Shown here: one piece after another, positions 1-64,000 of the stretch
Layout of the letters: every line of letters starts with the position of its first letter
How positions within the stretch are numbered: the first letter of the stretch is position 1
Source of the DNA: Agelas oroides
Taxonomy: Eukaryota > Porifera > Demospongiae > Agelasida > Agelasidae
NCBI GenBank assembly: GCA_949130485.1
Contig: OX422193.1
Coordinates: 6,244,871-6,308,870 of the forward strand
Direction of reading: 5' to 3'
DNA length: 64,000 nt
Made by a program: the position numbers and the translations under genes
The notes under the pieces: model-generated
Seen by the model: only the letters and a program-made list of their open reading frames with translations
What the model was told of the DNA's origin: nothing
Databases searched by the model: none

Positions 1-182
1 TCAAAGGTACTTCCTGTAGAGCACTGTAGAGCAAGGGAGAAGCACTTTGGTACCTTGGCTTTCATCATGCAAGCCATCTCTCAACCATGGTCAACAAGTG
101 TTGGCAGGTGGCTGGACCATCAGCAACTGAGCTGAAGAACAAAGCAAGAAAGGACCTCAGACAAGCCAAACGAGAAGGGAAA

Positions 183-470
<288 letters not shown>

Positions 471-763
471 AGCTGCAGTAATGTAATGAGCATGTTACTA
501 CATGCAAGAGTAATGGATATTCAGTTGAATTTGTGGATGGATGTTAAATCAGCTATAACAATATGCATATATAGACAGACAACTGGATGGATTGATGTAT
601 TCTCAATGCAGTTCAAGAAGATTTTATAATGAACAACAGATACCTAATTATACACATCAAATACCTATACTCATGCATTTATGAGCTACTGAGACAAGCT
701 ATAGGTTTGTTTTAATCACACGTGCAGCCATGGTCAGCAATAGCATGAAACGTTTGCTGTGAT

Positions 764-2455
764 TCATTGGATGTACTTATCATAATAGTCCTCCACAAAT
801 CTTTGTTCATGTACAAGTTCATTTCTCTCCCTCTTCTTGTACCACTTGGCAACAATGCAAAACATCACTAGACCAACCACTGTCACAATAATAATGAAAA
901 GATAGAACCAGAAAGCACAAGTTGGGTATGTTACAGGCTGAGACCAAGCATGAGCCCACATGGTTAGTGTTGCATTAGCCAGGGCATATGATAAACCCGG
1001 AGCAGAAGCAAATGAAAGTCCAATAATCAGACCTTTCATGTTGTATGGTGTTTGAGCACATAAAAACTCAAATAGTGCAGCAAGAAGAGTTACTACCTCA
1101 ATTTCAATAACAATGCCAAGTGGAATACCTATCCAGAGATAGTTAATGCTCAGTACAGAACTAGATGTGCTATTCACCACAAACATACACTCCACTGTTG
1201 CATTAGTGTGTGCATGTCCTACCATATCAACAGATAATGCTACAGAAGCAACTATGATCGTGCAAAATGCGCCAATTCCAACTCTCTTCAGTGTACTAGG
1301 AATCCAATTCCTAGCTAGAGGATAAATGGCAAGCTCAAAGAGTGGGATTCCAAGTATAACCGCAGCATAATTAAAAGTGAAAAAATCAAGAAGCACACTG
1401 TAGCAGTCTTTACTGTGAGCTGCAGAAAGCCACTGCAAGCTTAAGTGTGAAGCAAACATGTTCAATGAATAATGAAACAGGTAAAGTGGGTAGATCAAGA
1501 AACTGATAGCTACACTCACTACAAGAAGCCGAAAGAAGGTCTTCACATCTTCCACCTGTTCGGTAGTAAAGGGTCCTCCATACTTTGATTTCCCAAGGTC
1601 AATACGTGAAGGAATGTCTTCCTCCCAGTATGTCAGTGCACTGCGTCTGGCTGGGTGCTTGTGGGTAGCAGCATACTTGAGCACACTATAGACAGATTGA
1701 AGAGGATTTTGACTCACAGGCTCAATCAGCAACCAGTTCCAACAGAGGAAATCAAGGCAAAGAGCAACTGATGAAACTGCTACAGCAAAGAGCATGGACA
1801 CCAGAATAGTTTGGTCACCTTTGATCACAGTGCACAACAAGCTGTTTACCATGTAACCACTGCCTATGCCAGTGTAATAAGCCCAGACAAACCAGTGAAT
1901 AAAGGAACTTATCTCTTCAGATGATGCTCCTAGCATCTGATCTGTGCCGAATGGAACGACATTGACAATCAACCCTGTTGATCCTACAACAGAACATGCA
2001 TAAGCAACAACTATTGAAATGTATTTCAGTACATCGTGTGGAGATAAGAAGTGAATCACCAGCAAAAGAGTGCCACAAACACTCCCCATCCACATGAACC
2101 AAATGGAGACCTTCATGACCTTATACCTCCCAAAGTATACATCAGCTAACCAGCCAATAAACACATACAGCACAACAGTAGTCACTCCATTTATAATTTC
2201 AAATGCTGTAGTTTGGAAGATCACCTCTACATTTGCGACACTTGCAGTACTGCAGGCCCATGTTAGCAAGCTCCACACAATCACTAAAACTGCTCCTTTT
2301 GATTTCACTCTTCTTGCTCGATATCCTTGTCTGCAATGACATGGTTGGATAGAAGTAAGAACCTTTTGATCACGTGGTAGCAAGCCGTCCGTCTCCCTTA
2401 GACTGTTTGGTATTACAGTTCGCAGACAAACTGCAGATTCAGAATTGGTAGCCAT
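764..2455 (-). CDS. POT/SLC15-type peptide-transporter-family protein, copy 1
   Basis: Intronless 563-aa membrane protein of the proton-coupled oligopeptide transporter (POT/PTR) branch of the major facilitator superfamily. Seen: a PTR-like signature at residues 101-114 (GWLADVYFGRYKVM); the helix 4-5 motif VPFGTDQM near 167-174, followed by FIHWFVWAYYTG; a cytosolic stretch at 276-305 with KSKYGGPFTTEQVEDVK, typical of the loop before helix 7 in this family; an ELAIYPLARNWIPS helix-10 region; and AQTPYNMKGLIIG near helix 11. Start: the first ATG gives MATNSE; an in-frame TTG one codon upstream is not a plausible start. The N-terminus has an acidic dileucine ETDGLL (residues 21-26), suggestive of endolysosomal sorting as in SLC15A3/A4. 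An NSTSSS loop offers an N-glycosylation site. Odd: helix 1 (about 54-70) has no ExxER motif, which in characterised POTs couples protons, so coupling and substrate are uncertain. It is close to the copy at 14944-16632, with about 30 differences by eye. Confidence 0.88.
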   Translation of the reverse strand: MATNSESAVCLRTVIPNSLRETDGLLPRDQKVLTSIQPCHCRQGYRARRVKSKGAVLVIVWSLLTWACSTASVANVEVIFQTTAFEIINGVTTVVLYVFIGWLADVYFGRYKVMKVSIWFMWMGSVCGTLLLVIHFLSPHDVLKYISIVVAYACSVVGSTGLIVNVVPFGTDQMLGASSEEISSFIHWFVWAYYTGIGSGYMVNSLLCTVIKGDQTILVSMLFAVAVSSVALCLDFLCWNWLLIEPVSQNPLQSVYSVLKYAATHKHPARRSALTYWEEDIPSRIDLGKSKYGGPFTTEQVEDVKTFFRLLVVSVAISFLIYPLYLFHYSLNMFASHLSLQWLSAAHSKDCYSVLLDFFTFNYAAVILGIPLFELAIYPLARNWIPSTLKRVGIGAFCTIIVASVALSVDMVGHAHTNATVECMFVVNSTSSSVLSINYLWIGIPLGIVIEIEVVTLLAALFEFLCAQTPYNMKGLIIGLSFASAPGLSYALANATLTMWAHAWSQPVTYPTCAFWFYLFIIIVTVVGLVMFCIVAKWYKKRERNELVHEQRFVEDYYDKYIQ

Positions 2456-2700
2456 CAATTAAACTGGCAACTTGGTCAGACTTTGCAGACAAATTGTTAC
2501 TGCTGGTCATTGTTCATGAACTGTCATGTGATACTCATAGTTTACACAGGTACAATGTCATGCAATAAACAAACACTACCACCTGCATGTGTGGCTACTA
2601 CACATTGTTACATCACATTACATAAGCAGTCTATGTATCATTGTATGTTGAGCCAGTAGAAAGATGGAGATCAGAAGGTACTGTTGCTAGATTTGATCAA
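2456..2700 (-). promoter_or_regulatory. Conserved 5' flank shared by the transporter copies
   Basis: Immediately upstream of the ATG, a block containing TGGTCATTGTTCATGAACTG and TCATGTGATACTCATAG on the plus-strand reading is nearly the same in front of the copies at 6281(+), 14944, 28523, 32192 and 40330. It is truncated in front of the broken copy at 35890. It probably holds the 5' UTR and core promoter, but recent duplication alone could also explain the conservation. I see no unmistakable TATA box. Confidence 0.45.
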
Positions 2701-2741
2701 CTTTGATACTAAATTTTACAATGACAGCAACATGTAAGGAC

Positions 2742-3120
2742 TCAGTGATCATGACATGCTACCTGCACAGAGCGCAGGCAAAGGCCAAAGCACACTGAGT
2801 CATGAATAATTTCAGCATACATAAAACCAAAATGAACAAGGAACAGTGTCCATCCCAGCGTATGCACTATGCTAGTGAGTTTCACTGAGGTTATACCAAC
2901 AACTGTGATATTGCCATTGTATGTTGAAGGAAGCAACATGTTGTGCAACATGTTGTCATAAGTTTTCAACAAAGGCCCACCACCAATATTATTGATCATC
3001 AAGTATGGGCCAGTATGTCAGCTTCTTGGATGGAACCATTGGAGCTGTGCAGAACCTGTCATTAACCAGTTTTGGCATGAAAGGTGACCTAAAATGTGTT
3101 AAAATAATTATACTGGTGAG
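2742..3120 (-). pseudogene. Conserved but decaying spacer ORF upstream of transporter copy 1
   Basis: On the same strand as the transporter, about 300 to 650 bases upstream of its ATG, is an 86-codon frame with GGGPLLKTYDNML and STYNGNITVVGITSVKL. It runs to a possible GT donor at its 3' end. Equivalent frames occur at about 16997-17290, 30600-30850, 34250-34500 and 42366-42656. They are interrupted at different places; for example one extra base breaks the 30.6 and 34.3 kb copies. Either an exon of an unrecognised hydrophobic protein is being lost, or this is a chance frame in duplicated DNA. I do not recognise the family. Confidence 0.3.
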
Positions 3121-3227
3121 GTAGCTCAACACCAGCTGAGTAATGCTCCATTGATTACATAGCTACATGACCAGCAGGAGAGATGTTTATAAGCGTTTGT
3201 TTATTCCCTGGGCATGGTTTCTACATA

Positions 3228-3430
3228 TAGTGCATCCTCACCTATCCGAACCCTGTTGTGCAGAGGGGTGTTAGGATAAGTGAAAAGTTCAGACAAGGGA
3301 AACCATACTCCTGCAAAGCAGATTACTTTCCATTTAATGCACATTTAAATATCTATGAATATCATTATTTGGGGGGTTGGATAATCAAGGATTCAAATAA
3401 TCAAAGTTCGGACACTTGAGGATGCACTGT
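3228..3430. mobile_element. Short MITE with AGTGCATCCTCA...TCCGAAC termini
   Basis: The left end AGTGCATCCTCACCTATCC is mirrored by a right end reading TTGAGGATGCACT. This gives a ~200-bp non-autonomous element with imperfect terminal inverted repeats of about 23 bases. The layout and termini resemble pogo/Tigger-like miniature elements. It contains no ORF. The homologous spacers at 30.97, 34.6 and 42.76 kb lack it, so it inserted into the ancestor of the copy-1/copy-5 block. Confidence 0.7.
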
Positions 3431-4361
3431 GATGATATATATGCAGCAACTGTTTGATTTTCACACTAGCTCAGAGGTGGCTAGTGCTCAAGCTTGTCGG
3501 CTGTGCTGAAATATGCCATTTAGTAAAAACAGGATGTCAACTGTAGCTACGTTAAGACTACAAGATAAAAGTAGACCAAGTAACCCTAGTAAGGTTTGCT
3601 AGTTCACTAACAGTAAAGACATGTTAATGGGGTATATAGAATCTTTGCAAGACTTTGTAGCTACCTAAGGCCCATAATGCAGATGCCAAAATGGAACATA
3701 GAAATAATTAATATTTAGTATGCCGCTAGAACCCTGTCTCTTTAATTTCCTAACCCGTAGCAAATGTGGAAGTCCCCTGATGACATAACAGAGATATATC
3801 CATGTAAAGAAGGGAATTACTGATACAAACCACAAGCAGCCGTGAACCCTCTATGACCTTCAATTGAAGGGTTCTATCCAGGATTTTGATTTTGTGGGTG
3901 CAAACTATAATGCATTTTCTAGGGAGGTCTGGGGGCATGTTTTATGTGGTAGTGTATTTGTAGATCCCTGTCCCATTAATTTCCCAACCCACAGAAGAAG
4001 TGTGAGTTCTCTGATGACCTAACAGAAACCATACATGTGCATGATATCGGCATACTCTTTGTAACCTCTGCATAAGGGAGTGGATCATCTGGAAATAGAA
4101 AAGTAGTCACACAAGTATAACAATGGATGGTTGTTTCAAAAACTCAGCTGCATACTCAGCATCCAAAGTATAGTGTATTCTCGGCAACACAGTAACAGAT
4201 AATGCTATGCACAAATTTCTTTGCCACTCAGAAAATAAAATCCTTGATTCCTGTTAGTCACACACACTGCTGATCTACACCACTTCCTCTGCAAGAGTGA
4301 TGGCTAGCATGATAATTGTGCCTTGCACTAACAGGCAGTTCATCAGCTACATGCCACATGC

Positions 4362-4363
4362 AT

Positions 4364-4427
<64 letters not shown>

Positions 4428-4428
4428 C

Positions 4429-4484
<56 letters not shown>

Positions 4485-4560
4485 CAAGCTGCAGTAATGG
4501 ACGTGTTACTACATGCAAGAATACCGGGTGTTCAGTTGCGTCTTGTGGATGGATGTTGAA
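4362..4560. repeat. (CA)n microsatellite plus recurrent 3' module
   Basis: An interrupted CA tract (4364-4484) is followed by CAAGCTGCAGTAATGG, then TACTACATGCAAGA, and a stretch containing TCTTGTGGATGGATGTT. The same tract-plus-module layout lies downstream of most transporter copies. Confidence 0.85.
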
Positions 4561-5100
4561 AGTCTGCTATAAGGCCACACAAAGTTAGTTTCCCTGACTG
4601 TTACCTGATTATGTAATCAGATGTAATCAGTATTCGGCATGCAACCACAGTGTTTGCACAAACTGCACTCAGTGGCTTCACCATCTAGGCTTCTATACTT
4701 CGCCTGTCATGCACAAGTGTCTAGGTCTTGTGTCCTCACCCTCCATGATGCATTTTGCTGCTTGTACCAGATTTAAGATACCATGCCATTTTCTTTCCAC
4801 TTTTGGGTTTCCAAAAAAAAAGCCTGGTTGCCTGTTCATTTTTAAGTCAGGAAAATATCTAATTTTGCAAGCAACATGCGTAGACTGACAACTGGATGGA
4901 GTGATGCATTCTGAATGCAATTCAAACAGATTATGATCCATTAAAACAAATCAAACAACCAAGAGATCTCAAACTATACACACTTATGAGCTACTGTGCG
5001 AGACAAACAAACAAACAAACAAAAAAATTCATTAAGTTTGGGTTTATTTTAGTCACATATGCAGCCATGGTCATCAGTAGCATAAAACGTCTGCTGTGAT

Positions 5101-5565
5101 TCAGTGAATGTACTTATTGTAATAGTCCTCCACAAATCTTTGCTCATGTAGAAGTTCATCTCTTTCCCTCTTCTTGTACCACTTGGCAACAATGCAAAAC
5201 AACCCTAGACCAACCACTGTCACCACAATAACGAAAAGATAGAACCAGAAAGCACAGGTTGGGTATGTTACAGGCTGAGACCAAGCATGAACCCACGTGG
5301 TTAGTGTCGCACCTGACAGAACAGATAATAAACCCAGAGCAGAAGCAAATGAAAGTCCAATAATCAGTCCTTTCATAGCATATGGTGTTTGGGCACACAA
5401 AAATTCAAATAGTGCAGCATAAAGAGTTGCTAACTCAATTCAAATAACAATGCCAAGTATGATACCAATCCAGAGATAGTTAATGCTCAGTACAGAGGCA
5501 GATATACTGTTCACCACAAACATGCACTCCACTGTTGCATTAGTGTGTGCATGACCTACAGAATG
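5101..5565 (-). pseudogene. Transporter fragment, C-terminal third
   Basis: It encodes the last ~150 residues of the POT-like protein, ending in WYKKRERDELLHEQ and KYIH. The glycine codon in the usual GIVIGIE is TGA here (near 5442), so the frame is stopped. Homology ends at about 5565, where the paralogous copy at 19285 continues toward its N-terminus. The break is a rearrangement junction. Confidence 0.85.
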
Positions 5566-5582
5566 ACCAAGTGTCCATGTTT

Positions 5583-5660
5583 ACTGTGGCAATTTCATCA
5601 GATGCTCAGGCTTTGACCTAGTTGGAACTGGCTGGTGATTGAGCCCTTGGCTGCTTACAG
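5583..5660 (+). pseudogene. Transporter fragment in inverted orientation
   Basis: Read on the plus strand, this short segment resembles the region of the 6281 copy around 6915-6990 (loop and helix preceding IEPVSQNP), including CTGGTGATTGAGCC. It abuts the minus-strand fragment at 5101-5565, so two transporter remnants meet tail to tail across an inversion junction. It is too short and divergent to be functional. Confidence 0.55.
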
Positions 5661-5908
5661 TGTATCAGTAATCCCCAACAGCAGCTACAGAAAAGTGGGG
5701 AGAGCCTGGTACATAATTTAACATAGGATATCGAAAGGATGATAGATCATCATGGGACTTCCACATCTACTGCAGGTCAGGAGATTAAAGGGGACAGCCC
5801 GGGTTCTAGACTACTGGTCTACCAAATATTACTCCTTCCTTTTTCTGTATTTTTATAGTGTCCTTGGGCTCAATCCTTATGGTGTATCAACTAAAGGTAA
5901 CCCCCCAA

Positions 5909-6097
<189 letters not shown>

Positions 6098-6280
6098 TTC
6101 AACATTCAACAATGCATATGTAATATGATGTAATGATGTGCAGTAGCCACACATACAGGTGGTAGTGTTTGTTTATTACATGTACCTGTGTAAACTATGA
6201 GTATCACATGACAGTTCATGAACAATGACCAGCAGTAACCATTTTGTTTGCAAATTCTGACTAAGTTGCCAGCTTAATTG

Positions 6281-7945
6281 ATGGCTGAATCTACAATCTG
6301 TCTGCGAAACAGGGAGGAAGATAGTTTGCTACCATTTGATCAAGCGGCTACTACCTCCACTCCATCATGTTGCTGTAGGCCAGGATACCAAGCAAGAAGA
6401 GTGAGATCAAAGGGAGCAGTTCTAGTGATTGTGTGGAGCTTGCTGACATGGGCCTGCAGTAGTGCAAGTGTGAACGTACATGCGATCTCCCAACCTATGG
6501 GGGTATTTAACTTTGGCATTGTGGCTGGAGTTGTTGAGGCTGTGTTGTATGTGTTTGCTGGCTGGTTAGCTGATGTATATGTTGGGAGGTATAAGGTCAT
6601 GAAAGTCTCCATTTGGGTCATCTGGATGGGGAGTGTTTGTGGCACTCTGTTGCTAATGATCCATCTCTTCTCTCCACACAATACACTGAAGTATGTTTCA
6701 GTAGTCATTGCTTATGCATGTGCTATTATAGGATCAACAGGGTTGATTGTCAATGTTGTTCCCTTTGGAACTGATCAGATGCTAGGAGCATCATCTGAAG
6801 AGATAAGTGCCTTTGTTCACTGGTTTGTTTGGGCTTATTACACCGGTCAAGCCAGTGGTTACATGGTAAATGTTTTGTCATGTACTGTGATGGAAGGTGA
6901 CCAAATTCTAGTGTCCATGCTCTTTGCTGTAGCAGTTTCATCAGTTGCTCTTTGCCTTGACTTCCTTTGTCGAAACTGGTTGGTGATTGAGCCTGTGAGC
7001 CAAAATCCTCTTAAATCAGTCTTGAGTGTGCTCAAGTATGCTGCTACACACAAGCACCCAGCCAGACGCAGTGCACTGACATACTGGGAGGAAGACATCC
7101 CTTCACGTATTGACCTTGGGAAATCCAAGTATGGAGGACCCTTTACCACTGAACAGGTGGAAGATGTGAAGACCTTCTTTCGCCTTTTGACAGTCAGTGT
7201 AGCCATTAGTTTCTTTGTCTATCCACTTGACCTTTACCTTGGTTCATTGTACATGTTTGCTTCACACTTTCAACAGCTAATAAAGCTTTCTCATAGGAAA
7301 AATTGTTACAATATACTTCTTGATTATGCTGTGTCTTTTTACGCTGTAGTATTGATTGGAATTCCACTCTATGAGCTTGTGATTTATCCTCTGGCTAGGA
7401 ATTGGATTCCTAGCACACTGAAGAGAGTTGTAATTGGTGCATTTGGCACTGTCTTGGTTTCCGCTGTGGCATTATCTGTTGATATGGTAGGACATACACA
7501 CACTAATGCAAAAGTGGAGTGTATGTTTGTGGAGAATGGTACATCTAGTTCTGTACTGAGCATTAACTATCTCTGGGTTGGTATTCCACTTGGCATTGTT
7601 TTTGGAATTGAGGTAGTGACTCTTTATGCTGCTTTTTTTGAATTTATATGTGCACAAACACCGTACACTATGAAAGGACTGATTATTGGACTTTCATTTG
7701 CTTCTGCCCTGGGCTTATCGAATGCCCTGGCTAATGCAACACTAACCACGTGGGCTCATGCTTGGTCTCAGCCTGTAACATACCCGACCTGTGCTTTCTG
7801 GTTCTATCTTTTCATTATTGTTGTGACAGTGGTTGGTCTGGGGTTGTTTGGGATTGTGGCCAAGTGGTACAAGAAGAGGGAGAGGAATGAACTTCTACAC
7901 GAGCAAAGATTTGTGGAGGACTATTACAATAAGTACATTCACTGA
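6281..7945 (+). CDS. POT/SLC15-type transporter, copy 2 (inverted)
   Basis: The only full-length member on the plus strand: 554 aa, one exon, starting MAESTICLRN. It keeps the GWLADVYVGRYKVM signature, VPFGTDQM, the KSKYGGPFTTEQVEDVK loop and a basic/acidic tail (KKRERNELLHEQ to KYIH). The N-terminal dileucine is EEDSLL. Its first extracellular segment is of the ISQPMGVFNF type, shared with the copies at 28523, 32192 and 40330, unlike the IFQTTAFEIING type of copies 1 and 5. Both its 5' flank (6150-6280) and its 3' flank (8090-8180) are reverse complements of the corresponding flanks of the other copies, so a whole unit was inverted rather than the gene alone. Helix 1 again lacks ExxER. Confidence 0.88.
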   Translation: MAESTICLRNREEDSLLPFDQAATTSTPSCCCRPGYQARRVRSKGAVLVIVWSLLTWACSSASVNVHAISQPMGVFNFGIVAGVVEAVLYVFAGWLADVYVGRYKVMKVSIWVIWMGSVCGTLLLMIHLFSPHNTLKYVSVVIAYACAIIGSTGLIVNVVPFGTDQMLGASSEEISAFVHWFVWAYYTGQASGYMVNVLSCTVMEGDQILVSMLFAVAVSSVALCLDFLCRNWLVIEPVSQNPLKSVLSVLKYAATHKHPARRSALTYWEEDIPSRIDLGKSKYGGPFTTEQVEDVKTFFRLLTVSVAISFFVYPLDLYLGSLYMFASHFQQLIKLSHRKNCYNILLDYAVSFYAVVLIGIPLYELVIYPLARNWIPSTLKRVVIGAFGTVLVSAVALSVDMVGHTHTNAKVECMFVENGTSSSVLSINYLWVGIPLGIVFGIEVVTLYAAFFEFICAQTPYTMKGLIIGLSFASALGLSNALANATLTTWAHAWSQPVTYPTCAFWFYLFIIVVTVVGLGLFGIVAKWYKKRERNELLHEQRFVEDYYNKYIH

Positions 7946-8191
7946 ATCATAGCAGACACTTCATGCTACAGCTGACCATGGCTGCATGTGTGACTAAATT
8001 GAACATAATATTTTTGACTCTGACAGTAGCTCATGGCTGTGTAAATGTGTGTACAGAGAATAATGCAGTAATTTGAGGTCTCATTTTTTAAATGAATCAT
8101 AATCTTCTTTAAATGCATTGATTATGCATCACTCCATCCAGTTGTCAGTCTATGCATGTTGCTTGCAAAATTATAGCTGACTTTAACACCA

Positions 8192-9865
8192 ACTCTAAAC
8201 CACAATGGTTCTGAGTATTGCACTGATCCAGAAAAAGCCAATGTACTGAATTCCTACTTTAACAAATGCTTTAATCACACTGTTCCTCCGATATCCCCAT
8301 TACCGTCTAATGATGAAGCTGTGTACACATGTCCCCCTGACATTCTTTGCACTGTTGAGGAAGTCCAACATATGTTGCAGAAACTGGACACTGGAAAGGC
8401 TAATGGACCTGATGCCATTTCTGCCCGCATGTTGAAGCATACTGCTAGTGCTATAGCACCCTCAGTGACTGAATTATTCAACCTTTCAATTCGCACTGGT
8501 CAGCTCCCCAAGGACTGGAAAGTTTCTTATGTAGTGCCCATTCCGAAGCGGCCTGGGGCAAAGTCTCCCTCAGACTTCCGGCCCATATCCCTACTGTCAG
8601 TCCTGAGTAAAGTCCTAGAAAGACATTTTCACATGCTCATATCTGACCATCTATCTGAGCAATACCCATTATCAAATTGTCAGTGGGGCTTCCAACCAAA
8701 CAAGTCTGCTTTGTCTGCATTGATCAGCACGACCCATGACTGGTTGCAACAACTTGAAGCAGGGAATGAGATTGGTGCAATATTCTTTGACTTTGAAAAG
8801 GCATTTGATCGAGTACCTCATCAGCCTCTAATGTCAAAACTCATGGGCCTGGGCCTGGACCCCTATATCATGACCTGGCTACATAACTACCTAGCCAATA
8901 GGAGGCAGAGTGTTGCGGTGGGTGGTACAAAGTCTGCAAGTTCGTATGCGGTCTCAGGAGTTCCACAGGGCTCAATTTTGGGTCCTTTATTATTTCTCAT
9001 CTACATTGATGATGTTACCTATGGCCCATTCTCTCCTGGAACTCGTATCGTTTTGTATGCAGATGATATTCTTTTGTATCGCACCATTCTCTCAAACTCG
9101 GACTATTCATACCTGCAATCAGATGCCAACACAGTACAGGACTGGGTAAATTGTAACCACATGTCTCTCAACCCTTCCAAATGCAAGTTTATGCTGATCT
9201 CACGCAAGCGTAACAGGATAAATAACCCCCCTATGATAACTATCAATGGCCAAATACTGGAAAGTGTCCCTACATTTAAGTATTTAGGCCTGTTGCTCAC
9301 ATCTGACCTGTCTTGGTCAAAACATATTGAAGGAGCATGCACAAAGGCAAAGAAAATCTTGGGCCTATTGTACCGTCGATTCTACCAGCACGCTGACCAG
9401 GATACTCTTTGCCAACTATATATATCCATTGTACGGCCCCACATGGAGTATGCAGCACCAGTCTGGGACCCACACTTGAGAAAAGATCAAGATTTACTTG
9501 AAAGCACACAGAAATTTGCGTGTAAAATGATCACAAGAAAATGGGACAAAGGCTATGATGAGCTTCTGAACATGACTAACTTGCCCTCTCTTGCAGACAG
9601 AAGATTGTACCTTAAACTATGTTCCTTGTACAAAATTGTGCACAACTTGTCTTATTTTCCACCTAATATTATTGTACCTAAAGTCACTAGATCGTACACA
9701 AGCACTCCTTTTACCTTGTACCAGCCCTTTGCACATACTAATTGTTTTTTAAACTCTTTTGTCCCTCACTGTGTATCACACTGGAACTCACTTCCAGAAT
9801 CAGTTGTTTCATCTCCTTCCCTTGCAACTTTTAAACATTCACTTAAACAATATTATATGCACTAA
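8192..9865 (+). CDS. LINE ORF2 remnant: reverse transcriptase
   Basis: The open frame enters from the truncation point, without an ATG, and runs to a stop at 9865 (about 557 codons). Visible RT blocks, in order: KANGPDAISARMLK; PIPKRPGAKSPSDFRPISLL; FDFEKAFDRVPHQPL; SGVPQGSILGPLLFLIYIDD; and the catalytic YADD (YADDILLY). These are followed by a thumb region with FKYLGLLLT and the RPHMEYAAPVWDP motif. The order and wording fit the jockey/CR1/L2-like group. The N-terminal endonuclease domain is missing, so the copy cannot move by itself. The RT frame is intact over this length, implying a fairly recent insertion. Confidence 0.9.
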   Translation, partial: TLNHNGSEYCTDPEKANVLNSYFNKCFNHTVPPISPLPSNDEAVYTCPPDILCTVEEVQHMLQKLDTGKANGPDAISARMLKHTASAIAPSVTELFNLSIRTGQLPKDWKVSYVVPIPKRPGAKSPSDFRPISLLSVLSKVLERHFHMLISDHLSEQYPLSNCQWGFQPNKSALSALISTTHDWLQQLEAGNEIGAIFFDFEKAFDRVPHQPLMSKLMGLGLDPYIMTWLHNYLANRRQSVAVGGTKSASSYAVSGVPQGSILGPLLFLIYIDDVTYGPFSPGTRIVLYADDILLYRTILSNSDYSYLQSDANTVQDWVNCNHMSLNPSKCKFMLISRKRNRINNPPMITINGQILESVPTFKYLGLLLTSDLSWSKHIEGACTKAKKILGLLYRRFYQHADQDTLCQLYISIVRPHMEYAAPVWDPHLRKDQDLLESTQKFACKMITRKWDKGYDELLNMTNLPSLADRRLYLKLCSLYKIVHNLSYFPPNIIVPKVTRSYTSTPFTLYQPFAHTNCFLNSFVPHCVSHWNSLPESVVSSPSLATFKHSLKQYYMH

Positions 9866-9943
9866 GTAACTTTATTATCTTATACCTAGGGTACAATTAA
9901 TATTAGCTAAGCTATTTTGTACCCATTGCTTACGCAAAAACTT

Positions 9944-9999
<56 letters not shown>
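8192..9999 (+). mobile_element. 5'-truncated LINE (non-LTR retrotransposon) with poly(A)
   Basis: The element starts within the 3' flank of the inverted transporter unit and ends in a ~50-base A tract (9948-9999). The heptamer AACACCA occurs at 8185-8191 and again straddling the end of the A tract at about 9998-10004, a candidate target-site duplication. After it, the interrupted flank resumes (TATTCTTGCATG, then GCTGCAGCTCGATG), followed by (TG)n. The host flank lines up on either side of the element, supporting an insertion into the (CA)n-linked module. Confidence 0.85.
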
Positions 10000-10000
<1 letters not shown>

Positions 10001-10017
10001 ACCATGCATCGTGCAAC

Positions 10018-10085
10018 ATGAACCTGCATGGTATTCTTGCATGTTTTACATGCACCCATTACATTACCACATTGCTGCAGCTCGA

Positions 10086-10157
<72 letters not shown>

Positions 10158-10160
10158 ACA
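10018..10160 (-). repeat. Inverted copy of the (CA)n-linked module
   Basis: The reverse complement of the module that follows CA tracts elsewhere (CTGCAGCTCGATG next to a TG tract at about 10089-10156). It is the continuation of the flank split by the LINE. Confidence 0.75.
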
Positions 10161-10323
10161 GCAAGAAAAAGCAAAGTGCGCAAGTTGTGCACGTCCGGAG
10201 AGATGCACGAAGTGCGCAAGAAATTGTGACACTACATGCATCTCCAAGTAGTGTCCAAGAAAGTGCACAAGAAATTATGGTAGTGCGCAACTTGGAAACT
10301 CTGGGAAACTGCCCTCTTTTTTG

Positions 10324-10375
<52 letters not shown>

Positions 10376-10490
10376 TGGGAGGGGAGGCTTGTATGTGTCT
10401 TGACAGGTATAGCTATATATTCTGTGTTTATGGCACTCCCTTGAGATCATTCCTGGATTGATTGGTTAACACCATCTGAGGGCAATAGAC
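10324..10490. repeat. (TG)n tract with unique-side flank shared with 39.9-40.05 kb
   Basis: A TG tract at 10324-10374 is followed by sequence (GGCTTGTATGTGTCTTGACA, GAGATCATTCCTGGATTGAT). This is the reverse complement of 39905-40020, upstream of the CA tract that precedes the 40330 transporter. So a second piece of a transporter unit is inverted here. Confidence 0.7.
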
Positions 10491-10494
10491 AAAC

Positions 10495-10997
10495 TAGTGA
10501 ATAAAAGCACTTATGTCTTCAGATGATGCTCCTAGCATCTGAACTGTGCCAAAAGGAATAGCATTTGCAATCAACCCTATTGACTTCGGCCCTGATGATT
10601 TTATAGTAATACTTGCAACAGAGTGCCACACTAACACTCCCCAACCAAATAACCAGAATGGAGACCTTCATGACTTTATGCCTCCCAACATATACATTAG
10701 CTAACCAGCCAGCAAGTACTAACAACACAGCACATTCAAAATTTCAGATGTTATGTTTGTATGCACACTACATCTCGCAATTGCGGAAAGCGTATTTTGT
10801 CACTACACTGTATACGCTATACGTACGTCTGACCACGTGTCTTCGCGTCCGGTCCTCATGATATCAGCACGCATAATAGATCCATGCCACATGAATACCA
10901 GAACTACTCCCTTTGATCTCACTCTTCTTGCCAGGTATCCTAGTCTACAACAATATGATGGGATGGAGGTAGTAGACTCTTGATTATGTGGTAGCAA
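10495..10997 (-). pseudogene. Degenerate transporter fragment (N-terminal half)
   Basis: On the minus strand, pieces of the POT-like protein are recognisable: the SSEDIS region (10500-10560), the LGWLANVYVGRHKVMKVS signature (10640-10728), and an N-terminal piece with LPHNQESTTSIPSYCCR and ARRVRSKG (10900-10997). Unrelated DNA interrupts it at about 10575-10615 and 10784-10867. Frameshifts and loss of helix 1 make it non-functional. Its closest relatives are the fragment at 27.1-27.3 kb and the copy at 44262 (TTSIPS wording). Confidence 0.8.
10784..10867 (+). repeat. Short dispersed segment, second copy at 11080-11186
   Basis: GGAAAGCGTATTTTGTCACT through ACCACGTGTCTTCGCGTCC and GGTCCTCATG is repeated, with small changes and an internal ~20-base insertion, inside the left arm of the neighbouring foldback element. 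It interrupts the transporter remnant here and the foldback arm there, so it looks like a small mobile unit or a local duplication. Confidence 0.6.
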
Positions 10998-11016
10998 GCT
11001 GCTTGTCTCGTGTGGA

Positions 11017-12250
11017 TCATATAGGCGCCTGCAGAGCTGTGTGGGTACCCGGGCAAGACTTGGCTACGCCGCATTTGATGGAAAGCGTATTCTGTCACTA
11101 CACTATACGCTATACGTACGTCTGTGCACGCTTTATGCTATATGCTGGTGACCACGTGTCTTCGCGTCCGGTCCTCGTGAGATCAGTCTAGAGGAAACTA
11201 TCAATACTCGGACACCAGCGATAATCGGACACTCGTACACGGAGACTAAGCCACGCATATACTCGGTTGTGCCACGGAAAGGAAGGCGGAATCTACCGCA
11301 TCCGGCGACTGAAAAATGGAGCTCGAGCGTCAATCCCCTCTTGCGCTGGGGGCGATTAGCGTAACAGTCCGAAACATTCGATAATCGGCTAAAATAATGT
11401 ATTTTCGGACGCCGCTTCCTGTTCCTTTTCTGAAGCAACTCTCGGCAAGATTTCTGCACTATTGGGAAGCTGCAAGACCCTGCTGCTGCACGCCTGATAT
11501 TCGTCACCGTAGCTGCCTTGGGCACTGGGGGGTGTTCCCGAAAATTGAGTGGGTTGCTTCATCAATGATCGGACAGTGGATTTGCGTATTTTTTCGCCGT
11601 GGACACACCACCCCAAACTACGCTATAGGCCAACAATACTAGTATCATTTAAATCTACAGGTCCTTACCAACGTAACGGAACAAGTCTCGTCTTTATGCG
11701 TTGTGTAGTTCTCGAGATACAATTGTTCTTGATTCATGTACTTCAGAAATTTAGCTTCCTGTAACTAGGCCCGTATGAATGCGAAAAAACAATTGTATCT
11801 CGAGAACCACATAACGCACAAAGACGAGACTTGCACCGTTACGTTGGTAATGACCTGCAGATTCATATGATACTAGAATTGTTGGGGTGACAAATATCAG
11901 GCGCGCAGCAGCAGGGTCTTACAGCTTTCCAATAGTGCAGAAATCTTGTCGAGAGTTGCTTCAGAAAGGGAGCAGGAAGCAGCATCCGAAAATACATTAT
12001 TTTATATAGCCGATTATCGAATGTTCCGAATTGTTACGCTAATCGCCCCTAGCGCAAGCGGGGATTGACGCTCGAGCTCCATTTTTCAGTCGTCGGATAC
12101 GGTGGACTCCGCCTTCCTTTCCGTGGCACAACCGAGTATCTGCGTGACTTAGTCTCCGTGTACGAGCGTCCGATTATCGCTGGTGTCCGAGTATTGATAG
12201 TTTCCTCTACGCATGATTCGAAATAACCCGGCCTGCAGGCGCCTACGGAC
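11017..12250. mobile_element. Foldback (long inverted-repeat) element with 6-bp target duplication
   Basis: The two halves are reverse complements over several hundred bases. 11194-11515 pairs with about 11887-12212, and 11640-11740 pairs with about 11785-11880, around a centre near 11760. The left arm carries about 115 extra bases (11516-11635) and the 11080-11186 segment. The outer ends share AGGCGCCTGCAG / CTGCAGGCGCCT. TGTGGA stands directly outside both ends (11011-11016 and 12251-12256). The related unit at 27.27 kb shows the uninterrupted site with the same length. No protein-coding frame is recognised, so the element is non-autonomous. Confidence 0.8.
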
Positions 12251-12256
12251 TGTGGA

Positions 12257-12630
12257 TGCAGAGATTCAGCTTGCGGACTATCTTGGTTGTTAGCCATCTC
12301 TTTCAATGCATGCTGCATGACTTTATGGCATATACAGTGTCGTTTCATTCTTCTTCATTTGAAATAAAGTCGGTACAGGTAAGTAAAGAACATCACCATT
12401 GGTTAGTAAACTGAGAAGCATGCACACTGTTTTGTAGAAAGGGCGTTGTTTAACTAGTACAGTTGTGAGGTGACCTTCTTTATTGTTCAAAACAACATGT
12501 CTCAACTCTGCATTTACCACTGATCAAGAAGCTACTATATTTGGAATTGGGCCAAGTTTTGCAAGGTCCTGTACTGGATACTCATGGCCTCGTTCCCAGG
12601 AGAAGCTAGGATATTCACAAATGTGTGGCT
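12257..12630 (-). other. Upstream flank of a transporter relic
   Basis: This stretch (TGCAGAGATTCAGC through CACAAATGTGTGGCTTC) matches 27280-27645 with scattered changes. It was the 5' flank of the 10.5-11.0 kb pseudogene before the foldback element separated them. No gene is seen in it. Confidence 0.65.
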
Positions 12631-12637
12631 TCTCTCT

Positions 12638-12838
12638 CTTTTTTTTCTTTTTTTTTTTTTGAAAACATCTCCTTTTATTGCATGTACGAGAGTACAAAAA
12701 CAGCAGGAGGCCTAGGTTGCCAGACCTGTCAATACATGTTAAGCTATTACATGGCACAGGATTATGCTCTGGACCTAGGGGCAACTGATAACTAAATACA
12801 TAGTGGAGGTATATGTACTCTCTCTCTCTCTCTCTCTC
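12638..12838 (-). mobile_element. Retroelement 3' end ending in a T/TC-rich tract
   Basis: The piece begins with TTTTTTGAAAACATCTCC and TTTTATTGCATG and ends at a TC tract (12818-12840). Its wording parallels the 3' ends of the two neighbouring retroelement remnants (ATCTCCTTCATTGCATTG). It has no ORF. It is probably a third, very short 5'-truncated 3' end of the same or a related family. Confidence 0.45.
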
Positions 12839-12841
12839 TCA

Positions 12842-13773
12842 TTTCATCAAATCTCCTTCATTGCATTGTGAGACAATGTACAATACAATAAGGGGGTAAC
12901 ATATTCCAGTGTAGATGCCTAAATGCTAAACAATTGCATTGCACATATTAACTGGGTCACCACAGCGTAGTTAAAAGGTATGCGTATAACAATACTGACA
13001 GCACAAACGATAATATAAACATACACAGATTCAAGTTATTCTGTTCCTACTGCACCAGACGCTGTATGATCCTTCAATTGCTTGCTTGCAAGTGCACAGT
13101 AGAAGTTCGGACATATCGGTGGAGCAGATATTGAGGGTCTGTTTGAGACGCTTGAAGCCAGCAGGGTTGATTACTCCCTTAGAGCCAACCTCTAGCGTAA
13201 TGAGTTCAGCGTCATAGCCAGAGGCTTGAGCTCCAGTAATCAGTTCTTCATACTTCACTTCCTTTCTCTCAGCTGCATCATCGAAATTAGTTTCATAGCT
13301 GATGGTCAACTCCACAAGCATGAGAGACTTTTGCTGGTCATCCCACCAAACAATATCTGGGCGGAGGTCTGTGGGGACAATGTGCGTGGGAAATGCATAC
13401 TCATTGATGTCGGCGGTCAGGTTAGTCGCTGGGGGGAGTTTCGGTTGGACAAACTTAACGATCTCTCGCAGCACTGCATCATGACGGTGGTTATAGCGTC
13501 GGAGGTCTTTTGCCACACTGCAGTTGTTGAGAATATGCAGTAGACTCTGCCTCTCTCCACACAATGGACAAGTGGGGCTATCTCTCTTCTTCCACATATG
13601 CAGGTTGACATTATGTGGGAGAGAGTCATGAGCGGCATTGAGAGCGAACTTCATGATGTTGGAGGGTAGGGCTTGGACTGCTTTGGCCCATACAGCTCCT
13701 GTTTCTGAGGAGGTGGCACGAATCATTTCTCCTTGCTTCGGAAGTTGCTGTACCTGGGAGAGTCGCTGTCTAG

Positions 13774-13778
<5 letters not shown>
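12842..13778 (-). mobile_element. 5'-truncated endonuclease-type retroelement between (TC)n tracts
   Basis: On the minus strand the element opens directly at a GA tract (13779-13803 on the plus strand is TC). It encodes the end of a retrotransposon polyprotein (13031-13775) and then about 190 bases of 3' UTR, finishing in the next GA tract (12818-12840). It has no poly(A). The bounding dinucleotide tracts on both sides suggest the element inserts into, or ends in, GA/TC microsatellite DNA. Confidence 0.7.
13031..13775 (-). CDS. Retroelement C-terminus: zinc knuckle plus restriction-like endonuclease
   Basis: The open frame runs in from the truncation point (ARQRLSQVQQLPK) and ends at 13031, about 247 codons. 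Seen: a CCHC knuckle, CPLCGERQSLLHILNNC (CxxC, then H and C), then HIVPTDLRPDIVWWDD and LMLVELTISYETNFDDA with downstream K residues. It ends with KYEELITGAQASGYDAEL and ITLEVGSKG. The PD...ExT...K arrangement resembles the restriction-like endonuclease domain at the end of R2/NeSL/Dong-like non-LTR elements. The RT domain is missing. I call the domain from pattern only; an RT-bearing full copy would settle the clade. Confidence 0.65.
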
Positions 13779-13803
<25 letters not shown>

Positions 13804-13806
<3 letters not shown>

Positions 13807-14517
13807 CATAATATCACCTTCATTGAATTCCACATACACGGTACAATGAGGGGATGGCATAGTCCAATGCCAATGTCTAAGTACATGACGACTGTACTGC
13901 ACAAACAATTGGGCCATCGCAGCAATGAATAACAGAAACAAGAAATAACTTATAGCTACCAAATATGTATAGACATACATGTACATAAATAGTTCATAAG
14001 TTCAATCTGTTCCTTGTACACCAAATTTTGTGTGAGCTGGTGATGGCTGCCTGGCAACATTGGTGAAGGAGGCTGGAAAGTTCTCGCTGAGAGATGGCTA
14101 GCTCGTGTGCTAGCGTGGTAAAGCCTGGGAGGTGTGGTATTCCCCGTGAGCCCATCTCAAGTGTTATGAGGATGGTATTGTACCCGGCTCTCTCTGTTGC
14201 TGACACAAGTTCACCGTACTTCACTTCCTTCCTCTCTCTTGCTTCCTCAAACGATGTCTCAAAGCAGACAGTTAGCTCTGCAAGCCATAACTGCTTCTGA
14301 GAGTCATCCCACCAGACCATGTCCGGACGTAAGTCAGTGGGTACAATGTGAATGAGGAAAGTGGTAGGTGGCCTCCAAGTCAGCAGTGAACTTGGTGGTG
14401 GGGGTAGCTTCTTTGCAACGGCATTGGCTATATTTCGCAAAAGTTCATCATGGCGTTCATTATACCTGCGCTGACCCAGGGCTAGTCTACTTCACAGTTG
14501 TTCAGTGCGTGGATTAG

Positions 14518-14518
<1 letters not shown>
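13804..14518 (-). mobile_element. Second truncated retroelement copy between (TC)n tracts
   Basis: It parallels the element at 12842: the same endonuclease-like C-terminus (LRPDMVWWDD, LAELTVCFETSFEEA, ITLEMGSRG) and a 3' UTR with ATCACCTTCATTGAATTCC. It is bounded by TC tracts at 13779-13803 and 14519-14548. At its 5' end the frame starts inside the zinc knuckle (LIHALNNCE) and is shifted by one base near 14480, so it is a dead fragment. Its coding remainder is 13994-14440. It differs considerably from its neighbour, so the two are separate insertions, not a tandem duplicate. Confidence 0.65.
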
Positions 14519-14589
<71 letters not shown>

Positions 14590-14637
14590 ACACGCACACA
14601 CACACACACATACACACACAAACACATACACACACAC
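14519..14637. repeat. (TC)n / (AC)n microsatellite
   Basis: TC tract to 14548, then an interrupted AC tract. It marks the left edge of the second copy of the block that begins after 416 in this window. Confidence 0.95.
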
Positions 14638-14943
14638 ATCAAGCTGCAGTAATGTAATGAGCATGTTACTACATGCAAGAGTAATGGATATTCAGTTGAG
14701 TTTGTGGATGGATGTTAAATCAGCTATAATTTTGCAAACAATATGCATATATAGACAGACAACTGGATGGAATGATGTATTCTCAATGCAGTTCAAGAAG
14801 ATTATATAATGAACAACAGATACCTAATTATACACAACAAATACCTATACTCATGCATTTATGAGCTACTGAGACAAGCTATAGGTTTGTTTTAATCACA
14901 CGTGCAGCCATGGTCAGCAATAGCATGAAACGTTTGCTGTGAT

Positions 14944-16632
14944 TCATTGGATGTATTTATTGTAATAGTCCTCCACAAATCTTTGTTCGTGTAGAAGTTC
15001 ATCTCTTTCCCTCTTCTTGTACCACTTGGCAACAATGCAAAACATCACTAGACCAACTACTGTCACAACAATAATGAAAAGATAGAACCAGAAAGCACAA
15101 GTTGGGTATGTTACAGGCTGAGACCAAGCATGAGCCCACGTAACTGTTGCATTAGCCAGGGCATATGATAAACCCAGAGCAGAAGCAAATGAAAGTCCAA
15201 TAATCAGACCTTTCGTGTTGTATGGTGTTTGAGCACATAAGAACTCAAATAGTGCAGCAAGAAGAGTTACTACCTCAATTTCAATAACAATGCCAAGTGG
15301 AATACCTATCCAGAGATAGTTAATGCTCAGTACAGAACTAGATGTGCTATTCACCACAAACATACACTCCACTGTTGCATTAGTGTGTGCATGTCCTACC
15401 ATATCAACAGATAATGCTACAGAAGCAACTATGATCGTGCCAAATGCACCAATTCCAACTCTCTTCAGTGTACTAGGAATCCAATTCCTAGCTAGAGGAT
15501 AAATGGCAAGCTCAAAGAGTGGAATTCCAAGTATAACCACAGCATAATTAAAAGTGAAAAAATCAAGAAGCACACTGTAGCAGTCTTTACTGTGAGCTGC
15601 AGAAAGCCACTGCAAGCTTAAGTGTGAAGCAAACATGTTCAATGAATAATCAAACAGGTAAAATGGATAGATGAAGAAACTGATAGCTACACTCACTACA
15701 AGAAGCCGAAAGAAGGTCTTCACATCTTCTACCTGTTCAGTGGTAAAGGGTCCTCCATACTTGGATTTCCCAAGGTCAATACGTGAAGGAATGTCTTCCT
15801 CCCAGTACGTCAGTGCACTGCGTCTGGCTGGGTGCTTGTGTGTAACAGCATACTTGAGCACACTGAAGACCGATTTAAGAGGATTTTGGCTCACAGACTC
15901 AATTACCAGCCAGTTCCGACAGAGGAAGTCAAGGCAAAGAGCAACTGATGATACTGCTACAGCAAAGAGCATGGATACTAGAATAGTTTGGTCACCTTTG
16001 ATCACAGTGCATGACAAGCTGTTTACCATGTAACCACTGCCTTCGCCAGTGTACATAGCCCAGACAAACCAGTGAATAAAGGCGCTTATCTCTTCAGATG
16101 ATGCTCCTACCATCTGATCTGTGCCGAATGGAACGACATTGACAATCAACCCTGTTGATCCTACAACAGAACATGCATAAGCAACAACTATTGAAATGTA
16201 TTTCAGTACATCGTGTGGAGATAAGAAGTGAATCACCAGCAACAGGGTGCCACAAACACTCCCCAACCACATTAACCAAACGGAGACCTTCATGACCTTA
16301 TACCTCCCAAAGTATACATCAGCTAACCAGCCAATAAACACATACAGCACAACAGTAGTCACTCCATTTATAATTTCAAATGCTGTAGTGTGGAAGATTA
16401 CCTCTACATTTGCAGCACTTGCACTACTGCAGGCCCATGTTAGCAAGCTCCACACAATCACTAAAACTGCTCCCTTTGATTTCACTCTTCTTGCTCGATA
16501 TCCTTGTCTGCAATGACATGGTTGGATAGAAGTAAGAACCTTTTGATCACGTGGTAGCAAGCCGTCCGTCTCCCTTAGACTGTTTGGTATTACAGTTCGC
16601 AGACAAACTGCAGATTCAGAATTGGTAGCCAT
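14944..16632 (-). CDS. POT/SLC15-type transporter, copy 3
   Basis: Single-exon 562-aa sister of the copy at 764-2455, in the same orientation and embedded in the same flanks. Changes are spread along the protein: SSASAANVEVIFHTT in the first loop, VWAMYTGEGSG instead of AYYTGIGSG at helix 5, D instead of H in the SFFIYPFYLFDYS helix, and one residue missing in the ANATVTWAHAW segment. All family motifs (GWLADVYFGRYKVM, VPFGTDQM, KSKYGGPFTTEQVEDVK) and the N-terminal ETDGLL are kept. The frame is intact. With most changes conservative, it is likely expressed; substrate unknown. Confidence 0.88.
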   Translation of the reverse strand: MATNSESAVCLRTVIPNSLRETDGLLPRDQKVLTSIQPCHCRQGYRARRVKSKGAVLVIVWSLLTWACSSASAANVEVIFHTTAFEIINGVTTVVLYVFIGWLADVYFGRYKVMKVSVWLMWLGSVCGTLLLVIHFLSPHDVLKYISIVVAYACSVVGSTGLIVNVVPFGTDQMVGASSEEISAFIHWFVWAMYTGEGSGYMVNSLSCTVIKGDQTILVSMLFAVAVSSVALCLDFLCRNWLVIESVSQNPLKSVFSVLKYAVTHKHPARRSALTYWEEDIPSRIDLGKSKYGGPFTTEQVEDVKTFFRLLVVSVAISFFIYPFYLFDYSLNMFASHLSLQWLSAAHSKDCYSVLLDFFTFNYAVVILGIPLFELAIYPLARNWIPSTLKRVGIGAFGTIIVASVALSVDMVGHAHTNATVECMFVVNSTSSSVLSINYLWIGIPLGIVIEIEVVTLLAALFEFLCAQTPYNTKGLIIGLSFASALGLSYALANATVTWAHAWSQPVTYPTCAFWFYLFIIVVTVVGLVMFCIVAKWYKKRERDELLHEQRFVEDYYNKYIQ

Positions 16633-17413
16633 CAATTAAACTGGCAACTTGGTCAGACTTTGCAGACAAATTGTTACTGCTGGTCATTGTTCATGAACTG
16701 TCATGTGATACTCATAGTTTACATGGGTACAATGTCATGCAATAAACAAACACTACCACCTGTATGTGTGGCTACTACACATTGTTACATCACATTACAT
16801 AAGCAGTCTATGCATCATTGTATGTTGAGCCAGTTTGGAAGTAGAAAGATGGAAATCAGAAGGTACTGTTGCTAGATTTGATCAACTTTAATACTAAATT
16901 TTACAATGACAGCAACATGTAAGGACTCAGTGATCATGACATGCCACCTGCACAGAGCGCAGGCAAAGGCCAAAGCACACTGAGTCATGAATAATTTCAG
17001 CATACATAAAACCAAAATGAACAAAGGAACAGTGTCCATCCCAGCGTATGCACTATGCTAGTGAGTTTCACTGAGGTTATACCAACAACTGTGATATTGC
17101 CATTGTATGTTGAAGGAAGCAACATGTTGTGCAACATGTTGTCATAAGTTTTCAACAAAGGCCCACCACCAATATTATTGATCATCAAGTATGGGCCAGT
17201 ATGTCAGCTTCTTGGATGGAACCATTGGAGCTGTGCAGAACCTGTCATTAACCAGTTTTGGCATGAAAGGTGACCTAAAATGTGTTAAATAAATTATACT
17301 GGTGAGGTAGCTCAACACCAGCTGAGTAATGCTCCATTGATTACATAGCTACATGACCAGCAGGCGAGATGATTATAAGTGCTTGTTTATTCCCTGGGCA
17401 TGGTTTCTACATA

Positions 17414-17620
17414 TAGTGCATCCTCACCTATCCGAACCCTGTTGTGCAGAGGGGTGTTAGGATAAGTGAAAAGTTCAGACAAGGGAAACCATACTCCTGC
17501 AAAGCAGATTACTTTCCATTTAATGCACATTTAAATATCTATGAATATCATTATTTGGGGGGGGGGTTGGATAATCAAGGATTCAAATAATCAAAGTTCG
17601 GACACTTGAGGATGCACTGT
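17414..17620. mobile_element. MITE, second copy of the 3228 element
   Basis: The same element and insertion point as at 3228-3430, duplicated with the surrounding block. The internal G run is longer here (nine G versus six). Confidence 0.7.
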
Positions 17621-18555
17621 GATGATATATATGCAGCAACTGTTTGATTTTCACACTAGCTCAGAGGTGGCTAGTGCTCAAGCTTGTCGGCTGTGCTGAA
17701 ATATGCCATTTAGTAAAAACAGGATGTCAACTGTAGCTACGTTAAGACTACAAGATAAAAGTAGACCAAGTAACCCTAGTAAGGTTTGCTAGTTCACTAA
17801 CAGTAAAGACATGTTAATGGGGTATATAGAATCTTTGCAAGACTTTGTAGCTACCTAAGGCCCATAATGCAGATGCCAAAATGGAACATAGAAATAATTA
17901 ATATTTAGTATGCCGCTAGAACCCTGTCTCTTTAATTTCCTAACCCGTAGCAAATGTGGAAGTCCCCTGATGACATAACAGAGATATATCCATGTAAAGA
18001 AGGGAATTACTGATACAAACCACAAGCAGCCGTGAACCCTCTATGACCTTCAATTGAAGGGTTCTATCCAGGATTTTGATTTTGTGGGTGCAAACTATAA
18101 TGCATTTTCTAGGGAGGTCTGGGGGCATGTTTTATGTGGTAGTGTATTTGTAGATCCCTGTCCCATTAATTTCCCAACCCACAGAAGAAGTGTAAGTTCC
18201 CTGATGACCTAACAGAAACCATATAGCTATGTGCATGATATTGGCATACTTTTTGTGATCTCTGCATAAGGGAGTGGATCATCTGGAAATAGAAAAGTAG
18301 TCACACAAGAATAACAATGGATGGTTGTTTCAAAAACTCAGCTGCATACTCAGCATCCAAAGTATAGTGTATTCTCGGCAACACAGTAACAGATAATGCT
18401 ATGCACACATTTCTTTGCCACTCAGAAAATAAAATTCTTGATTCCTGTTAGTCACACACACTGCTGATCTACACCACTTCCTCTGCAAGAGTGATGGCTA
18501 GCATGATAATTGTGCCTTGCACTAACAGGCAGTTCATCAGCTACATGCCACATGC

Positions 18556-18557
18556 GT

Positions 18558-18643
<86 letters not shown>

Positions 18644-18760
18644 ACAGACAGACACACAGACACACAGACACACAAACACACATCAAGCTGCAGTAATATA
18701 ATGGACATGTTACTACATGCAAGAATACCGGGTGTTCAGTTGCGTCTTGTGGATGGATGT
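18556..18760. repeat. (CA)n microsatellite with AGAC variants plus 3' module
   Basis: CA tract (18558-18640) passing into GACAGACA/ACAC variants (18641-18681), then the CAAGCTGCAGTAAT module. It corresponds to 4362-4560. Confidence 0.9.
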
Positions 18761-19284
18761 TTATAAGGCCACACAAAGTTAGTTTCCCTGACTGTTACCT
18801 GATTATGTAATCAGATGCAATCAGTATTCGGCATGCAACCACAGTGCTTGCACAAACTGCACTCAGTGGCTTCACCATCTAGGCTTCTATACTTCGCCTG
18901 TCATGCACAAGTGTCTAGGTCTTGTGTCCTCACCCTCCATGATGCATTTTGCTGCTTGTACCAGATTTGAGACACCGTGCATTTTCTTTCCACTTTTGGG
19001 TTTCCAAAAAAAAAAGCCTGGTTGCCTGCTCATTTTTAAGTAACTAATTTTGCAAGCAACATGCGTAGACTGACAACTGGATGGAGAGATGCATTCTGAA
19101 TGCAATTCCAACAGGTTATGATTCATTTGAAAAATCAAACAACCAAGAGATCTCAAACTATACACACTTATGAGCTACTGTGCGAGATAAACAAACAAAC
19201 AAACAAAACAATTCGTTAAGTTTGTGTTTGTTTTAATCACACGTGCAGCCATGGTCAGCAGTAGCATAAAACACCTGCTATTAT

Positions 19285-20905
19285 TCAGTGAATGTACTTA
19301 TTGTAATAGTCCTCCACAAATTTTTGCTCGTGTAGAAGTTCATCTCTCTTCGTGTACCACTTGGCCACAATGCAAAACAACCCCAGACCAACTACTGTCA
19401 CAACAATAATGAAAAGATAGAACCAGAAAGCACAAGTTGGGTATGTTACAGGCTGAGACCAAGCATGAACCCATGTGGTAAGTGTGGCACCAGTCAGAAC
19501 AGATGTTAAACCCACAGCAGAAGCAAACGAAAGTCCAGTAGTCAGTCCTTTCATAGTGAATGGTGATTGCTAACACATAAAAACTCAAATAGTGCAGTAA
19601 AAACAGTTGCTAGCTCAATTCCAATAACAATGCCAAGTGCTATACCAATCCAGAGAAAGTTAATATCCACTACAGAGCTAGTAGTTCTATTCACCACAAA
19701 CATACACTCCACTGTTGCATTAGTATGTGCATGTCCTACCATATCCACAGATAGTGCTACAGAAGCAACTATGATAGGGCCAAATGCAGCAATTCCCGCC
19801 CTCTTCAGTGTGCTAGGTATCCAATTCCTAGCTAGAGGATAAATGGCAAGTTCATAGAGTGGGATTCCAAGTATAACCACAACATATGCAGAAGTATAGC
19901 AAAATCAAGCAGCATACTGTAACAATCTTTTCTTTGTTGCTGAAAGTGTGAAGCGAATGTGTTCAATGAATAATTACACAGGAAAAGTGGATAAACAAAG
20001 AAACTGATGGCTACACTCACTACAAGAAGCCGAAAGAAAGTCTTCACATCTTAATTCTACCTGTTCAGTGGTAAAGGGTCCTCCATACTTGGATTTGCCA
20101 AGGTCAATACGTGAAGGAATGTCTTCCTCCCAGTATGTCAGTGCACTGCGTCTGGCTGGGTGTTTGTGGGTAGCAGCATACTTGAGCACACTCAAGACCG
20201 ATTTAAGAAGATTTTGGCTCACAGGCTCAATCAGCAACCAGTTCCAACAGAGGATGTCAAGGCAAAGAGCAACTGATGAAACTACCACAGCAAAGAGCAT
20301 GGACACCAGACTAGGTTGGTCACTTCCCATGCCAGTACATTGCAAGCTGTTTACTATGAAGTAACCACTGCCTCTGCCAGTGTACATAGCCCAGACAAAC
20401 CAGTGAATAAAGGAACTTATTTCTTCGGATGATGCTCCTACCATCTGATCAGTTCCAAAGGGAACGACATTGACAATCAACCCTGTTGATCCTATAACAT
20501 AAGCAACAACTATTGAAACTACTTCAGTGCATCGTCTGGAGATAAGAGGTGAATCATTAGCAACAGAGTGCCACAAACACTCCCCAACCACATGACCACA
20601 ATGGAGACCTTCATGACCTTATACCTCCCAAAGTATACATCAGCTAACCAGCCAGCAAGCAGATACAACACAGCCACTCCATTCATAATTTCTGCTGTAG
20701 TTTGGAAGATCACCTCTACATTTGCGACACTTGCAGTACTGCAGGCCCATGTTAGCAAGCTCCACACAATCACTAGAACTGCTCCCTTTGATCTCACTCT
20801 TCTTGCTCGATATCCTGGTCTGCAATGACATGGTTGAATGGAAGTAGGAGCCTTTTGATCATGTGGTAGCAAGCTGTCTGTCTCCCTTAGATTGTTTGGT
20901 TTGGT
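19285..20905 (-). pseudogene. Full-length transporter pseudogene
   Basis: All parts of the POT-like protein are present in order, from SLLPHDQKAPTSIQPCHC (about 20830-20872) through AGWLADVYFGRYKVM, VPFGTDQMVG, YWEEDIPSRIDLGK and GGPFTTEQV to KYIH at 19285. They lie in at least four different frame segments: 20519-20872, 20050-20591, 19832-20047, 19551-19880 and 19285-19554. A short insertion (TTAAT) breaks the frame at the VEDVKTFF position near 20050. Another shift lies near 19900 and another near 19560. It cannot encode a full transporter. Its first-loop type (VANVEVIFQTT) is that of copies 1 and 3. Confidence 0.88.
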
Positions 20906-21370
20906 ACAATGCCAAGTACAATACCAATCCAGAGATAGTTAATGCTGAGGACAAAACTAGGTGTACTGTTCTCCATGAACATACACTTAACACTTTTGTA
21001 TTACTTGGTGCTTGCCCCACCAAATCAACAGATAATGCTACAGAGACAACAATGATAGTACCAAATTAAGTGTAAGTGTGCTGGCTGGATGATTTGGTAG
21101 GGCTAGATGATTGTGTGTAGCAGCATACTTGAGTATACTATAGATAGATTGAAGAGGATTTTGGCTCACAGGCTCAATCAATAACCACTTTTGACAGAGA
21201 AAGTCAAGGCAAAGAGCCGAGATGAAATTGCCACAGCAAAAATCATTTACACTTGACTAGTTTGGTCATTCTCCCATGCCATCTAGCCACTGGCTAGACC
21301 AGTGTACATAGCCCAGACAAACTAGAGAATAAAAGCACTTATCACTTCAGATGATGCTTCCAGAAGCTTG
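20905..21370 (-). pseudogene. Ancient transporter relic joined to the pseudogene
   Basis: Two discontinuous pieces of a more diverged transporter copy. 20905-21065 is the helix 8-10 region around VDLVG and NTPSFVLSINYLW. 21120-21370 is the IEPVSQNPLQSIYSILKYAAT region back to the SSEVIS helix-5 area. They are deleted between and riddled with changes. The first piece starts abruptly within the N-terminal coding part of the neighbouring pseudogene, so this is a deletion/recombination scar. Confidence 0.75.
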
Positions 21371-23245
21371 CTTTCACAAGGAGGCATTACGGCACATTAC
21401 TCACAGCAACTGACACTACAGCACTCTACTAAACTCCTTTTTTTTTCTTTCTGAGCATAACCGCAACCCAAGTGACTGGAGTGCAGGTGATAACTGCATC
21501 CCAAGTGCAAAGTATCGGGTGTAGGTAGCAGGCCCTTTTCGTCCTGTCCATAAGCAGATCCACTAGAGGCACACACTTCCAGGTGATGAGCAAGGGCACA
21601 AACTTTGACTAAGACAAACCCACTAACTACACATAGGGTGGAAGCCTGGCTAGATTAGGGTAAACATGGAATTGGAGTTAGATGCACAATCCAGCTTCTA
21701 ACAATAAGCATAGTCATGGGTAGAGTGAAGTGAAGCTTACTTGATATTGCATATGAAGCCATGTAGAAGGCAGGTGCTAATTGGTGGTAATATGATACAA
21801 AGGCCAGTGTACGCAATAGTTACATGTTACCCCTAGGAACCCAATGCCACACCTATTACCATCTCCACCCATTTTACTTCACGTTATTTAAGTTCAAAGA
21901 TTTGGTTGCTAAGCAACATCGAACAAAGGGTTTTGCAGTATCTTTGCAACACTAGCTGAAATGAATAAAGCAAAAAGTGTAGTGGTTCCTTATATGGAAG
22001 TCAAAGTTTGCACCCACAAGACTATGGTTATGTAATATGTGCCCTAAGCTTTTATCTAATTATGTGCCTGTGTGGGCAGTATGTTGCAAAGATTCTGCAA
22101 AACCCTGTATGCATCTGTATCTAAATTGTATAGGAAATAAGAACAGCACACAAAGCCTATTTAGAGACATCAGTCAGTGTTGTTGTTGGTGTTGTAAAGA
22201 AGTGCCGTAGCCATCAAAAGCGCTGTGGAGGCATGGGATGTGCTGTAGTGCAGCAAGCCTGCAGCTAAGTGTACACTTCAAGTATCAAAGTGACCTGTAG
22301 CTCAGTGTGGCTGTGCTGTATCGGTATTCTGCTACCTGAAAGTTGTAGTATTTATACAACGCTCTATAGAGCTGCAAGTCAGAATGAAGTTTGGTGTGGT
22401 CACTGAAGTGTCAACATTTTGGTCATAACTCAGGTTAGCAGTGGTTTAAAAAATCGCATATTCCCATCTTTAGCAAATATAAGTACCTTCATGTTAACGA
22501 TAGGTAGTTTAGCCAACGTAAAATCCTGTGTCACCGTAGGTCCAATTCATTAATGTTTGACCCTGTACAGTCTCAGTGGATTACCTCTCGGGCTTAGCCC
22601 TACTATATACAGTGCTTGGTTGTCACAGTCAGCAGTGCACCTAAGGCTTCGTGGGTTGTGGATGCGAGGGATGTGCTGCAGTGTAGCAAGGCAGTAGCTA
22701 CGTGCGGACTTCACCAAACTATCAAAGTTGCTTGAGCTCAGTGTAGCTGTGCTGGATCAATAATCTGCTACCAGAAATGTGTAGCTAATGGGTGTAGCTT
22801 GTGAATGGTGTACATACCTTACATAGGCGTAGGAAGCAAATTTGAAGTGTAAAGGCCATGCCCTGCCGGGCGAAGCACTACCCAAAAATGGAAATTAATT
22901 TCGCAGCGCGTAGCGCGGTGGCGAATTTTTCGAAAATGTGCACCTTTAGCTATAGACTGCAAACTAATGCCTTTTTTCTCGTTCTCTGACCTTACCAGCC
23001 CTCCAGTACAATATTTATGTGGAAAACAGAGTATAGATCTACTGACTTCGTCGTCGTTCCCAGGAGACTGCCTGGCTAGCTTTCGTCGACCGTATAGTCT
23101 CTTTGAAAATCTGCCGTTAGCTTCGTACAGAGCCATCTCACTGCCAAGATTCGATCACCATATACTATGATATAGTGTATGATGGGGAATGTACGCATGT
23201 AACTACATGTGAAACTGATGCAACGAAGAGGCTGCTTGACCTTAG
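21371..23245. other. Intergenic region with degenerate repeats
   Basis: No gene recognised. Two loosely similar ~170-base stretches (22180-22350 and 22620-22790) share GGGATGTGCTG and AGCTCAGTGT blocks. The phrase GGTCCAATTCATTAATGTTT at about 22539 recurs near 26585, followed in both places by CTC and GGCTTAGCCC. TTTTGGTCATAACTCAGG at about 22418 recurs near 23970. These are scattered pieces of old dispersed repeats. Confidence 0.5.
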
Positions 23246-23268
23246 CCTCGCTCCCAGAGAACAAGGTT

Positions 23269-23618
23269 AGCTTAAAAACTTATAGCATGCAGGTTAGAAC
23301 TAACAGTCCCCTTCAATTCGCCTGAGGCTCTAGCTGCAGCCAGGTCAAGAAAGTCCCTCAAGTCAAACTACCTCCAGCTTGCAACTGACCTTGAAGATAG
23401 TGGATGGTCAGTATCTTACTTCACGCTAGAGATTGCATCTCTCGGCCACTTTGAACCAAACGCCACCAGAACTTTATCAGATGCCTTCCGTCTATCCAAG
23501 CAGGAAGCTAAGCAAGTATTGATGAAGCTATCTAGGATTGCAGCTTCCTGCTCTTATCACATTTTCAACACCAGACTTTGTAGTACCTGGGATGTGAACA
23601 AACCAGTATGCTCTTAAT
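23269..23618 (+). pseudogene. Retroelement endonuclease-like C-terminal fragment
   Basis: An open frame without a start codon reads LELTVPFNSPEALAAARSRK, then KSNYLQLATDLEDSGWSV, and SYFTLEIASLGHFEPNA, and ends at a stop at 23618. The ELTVP...K..Y..L...L...G...TLEI.SLG pattern is the tail of retroelement proteins with a restriction-like endonuclease. It resembles the minus-strand remnants at 13.0-14.4 kb (KYEELI..., ITLEVGSKG) but is clearly a different family. The upstream catalytic part is lost. Confidence 0.55.
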
Positions 23619-24021
23619 CGTTTGTTTATTTTTCATTCCGCCTCATTTTCTTGTTCTTTTTTATTCGTTACTTGCATATATTTTGTTGCCTTGCCAAGCC
23701 CATCACTCCTCTGTGTTGGTATCTTGTTGTCCTAGGCTACTTACCTGCACTTCATCCTAGTACTAGTTATGTACATAGTATCTGTGTACATGTGGATGAA
23801 TGGTATTTCTTCTCTCTTACGGCCTAAAAGTGTAACGGCCAAAGCCGCTACGGCCGCTACGGTTCCTACGCCACTGGCCGGCGGCTGCGGCAGCCTTAGT
23901 CTTTGTACAAGGCTCAAGAGCTTCAAGTCGTGGGAAACGTTTGTGAGGTCACCGAAGGGAGAACACTTTTGGTCATAACTCAGGTTAGCAGTGGTTTTCC
24001 ATCTTATCGGGCCGATTCCGC

Positions 24022-25634
24022 TCATCAGAGAGTCGGTAGACTCTCTATGTAGGGATGGCGCCGACGCGCAATATATGCAATACTTAAGCAAAAGCCGTAT
24101 AACTTCACCACAAACGCGCTAAAAGCTTATTTAAGCGCCCAGGCTTCCTCTTTGAGTGCCTTTGTGATCAGCAAGACTCATATAGTTGCCCAAAACCCAC
24201 ACGGAAGACAGCTAAACGCAAAAGTGTGCGGTAGCAAAAGTGCCATTTTTCGTATTCTTTCTTTCTTTCTTTCTTCTTTCTTTGTTCAGACCACTTGTCA
24301 AACGACGTTAACTCGAAAACGGTTCAAGCACTCACCTTGATTTTAGCACGAAACGGATGCTCATCACAGCGTGCAGCTTCCCAACCACTCAGCAACTTCA
24401 TAGCTTCAAATTCACCCTGGTCAACAAAAGCCATTCACAACACTCTGAGGCTGCTGTCCGTTGCTTAGGACGCCATTTTCTAATTTTGTACGCATGCGCA
24501 CACGAAGTCTCGTTCCCAGACCAAAGACCACGGTCATTGGTCTGGAAGCGAGACTAGTACACAAGCGAAATGGCCAGCGGGCAGTATGCGTGGCTGGCAC
24601 GGTCTTTTCCGGGTTCCCCCGCGGCATTGGGCAAGGCTTATGAACACCACGTAGGTAAGGCGCTACCTACTTGTAGCTATACACTAAAATAGCCTATTCA
24701 CAGCTTTAGTGAACTGTAAAGCTAGGATGGTCAGTTGTCAGTATGATAGTTTTCTGTGCTACAGCTGGTCAGTCGTCATGACAACTGAATCATGAAATTT
24801 GTTTCACAAAGTTTGGTAGGGAGAGTGGTTGGCCCTTCATCAGGTTCTAGCTGCTATACCGGTATTACACATAATTATTACATACCTGGAACCACTACTA
24901 AACTGTCAATGCCGTTTCAAAAGTTCTGGTGTTGCGGTTACACTTGGTCTAACTGTAACTGAGAATAACATCAAAAAAGTACAGAAACAAGACTTAAAAA
25001 ACATTAAAAATGTAAAAAGATGTAGGGATGGCATGCCAAAAAGTAGGCAAACAAGATAGGGGTAATGCATGAAAGCAAAGGTCAACATATTGGCAAAGCC
25101 CCATCCCTACATCTTTTTCACACTACAGCTGATGCAATGCTGCTAGATCATATTAGCCTCGTTATGAGCCGGCATGTGGGAGAAGAAAAGGGCCTGGGGA
25201 CGAGGCTAGAACCATGCCATATACTTTAAAGACACTATCACAAGTCTGCAGTTAGCCTCGTTCCCAGGTCGAACAGGCCTGGGGACGAGGCTAGTCTGCA
25301 GTCTTCTCCAGCTAACTGCTTAAGTTGTTGAAGAGGTTCCGTATGACATAATGCTACCAAGGTCATACTAGCCTCCTTCCCAGACCACGTGGGAGGAGGA
25401 AGTGGCCTGAGAACAAGGCTACGGCCATGAACTGCCAGTGAAGGTTGTGAACTTGTGGTACGTTTTAGGAAGACCCCCATGCACTGTCTAACTGTAGTGT
25501 GAAAAAGATGTAGGGATGGGGCTTTGCCAATATGTTGACCTTTGCTTTCATGCATTACCCCTATCTTGTTTGCCTACTTTTTGGCATGCCATCCCTACAT
25601 CTTTTTACATTTTTAATGTTTTTTAAGTCTTGTG
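24022..25634 (+). mobile_element. Composite dispersed repeat with long hairpin, copy A
   Basis: It matches 53110-54706 over about 1.6 kb, beginning ATCAGAGAGTCGGTAGACTC and ending AAGTCTTGT. It contains a small hairpin at its left end (AGAGAGTC...GACTCTCT), short TAGCCTCGTTCCCAG-type palindromes (24507-24555, 25153-25208, 25253-25293, 25369-25421), and a 142-bp perfect inverted repeat (24987-25128 with 25492-25633). No coding frame begins with ATG and stays similar between copies. It is probably a non-autonomous transposon. Confidence 0.8.
24987..25633. repeat. 142-bp perfect inverted repeat, arms 24987-25128 and 25492-25633
   Basis: Read base by base, the right arm is the exact reverse complement of the left arm. 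The two are separated by 363 bases that themselves hold three smaller palindromes. Transcription through it would give a 142-bp duplex, so it could act as a small-RNA source, or it could simply be the terminal part of a foldback element. Confidence 0.9.
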
Positions 25635-27085
25635 AATAATTAATAATCGGGTGACCATAATGGCGCGATTGAAATTCATTGGCTTGTTTACACTTTCCCA
25701 TGGCGGCAACCGGAATCAACAAGGGGGGCGTGTCCCTTTGATGTGGCCTGCGGCCCTTTGTAGTGGTCTGGCAGCACTCTCATGTGGCTGGGCGGAACTT
25801 TGAAGAAATCCTCCAACACTTAATAACAAACAAAAAAAAAACACTATAAAGATTTTCTAGCTCGTTGAATGTGATGGTAGGCAATTTGTGTGTGCAAAGC
25901 TTGCCTGAGTGGGCTTGAATGTTTGTGAGTGTGGTGGAAAGGCAGAGAGCCATCCTGGACGGGTGTCATCACACAGTTGTCTGGCAAAGGTACTGTAGAA
26001 AGCTGACCTTTCGGGCTTGTAGGCCCCGCCCGATTTTATAGTAGCAGGAATGTGTGTAACTTGGCTCCATTCTAGGGGCAATGACAATGGTTTGTGGGCA
26101 TAACTCCCTGGCCTGGAGGTGAGCGGGAAAAAGCATACATAGTTTTGTAGGGGGTGAGTTGAGCTTTCTGAAACTGGGCTCAGTTTTGGCTGGTTTGAGT
26201 GGAGGTGTGTTGAAGCCAGCATAGCAAAATTACTGCTTTTGAGGTCAAATGTGTGTTTTGGCCTGTAGCCTGGAATTGAAGTGGTCCCAGGACAAATCCA
26301 TACGTAAAGTTTTTACTTGTCTTGTGTGTGTGTTGATGATGTGGTCAGACTGGGGGTGGAGCTTTGGAGAGGGTGCAAATTTTTATTTTAGCTGAGGGAC
26401 TATAAATTGAGTTTTTGGGCATTATCAGGTAGAGAAAGCAGTTTGGTACAAACTTTTTGCGAATCTTGTGTATACTTAGACATTACCCATCTGTCCGTCC
26501 ACATGGCTCGGAGATTTGTGATTCAAGGTTGTCCTACCTTTTTAAGATAGCTAGTTTAGCCATTGTACAATCCTGTGTGACCATAGGTCCAATTCATTAA
26601 TGTTTGGCCCTGTATAGTATTAACCTCTCAGGCTTAGCCCTTTAACTGAAGATACTTCTGTATCCAGCTGTGGTGTCAAACTTCAGGAGGTCCTCTCAGG
26701 CTTGGATAAAACATTGGACATATACACGTGCACTTTTGTGGCTTTTCTCAACATTCATTTTTTTTTCTCTTTCCACTTGGGGTGTAATTAAGTCGATCTA
26801 AGCTTATCTTCAAAGTTCCGACCCACCACATGAGGGGTTCCACCAGGCCACATCTTAACTAACTTAATTATAAACTGATTATCGGATGTCAATGCCAATA
26901 GGAAATGGGGAAAATCCCCAATTTTACGGACAGTGAACCAGTTGAAGACTCCCAAAACGGACTGTGCGCTAAAAGTTTACAAAGACAAAGAATTCTATCA
27001 GCTTGGATTCCAGGTTTGTTGACCTTGAAAATACAGGGCAGCATGCCACCTTAAATACACCTATATAGATATTATGTTTGTATGC
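25635..27085. other. Intergenic region without recognised genes
   Basis: No conserved coding frame seen. A 121-codon minus-strand frame (25857-26222) has no recognisable motif. Repeat phrases shared with 22.5 kb lie at 26560-26640. Confidence 0.45.
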
Positions 27086-27089
27086 ATAC

Positions 27090-27322
27090 CAAATCTCATA
27101 CCTGTGGAACAGATCTATGCCAGCAAGCTCCACATGCATGAGCTCCAGAATTGCTCCTTTTGATCTCTCTCTCTCTCTCTTCTGGCCTGGTTTCCTGCAT
27201 GGCCTACAACAAAATGATGGGATGAAGGTAGTAGGCTCTTGATCACGTGGTAGCAAGCTGTCTGCCTGCCTCGCTGGCATGCAGAGATTCAGTTTGCAGA
27301 CAATCTTGGTTCCTATAGCCAT
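27090..27322 (-). pseudogene. Transporter N-terminal relic
   Basis: Only the N-terminal ~40 residues are recognisable (ADSLLPRDQEPTTFIPSFCC, then RSKGAILELM). A GA-rich expansion (coding RERERS) lies inside the arginine-rich segment. The rest of the gene is gone. The 27280-27645 flank matches 12257-12630, which makes this the sister of the 10.5-11.0 kb relic and provides the empty site for the foldback element. Confidence 0.75.
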
Positions 27323-27730
27323 CTTTTTTAATGCAAGCTAACTTTTTGGCATACAGTGCTTTGCATTTACTTCATTTGAAAATTGGTAAAGTGTGGTAAT
27401 ATAAAATAAAAGAACATCTTCATTGGTTAGTAAACTGTGAAACACACTGTTTGGGTGTTGTTTAGCTAGTACACTTGTGAGATGACCTTTATTGCTCAAA
27501 ACAACATGTCGGCAACTCTGCATGTACCACTGATCAAGAAGCTAATATATGGAATTGGGCCAAGTTTTGTAAGGTCCTGTACTGGATACTCAAAGCCTCG
27601 TTCCCAGGGGAATGAACCTAGAATGTTCACAAATGTGTGGCTCAATCTGTTCCTTGTTGTTTCAGCTTGTGAAAGCCTGTACAGTCTGAGCGTGAGCAAC
27701 TGTAACTAAATGAGTAGGCAAAAACTGACT

Positions 27731-27789
27731 GGAAGTGATCATGTAACCACTTCCTTCTGATGAGATTCATCTAAGATGAATCTCATCAG
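27731..27789. repeat. Two adjacent small hairpins
   Basis: GGAAGTG...CACTTCC (27731-27754) is followed directly by a perfect 16-bp inverted repeat with one central base (27757-27772 and 27774-27789, CTGATGAGATTCATCT). There is no T-run typical of a terminator and no array. The role is unknown. Confidence 0.75.
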
Positions 27790-27970
27790 GCCTCCATTGG
27801 GAGTGCTCCCAGATCGGGCACAGCAAGTTATAGCCTGGCTAGCACCAACAGCCATACGGTTGACACTGACACGACCCATCACAATAGTGGGGGTAAGCAC
27901 TGCATCTCTGCCGAAACCAACGCCTTAGCTGATTGGGAGGGGGAAAAAAGCACTCTGAAGAGAGAGCGAC

Positions 27971-28212
27971 TCTCTCTCTCTCTCTCTCTCTCTCTCATAC
28001 ACACACACACATACACACGTACATGCACACACACACACACAAACACACACGCACACACACAAACACACATTACACACATAGCTACACACGTACACACACA
28101 CGCACACACACACACAAACACACATTACACACATAGCTACACACGTACACGCACACGCACACACACACACAAACACACACAAACACACACACGTGTACAC
28201 ACACACATACAT
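27971..28212. repeat. (TC)n then interrupted (AC)n with ~60-base internal duplication
   Basis: TC tract 27971-27996, then AC tract with GTACAC and ACATAGCTACACACGT interruptions. The CACATTACACACATAGCTAC segment appears twice. It is followed by the CTGCATGCAGTAATG variant of the common module. Confidence 0.9.
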
Positions 28213-28522
28213 ATATACACATCAAACTGCATGCAGTAATGCAGTAATGTAATGAGCATGTTACTACATGCAAGAGTAATGGGTACGTATTCAGTTGAGT
28301 CTGTGGATGGATGTTAAATTCAGATAATTTTGCAAACAATTTGCATATATAGACAGACAACTGGATGGAATGATGCATTCTCAATGCAGTTCAAGAGGAT
28401 TATATAAGGAACAATGGATACCTGTACTCGTGCACTTATGAGCTACTAAGACAAGCTAGGTTTGTTTTAATCACACGTGCTGCCATGGTCAGCAATAGCA
28501 TGAAACTTGCATGTGCTACGAT

Positions 28523-30220
28523 TCATTGGATGTACTTACCATAATAGTCCTCAACAAATCTTTGCTCGTGTAGAAGTTCATTTCTTTCCCTCTTCTTGTA
28601 CCACTTGGCAACAATCCCAAACATCACTAGACCAACCACTGTCACCACAATAATGAAGAGATAGAACCAGAAAGCACAGGTTGGGTATGTTACAGGCTGA
28701 GACCACGCATGAGCCCACATGGTTAGTGTTGCATTAGCCAGGGCATTTGATAAGCCCAGGGCAGAAGCAAATGAAAGTCCAATAATCAGTCCTTTGAGGT
28801 TGTACGGTGTTTGCGCACATAAAAACTCAAATAGAGTGGCATAAAGGGTTACTACCTCAATTCCAATAACAATGCCAAGTACAATACCAACCCAGAGGTA
28901 GTCAATGTCCACTACAGAGCTAGATGTACTGCTCTCCGCAAACACACACTCCACGGTTGCATTAGTGTTTGCATTAGTGTGTGCATGGCGTACCATATCA
29001 ACAGATAAGATTACAGAAGCAACTATGATAGTGCCAAATGCGCCAATTCCAACTCTCTTCAGTGTGCTAGGTATCCAATTCCTAGCTAGAGGATAAATGG
29101 CAAGCTCATAGAGTGGAATTCCAAGTATAATCACAACATATGCGGAAGTAGCAAAATCAAGCAGCATACTGTAACAATCTTTACTGTGAGAAAGTTTTCT
29201 TTGCTGCTGAAAGTGTGAAGTAAGTACGTCCAATGAAGAATCACACAGGTCGAGTGGATAAACAAAGAAACTGATAGCTACACTCACTACAAGAAGCTGA
29301 AAGAAAGTCTTCACATCTTCCACCTGTTCAGTGGTAAAGGGTCCCCCATACTTGGATTTCCCAAGGTCAACACGTGAAGGGATGTCTTCCTCCCAGTACG
29401 TCAGTGCACTGCGTCGGGCTGGATGCTTGTGGGTAGCAGCATACTTGAGTACACTATAGATAGATTTAAGAGGATTTTGGCTCACAGGTTCAATCACTAA
29501 CCTGTTCTGACAGAGGAAGTCAAGGCAAAGAGCGATTGATGAAACTGCTACGGCAAAGAGCATGGACACCAGAATAATTTGGTCATCTCCCATGCCAGCA
29601 CAGTGCAAACTGCTTACCACAAAGTAACCACTGCCTTCGCCAGTGTACATAGCCCAGACAAACCAGTGAATAAAAGCACATATTTCTTCAGATGATGCTC
29701 CTAGCATCTGATCAGTTCCAAATGGAACAGCATTGACAATCACCCCCGTTGATCCTATAGTCACACATGCATAAACAACTACTACTGAAATATACTTCAG
29801 TACATCATGTGGGGATAAGAGGTAAATCATTAGCAAAAGAGTGCCACTAACACTCCCCCACCACATGATCCAAATGGAGACCTTCATGACCTTATACCTC
29901 CCAACATATACATCAGCTAACCAGCCAGCAAAAACATACAACACAGCCGTGACAACTCCAGCCACAATGCCAAAGTTATATACCCCCATAGATTTGGAGA
30001 TCACATCTATGTTCATACTTGCAGTACTGCAGGCCCATGTTAGCAAGCTCCACACAACCACTAGAACTGCTCCCTTTGATCTCACTCTTCTTGCCCTGCA
30101 ATGACATGGTTGGATAGAAGTAGGGGCCTTTTGATCACGTGATAGCAAGCTGTCTGTCTCTCTTAGACTTTTTGGTATTACAGCTCCCAGACAAACTGCA
30201 GATTCAGAATTTGTAGCCAT
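28523..30220 (-). CDS. POT/SLC15-type transporter, copy 4
   Basis: Single-exon, 565-aa member starting MATNSESAVCLGAVIPK, with dileucine ETDSLL. Its N-terminal cytosolic segment lacks the PGY residues present in others (QPCHC runs directly into RARRVRSKG). The first loop is of the ISKSMGVYNF type. The VRHAHTNANTNATVEC loop carries a 4-residue duplication (NANT) that adds a second possible NxT site. The 5' half is essentially identical to that of the 32192 copy, because both descend from an unequal exchange. Motifs GWLADVYVGRYKVM, VPFGTDQM and SKYGGPFTTEQVEDVK are intact. The tail ends KYIQ. Confidence 0.88.
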   Translation of the reverse strand: MATNSESAVCLGAVIPKSLRETDSLLSRDQKAPTSIQPCHCRARRVRSKGAVLVVVWSLLTWACSTASMNIDVISKSMGVYNFGIVAGVVTAVLYVFAGWLADVYVGRYKVMKVSIWIMWWGSVSGTLLLMIYLLSPHDVLKYISVVVVYACVTIGSTGVIVNAVPFGTDQMLGASSEEICAFIHWFVWAMYTGEGSGYFVVSSLHCAGMGDDQIILVSMLFAVAVSSIALCLDFLCQNRLVIEPVSQNPLKSIYSVLKYAATHKHPARRSALTYWEEDIPSRVDLGKSKYGGPFTTEQVEDVKTFFQLLVVSVAISFFVYPLDLCDSSLDVLTSHFQQQRKLSHSKDCYSMLLDFATSAYVVIILGIPLYELAIYPLARNWIPSTLKRVGIGAFGTIIVASVILSVDMVRHAHTNANTNATVECVFAESSTSSSVVDIDYLWVGIVLGIVIGIEVVTLYATLFEFLCAQTPYNLKGLIIGLSFASALGLSNALANATLTMWAHAWSQPVTYPTCAFWFYLFIIVVTVVGLVMFGIVAKWYKKRERNELLHEQRFVEDYYGKYIQ

Positions 30221-31532
30221 CAATTAAACTGGCCTCTTAGTCAGACTTTGCAAACAAAATCGTTACTGCTGGTCATTGTTCATGAACTGTCATGTGATAC
30301 TCATAGTTTACACAGGTACATGCAGTGAACAAACACTACCACCTGCCTGTTTGTGTGGCTACTGCACATTGTTACATCATATTACATAAGCTGTCTATGC
30401 ATCATTGTATGTTGAGACAGTTTGGAAGTAGAAAGATGGAAAGCACTATTGCTAGATTTGATACTAAACTTTAGACATGTAAGGACCCAGTGATCATGAC
30501 ATGCTTCCTGCACAGAGTGTAGGTAAAGGCTAAAGCACATGCACTGAGTCATGAATAATTTCAGCATACTTAAAACCAAAGGAACAGTGTCCATCCCAGT
30601 GTATGCACTATGCTAGTGAGTTTCACTGAGGTTATACCAACAACTGATGATATTGCCATTGTATGTTGAAGGAAGCAACATGTTGTGCAACATGTTGTCA
30701 TAAGTTTTCAACAAAGGCCCACCACCAATATTATTGGTCATGCTGATCATCATGTATGGGCAAGTATGTTAGCTTCTTGGATGGAACCATTGGAGTTGTA
30801 CAGAACCTGTGATTGACCAGTTTTGGCATGAAAGGTGACCTAAAATGTGTTAAATGATTACTCATAAAATAATTATACTGGTGAGGTAGCTCAACACCAG
30901 CCAAGTAATGCTCCATTGATTACATAGATACATGACCACCAGGCGAGATGTTTAAGTTCTTTTTTTATTCCCTGGCCATGGTTTGTACATATAATGTATT
31001 ATAGCAAATGTTTGATATGTATGTAGCAAATGTTTGATTTTCACACTAGCTCAGAGGTGGCTAGTGCTCGAACTTGTGGGCCATGCTGAAATTTGCCATT
31101 TAGTAGAAACAGGATGTCAACTGTAGCTACGTTGGTTCACACTTTTGGGACTGGCAGATCAATGTATCTCAACAATATCCACAACAACACCAGAACCAGA
31201 TCCAACACTCTTCAGTCAACCAATACCTTAGCTGGCTTGCAAATTAATGAGATTAGTTACGTAGCTTACGTGGCAACATGTACTTTGCTTGGAATTTGAA
31301 GACAAATTACAGTTTCAGAATTTATAGCCATCTCTCTATAATTACATATATAAAAGAGCAAACAAGTCACATAATTATGGCTTTGTACATGGGTATATGG
31401 GCAATGTAAACAACAGCGCCGTAGTCAAGGACTTTGACAATTGACTTGCATCTAACACTAGTACATTTGGAATTGTGCCAAATTTTGTAAGGTCTGGTAT
31501 TGGGCATCCACAAATGTGTGGCTTCACACAAA

Positions 31533-31534
<2 letters not shown>

Positions 31535-31587
<53 letters not shown>

Positions 31588-31650
31588 AAGCTGCAGTAAT
31601 GGACGTGCTACTACATGCAAGAATACCGGGTGTTCAGTTGTGTCTTGTGG
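31535..31650. repeat. (CA)n plus 3' module
   Basis: CA tract about 50 bases, then CAAGCTGCAGTAATGG. The otherwise near-identical downstream copy at 35189-35283 is about 44 bases longer, consistent with slippage after duplication. Confidence 0.95.
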
Positions 31651-32191
31651 ATGGATGTTGAAAAGTCTGCTATAAGGCCACACAAAGTTAATTTCCCTGA
31701 CTGTTACCTGATTATGTAATCAGATGCAATCAGTATTCGGCATGCAACCACAGTGCTTGAACAAACTGCACCCAGTGGCTTCACCATCCAGGCTTCTATA
31801 CTTCGCCTGTCATGCACAAGTGTCTAGGTCTTGTGTCCTCACCCTCCATGATGCATTTTGCTGCTTGTATCAGATTTAAGACACCATGCCATTTTCTTTC
31901 CACTTTTGGGTTTCCAAAAAAAAAGCCTGGTTGCCTGCTCATTTGTAAGTCAGGAAAATAACTAATTTTTTGCAAGCAACATGCATAGACTGACAACTGG
32001 ATGGAGTGATGCATTCTGAATGCAATTCAAACAGATTATGATCCATTAAAAAACAATCAAACAACCAAGAGATCTCAAACTATACACACTTATGAGCTAC
32101 TGTGCAAGACAAACAAACAAACAAAAAATTCATTAAGTTTTAGTCACATATGCAGCCATGGTCATCAGCAGCATAAAACGTCTGCTGTTAT

Positions 32192-33874
32192 TCAGTGAAT
32201 GTACTTATTGTAATAGTCCTCCACAAATCTTTGCTCGTGTAGAAGTTCATCTCTTTCCCTCTTCTTGTACCACTTGGCAACAATGCAAAACAGCCCCAGA
32301 CCAACCACTGTCACAACAATAATGAAAAGATAGAACCAGAAAGCACAAGTTGGGTATGTTACAGGCTGAGACCAAGCATGTGCCCACGTGGTAAGTGTTG
32401 CATCAGCCAGGGCAGATGACAAACCCTGAGCAGAAGCAAATGAAAGTCCAATAATCAGTCCTTTAATAGCATATGGTGTTTGGGCACACAAAAATTCAAA
32501 TAGTGCAGCAAAAAGAATTACTACCTCAATTCCAATAACAATGCCAAGTACAATACTAATCCAGAGATAGTCCATATCCACTACAGAGCTAGATGTACTG
32601 TTCACCACAAACATACACTTCACTGTTGCATTAGTGTGTGCATGTACTACCATATCCACAGATAATGCTACAGAAGCAACTATGATAGTGCCAAATGCAC
32701 CAATTCCAACTCTCTTCAGTGTGCTAGGAATCCAATTCCTAGCTAGAGGATAAATCACAAGCTCATAGAGTGGAATTCCAACTATAGTCACAACAGATGC
32801 AGAAGTGACAAAATCAAGCAGCACATTGTAACAATCTTTACTGTGAGAGAGTTTTCTTTGCTGCTGAAAGTGTGAAGCGAATGTGTTCAATGAAGAATTG
32901 CACAGGGAAAGTGGATAGACAAAGAAACTGATAGCTACACTCACTACAAGAAGCCGAAAGAAAGTCTTCACATCTTCCACCTGTTCAGTGGTAAAGGGTC
33001 CTCCATACTTTGATTTCCCAAAGTCAATACGTGAAGGAATGTCTTCCTCCCAGTATGTCAGTGCACTGCGTCTGGCTGGGTGCTTGTGGGTAGCAGCATA
33101 CTTGAGAACACTATAGATAGATTTAAGAGGATTTTGGCTCACAGGCTCAATCACTAACCAGTTTCGACAGAGAAAGTCAAGGCAAAGAGCAACCGATGAA
33201 ACTGCTACAGCAAAAATCATTGAGATCAAACTAGTTTGGTCACTTTCCATGCCAGTACAGTGCAAGCTGTTTACCAAGTAACCACTGCCTATGCCAGTGT
33301 ACATAGCCCATACAAACCAGTGAATAAAGGAACTTATCTCTTCAGATGATGCTCCTAGCATCTGATCAGTTCCAAATGGAACAGCATTGACAATCACCCC
33401 CGTTGATCCTATAGTCACACATGCATAAACAACTACTACTGAAATATACTTCAGTACATCATGTGGGGATAAGAGGTAAATCATTAGCAAAAGAGTGCCA
33501 CTAACACTCCCCCACCACATGATCCAAATGGAGACCTTCATGACCTTATACCTCCCAACATATACATCAGCTAACCAGCCAGCAAAAACATACAACACAG
33601 CCGTGACAACTCCAGCCACAATGCCAAAGTTATATACCCCCATAGATTTGGAGATCACATCTATGTTCATACTTGCAGTACTGCAGGCCCATGTTAGCAA
33701 GCTCCACACAACCACTAGAACTGCTCCCTTTGATCTCACTCTTCTTGCCCTGCAATGACATGGTTGGATAGAAGTAGGGGCCTTTTGATCACGTGATAGC
33801 AAGCTGTCTGTCTCTCTTAGACTTTTTGGTATTACAGCTCCCAGACAAACTGCAGATTCAGAATTTGTAGCCAT
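32192..33874 (-). CDS. POT/SLC15-type transporter, copy 5 (recombinant hybrid)
   Basis: 560-aa single-exon protein made of two parts. From the start to the SSEEIS segment of helix 5 (33343-33874) it matches the 28523 copy base for base as far as I can see. From there to the stop (32192-33338) it matches the broken copy at 35890, except a 3-base difference near 33263 (YLVNS versus YFAVNS). All transporter motifs are complete, so the exchange produced an intact gene with the first loop of one parent and the C-terminal half of the other. An R-to-S/E change, ATVKCMF, and VVDMDYLWISIVLG characterise the C-terminal part. It is likely functional; the substrate is not deducible. Confidence 0.88.
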   Translation of the reverse strand: MATNSESAVCLGAVIPKSLRETDSLLSRDQKAPTSIQPCHCRARRVRSKGAVLVVVWSLLTWACSTASMNIDVISKSMGVYNFGIVAGVVTAVLYVFAGWLADVYVGRYKVMKVSIWIMWWGSVSGTLLLMIYLLSPHDVLKYISVVVVYACVTIGSTGVIVNAVPFGTDQMLGASSEEISSFIHWFVWAMYTGIGSGYLVNSLHCTGMESDQTSLISMIFAVAVSSVALCLDFLCRNWLVIEPVSQNPLKSIYSVLKYAATHKHPARRSALTYWEEDIPSRIDFGKSKYGGPFTTEQVEDVKTFFRLLVVSVAISFFVYPLSLCNSSLNTFASHFQQQRKLSHSKDCYNVLLDFVTSASVVTIVGIPLYELVIYPLARNWIPSTLKRVGIGAFGTIIVASVALSVDMVVHAHTNATVKCMFVVNSTSSSVVDMDYLWISIVLGIVIGIEVVILFAALFEFLCAQTPYAIKGLIIGLSFASAQGLSSALADATLTTWAHAWSQPVTYPTCAFWFYLFIIVVTVVGLGLFCIVAKWYKKRERDELLHEQRFVEDYYNKYIH

Positions 33875-35186
33875 CAATTAAACTGGCCTCTTAGTCAGAC
33901 TTTGCAAACAAAATCGTTACTGCTGGTCATTGTTCATGAACTGTCATGTGATACTCATAGTTTACACAGGTACATGCAGTGAACAAACACTACCACCTGC
34001 CTGTTTGTGTGGCTACTGCACATTGTTACATCATATTACATAAGCAGTCTATGCATCATTGTATGTTGAGACAGTTTGGAAGTAGAAAGATGGAAAGCAC
34101 TATTGCTAGATTTGATACTAAACTTTAGACATGTAAGGACCCAGTGATCATGACATGCTTCCTGCACAGAGTGTAGGTAAAGGCTAAAGCACATGCACTG
34201 AGTCATGAATAATTTCAGCATACTTAAAACCAAAGGAACAGTGTCCATCCCAGTGTATGCACTATGCTAGTGAGTTTCACTGAGGTTATACCAACAACTG
34301 ATGATATTGCCATTGTATGTTGAAGGAAGCAACATGTTGTGCAACATGTTGTCATAAGTTTTCAACAAAGGCCCACCACCAATATTATTGGTCATGCTGA
34401 TCATCATGTATGGGCAAGTATGTTAGCTTCTTGGATGGAACCATTGGAGTTGTACAGAACCTGTGATTGACCAGTTTTGGCATGAAAGGTGACCTAAAAT
34501 GTGTTAAATGATTACTCATAAAATAATTATACTGGTGAGGTAGCTCAACACCAGCCAAGTAATGCTCCATTGATTACATAGATACATGACCACCAGGCGA
34601 GATGTTTAAGTTCTTTTTTTATTCCCTGGCCATGGTTTGTACATATAATGTATTATAGCAAATGTTTGATATGTATGTAGCAAATGTTTGATTTTCACAC
34701 TAGCTCAGAGGTGGCTAGTGCTCGAACTTGTGGGCCATGCTGAAATTTGCCATTTAGTAGAAACAGGATGTCAACTGTAGCTACGTTGGTTCACACTTTT
34801 GGGACTGGCAGATCAATGTATCTCAACAATATCAACAACAACACCAGAACCAGATCCAACACTCTTCAGTCAACCAATACCTTAGCTGGCTTGCAAATTA
34901 ATGAGATTAGTTACGTAGCTTACGTGGCAACATGTACTTTGCTTGGAATTTGAAGACAAATTACAGTTTCAGAATTTATAGCCATCTCTCTATAATTACA
35001 TATATAAAAGAGCAAACAAGTCACATAATTATGGCTTTGTACATGGGTATATGGGCAATGTAAACAACAGCGCCGTAGTCAAGGACTTTGACAATTGACT
35101 TGCATCTAACACTAGTACATTTGGAATTGTGCCAAATTTTGTAAGGTCTGGTATTGGGCATCCACAAATGTGTGGCTTCACACAAA

Positions 35187-35188
<2 letters not shown>

Positions 35189-35285
<97 letters not shown>

Positions 35286-35350
35286 AAGCTGCAGTAATGG
35301 ACGTGCTACTACATGCAAGAATACCGGGTGTTCAGTTGTGTCTTGTGGAT
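35189..35350. repeat. (CA)n plus 3' module
   Basis: About 95 bases of CA followed by the CAAGCTGCAGTAATGG module; the longer duplicate of 31535-31650. Confidence 0.95.
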
Positions 35351-35889
35351 GGATGTTGAAAAGTCTGCTATAAGGCCACACAAAGTTAATTTCCCTGACT
35401 GTTACCTGATTATGTAATCAGATGCAATCAGTATTCGGCATGCAACCACAGTGCTTGAACAAACTGCACCCAGTGGCTTCACCATCCAGGCTTCTATACT
35501 TCGCCTGTCATGCACAAGTGTCTAGGTCTTGTGTCCTCACCCTCCATGATGCATTTTGCTGCTTGTATCAGATTTAAGACACCATGCCATTTTCTTTCCA
35601 CTTTTGGGTTTCCAAAAAAAAAGCCTGGTTGCCTGCTCATTTGTAAGTCAGGAAAATAACTAATTTTTTGCAAGCAACATGCATAGACTGACAACTGGAT
35701 GGAGTGATGCATTCTGAATGCAATTCAAACAGATTATGATCCATTAAAAAACAATCAAACAACCAAGAGATCTCAAACTATACACACTTATGAGCTACTG
35801 TGCAAGACAAACAAACAAACAAAAAATTCATTAAGTTTTAGTCACATATGCAGCCATGGTCATCAGCAGCATAAAACGTCTGCTGTTAT

Positions 35890-37577
35890 TCAGTGAATGT
35901 ACTTATTGTAATAGTCCTCCACAAATCTTTGCTCGTGTAGAAGTTCATCTCTTTCCCTCTTCTTGTACCACTTGGCAACAATGCAAAACAGCCCCAGACC
36001 AACCACTGTCACAACAATAATGAAAAGATAGAACCAGAAAGCACAAGTTGGGTATGTTACAGGCTGAGACCAAGCATGTGCCCACGTGGTAAGTGTTGCA
36101 TCAGCCAGGGCAGATGACAAACCCTGAGCAGAAGCAAATGAAAGTCCAATAATCAGTCCTTTAATAGCATATGGTGTTTGGGCACACAAAAATTCAAATA
36201 GTGCAGCAAAAAGAATTACTACCTCAATTCCAATAACAATGCCAAGTACAATACTAATCCAGAGATAGTCCATATCCACTACAGAGCTAGATGTACTGTT
36301 CACCACAAACATACACTTCACTGTTGCATTAGTGTGTGCATGTACTACCATATCCACAGATAATGCTACAGAAGCAACTATGATAGTGCCAAATGCACCA
36401 ATTCCAACTCTCTTCAGTGTGCTAGGAATCCAATTCCTAGCTAGAGGATAAATCACAAGCTCATAGAGTGGAATTCCAACTATAGTCACAACAGATGCAG
36501 AAGTGACAAAATCAAGCAGCACATTGTAACAATCTTTACTGTGAGAGAGTTTTCTTTGCTGCTGAAAGTGTGAAGCGAATGTGTTCAATGAAGAATTGCA
36601 CAGGGAAAGTGGATAGACAAAGAAACTGATAGCTACACTCACTACAAGAAGCCGAAAGAAAGTCTTCACATCTTCCACCTGTTCAGTGGTAAAGGGTCCT
36701 CCATACTTTGATTTCCCAAAGTCAATACGTGAAGGAATGTCTTCCTCCCAGTATGTCAGTGCACTGCGTCTGGCTGGGTGCTTGTGGGTAGCAGCATACT
36801 TGAGAACACTATAGATAGATTTAAGAGGATTTTGGCTCACAGGCTCAATCACTAACCAGTTTCGACAGAGAAAGTCAAGGCAAAGAGCAACCGATGAAAC
36901 TGCTACAGCAAAAATCATTGAGATCAAACTAGTTTGGTCACTTTCCATGCCAGTACAGTGCAAGCTGTTTACCGCAAAGTAACCACTGCCTATGCCAGTG
37001 TACATAGCCCATACAAACCAGTGAATAAAGGAACTTATCTCTTCGGATGATGCTCCCAGCATCTGATCAGTTCCAAAAGGAATAGCATTAACCATCAACC
37101 CTGATGATCCAATGGCAGTACCTACGTAAGCAACTACTACTGAAACATACTTCAATGCATCATGTGGAGATAAGAGATGAATCACCAGCAAAAGAGTGCC
37201 ACAGACACTCCCCAACCACATGACCCAAATGGAGACCTTCATGACCTTATATCTCCCAAAGTATACATCAGCTAACCAGCCAGCAAGCAGATACAACACA
37301 GCAGTAACCACTCCATTTATAATTTCAGCTGTAGTTTGGAAGATCACCTCTACATTTGCAACACTTGCAGTACTGCAGGCCCATGTTAGCATGCAAGCTC
37401 CACACAATCACTAGAACTGCTCCTTTTGATCTCACTCTTAATTCTTGCTCGATATCCTGGTCTGCAATGAGATGGTTGAATGGAAGTACGAGCCTTTTGA
37501 TCACGTGTTAGCAAGCTCCTTAGATTGTTTGGTCTTACAGTTCCCCGACAAACTGCGGATTCAGAATTTGTAGCCAT
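35890..37577 (-). pseudogene. Transporter copy 6, disrupted near its N-terminus
   Basis: From LLTWACSTASVANV (about 37395) to KYIH at 35890, the frame is open and shows every family motif (GWLADVYFGRYKVM, IPFGTDQM, SKYGGPFTTEQVEDVK). Upstream, two 4-base insertions relative to intact copies (TGCA near 37391 and AATT near 37440) shift the frame. They separate it from the remaining N-terminus MATNSESAVCRGTVRPNN (37386-37577). The dileucine motif is also lost (NNLRSLL). A protein starting at an internal non-AUG site would lack the start of helix 1. It is most simply a recent pseudogene. It donated the C-terminal half of the 32192 hybrid. Confidence 0.82.
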
Positions 37578-37839
37578 CAATTAAACTGCATGGCAACTTG
37601 TTGTTACTGCAGTCACTGTTCACGAACGGGAGGCGCAAGGCCATGAAGGCTGTAGTGTAGCTCTCTTTTCACCCAACCCCGTACAGATCACGTGATAGTG
37701 TCATTGATGATGAATATCGAATGGCGGTGAAGCTCGAAGGCTTGCAAATAGTCTCGTGCCCCGCCCGCGCGCGCCTCCCTGGTTCGAAAGGAAGAGAGTG
37801 CGTGCGTGAAATGCATAAATGAAGGGTGACTGGGTGTTC

Positions 37840-38290
37840 ATTTTGTGTTATAGTGTGTCCTGCAGCTCCTGCTGTGTATCGATGTCTCAAGCCAGGTCTC
37901 ACCCCTCCCTATCTACATGACTTATTTCAGCCTATCCACAAACAGCATCAACATATCACACTTGGTTGAGTAATAATGGTGTTCTTATCCCTAGAGCACA
38001 TACAAACATGATGTCTAGGTCGTTTCGCTATACAGGTGCTGTTATGTGGAATTCCCTTCCAGACGATATTAAAGGTATTAACAGAGAGAGCACCTTTAGA
38101 ACTGCATTAAAGACATTTTTTAATAATAGTAGCTTAACTTATCTCTTTCTGTATATTGTTGCCCGATATTGCTCCTTATGTTCTGTCCTTCAATTCATGT
38201 TCTGTACTACAACTTGTGTTGTTCTGTATGTATGCGCCATGTAAGAGCAGCCTATGGCTGAATGGCTCATTAAACTTTCTCATTTCTCAT
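37840..38290 (+). mobile_element. LINE 3' end fragment (C-terminus of RT protein and tail)
   Basis: On the plus strand the frames read LTPPYLHDLFQPIHKQHQH, then LSNNGVLIPRAHTNMMSRSF and YTGAVMWNSLPDDIK, ending FFNNSSL. This is the usual wording at the C-terminus of jockey/CR1/L2-type ORF2 proteins (compare CVSHWNSLPESV at 9775-9805). The element ends in short TTTCTCAT repeats near 38275-38297, not poly(A). It is heavily 5'-truncated. It, or the DNA at 37625-37840, cuts off the upstream flank of the adjacent pseudogene. Confidence 0.7.
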
Positions 38291-38299
38291 TTCATCTTG

Positions 38300-39220
<921 letters not shown>

Positions 39221-39221
39221 G

Positions 39222-39290
39222 ATTCAGTGAATGTACTTATCATTGCTCGTGAAGGAGTTCATTTCTCTCCCTCTTCCTGTACCACTTTCT
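39222..39290 (-). pseudogene. Transporter fragment, last ~20 codons
   Basis: ATTCAGTGAATGTACTTATC followed by the complement of the ERNELLHE coding segment and CTCTTCCTGTACCACTT matches the extreme C-terminal coding end of the transporters. About 20 bases (VEDYY) are missing. It sits directly against the CA tract and is cut off after 39290. Confidence 0.75.
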
Positions 39291-40020
39291 GGTATAAAGG
39301 TAGATCTACTCGGTCTGAAATACGGATGAGGTTTGCTAGTTCACTTCAGATTACAGACGTGATTTTAGATTCTTTGCGTGTGTAGCTACCTAAAGGCTCC
39401 AAATGAATATACAGAGGCCAAAAGTCTCTGTGGTGTGTGTGCATACGTATGTTAGGGGTACTTTTAGTTGATACACTGTGGAGATGGAACCAATGACACT
39501 AGTGAGTGCATTTATTAGAGCCCTGTCAATTTCCTGAGCAACAGTAGGTGTGAAGTCTCCTGATGGCCTAACAGAAGTGTATATGTGAATGACATCCTGA
39601 GTCCATTGGTATAGACGGTGCCCTGCATCAGCAAACTGTCAACTCTGAGTACATTTTGACATAAAGTATCTCTTTTCAAGTAATGCAAAGCATGCGAAAA
39701 ACAAATCAGCAGCAAGTATAACATAGTGGCTCCCATTCGGCAACTTCTACATGGCTTTATCAAAGTGTCCCAATGTGTGGCAGATGAATCAGCATTGAGC
39801 TTGGATGCTGATGACAAAGAAATCACAACAAATGAAGCCATTGCAGTAGAACAGACCACATCTTGGTAAGGTGAAGCAAAAGGCAGCCCATCAGTTAGTA
39901 TCTTGGGTACAGTCTGATCCGATCACAAACAAATCAATCCAGGAATGATCTCAAGGGAGTACCGTAAACAGAGAATATATAGCTATACACATAAAGACAC
40001 ATACAAGCCATGCTCCCCCT
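39291..40020. other. Spacer without gene
   Basis: Partial similarity to the other unit spacers (TTGCTAGTTCACTT, AGCTACCTAA). 39905-40020 is the reverse complement of 10375-10490. A 114-codon minus-strand frame at 39515-39859 has no recognisable motif. Confidence 0.4.
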
Positions 40021-40053
<33 letters not shown>

Positions 40054-40329
40054 CAAGCTGCAGTAACACAGTGATGTAATGAGTGTGTTACTACATGCAA
40101 AAATATTGGGTATTCAGTTGTGTCTTGGGGATGATGTTAAAAGCTACTAGCTATCATTTTGCAAGCAACATGTGCAGACTGACAACTGGATGGAGTGCTG
40201 CATTCTCAACACAGTTCAGGAAGATTATCATTCATTCACAAACAGCAGATCTGTATGCACTTTACAGAGAGTTGTTAGGTTGATTTTAGTCACACATGCA
40301 GCCATGATCAGCAATAGCACGAAAATGAT

Positions 40330-42024
40330 TCAGTGAATGTACTTATCATAATAGTCCTCAACAAATCTTTGCTCGTGTAGAAGTTCATCTCTTTCCCTCT
40401 TCTTGTACCACTTGGCAACAACCCCAAACATCACTAGACCAACCACTGTCACCACAATAATGAAGAGATAGAACCAGAAAGCACAAGTTGGGTATGTTAC
40501 AGGCTGAGACCAAGCATGTGCCCACGTGGTAAGTGTTGCATCAGCCAGGGCAGATGACAAACCCTGAGCAGAAGCAAATGAAAGTCCAATAATCAGTCCT
40601 TTAATAGCATATGGTGTTTGGGCACACAAAAATTCAAATAGTGCAGCAAAAAGAATTACTACCTCAATTCCAATAACAATGCCAAGTACAATACTAATCC
40701 AGAGATAGTCCATATCCACTACAGAGCTAGATGTACTGTTCACCACAAACATACACTTCACTGTTGCATTAGTGTGTGCATGTACTACCATATCCACTGA
40801 TAATGCTACAGAAGCAACTATGATAGTGCCAAATGCACCAATTCCCGCCCTCTTCAGTGTGCTAGGGATCCAATTCCTAGCTAGAGGATAAATGGCAAGC
40901 TCATAGAGTGGAATTCCAAGTATGATCACAACATATGCGGAAGTAGCAAAATCAAGCAGCATATTGTAACAATCTTTACTGTGAGAGAGTTTTCTTTGCT
41001 GCTGAAAGTGTGAAGCAAACATGTCCAATGAAGAATTGCACATGGAAAGTGGATAGATGAAGAAACTGATGGCTACACTCATTAAAAGAAGCCGAAAGAA
41101 GGTCTTCACATCTTCAACCTGTTCAGTGGTAAAGGGTCCTCCATACTTTGATTTCCCAAAGTCAATACGTGAAGGAATGTCTTCCTCCCAGTATGTCAGT
41201 GCACTGCGTCTGGCTGGGTGCTTGTGGGTAGCAGCATACTTGAGAACACTATAGATAGATTTAAGAGGATTTTGGCTCACAGGCTCAATCACTAACCAGT
41301 TTCGACAGAGAAAGTCAAGGCAAAGAGCAACCGATGAAACTGCTACAGCAAAGAACATGGACACCAGAATAGTTTGGTCATCTCCCATGCCAGTACATGG
41401 CAGAAAGTTTACTATGTAACCACTGGCTATCCCAGTATACATAGCCCAGACAAACCAGTGAATAAAGGAACTTATTTCTTCAGATGATGCTCCAAGCGTT
41501 TGATCCGTGCCAAAAGGAACAGCATTGACAATCAGCCCTGTTGATCCTATAGTCACACATGCATAAGCAATGACTACTGAAATATACTTCAGTACATCGT
41601 GTGGAGATAAGAGGTGAATCATTAACAACAGGGTGCCACAAATACTCCCCAACCACATGAACCAAATGGAGACCTTCATGACCTTATACCTCCCAAAATA
41701 TACATCAGCTAACCAGCCAGCAAACACAGATAACACAGCCATGACAACTCCAGCGATAATTTCAAAGTTAAATACCCCCATAGATTGGGAGATCACACGT
41801 ATGTTCACACTTGCAGTACTGCAGGCCCATGTTAGCAAGTTCCACACAATCACTAGAACTGCTCCCTTTGATCTCACTCTTCTTGCTCGATATCCTGGTC
41901 TGCAATGACATGGTTGGATAGAAGTAGGAGCCTTTTGATCACGTGGTAGCAAGCCGTCTGTCTCCCTTAGATTGTTTGGTATTACAGTTCGCAGACAAAC
42001 TGCAGATTCAGAATTGGTAGCCAT
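40330..42024 (-). CDS. POT/SLC15-type transporter, copy 7 (conversion mosaic)
   Basis: 564-aa intronless protein with ETDGLL, CHCRPGYRARRVRSKG, the ISQSMGVFNF first loop, GWLADVYFGRYKVM, VPFGTDQTLG and the tail KYIH. It is a patchwork. About 40475-40797 (VVHAHTNATVKC through ADATLTTW) is identical to the copies at 32192 and 35890, while DNA on either side is closer to the 28523 copy (VVGLVMFGVV; AYVVIILGIPLYELAIY). Around 41120-41350 (EEDIPSRIDFGKSKYGG) it again matches 32192/35890, including the unusual F for L. The frame is intact. The final helix/loop combination is unique within the array. Confidence 0.88.
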   Translation of the reverse strand: MATNSESAVCLRTVIPNNLRETDGLLPRDQKAPTSIQPCHCRPGYRARRVRSKGAVLVIVWNLLTWACSTASVNIRVISQSMGVFNFEIIAGVVMAVLSVFAGWLADVYFGRYKVMKVSIWFMWLGSICGTLLLMIHLLSPHDVLKYISVVIAYACVTIGSTGLIVNAVPFGTDQTLGASSEEISSFIHWFVWAMYTGIASGYIVNFLPCTGMGDDQTILVSMFFAVAVSSVALCLDFLCRNWLVIEPVSQNPLKSIYSVLKYAATHKHPARRSALTYWEEDIPSRIDFGKSKYGGPFTTEQVEDVKTFFRLLLMSVAISFFIYPLSMCNSSLDMFASHFQQQRKLSHSKDCYNMLLDFATSAYVVIILGIPLYELAIYPLARNWIPSTLKRAGIGAFGTIIVASVALSVDMVVHAHTNATVKCMFVVNSTSSSVVDMDYLWISIVLGIVIGIEVVILFAALFEFLCAQTPYAIKGLIIGLSFASAQGLSSALADATLTTWAHAWSQPVTYPTCAFWFYLFIIVVTVVGLVMFGVVAKWYKKRERDELLHEQRFVEDYYDKYIH

Positions 42025-42365
42025 CAATTAAACTGGCAACTTGGTCAGACTTTGCAGACAAATTGTTACCGCTGGTCATTGTTTATGAACGGTCATGTGA
42101 TACTCATAGTTTACACAGGTACATGCAGTGAACAAACACTACCACCTGCTACTGCACATTGTTACATCACATTACATAAGCAGTCAATGCATCATTGTAT
42201 GTTGAGCCAGTAGAAAGATGGAAATCAGAAGGCACTATTGCTAGATTTGATCAACTTTGATACTAAATTTTACAATGACAGCAACATGTAAGGACTCAGT
42301 GATCATGACATGCTACCTGCACAGAGCGCAGGCAAAGGCTAAAGCACACTGAGTCATGAATAATT

Positions 42366-42660
42366 TCAGCATACATAAAACCAAAATGAACAAAAGAACA
42401 GTGTCCATTCCAGCATATGCATTATGCCAGTAAGTTTCACTGAAGTTATACCAACAACTGTGATATTGCCATTGTATGTTGAAGGAAGCAACATGTTGTC
42501 ATAAGTTTTCAGCAAAGGCCCACCACCAATATTATTGGTCATGCTGATCATCAGTATGTTAGCTTCTTGGATGGAACCATTGGAGTTGTACAGAGGCCTG
42601 TCATTGACCAGTTTTGGCATGAAAGGTGACCTATAATGTGTTGAATGATTACTCATAAAT
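42366..42660 (-). pseudogene. Longest version of the conserved spacer ORF
   Basis: 96 codons, with RSPFMPKLVNDRPLYNSNGS, GGGPLLKTYDNMLLPSTYNG and ITVVGITSVKLTG. It is upstream of and co-directional with copy 7, at the same relative place as 2742-3120. Its frame differs from the others near both ends. Function unknown; see the copy at 2742. Confidence 0.3.
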
Positions 42661-43023
42661 TATACTGGTGCGTGAGGTAGCTCAATACCAGCCAAGTAAT
42701 GAATGCTCCATTGATTAAATAGCTATATGACCAGCAGGCGCTTGTTTATTCCCAGGCCATGATTTCTACATGTAGTGTGGATATGTATGTTGCAAATGTT
42801 TGATTTTCACACTAGCTCAGTGGTGGCTGGCTCGAACTTGTGGGCCAAAATGTGTATTGTATGACTGTGCATTTAGTAAAAACAGGATGTCAACTGTAGC
42901 TACATTGGTTCCCACTTTTGGGACTGGCAGATCAATGTATCTCAACAAGCTCCCAGAACCAGATCCAACACTCTTCAGTCAACTAATACCTTAGCTGGCT
43001 TGCAAATTAATGAGATTAGTCAC

Positions 43024-43389
43024 ATACACTGCAGAAACAAATTGGTTGTTTTAACCACAGAGTGGTTACCATGGTTGCAGACAAGCTGGAGAGACAGTGA
43101 AGGTATGGAAGACTAATTGCTTAAGATAACCAGAGAGGCAGCTGGCCAGTTCATCTTACAACCACAATACACTGACAATCCCCAGAACATCTGTGAAGGA
43201 GTCATTACAAATGCACTTCAAAGTTGCAGTAAGGAACCAGATAAGCGAATCACAGATGTTATGAGGGTTGTCAGTGTATTGTGGTTGTAAGATGAACTGG
43301 GCAGCTGCCCCTTGGGTTGCCTTATGCAATTAGTCTTCAATACCAAAAGCGAACCTCTCATTACAACTAACTTGTTTTTGCAGTGTAGC
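43024..43389. mobile_element. MITE with CACTGCAGAAACAA termini
   Basis: The left end TACACTGCAGAAACAA is mirrored by TTGTTTTTGCAGTGTA at the right end. An inner 58-base inverted repeat (43138-43198 with 43250-43318, GTTCATCTTACAACCAC core) is nearly perfect. Flanking TA on both sides fits a TA target duplication. It is absent from the equivalent spacer of the other units, where AATTAATGAGATTAGT continues into ACGTGGCAACA. About 365 bp, no ORF. Confidence 0.75.
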
Positions 43390-44189
43390 TTTTTTGTTAT
43401 GTGGCAACACGTACTTTGCTTGGAATTTGAAGACAAATTACAGATTCAGAACTTATAGCCATCTCGCTATATGTAAAAGAGCAAAGAAGTCACATACTGC
43501 TTTGTACATATGGGCAATGCAAACAACAGTACCCTAGCTGAGGGCTTCATTGACTTGCATGTACCACCCTGTTACCACAAGATTTGGTATTAAATATACA
43601 TGCACAAGTGTGTGGCTTCCCACAAATTATGCACACACACACAAAAAATTCAACCTAACCTTCTTCCCAGGCCCCCACCCAGCTTTGAAGAGCTGGGTGA
43701 AAGCTGGGTGGGGACTCAGTAACAGATTAACTGACATATGTCAACAGCAGTAAGAAAGGTACACCAAGTAATCCTCCGTATCTAAAAAATGGAGTGAGGT
43801 TTGCTTAGGATTACCAACAGTAAAGACATGTTATATAGAATATTTGCATGTGCTATATATGCAGATGCCAAAATGGAACATAATATTTAGTAGGCTGCTA
43901 GATCCCTGTCCCATTAATTTCCCAACCCACAGAAGAAGTGTGAGTTCTCTGATGACCTAACAGAAACCATACATGTGTATGATATCGGCAGACTTTTTGT
44001 GATCTCTGCATAAGGGAGTGGATCATCTGGAAATAGAAAAGTAGTCACACAAGAATAACAATGGATGGTTGTTTCAAAAAGTCAGCTGCATACCCAGCAT
44101 CCAAAGTATAGTCAACACAGTAACAAACAGATAATACTATGCACACACTTCTGTGCTACTCAGAAAACAAAATTCTTGATTCCTGATAA

Positions 44190-44220
<31 letters not shown>
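43390..44220. other. Unit spacer ending in (CA)n
   Basis: Homologous to the 3.7-4.26 kb and 38.8 kb spacers (GATCCCTGTCCCATTAATTT; GGAGTGGATCATCTGG). It ends in a short CA tract (44191-44220) that abuts the 3' flank of the last transporter. No gene seen. Confidence 0.6.
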
Positions 44221-44225
<5 letters not shown>

Positions 44226-44261
44226 CCATGGTCAGTAGCAGCACAAAATTCCTGCTATGAT

Positions 44262-45941
44262 TCAGAGAATGTACTTATCATAATAGTCCTCCACAAATCT
44301 TTGCTCGTGAAGGAGTTCGTTTCTTTCCCTCTTCTTATACCACTTGGCGACAATCCCAAACACCACAAGGGCAACCACTGTCACTAGAATAATGAAAAGA
44401 TAGAACCAGAAAGCACAAGTTGGGTACATTACAGGCTGAGACCAAGCATGAGCCCATGTAGTAAGTGTTGCACCAGTCAGGGCATATGCCAAACCCAGGG
44501 CAGAAAATGGGAGTCCAATAATTAGCCCTTTCATGTTGTATGGTGTCTGCGAACATAAGAACTCAAATAGTGCAGCAAAAAGAGTTGCTAGCTCAATTCC
44601 AATAACAATATAAAGTGGAATACCAATCCAGAGATAGTTAATGTCCACTACCATCCTAGATGTACTGTTCTTCACAAACATACACTTCACTGTTGCATTA
44701 GTGTGTGCATGTCCTACCATATCCACAGATAATGCTACAGAAGCAACTACAGTAGTGGCAAATGCACCAATTCCAGCCCTCTTCAGCGCACTAGGAATCC
44801 AGTTCCTAGCTAGAGGATAGATGGCAAGCTCATAGAGTGGGATTCCAAGAGTTATCAACAAAAAAGGAATATCGAACAAATCAAGAAGCACATTGTAACA
44901 ATTATCACTGTGAGAAAGTTTTTGTGGCCACTGAAAGTGTGAAGCAAATATGTGCAATGATAAATTGCACAGGGAAAGAGGGTAGAGGAAGATACAGACA
45001 GCTATGCTTACTACAAGAAGCTGAAGGAAGGTCTTCACATCTTCCACCTGTTCAGTGGTAAAGGGTCCTCCATACTTGGATTTCCCAAGGTCAATACGTG
45101 AAGGGATGTCTTCCTCCCAGTATGTCAGTGCACTGCGTCGGGCTGGGTGCTTGTGGGTGGCAGCATACTTGAGCACACTATAGACAGATTTAAGAGGGTT
45201 TTGGCTCACAGGCTCAATTACCAACCAGTTCCAACAGAGAAAGTCAAGGCAAAGAGCAACTGATGAAACTGCTACAGCAAAAAGCATGGACACTAGACTA
45301 AGTTGGTCATCTCCCATACATGGCAAAACGTTTACCATGTAGCCACTGGCTAGGCCAGCATACATAGCCCAGACGAACCAGTGAATAAAGGCACTTATCT
45401 CATCAGATGATGCTCCTAGCATCTGATCAATTCCAAATGGAATAGCATTTACAATCAACCCTGTTGATCCTATGGTGACACATGCATAAGCAACAACCAC
45501 TGAAATGTATTTCAGTGAGTCAAGTGAAGACAAGCTATAAATCACCAGCAACAGAGTGCCACCAACACTCCCCCACCACATGACCCAAATGGAGACCTTC
45601 ATGACCTTATATCTCCCAAAGTATACATCAGCTAACCAACCAACAAAAACAAACAACGCAGCAGTAACCACTCCATCAACAATTTCAAAGTATAATTTTC
45701 CTCCTAGAGATTGTGATATCACCTTTGCATTCATATTTGTGGAACGGCAGGCCCATGCCAGCAAGTTCCACACAACTACCAGAATCACTCCCTTTGATCT
45801 CAGTCTTCTTGCTCGGTATCCTGGCCTGCAACGACGTGATGGGATGGAGGTAGTAGCCTCTTGGTCATGTGGCCACAAACCATCTGCCTCGCTTAGAGTG
45901 TTGGCACTTTCAGTTTGTAGAAAAACAGAATTTGTAGCCAT
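44262..45941 (-). CDS. POT/SLC15-type transporter, copy 8 (most divergent intact member)
   Basis: 559 aa from the ATG giving MATNSVFLQTES. An upstream in-frame GTG extension of 16 codons (from 45989) is not supported by the other copies. Motifs are complete: GWLADVYFGRYKVM, IPFGIDQMLG (I for T), KSKYGGPFTTEQVEDVK, ELAIYPLARNWIPS and SQTPYNMKG. The N-terminal sorting motif is altered to EADGLW, so the second leucine is lost. The first loop is ISQSLGGKLYFEIVDG, two residues longer. Helix 8 reads LFDIPFLLITLG, unlike any other copy. The 5' flank beyond the ATG does not share the conserved block of the others. It stands at the array edge and probably represents an older lineage. Confidence 0.88.
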   Translation of the reverse strand: MATNSVFLQTESANTLSEADGLWPHDQEATTSIPSRRCRPGYRARRLRSKGVILVVVWNLLAWACRSTNMNAKVISQSLGGKLYFEIVDGVVTAALFVFVGWLADVYFGRYKVMKVSIWVMWWGSVGGTLLLVIYSLSSLDSLKYISVVVAYACVTIGSTGLIVNAIPFGIDQMLGASSDEISAFIHWFVWAMYAGLASGYMVNVLPCMGDDQLSLVSMLFAVAVSSVALCLDFLCWNWLVIEPVSQNPLKSVYSVLKYAATHKHPARRSALTYWEEDIPSRIDLGKSKYGGPFTTEQVEDVKTFLQLLVVSIAVCIFLYPLSLCNLSLHIFASHFQWPQKLSHSDNCYNVLLDLFDIPFLLITLGIPLYELAIYPLARNWIPSALKRAGIGAFATTVVASVALSVDMVGHAHTNATVKCMFVKNSTSRMVVDINYLWIGIPLYIVIGIELATLFAALFEFLCSQTPYNMKGLIIGLPFSALGLAYALTGATLTTWAHAWSQPVMYPTCAFWFYLFIILVTVVALVVFGIVAKWYKKRERNELLHEQRFVEDYYDKYIL

Positions 45942-46172
45942 CAATGCAACCACTTTACAAAAACTTGCAGATTGAGCCACGGACGCCACACCCCCATATG
46001 CATAGAAGGGTGTGGCTACGCGACTGCATTGGGGTGAGAGCTGCGACTTTGGCTCAGAAAACTAAGCTAGAAAGTCTACGTGCATTCAGCTAGTCACATG
46101 ATCAAGTACTTTGGGAAAGGGCGGCACCATTACAGCTCGGGAACGTTATCCAGATTATGGACAACATGCCGA

Positions 46173-46244
46173 ATAGTCTTGGAGCCAGACCCTCGCACGC
46201 GGAGAAGGAGGGTGCGAGGGTGCGTGCGAGGGTCTGGTTCCGAG
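46173..46244. repeat. Palindromic short repeat
   Basis: AGTCTTGGAGCCAGACCC with CTCGCACGC on the left is mirrored by GCGTGCGAGGGTCTGGTTCC on the right, arms of about 26 bases around a GA-rich centre. It belongs to the same general type as the TAGTCTCGTTCCCAGAC palindromes. Confidence 0.8.
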
Positions 46245-46305
46245 ACTACTGCGTTGTTAGCAGTGAACAAAATTAATGACGTAATAGTGCAGACAGCATA
46301 CAGCT

Positions 46306-46368
46306 AGTCTCGTTCCCAGACTATTTCATGTTGCTTTGCGTGCGAAAAATAGTCTGGGCACGAGACTA
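46306..46368. repeat. Palindromic short repeat of the TAGTCTCGTTCCCAGAC type
   Basis: CTAGTCTCGTTCCCAGACTA and AATAGTCTGGGCACGAGACT form arms of about 20 bases with a 24-base loop. Similar hairpins occur at 24507-24555, 25153-25421, 53582-53690 and 54277-54502. Confidence 0.8.
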
Positions 46369-46821
46369 GCATACAGCTAGGTCCGGACATACTCAAGCTG
46401 TCTCTCTCTTTCTGTACAATGAATCAGATTTGCACATCTCCGAAAGACAAGTGCATCATGTATGTACTGGATTATCCAATTTTTAGGCATGCTCTCACTG
46501 AACTGCAAGATGTCATAATAGCACATCACTTCTTCATCTCTGCTGGTGCAGATCTGCCCCTTTATTGAGCAGTTGGCAGAACAGAATATAATAGGTTGGC
46601 TGGGTGATGACCCTGTCAAGAGTCTTCCTTCAATTGGACTACATGTGCAGCATGCAAGTTAGATCATTAACCTCCAAACTGGTAATTGATAATGGAAAGT
46701 CGATTTGTGTCATTTGAAACCCATTTATGATACTACCCATGATTGTTCAACTTTTCATAAAGGTTTGTGGTTGCATGCATAGTTGTCATTGATTAGGGAT
46801 TAGGTACAATACAGATGACAA

Positions 46822-49800
46822 TCATTTCAGATTTGGAGACAGTTCAATGTTGTTAATTCTGACAACTGTGATATCCTGCCGATGGCCTGCAAGAATACAA
46901 AAACAAAGGAGCAAATCAAGTACAAAAACTAGAAGAAACAATCAGTAAGTCATACTCTACTAAAGAGGTTTTATCACTGTAGGGCAAATATGAGGGAGCA
47001 AAAGAGAATTTCACTGAACACTAAGCAGAGGCAGTCCATACCAGATGGAGACAATGTGTGTTTGGCTTTGGCAGCTACTATATATGTCTACATATGGGCT
47101 AAGGAAACCATGAGGGCAACCCCCATGATCTCTGTTACCTATATATAAGCAGTCTGTCTTGTCAGTCTACTTTTTTCTCTTCTACTGCAGCCTGCACTGC
47201 AACTGGAAGATGCCAGTCTACCGCATGCATGCAAAAGATTACCAACGACCTTGAATAATAAAATTACATTACCTTTAGCAGCATTATGTTGTACAAATAG
47301 GTATACAGTGGAACCCCTCTATAGCGGATACCATTGGGAACCAACATTTTGTCCCTTATAGCAAGGTGTCTGTAACTCAGGGGCTTCCAGTATATTTCCG
47401 GTAGGCGTGGTAGCGCTAGTCTAATGTCAAGTTGTTAACTCCAGCAGGGATGGTGGACAATGTTGCTGAAAAGGTCGACGAATGTCCACTAAATTGGGGT
47501 CGTTAAGTACTGTTTTTCGTACAATTGGGATCACGAAAACTGTCTGTTATATGGAGTAGCAGGGTGTCTGCTATTCAGGGGTTGCTTAAGTATTCAAGTG
47601 AATGGAAGGACAGTCGGGACTTTCGGAATTGTCCGTTATATTGTGAGTGTTGTGAGTATCTGCTGTTGAGGGGTGTCCGTTAAGCGGGGTTCCACTGTAT
47701 CAACTTTTCGTTATAATCAATTGGGATCACGAAAACTGTCTGTTATATGGAGTAGCGGGGTGTCCGTTATAATCACCACGGGTATAAGCACATAGAAAAT
47801 ATTTCCTACAATGTCTTACTGAGGCTCACATCGTTATTACAACCCTATGTCATGCACATACCTTTCTTTCTCTTATAATTCTTCCTTCTTTTCTTCTTGA
47901 ACACAATCACCTTTGCTGTTCTGCTATGCTCAGTCACAGTGGCCTGCACTCTAACCAGGTCCTTACTAAGCACATGAAAGCACAGATGCATGTTCAATAG
48001 TCAATAGAAATCCTTCTTGTATATGACTTAGTATGGTTAGTGGAGTAGCAATCTTTTTATGGCATGTATACATATTTAGCTTTACATGTAGAGCAACTGT
48101 AAGCTTTGGATGCCAGACAATCATACAAGAAAGAAATGGAATTGCACAAAGACATGGCAATACCAAATAACTATAGTAGAGATTCTGAGTGGTTTACACA
48201 ATATGACGATTGCACTTTGTTTTCTGTTTGTGTTTGAAGCATAAAAGTAACTTGTGTGAAATAGTTATGATCAAATTTATTCTTTTCTGTATGTGCAAAG
48301 ATGCTTTTGGAGAGTTTCCTGCATCAAAAGGATGCCTCGTTAACACTTCAATTTTTAGTTACAATTACACTTTAGGAGGTTTTCTCAAAGTAGCTGGCAA
48401 GACATAAGTAATAAGTGGATAGTTACCTGAGGACTGGTGTTCCAACAAGAGTGAAGTTGTCTGATCCAGCCAAGAGGACCTGTGTGTATATTAGTGCTAC
48501 TAATACCGTAGCTATGCCAACACATACATGCATACATACACAGTGAAGTCACTTTGTGGACACTCCAAAAGGATGTGTCTTGATAGATAGGGAGTCCTAG
48601 TTTCTGGTATAGGGCTGGGACTTGGTCAAGTGTCCTCATTAACTAATTCATTCAGGGGTGCCCTCCTGTGAACTTTCTTGCCATCTTACATTAATCAAGT
48701 ATACAGTTGGACAATTTTAGCAAACACACAGACCAGGGTTCTCGCTAGAAATCTACTTCCAAATGGTGCATAGTACAATAGGCAGGTATGAAACACAGTA
48801 TCTACACACCGCTATTGAAATGTTAAGTGGGAAGCTAGGATAATAACTGCTATGGGCAAGGTTTAGGCCAAATGGTGCTCTTACTAAAATTCACCACATC
48901 CAAATGGTGCTGCAATTTTCCACCGAGAAAAGTAATTTTAAGAGGCAACTGCTCCATCTATGTAGCTATGCCACTGGTATCAGATCAAGCTGCCATGTTA
49001 CATGTAGAACCCACCTTTTCTAGAAATATCTGCTCTCCAATATCGGCTGCAATTCTATTGATGACAATCAGATCATTGGAAGTGATCTTGAACTGGCGTC
49101 CACCTATGAGTGAACCAGGAATGTTAGAGACATATCATTAAAAGATCATTTAGTCACACTTCCTAACTTGTACCAGTGTATTTATATCATCCAGTTTGTG
49201 CATTGTTTCAGGATGCATACAATAGCAGTTAGCTGAACTGCATTGCTTGTGACTTTTACTGTGAATCTCCAATAACTCCTTTATCAGATAGTGAACACTG
49301 AACTATAAATACAGGTTGAGCTTACTTATATGCACTACAGCAAAGATTTTACTGGGTGATTGGGTCTCAATCTCAGCATTGACTTGTTTGAGGGCACCTG
49401 CAAGTGGACAAGATGATTCCCCACTGCTGTTAGAAGATGTGTAGGAAATGAGGTGCATGCAAGCAATACAAATATGTCAAAATTAGTCTTTGTACGAAAT
49501 TTCAAGACATTGTGGAACACAAGTGAGAGCTTTTAATGTGAACCTTCGAAAATGTAATATTTATTGGATACAGATTTGAAACATGAACTTGTTAACCAGA
49601 TTTGGCAAATAACATGCAAGTCACTGTCGTGTACACACACATGCAGACACTAGACGTTCCTGCATCACTCACTGTAACAATACATGTCATTGTGTGAAGA
49701 GTAACTGGAGACTATGTCACATCAGAGTTTAAACCACAAGCTAATAGTATATCGATACATGCTAGGATTGTGCCCTCCTCCACATTCTCCCTTACTTTTG

Positions 49801-51370
49801 GATTTAGAGAACAAGATCACTAAATTCTAACGCATACCCATACCCATACACATACACATACACATGTACACATGCGTAAGGGCACTCCAAAATGGCAAAA
49901 CCGAAACTCGCATACTAAATTCAAAACTGTGGATAGTTATCTCTCCAAGTATAGCCTCTCATTACTAGTTTTGTACATTACCTGCATTTGTTGAACTACA
50001 CCTCCAGCAGTGTGCCAGATATCTGCTAGGTGGCGTAGGCAAGGATGAAGAAAGCCTGTGTGTATAAGCATTTCACACACAAAAAAATTACTCACTAGTA
50101 TACATGCTAATTAATGACCAGCTGGAATAGAGTGGGACTATTCTGACGGTATTTTTAATGCTGGGAAATTCCGATACTGGACGGTAGATCAAAATTATTA
50201 AATGGTAAAAAACTGCTACACATGTAGCTGGCTTACTGAACTTCATCTATAATGTTTCTCACTGGCTAGCGCCACAATACGGCAGAGATATTAGCTCTAT
50301 AGTTGGAATTACCCTGCCATTGGAATAGCCCCACTTTAACCTTACAACCAATATTTGTACTGTTTTCATGTGCTGTACACTTGCAAGAGAGAACTTTAAC
50401 TGCTTTTAGCTACTGCAGTAGTACGTCAATTCTGATACTTGGTTTACAGCATCAATAAAATGATTGTTACAGCATAAACTGTTTGCCTTAGCACCTGTTT
50501 CACCTGAAAACTTCTACATGAAACCTTTTATTCTCTACCCTTGCAGTAACTTCGTTTACAGCATCATTATCATAACTGTTCGCCTCAGCACCTGTTTCAA
50601 AAACTTCCACATGAAACCTTTTTGCTGGTCAACATCATGAAAACTACCTTGCAGTAGCTTCTAATGATTTTCCAACCTTGTCTGCTTTTGTCAGTAGCAT
50701 ACAGTTTTCATCTTCCTTGCATAGCAGTGGTATTTTGTCCGATTCAACACATACTAGAAGCATTACAAGTATACCTTTCCATTCGCCAAGATTTCCATAG
50801 AAGCTACTATCTCCTTGTACACCAACATGGCAACATTTTTCTGTTTTTCTTGTAAACTTAAAAGGTGATGACGTCACACGAAAACGCTCTATTCCAAAAA
50901 CAAAAATGGCAGCCATACTTTCTCAGTGTTGTTGATCTATTGATTTTGCAGCTCAGAAGTCACCTTGATCCCTTGATCGGTTCTTGAACAGAATGTAGAT
51001 CGCTTGATTCCACTTTGACCCAACACTTCCACAGGTGACATACAAGTGACTACCACCAAGATCGCTAGCCCCGATCATTTCCAAGTTGTCCACCAGCTTT
51101 TCATTGCTACGAGCTGGGAGCAAGGCTAGTTACTAAGCATACTACTTATACTTTGCAAAGGGAAGTGCATCAGAAAACCAGCATAATTTCAATAAATGTC
51201 TACCTTGGGATAAGACAAGAAGAACACTGCAGTGAGACAGAAGGGCTCAGAACAGGAACTCTCTCGAGTGCAGCAGCACTACAAAGTCCTCTGACGACAG
51301 CAGTAGCGCCAAATACTGGCGCACTACCAGCACGAACGGAGCAAACTATTCTTCCCAACAAGGAAGCCAT
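46822..51370 (-). CDS. MRPL21: Mitochondrial large-subunit ribosomal protein L21 (bL21m)
   Basis: Seven coding exons (minus strand, first to last): 51204-51370, 49982-50055, 49326-49397, 49015-49103, 48427-48479, 47862-47965, 46822-46886. They join in phase at GT/AG junctions to 207 aa. It begins [20 protein letters not shown], arginine-rich and without acids at first, like a mitochondrial targeting peptide. The body shows the bL21 fold wording: [48 protein letters not shown], then [20 protein letters not shown] and the ending [16 protein letters not shown]. bL21 binds 23S-type rRNA in the mitoribosomal large subunit. The exon after PVL uses an acceptor giving [17 protein letters not shown]. 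Exon ends and phases were checked by hand; the UTRs are not determined. Intron 6 carries a MITE (47305-47699). Confidence 0.9.
47305..47699. mobile_element. MITE with CAGTGGAACCCC termini inside an MRPL21 intron
   Basis: The left end TACAGTGGAACCCCTCTATA is mirrored by GCGGGGTTCCACTGTA at the right end. The internal phrases (GTCTGTTATATGGAG, TTGGGATCACGAAAACTG) recur once more just downstream to about 47775. CAGTGGAACC termini with TA flanks are usual for pogo/Tigger-like Tc1-mariner relatives. No ORF. Confidence 0.75.
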
Positions 51371-52440
51371 GGTTGCACATTTATAGATACTTGGTTTCTA
51401 AACGAAGCGCACCCACGTGGTAACACTCGGAAGGGTCTCAACGTATTTAGGTGAGTTTGCTGCATGTGGGACTAGATAGCTCATAAGTAGAAATACTAAT
51501 ATCAAAAGCAAAGTGTGCTAACTCGACTCCCAACTTACCCTCGCCCCCTTTCATGCAGATACATGCTTTTGCAAATGCTGTAGAAACAATGTACCGATTG
51601 TTGTGCTGCCATACACTGATTTACTTTCGCCTTCATCCTTTTAGTCCTCCCCTGAGTTTATAAAGAAATATCTACTAGTTCTGTTGTTCCAATGATATCA
51701 AAGCTGAAGCTGGACAAAGAGTGTTTTCCCCGCTGTCTGTGTTAAATTAGACCAGTGCTGTATGAATGCTGCTTAAAAGCTGCATTCAGCCTAGCTTAGA
51801 CTTTGCTAGCCTTCTAGCTTAGCTGCTTCCATGCTGGAAGGCAGCAAAGGCCTGGGAATAAGGCAGCATTACCTCATGCAGTCACCTTGCATCAACATCA
51901 TTAATCCATGCATGAATTTCAGCCGGCAATACATACTTGCATACTTCTACATAATCCACAGCAACCAGACTGCTTGAGTGATGGCAAGGCGGCACTTTGA
52001 AACAGTGGTCCATCGAAAAGGTAGGTTTGCATCACAGAGCCATGCATATGACCAGGATCTTATGAGCAGTGCAGCGCTACTCATAAGCTCCTGATAAAGT
52101 GTACTTTCATGTTATACGTCACTACAACATTTTTCTGTACAGACTAAGTATTGCAGATGCCAGATATTAACAGCAACAGTCTCGTAGCTGCATAACAAGT
52201 GGATCATGACTTTTGGGTGAATAATGGATTGTAGTATTCTAACTGCTATGGGTGCTTGCAGTATCAAGTGGTTGCTAAAATAACCATGTGCAACTTAGCG
52301 AATGTTTTAGCTGACCACAAGGAGCACACGTTATGAGCCTGCAGGATGAGTTCTCTACTGAATTTGTCAACAAGCTTGAGAAAGTGGCGCTATAGACATC
52401 AAACACCCTCCAGATGAAGTATTAAGGAAACTGTTAATAA
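51371..52440. other. Intergenic region upstream of MRPL21
   Basis: It contains the MRPL21 promoter by position. On the plus strand, 51982-52020 reads ATG GCA AGG CGG... (MARRHFETVVHRK) and runs into a good GTAGGT donor, a possible first exon of a divergent gene, but I cannot find its continuation. An imperfect ~18-bp palindrome lies around 52058-52097 (CTTATGAG...CTCATAAG). Confidence 0.35.
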
Positions 52441-52442
52441 GT

Positions 52443-52795
52443 ACAGTGGACCCTCGCTTATCCAGCTACAACGGGACCAGACCATGGCCAGATAAGCGAA
52501 ATAGCCGGATATGTGAACCATCATGCAAATAGTGTCTACAATGTATATTAGCACTGCTGTTTCTTTTCCTGTCATATTATCCATTGTGGTGCAAACAATC
52601 GTATTTCAACTTCTTTAGGCTTTGGACAGTTGAAATTCTGGCATCTTCGCGTGGTTAGTCCTGCCTTCAAACGATCTAGTATAGCTACTTTGCTCCGTGC
52701 ACACCATGGGCATTAAATAGAATGCGTGGAGATCGAGGCCGGATAATCCGAGCAGCCGGATAGTTGAGGGTCGGATAAGCGAGGTTCCACTGTAA
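52443..52795. mobile_element. MITE with CAGTGGACCCTCGCTTATCC termini
   Basis: TACAGTGGACCCTCGCTTAT at the left is mirrored by GGATAAGCGAGGTTCCACTG at the right, with a second inner inverted copy of the same motif (CCGGATAATCCGAG). The length is ~350 bases. The termini are of the pogo/Tigger type and differ from those at 47305. No coding frame. Confidence 0.75.
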
Positions 52796-53109
52796 ACTCT
52801 CAGAAGAGTTGACCATCTTGATCTTGCTTCTCAGTTGGCTCCTGCAGAAACAAATCTCCCCTTCTCTGATTCCTTGCAGATGGGAGTTTCGTCCTTGCTT
52901 CTTCTGCCTTGACAGGCCGGACGTGGGATGGTACCCTCTGGGTGTTCTCAAGCATGCAAGACTTTGACCAGTGCCCCAATCTTGACATGGTTGCCACCAG
53001 AACCACAGCAGGCATCACTGATGTTCTGTGGTGAGGATGTGTTACAATGTACCTCATAATACTGTCTTAGAAACCTGCCCACTGATCTTAACCCTCTGAA
53101 TGCAGTGAC

Positions 53110-54706
53110 CATATCAGAGAGTCGGTAGACTCTCTATGTAGGGATGGCGCCGACGCGCAATATATGCAATACTTAAGCAAAAGCCGTATAACTTCACCAC
53201 AAACACGCTAAAAGCTTATTTAAGCGCCCAGTCGTCCTCTTTGAGTGCCTTTGTGATCAGCAAGACTCATATAAGTGGCCAAAAGCCATGCGGAAGACAG
53301 CTAAACTCAAAAGTGTGCGATAGCAAAAGTGCCATTTTTCGTATTCTTTCTTTCTTTCTTGTTACGACTTTTGTTCAAACAACGATATCTCGCAAAATGT
53401 TTAAGTACTCACCGTCATTTTAGTACGAAACTGATGCTTATCACAGCGCGGAGCTCTACGACCACTCAGCGTCTTCATAGCTTCAAATTCACCCTGGTCA
53501 ATAAAAGCCATTCACAACACTCTGAGGCTGCTGTCCGTTGCTTAGGACGCCATTTTCTAATTTTGTACGCATGTGCACACGAAGTCTCATTCCCAGACCA
53601 AAGACCACGGTCATTGGTCTGGAAGCGAGAGTACACAAGTGAGCGGGCATGACTGTAGTCTCGTGACCTGGAAACGAGACTAGCATGACTGGCACTGTCT
53701 TTTCCCCCAGCGGCATTGGGCAAGGCTTATGAACACCACGTTGGTAAGGCGCTGCATTCAGCTGCCTACTTGCAGCTACACTAAAAATAGCCTACTCACA
53801 GCTTTAGTGAACTGTAAAGCTAGGATGGTCAGTTGTCAGTATGATAGTTTTCTGTGCTGCAGCTGGTCAGTCGTCATGTGATTGACAACTGAATCATGAA
53901 ATTGGTTTCACAAAGTTTGGTACGGAGAGTGGTTGGCCCTTCAGCAGGTTCTAGCTGGCTATATTGCACATAATTATTACATGCCTGTAACTACTACTAT
54001 TAAAACTGCCAATGCCGTTTCAAGTTCTGGTGTTGTGGTTACACTTGAAATATTCTTCTTTGGCTTAGGTCTAACTGTAACTGAGATTAACATCAAAAAA
54101 GTACAGAAACAAGACTTAAAAAACATTAAATGTAAAAAGATGTAGGGATAGCATGCCAAAAAGTATGCAAACAAGGTAGGGATAATGCAGGAAAGCAAAG
54201 GTCAACATATTGGCAAAGCCCCATCCCTACATCTTTTTCACACTACAGCTGATGCAATGCTGCTAGATCATATTTATAGCCTCGTTCCTGAGCCGGCATG
54301 TGGGAGAAGGAAAGTGGCCTGGGGACGAGGCTAAAACCATGCCATGTACTTTAACGACACTTATATCATAAATCTGCAGTCTACTCTAACTCACTGCTTA
54401 AGTTGTTGAAGAGGTTCCGTATAACATAATGCTACCAATAGGGTCATACTACCCTTGTTCCCAGGCCACGTGGGAGAAGGAAGTGGCCTGAGAACAAGGC
54501 TACAGCCATGAACTGCCAGTAAAGGTTGTGAACATTTTAAGAAGACCCCCATGCACTGTCTAACTGTAGTGTGAAAAAGATGTAGGGATGGGGCTTTGCC
54601 AATATGTTGACCTTTGCTTTCCTGCATTATCCCTACCTTGTTTGCATACTTTTTGGCATGCCATCCCTACATCTTTTTAAATTTTTATTGTTTTTTAAGT
54701 CTTGTA
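53110..54706 (+). mobile_element. Composite dispersed repeat with long hairpin, copy B
   Basis: Second copy of the 24022-25634 element in the same orientation. It has the same order of left-end hairpin, palindromes and long inverted repeat (arms 54109-54248 and 54564-54705). The palindrome at 25253-25293 is missing here, and a second CTCGTGACCTGGAAACGAG hairpin is present at 53660-53686. A further perfect 15-bp inverted repeat, TATATATATGGTCAC (54705-54719 with 54741-54755), overlaps its right end. Confidence 0.8.
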
Positions 54707-54922
54707 TATATATGGTCACATTAAACTTCCCGCCATCACGGTGACCATATATATATGCTCACAACAAGTTTGTGCACTTTCCGCACGGAGCTAAGAAGCT
54801 TAACGAGATTTGAGGGTAGGCCCCTCCATGACAAGTGCTAATGAGGCTAGGCCACACCTTTTGACTAACATCATCGGCTAGAAAGACAGGAAGAGGCAGT
54901 ACTTATTCGCGGGTGATTGTCA

Positions 54923-54986
54923 ATGAGCAGAGAGCTGCCAAACACGAAGCTTTTTCTCGGCAAGCGTTCTCCATATTTTATTTCAG
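54923..54986 (+). other. Possible 5' exon
   Basis: An ATG opens MSRELPNTKLFLGKRSPYFI and reaches TCAG|GTAGGA, an acceptable 5' splice site. It lies on the same strand 0.7 kb ahead of the first certain WDR77-like exon and could be its first exon. No residue pattern confirms this. Confidence 0.25.
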
Positions 54987-55684
54987 GTAGGAGTAATAGC
55001 TTCAAATAATTTGTTAACTGACTGATTTTGTCTGGGCTGTGGGTATTAGGTGAGAAAATTGGTACCTTTCCAACCGCTTCCAGCTAGGATACATAGTCAG
55101 CACAAAATGGCTTCAAACAAGTAGAAATGGCTTACTAGGCACTTATCAACCATTTAGTCCAGCCTATTTACACCCTATCTACACAATTCAAGCCATTAGC
55201 ACAGCCAAAGACTTGTTAACACGCTTGTCACTGCTTGTCACTTCTGACTGTTAGAGTAACGAAACTGTCATGAATATAATTACTTCCCGTTCAAAGCAGT
55301 CAAGATAGATGCAGAGGTGAAGCTTATTTGAATGTACTCCTCAGACACATACAGCAGTGTATAGGCAATACAAAATAGTAGCAGTCTGTGAGCTGCTTGA
55401 TGTAATAGTTCAAGGACCATGAGTTGTACACAGAGACTCATAATACTGCAATATTGCATTGTACAACTTTGGCATGTCAATAATCTAGCTAACCACCATT
55501 GTTATATCTATATGGTTCAAATTCACTGAACTAGAGGCTGACCTAGAGAGCATTCTAATACCTGGTAGGTAATAAGTAGAATGGATTCAAGTACCATGTC
55601 TTCTTCTCTCAATCTGTTGTTCAAGTGCACATTGTCATGCAAACATCCAGCTGGAAATATGATAGATCCATGTTCTTCCCACAG

Positions 55685-58600
55685 GCTTCCGGATGAGGCC
55701 AACTTTCTTCTTTCCTCAGATTCTGGTGAGCTGGAGCTATGGAACTGTCATCCTCCTGGGCACACACTAGAACACAAGACCTCCCTTGGTTCGCACGATG
55801 ATATGGCACTTACTGTTGGCCTGCTGGCAGGAGGGCAGAAAGCTATTAGTGGTGGAGCTGATAGGAGGTACGCACTGTGTGTGGGCATAACTAGCAAGGC
55901 TGTGTTTTTGACTAACCTTGCATAGGAGGTATGCACTGTGTGTGGGCATGACTAGCAAGGCTGTGTTCTTGACTAACCTTGCATAGGAGGTACGCACTGT
56001 GTGTGGGCATGACTAGCAAGGCTGTGTTCTTGACTAACCTTGCATAGGAGGTACGCACTGTGTGTGGGCATGACTAGCAAGGCTGTGTTTTTTACTAACC
56101 TTGCATATGAGGTACGCACTGTGTGTGGGCATGACTAGCAAGGCTGTGTTTTTGACTAACCTTGCATAGGAGGTACGCACTGTGTGTGGGCATAACTAGC
56201 AAGGCTGTGTTTTTTACTAACCTTGCATAGGAGGTACGCACTGTGTGTGGGCATGACTAGCAAGGCTGTGTTTTTTACTAACCTTGCATAGGAGGTACGC
56301 ACTGTGTGTGGGCATAACTAGCAAGGCTGTGTTCTTGACTAACCTTGCATAGGAGGTACGCACTGTGTGTGGGCATGACTAGCAAGGCTGTGTTCTTGAC
56401 TAACCTTGCATAGGAGGTACGCACTGTGTGTGGGCATGACTAGCAAGGCTGTGTTTTTGACTAACCTTGCATAGGAGGTACGCACTGTGTGTGGGCATAA
56501 CTAGCAAGGCTGTGTTCTTGACTAACCTTGCATAGGAGGTACGCACTGTGTGGGCATGACTAGCAAGGCTGTGTTTTTGACTAACCTTGCATAGGAGGTA
56601 CGCACTGTGTGTGGGCATGACTAGCAAGGCTGTGTTCTTGACTAACCTTGCATAGGAGGTATGCACTGTGTGTGGGCATGACTAGCAAGGCTGTGTTCTT
56701 GACTAACCTTGCATAGGAGGTATGCACTGTGTGTGGGCATGACTAGCAAGGCTGTGTTTTTGACTAACCTTGCATAGGAGGTACGCACTGTGTGTGGGCA
56801 TGACTAGCAAGGCTGTGTTCTTGACTAACCTTGCATAGGAGGTACGCACTGTGTGTGGGCATGACTAGCAAGGCTGTGTTCTTGACTAACCTTGCATAGG
56901 AGGTATGCACTGTGTGTGGGCATGACTAGCAAGGCTGTGTTTTTGACTAACCTTGCATAGGAGGTACGCACTGTGTGTGGGCATGACTAGCAAGGCTGTG
57001 TTCTTGACTAACCTTGCATAGGAGGTACGCACTGTGTGTGGGCATGACTAGCAAGGCTGTGTTTTTGACTAACCTTGCATATGAGGTACGCACTGTGTGT
57101 GGGCATGACTAGCAAGGCTGTGTTTTTTACTAACCTTGCATATGAGGTACGCACTGTGTGTGGGTATGACTAGCAAGGCTGTGTTCTTGACTAACCTTGC
57201 ATAGGAGGTACGCACTGTGTGTGGGCATGACTAGCAAGGCTGTGTTCTTGACTAACCTTGCATAGGAGGTATGCACTGTGTGTGGGCATGACTAGCAAGG
57301 CTGTGTTCTTGACTAACCTTGCATAGGAGGTACGCACTGTGTGTGGGCATGACTAGCAAGGCTGTGTTTTTGACTAACCTTGCATAGGAGGTACGCACTG
57401 TGTGTGGGCATGACTAGCAAGGCTGTGTTCTTGACTAACCTTGCATAGGAGGTATGCACTGTGTGTGGGCATGACTAGCAAGGCTGTGTTCTTGACTAAC
57501 CTTGCTCCTAGGCTTAAGGTTACGGGTACAAGTTCATGAATAAAATTAGTATGTCAAAAACTTGCCTGTATAACTTTTCCTACATAAAAGCTACTGGATA
57601 TTTACAACAGCCAGTCATTACAGAGGGCATTCAGCTATAGTTCAGCATAATACTAACTTCGCTACAGTACACAGTCGAGTGACAGCAGGCGGCTGCTCGG
57701 TGGAGTACGAGTACAAATTTCTACGTCAGTTCGCTCGCGTTGTTGCACACAGAATGCCGTATACCAGCGTTTTATCTATTTGTACGACATCGCTGCAGGG
57801 CCACACGAAGCGTTTTTGAAAGAAAAATTTTCCAGTTCGCCGTAGTTTGTTTTCGAAGTCTCTCGGTACCGGTTTTTCGAGTATTCAGTAGCCTTTCAGC
57901 CACTGCCGCTCAGTTCTGTTCCGAGATATGAGCAAAAACGCTTCGTGTGGCCCTGCAGTGAGTTGCTCTGGCTCTGTTTAAGCCATAAATAGCAGCTAGT
58001 TCCTCCTACTGTCGTAGTAAACTGACGTAGAAGTTTGTACTCGTAATCCACTGAGCAGCCGCCTAGTGTCACTTGACTGCGTACTGTGGCAAAGTTAGTA
58101 TTATGCTGAACTGTGGCCGAATGCACTCTGTAGCGACTGGTTGTTGTAAAAATCCGGTAGCTTTTTTGTAAGAAAAGTTATACAGGCAAGTTTTTGACAT
58201 ACTAATTTTATTCATGAACATGTACCCGTAACCTTAAGCTTGTTGCGTTGTGACATCAGCTATGTGTGTACATGTATATTGCTGTATCTCAGTTATTTGT
58301 ATACTGATAATAGCTAGTAGACTGGTCTGCTGTTGGTATGCCTTTGAGGTGAAGTGATGATGCTCAAATTTTCAGAAAGTGTCTGTGAAACATTTTTACG
58401 AGAGGAAAGATCTCGGGTGTCGTTTTGGCAAGTCGTATTTTGTGGCACAAAGTTATATACCCTTCGTTTTGATATGAAGATTGTCTGAGTTGATAGCACA
58501 AATCAAAATGACAGATGCTGGGTAGGCTAGCTAGGTGAAAGCTGAAATCATGTCTTGGGTGATACTTGTACACATTGATGTCATTGTTCACAACCACATG

Positions 58601-61600
58601 ATACAGATTGTCATTTGACACCCACCTGCTAGTTTCACATACTTAAATCAATGTGGAACAATGGTTACCAGGCCCATTTAACCAACTGCAAGCAATATCC
58701 TGAAAACTGTAAAGCCAGAAGTTGTATTTCTCTTGATCCATTATGTAGGATAATTGTCTGGGATATTGAAAGCGCAAAGTCAATAATTTCTTACAGGGGT
58801 GAGTTTTTTTCCTTTTGATAAATGTTATGCATATGCATAGCATTACTTGCCTAATTAATCATACAGGACATAGTGACACTGTATCATCTATTGCAACACA
58901 TCCATCATCAGAAAACTGCTTTATCTCCACTTCACAGGTCAGTATCATCATTGAGTATATATAAGTATTACGACGCAGTTTCATCATTAGTTCTATCTGA
59001 CTTTGTACCTTACAAACTTTAGATCATGTAAACTGATGCAGTCTAGACCTTCCAACTATTGATTACTTACAGTGTCCAAAAACAGTCAGGAAGGCCTAGT
59101 CCATTTTGTCATGTGACAGACATCAATGTCTACCTAGTTTGACAGAAGGGGGCCTACATTCAAGCACTGAAGTCCCGAACATTTGTGAACCGAGAAGCGG
59201 AAAACTTTCTGTTCAGGACGAGAATGCATGCACAAAATGTATTCTTTTGATCGCCCTGCTCAGTATGCCTAGGTAGACATTGACATCTCCCAGGCTTTCT
59301 CCCATTTTCGCATAATGTCTGGATGGTGGGGAAGACCCTGGGATGAGGCTAAGGTGTTGATGCTTGTTAAACTCTAGATGTTTGACTTCTGACCTTCTGT
59401 TTCACTGTTGTGCTACTTGTTGTGAGGCTGAAATCAGCCGTACATTTACTACCTATGTGTAAAGATGGTGGAGTATATATTGGTATACTAGTGTCTACTA
59501 GTGTGTGTTAATTGTAGGCACGAGAAATGATGTTGCATTTGTGGGTGTCTGTTGTGTAGGATGGCTCGGTACGAATGTGGGATTTGAAAAAGCCAAGAAA
59601 ACCTGCTAGCAAATTTGCAGGTTAGTGATGCTTGGATTATGCTACTCAGTCCTTTTATCAGAGAACCATACTTGGCATTTCTGAACTCTCCTCTCTAATG
59701 TACACATGCAGCATGCAACAATATTCTGCACACTTGTGTAAGATGGTGTTCTACTGAAGAAAATTCTGTGGCTTTAGGTGAGATGTAATGCATACAGTGG
59801 CAATTTAAGCTTCTTGTGATGTACACGTTTGTTTGGACTTATTTCACTGGAGTACACACCACAGATTGGAAAGTTTTTGTTTTAAACATATTTTGTGAAA
59901 AATTTTGTGGCGTTAAGGTTTTATTTATCTATGAATTTCACTATGGATGAGCTGTGGAGCATGTTACATTCAGGAGGGTTTTGTGGCTCTGGCGAACATA
60001 TTTATATCCATGTCTTGTCAACAAATACTTTCCTATGAAGGGGAGGTCTAGTGGAATGAAGAACTGGCTGGCTATCTGGCTGGTTGGCTGGACAGCTTGA
60101 TGAATAGACAGATTGATGGACAGACACACTGATGGACGGATGAATGGACAGGGAGACGGATGGATGAATGAATGGACACGCAGATGAATGGATGGATGGA
60201 GGAATGATGGATGGATTGATGGGCGGGAGAATGGACACGGAGACAGATGGATGGATGAATGAATGGACACAGATGAACGGATGAATGGATGTGTTGATGG
60301 ATGGATGGATGGGTGGATGGATGGATGAATGAATTGATGGATGTTTAAAAATGAGAATGTCCCCATCTACAGTATTGGGCTCTGCTACATTACATTTGGC
60401 CATGCATACAGCGATATCCACAATACCCAGCATATTGGTAGCTTGTTTTTGTACACATGTCCATACTGTGTTGTAAGCCAGAGCAGCAATAGCAAGACCA
60501 TGCAGCCACATTACTCTAACTATAGGGTCTGAGACTGGGCAGGTGGAGGTGTTTGACATGAGGTGGACGGGCTCACTTCTCATGACCTATCAACCACACT
60601 GCAGGGCTATCCACAGACTGGCATTTGCACCATGGGAGTAAGTTAGATATGGGTTGGAGAGGAATACTTGCACCAACAGCGCATAAAAATGGGCTTGTGC
60701 CACCCGTTCTTATGCACTCTTGTTGCACAGTATATAGACTGTTGTTATGAAGGTGAAGTGTATGCCTATGTATACTAATGACTATGTTATACCATAATGC
60801 TTTGGTATACTGATTATGCTGCGGTGTAGCTAAAGATCACATGTCATGTATTGTAAAATCTTTCACCTTGGCTCTTAGCTCTGGCCTTCTTGCCAGTGTG
60901 TCAGATGATGCTACTGTATGGATACAATCGCTTAACAACAGGAAAAAAGTGTAAGTTAGAACCAAGTAAGTTATTTATATCCTCTCAAAACCATATAACC
61001 AAGCCTTTCCCCATCTCATTTTTTACATTATGGAATGTATATATTTACATGTACATGTACTATAATCTAGACAGAGAGAATAATAATTATAATGCCCATT
61101 TCAGATCAGCAGTACCTACTGGTGAACTACTGTAGTTCTTGTTGGGAGCTTTTCGAGCTTGTACAGACCTACAGTGGCAGCTCGTCATCTTGAATCCCAT
61201 TCTATATTGATGAGGACAGAAGTAGTTAGTTAATGCTGTACCTCTCTATTCTCTTAGGCTAGCTAACTCTGCCCATGTGGACTTTGTGCATGGATTGTCC
61301 TGGCATCCAACAGAGCCTTACCTTGTGACATGCAGTTGGGATGGACAGGTCCTGCATCATTCAGTGGACATCAGTTCCAGCAAAGGTGATGTCAGAATTG
61401 ATGTACTAGAAGAATGTACCGTAAGTTCCCGAAAATATACCCCTTTGAGCAGACACCCTCCCCCATCTTTAGCCCCAAAGTTCTTACATAGGGTATTTTT
61501 CCCTCGTGTAAATGCCCCGTGTCGAGCGTCTTCTGGGCATGCTTTTGGTGAGCTTTTGATTTAGCTCCGTTGTCGACTGTATTCGGAAACGCGTACACAC

Positions 61601-63771
61601 AAAATTACTATATATAGCCTCGTTCTCTGGCCACCGCCAAGTTTTATGTTGCTTGCACTGGGAATGTGAACTTACGCGGGGCCGTTCCCTGTCACCACTG
61701 ACGATGCAAGTTGCTTCGATGCCTCTTGGCTTAGTATGAACACAAGCACCGCTGATTTCCTGTAGTACATGTTCATCGAAGCTGCCGTTTTCTTCCAGAA
61801 AGCCATGGCAGTTGTAGTGATTGTCGTCCTCGTGCATATTAAAGATTGCGAGGAACGGAGGGAGGGGCGTATGCAGGAGACGAACTGAATATTCGAGCAA
61901 ACGCCCCCTCCCCACTTTTGCCTCAAAGTAGTGTGCAAAAAAAAGGGGGGGGGGGGGGGGTCATATTTTCGGAGCCTACAGTACAACATGGTGGGATGAG
62001 GGTCAGTGAGTGAACAGTGTCTTCAGAGCAAGACTGTTTGGGTTGCTAACCTTCACCAGCAACATTGTACACCATAGCACACAGATCATGTATGTAGACT
62101 GGCTTGTCACTGTCTGTGATCAACCCAAGCTGCACGCTTCCTCTGAGGTCCTTACATGGGTACGTTAGAGGGATTGCCATGGTAGCTTGCCATGAAAGTG
62201 TACCACACCATGCAGTCAATTGTCTTGCCTTGGTAGCTACTATGTCTGAGTACTCTAGCTGCACACAGGCTAAGTCTGGCCTCCTGCTGACCTCTGCTGA
62301 CCTTGAGCTCAAAGCTGGGCCTGTCATGCTTAGTTATTAATTGAGGCAGCTTAGAGAAATCAGAGGAACCACAACATTCACTGTAAGTGTGCAGTTATTG
62401 ATTCACACTCACAAGCCATGAAACTATACTGCTAGTAGAAGGATCTCTATTGCCCCTGTGTTTTGTAAGCATATGGCTCCAATTCAGTTTCTCATCAGGT
62501 GCTTCCCCCGCACACAATGCAGGCGGGCGGGTATTACCATTATTCACCCAACAGATATTTCTCACGAAAAAAGTAGCAAAACGTGATAGCAGGATGATCA
62601 TCTGTCATTATCCGCCATTGTGGAAGGTTTTTTTTGGATGCTGTGCAGTAGACAGACACATTTGTTAGCATTACGTTCACCGCTATGCTCATGACACCTA
62701 TCACTAGTTCCTTTAACGTCACTTATATGTGCAAATAAAATAAATTCTATCGCAGACAATCCATGCGGGTGGTCGATGAGAAACTAATAATCAATAAATT
62801 GGGGCCTAAGATTTAACTACTTATTTTCCTTAAACCCAATAGGCACAGAATTACCAACAGGTGGATGGACGTGTGTATATTACAAGATTTCCATAGATTG
62901 CACATAGTGTGAGGATCACTCAGGCTCTCCCACAATAAGTAACAGTTTTACCACTATGAATTGTACAAGGCTGTCCCCCTTCTTAGTGGGAGAGTGGGGG
63001 AATGAAGCTAAATTAAGGGTAGACACAACTTAATTGTGTATGGGCATGCACGGAAGCCTGCCCATGTAGTTTGGAGCTCGTGGTAGACTGTTGTAGTAGA
63101 TTCTCAGAGTGGGAGAGCCTGGTACAGTTTATCACGTGCATAATGTCAAGGGTAGACACAACTTAATTATGTATGGGTGGACTAAGCCGGGCGCCCATGC
63201 ATGTTTAAGCACAAGCATTTTCAAGACTACCATAGTCTTCTTTTTGGGTAGATATGGCTTTAGTGTGTTTGTCTTTGCAGTCAGCGATATATAGTTACCC
63301 ATGTAGAACTAGTCGATTTCTTGAGTCAGTGTCAATAACTTAAACAATATTAACAACACTAGCTTACAACACGCAACAAATCACAAAATTTCCTGCCATT
63401 CAGCCTGTCAGGTGCTCCTTAGCGGGAAGAGCCTGCATGGAAATGAGACAACAAACATTTAGAAAGTGAACTGAAGAGAAATTAATACATGGACATGATG
63501 CGTGAGTAGTATACATGGATTGCAAATGAGGCTGGATGTCATATGTGGATTGGCATAATTAATGTATGTGCTTGGTGTTATGCAGTTAATTGAGCACCAT
63601 CTGTTAGGGAGGGGGAGGATTCATTGAGTATATGAACTGTCAACTGTGTAGGTACCGTGAAGTTTAGGCTTAGGTTTGTTCACAATGGTCATTCCAACAG
63701 GTACTGAACTGAAACAAGCTGAAATTGGCACACAAATGGAACAAGATCAGGAAGAGGAACATACTTCATGA
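55685..63771 (+). CDS. WDR77: WD40 protein resembling methylosome protein 50 (WDR77/MEP50)
   Basis: Coding exons, all bounded by AG/GT: 55685-55867, 58749-58798, 58867-58937, 59560-59620, 59712-59778, 60526-60637, 60879-60950, 61258-61385 and probably 63701-63771. The product reads LLSSDSGELELW, HDDMALTVGLLAGGQKAISG, GADRRIIVWDIESAKSII, GHSDTVSSIATHP, STSQDGSVRMWDLKKPRKP, SETGQVEVFDMRW, LLASVSDDATVWI and AHVDFVHGLSWHPTEPYLVT. It ends with CSWDGQVLHH. The order and wording follow WDR77, the PRMT5 partner that presents substrates for symmetric arginine methylation. The last exon gives an acidic tail (MEQDQEEEHTS, stop). Odd: exon 59712-59778 joins the next one a base out of phase; one A fewer in its A5 run would restore STEENSVALGSETG. 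The N-terminal ~60-80 residues were not located. The 58749 and 61258 exons are certain; the last exon less so. Confidence 0.8.
55861..57505. repeat. 61-bp minisatellite, 27 units, inside a WDR77 intron
   Basis: The unit ATAGGAGGTACGCACTGTG... to ...GACTAACCTTGC repeats 27 times in direct orientation (1645 bases = 27 x 61 minus a 2-base deletion in the unit near 56532). Units differ at a few positions (GTACGC/GTATGC, CATGAC/CATAAC, TTCTTG/TTTTTG/TTTTTT, ATAGGAG/ATATGAG). The first unit overlaps the end of the coding exon, so each copy includes the AGGAG|GTACGC splice junction. Confidence 0.97.
57512..58237. mobile_element. Foldback element next to the minisatellite
   Basis: The left arm (57512-57835) and the reverse complement of the right arm (57935-58237) match closely: CTTAAGGTTACGGGTACA at the tips; TAGTATGTCAAAAACTTGCC; and ACGAAGCGTTTTTG near the centre. 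The centre is at about 57885. No ORF of note. A target duplication was not obvious. It lies wholly within the WDR77 intron. Confidence 0.85.
60060..60345. repeat. Degenerate GGAT/GAAT tetranucleotide repeat
   Basis: About 280 bases of GATGGATGAATGAATGGACA-type units with variants, within a WDR77 intron. The His/Ser/Pro-rich minus-strand frames over it (59941-60583) are repeat artefacts. Confidence 0.95.
61419..61991. mobile_element. MITE at the 3' side of the penultimate WDR77 exon
   Basis: The left end TACCGTAAGTTCCCGAAAAT ATACCCC is mirrored by the right end, whose reverse complement reads TACTGTAGGCTCCGAAAATA. The length is ~570 bases, with a 14-base G run just inside the right end. The left tip supplies a GTAAGT donor at 61421 and, if read through, a 47-codon tail ending at a stop (61562-61564). 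Confidence 0.7.
62046..62327 (-). CDS. Unrecognised 93-codon frame, antisense in a WDR77 intron
   Basis: ATG at 62327, stop at 62046; a candidate GT donor (GAAG|GTTAGC) lies just before the stop. The product (KDLRGSVQLGLITDSDKPVY, IHDLCAMVYNVAGEG) looks more protein-like than the neighbouring frames but matches no family I know. It could be an exon of an antisense gene or chance. Confidence 0.25.
   Translation of the reverse strand: MTGPALSSRSAEVSRRPDLACVQLEYSDIVATKARQLTAWCGTLSWQATMAIPLTYPCKDLRGSVQLGLITDSDKPVYIHDLCAMVYNVAGEG
62330..63700. other. Intronic sequence, nothing coding recognised
   Basis: Contains a direct repeat of GGGTAGACACAACTTAATTG at about 63018 and 63151. The phrase GGGAGAGCCTGGTACA at 63112 also occurs at about 5700. 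No gene seen. Confidence 0.4.
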
Positions 63772-64000
63772 TTACTTTCAACCATAGCTAGTATTACATC
63801 ATTGTATTTATTGCCCACATTTCTTTGTGGTTTGTAGGCATCATGTACACACAGTATAGTATTGTGCCTACAATGCAGCTTAGCTCTTGCAAGTTACTTC
63901 TGTATAACTTTGATGTGCACCATGGTGGATTTTGTAATTAGGTGCATAATTATTATTTGTTATATGGAATTCTGACTTCTTTTACACAGATGAATGGAGA

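Follow-up and report, generated by a model that had tools for sequence, protein, structure and literature searches.

An intronic minisatellite that repeats the donor boundary of a WDR77/MEP50 intron in the sponge Agelas oroides

The WDR77/MEP50 locus and its surroundings

The window, i.e., the whole stretch of DNA that was analysed, comprises 64,000 nucleotides of Agelas oroides (G000:C11:6244871-6308870) and originates from an assembly of 259 Mb in 141 contigs; positions are counted within this window. On the + strand, the WDR77/MEP50 coding exon A is located at 55685-55867 and ends with ...GCTGATAGGAG, as indicated by an in-frame splice and by the alignment to MEP50 chains. It is followed by an intron of 2881 nt (55868-58748, +) that bears a tandem array, and the intron borders, the donor GAG/GTACGC in the first unit of the array and the acceptor TATGTAG/G (the slash marks the splice boundary), were assigned by junction homology. 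Exon B (58749-58798, +; ...IIVWDIESAKSIISYRG) and exon C (58867-58937, +) were assigned by MEP50 alignment. Exons A, B and C and four downstream exon pieces join in frame, and with one additional upstream exon piece they constitute a partial WDR77 model of 288 amino acids. This model matches Xenopus MEP50 (4g56_B) with an E-value of 6.6e-45 over residues 1-270 (54-342 in Xenopus) and the human MEP50/WDR77 chains with 2.4e-40 to 4.1e-40, while the best match outside MEP50, a WD40 protein, reaches 4.4e-28. Judged from this collinear best match ahead of other WD40 proteins, the host gene is WDR77/MEP50, which encodes a methylosome protein, and the exon that the sequence-only reading had called WDR77-like is thereby confirmed. 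At the junction of exons A and B, ISGGADRR/IIVWDIE shows an ungapped alignment with Xenopus MEP50 that runs through the splice, so that the joining of the first donor to the acceptor at 58748 represents the conserved splice.

An 85% identical copy of 58382-58978, encompassing the intron end with its acceptor and exons B and C, is found on contig C3. Exon A and the array were not matched in the 17,001 bases around this partial copy, and it is therefore no guide to the ancestral state of the array. At this locus (L072, contig C3:9600414-9600997), an array made up of diverged repeats, AAACAGGCTTGCACGAGC..., comes after the partial WDR77 copy. In the window, the WDR77 model is about 20 residues short between exons D and E compared to MEP50 (59621-60525), and a short exon may have been overlooked there. 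Another WDR77 intron contains a degenerate GATG/GGATGAAT repeat tract at 60091-60343.

Inserted in the intron just 3' of the array is a foldback (MITE-like) element of 724 bp (57514-58237, +) with TTAA at both ends and arms of about 220 bp that are 90% complementary; the TTAA ends presumably reflect a piggyBac-like target. The family is large, with 300 candidates at first look, 40 of which were scored, and full-length matches being 91-99% identical to the copy in the window, which suggests that the element was probably active recently. Further away, the window contains eight long single open frames of 505-599 amino acids (764-2458, 6278-7945, 14944-16635, 28523-30223, 32192-33877, 35890-37407, 40330-42027 and 44262-46061), plus fragments, which by eye are similar to one another and resemble multi-pass membrane transporters. 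For the one of the eight that was tested, 28523-30220 on the minus strand, no Pfam match was obtained at E 0.001. The segments 30994-31586 and 34648-35284 share the same minor repeats at a constant offset of 3654 bases, which suggests a recent tandem segmental duplication, seemingly including one such open frame. An open frame of 562 amino acids at 8177-9865 contains a reverse transcriptase domain (RVT_1, E 1.6e-34) and probably belongs to a non-LTR retroelement.

The minisatellite and its splice-like signals

Tandem Repeats Finder places the array at 55861-57505 (+) with a period of 61, 27.0 copies, 97% matches and a score of 3066, and splitting it by phase resulted in 27 units arranged head to tail, all of them 61 bp long except unit 12, which has 59 bp. 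Twelve distinct unit sequences occur, unevenly placed; the mean pairwise identity of the 61-bp units is 0.97, and eight columns vary, including two that are due to a single deletion. Unit 1 opens with ATAGGAG, which are the final seven bases of exon A, directly followed by the donor GTACGC. The donor GAG/GTAYGC is present in all 27 units, as GTACGC in 21 and as GTATGC in six, and ATATGAG replaces ATAGGAG in units 5, 21 and 22. Most of the earlier description of the array, namely a 61-bp unit straddling the WDR77 exon/intron boundary, 27 near-identical donors and the unit variants GTACGC, GTATGC and ATATGAG, is thus borne out; its start, previously put at 55855, has to be moved to 55861.

The units also carry signals of the opposite kind. 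A branch-point-like CTAAC is found in 27 of 27 units, and a TAG that is a candidate acceptor lies three nucleotides 5' of the donor in 23 of the 26 later units, with TAT at this place in units 5, 21 and 22. The boundary between units reads TTGACTAACCTTGCATAG-GAG-GTACGC, and the duplicated segment therefore contains both a donor and an acceptor as sequence candidates. The typical unit may accordingly be described as a candidate mini-intron of 58 nt plus a candidate micro-exon of three nucleotides, GAG. The first candidate mini-intron (55868-55925, +) extends from the donor GTACGC to CTAAC-CTTGCATAG and recurs in array phase; the TAG at its end occupies 55923-55925 (+), and the first candidate micro-exon (55926-55928, +) is located between this TAG and the next donor. 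Adjoining the 3' end of the array, TCCTAG (57506-57511, +) scores best (9.0 bits) among the 86 AGs of the remaining intron, and its use as acceptor of an exon would lead, upon translation, to a stop after nine codons. The sequence-only reading had envisaged a single acceptor at 58748 behind all donors: a conserved acceptor is indeed located there, but the acceptor-like TAGs in the later units speak against its being the only candidate.

Scoring of the splice sites in each unit, as proposed earlier, was performed with a small model trained on 23 introns from the same genome, namely 18 myosin candidates and five WDR77 introns positioned by eye from homology. Among 39 myosin intron pairs, 22 were available with full sequence, of which 18 were kept at a score >2 in a generic starting matrix and four were dropped, so that the reference set is biased upwards. 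The donors of the array score 7.5-7.8 bits, more than 11 of the 23 reference donors in a leave-one-out comparison, and are therefore mid-range rather than weak. The unit TAGs score 6.6-8.3 bits (above 8-11 of 23 reference acceptors), compared to 7.1 bits (above 9 of 23) for the conserved acceptor at 58748. An AG/GT acceptor exactly at the unit donor scores -1.9 bits, above one of the 23 references. As background, 269 donors as strong as that of the unit were collected, leaving out the loci containing the array and counting repeated stretches once; 13 of these have an equally strong acceptor 0-9 nt upstream, and one of the 13 also has a CTRAY, a count made post hoc, after the unit had been seen.

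The array occupies a single place in the assembly. The exact 13-base unit pattern occurs at 18 forward places in the whole 259-Mb assembly, all inside the array, and at no reverse place, with the reversed pattern as a control giving 2 and 3 places. A 122-bp query of two units returned 13 matches in the same assembly, all inside the array, in a DNA search that skips very common words. As the unit is confined to one locus of the assembly, membership in a dispersed repeat was rejected, and in the 25-base flanks of 19 other copies of the foldback element (one flank being N) no array letters were seen by eye. A coding reading of the array was also rejected, since the reverse-strand frames are mostly of 53 amino acids, with a maximum of 93 around the 59-bp unit. 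The same applies to an RNA gene: Rfam gave no match at gathering score in 52000-62500, and one or two consensus units fold no better than shuffled sequences (z-scores -0.32, 0.36 and -0.17).

Use of the repeated sites and competing explanations

The array is best explained, and probably so, as a young and essentially neutral intronic minisatellite that is spliced out with the intron from the first donor. It would have originated in a tandem duplication of the last seven bases of the exon together with the first 54 bases of the intron and would have grown to 27 copies via slippage or unequal exchange. WDR77 mRNA would be formed by joining the donor at 55867/55868 to 58748, and the array would be lost with the intron. 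The array would be tolerated as the distal donors would yield early-stop transcripts, and as a splice from a donor to a later TAG would leave a similar donor and an open frame with an additional GAG, i.e., an additional Arg. A unit identity of about 97% implies that the array is either recent or homogenised. Its intronic position, its single place in the assembly and the ungapped MEP50 match obtained with the first donor are in agreement with this explanation. Furthermore, one of six substituted columns falls on a splice-critical position, with 12 of 61 columns being critical (P(<=1) = 0.66); as substitutions are not depleted at critical columns, there is no sign of selection on the splice sites between units, in a comparison of low power given the few variable columns. 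Against it stand the donors and TAG acceptors of the units, which are not weak, and the combination of donor, acceptor and CTRAY, which is rare (1 of 269 background donors). That the array is probably neutral is what we infer, rather than observe, from these data.

Among the alternatives, a frame-safe splice ladder is the strongest, albeit an unlikely one. Here, donor 1 would be spliced recursively to a later TAG, GAG/GTAYGC would serve as new donor, and the series would end at the acceptor 58748. In silico, joining a donor to an internal TAG further along the array leaves GAG and a fresh donor, adds one Arg per step and keeps the frame, and products with one, two and five GAG remain open. The resulting mRNAs may therefore contain zero to several additional GAG (Arg) at a place that, going by WD40 folds in general, is presumably the b-c turn of one of the repeats. 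The regular placement of TAG and CTAAC in the units and TAG scores on a par with that of the conserved acceptor support such a ladder, and 309 of the 333 donor/acceptor pairs in the array, the tail acceptor 57511 counted, are at least 68 nt apart. This value is the shortest of 85 introns measured or estimated in this genome: 39 myosin pairs (minimum 69), 41 kinesin pairs drawn from 91 of 110 matches (minimum 68) and five WDR77 introns (minimum 68), the lengths of the pairs having been estimated from hit distances and profile overlap with an error of some bases. Pairs across two or more units clear this floor, but introns confined to a single unit mostly do not. To the nearest internal acceptor the intron would be 58 nt for 22 donors, 56 nt for one, 60 nt for one and 119 or 180 nt for the three donors preceding units without TAG, and a mini-intron of 58 nt is thus shorter than every one of the 85. 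In addition, the A of CTAAC is just 10 nt away from the end of the AG, and the tract 5' of the TAG contains 12 pyrimidines in 18 positions in the commonest unit form, compared to 76% in the reference set. In a model built from the myosin introns alone the TAG acceptors fall to 4.3-6.2 bits, though the conserved acceptor also drops, to 4.6. Micro-exons of three nucleotides are difficult to recognise, and the additional residue is not needed in MEP50 relatives. An extended, self-erasing form of the ladder, in which some two dozen near-identical mini-introns with GAG micro-exons between them are removed to a variable extent, resulting in a stochastic run of Arg in one WD40 turn of WDR77 with any array length being tolerated, is improbable.

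A further alternative, which extends the earlier proposal by the stop, is that the array would act as a regulator by unproductive splicing, with distal donors rivalling donor 1, stop-containing transcripts being formed and the length of the array tuning WDR77 output; this we regard as unlikely. The 27 near-identical donors of mid-range strength would suit such a role, as would the outcome of their use: in silico, 26 of 26 distal donors lead to the same stop, at codon 130 in the partial model. The stop is the same for all of them because the first additional module already contains the in-frame TAG at 55923-55925, i.e., the TAG that is also the candidate acceptor. As one TAG, within the portion of the unit that stems from the exon, accounts for it, no selection is required to explain it, and no constraint was detected among the substitutions of the units. 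The presence of this stop in every distal isoform also means that the 61-nt modules are unable to diversify the protein, and the idea that distal donors add useful modules of this length finds no support in the 26 model isoforms. Transcripts from distal donors would be unproductive and, by extension, prone to nonsense-mediated decay. Finally, a copy number inflated or collapsed by the assembly at the repeat is very improbable, as the 12 distinct unit sequences are unevenly spread, as expected of a real array, and the array is flanked by WDR77 exon and intron sequence, even though it is known from one assembly.

Relation to known systems and significance

In human IFI6 (6-16, G1P3), a minisatellite repeats the donor at an exon end, two downstream units are used and three mRNA species are formed (PMC4526556); the minisatellite with multiple donors is credited to Turri et al. 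(1995; cited in PMC2572611, PMC4526556). The unit of WDR77 likewise carries a donor and starts at the exon end. The IFI6 unit reportedly has 12 nt, so that distal donors keep the frame there, in contrast to the 61-nt unit of WDR77 with its stop in 26 of 26 distal isoforms, and most WDR77 units additionally hold the acceptor-like TAG.

UBC and VCX3A were described to contain tandem arrays of dual-specific splice sites with introns that are multiples of the unit (Duan et al., 2024, PMC10809524). A repeat unit with possible donor and acceptor function is common to both cases, the signals in WDR77 being read from the sequence. However, the UBC repeat is coding and uses one AG/GT for both roles, whereas the WDR77 array is intronic, its AG/GT is a poor acceptor (-1.9 bits) and the plausible acceptor AG is located 3 nt upstream.

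Intron gain through a tandem duplication that crosses a boundary was reported for potato RdRp (Ma et al., 2016, PMC4974935), and the same paper also mentions fission-yeast genes with several 24-bp duplicates (PMC4974935). As in potato, the duplicate in WDR77 spans an intron/exon boundary and supplies both sites of candidate introns; it differs in that the donor side is duplicated, in 27 copies, and in that the introns are candidates only. In C. elegans, intronic minisatellites were linked to complex splicing (PMC4039745). In Drosophila, ratchet points with juxtaposed AG/GT mediate recursive splicing in long introns (PMC8605326), the acceptor being next to a donor such that one splice leaves a new donor. 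The WDR77 array may resemble this arrangement: TAG and donor are three nucleotides apart instead of juxtaposed, a splice to the TAG would still have a donor downstream of it, and the sites lie in a tandem array within an intron of 2.9 kb. The W-repeat of Epstein-Barr virus consists of 3-kb tandem units, each with an acceptor and a donor, with coding exons that are used; it resembles the WDR77 array, with its candidate sites, in having both per unit and differs in its viral origin, its unit length and its exon use.

Among the titles listed by the literature searches, none was recognised as describing this exact anatomy. Donor minisatellites and boundary duplications are already known; what appears to be new here is an intronic array of a donor boundary in which three bases separate an acceptor-like TAG from the donor. 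The 27 near-identical donors, together with 23 candidate acceptors inside the array, provide a natural series in a conserved gene that is suited to studying the choice among near-identical donors, which is hard to do in natural genes, and to asking if a mini-intron below the length floor is spliced when repeated. If only the first donor is used, the array would constitute a plain example of an intron sheltering an expanding repeat. It may also be an intermediate of intron gain via tandem duplication of a donor boundary, i.e., the mirror image of the potato case.
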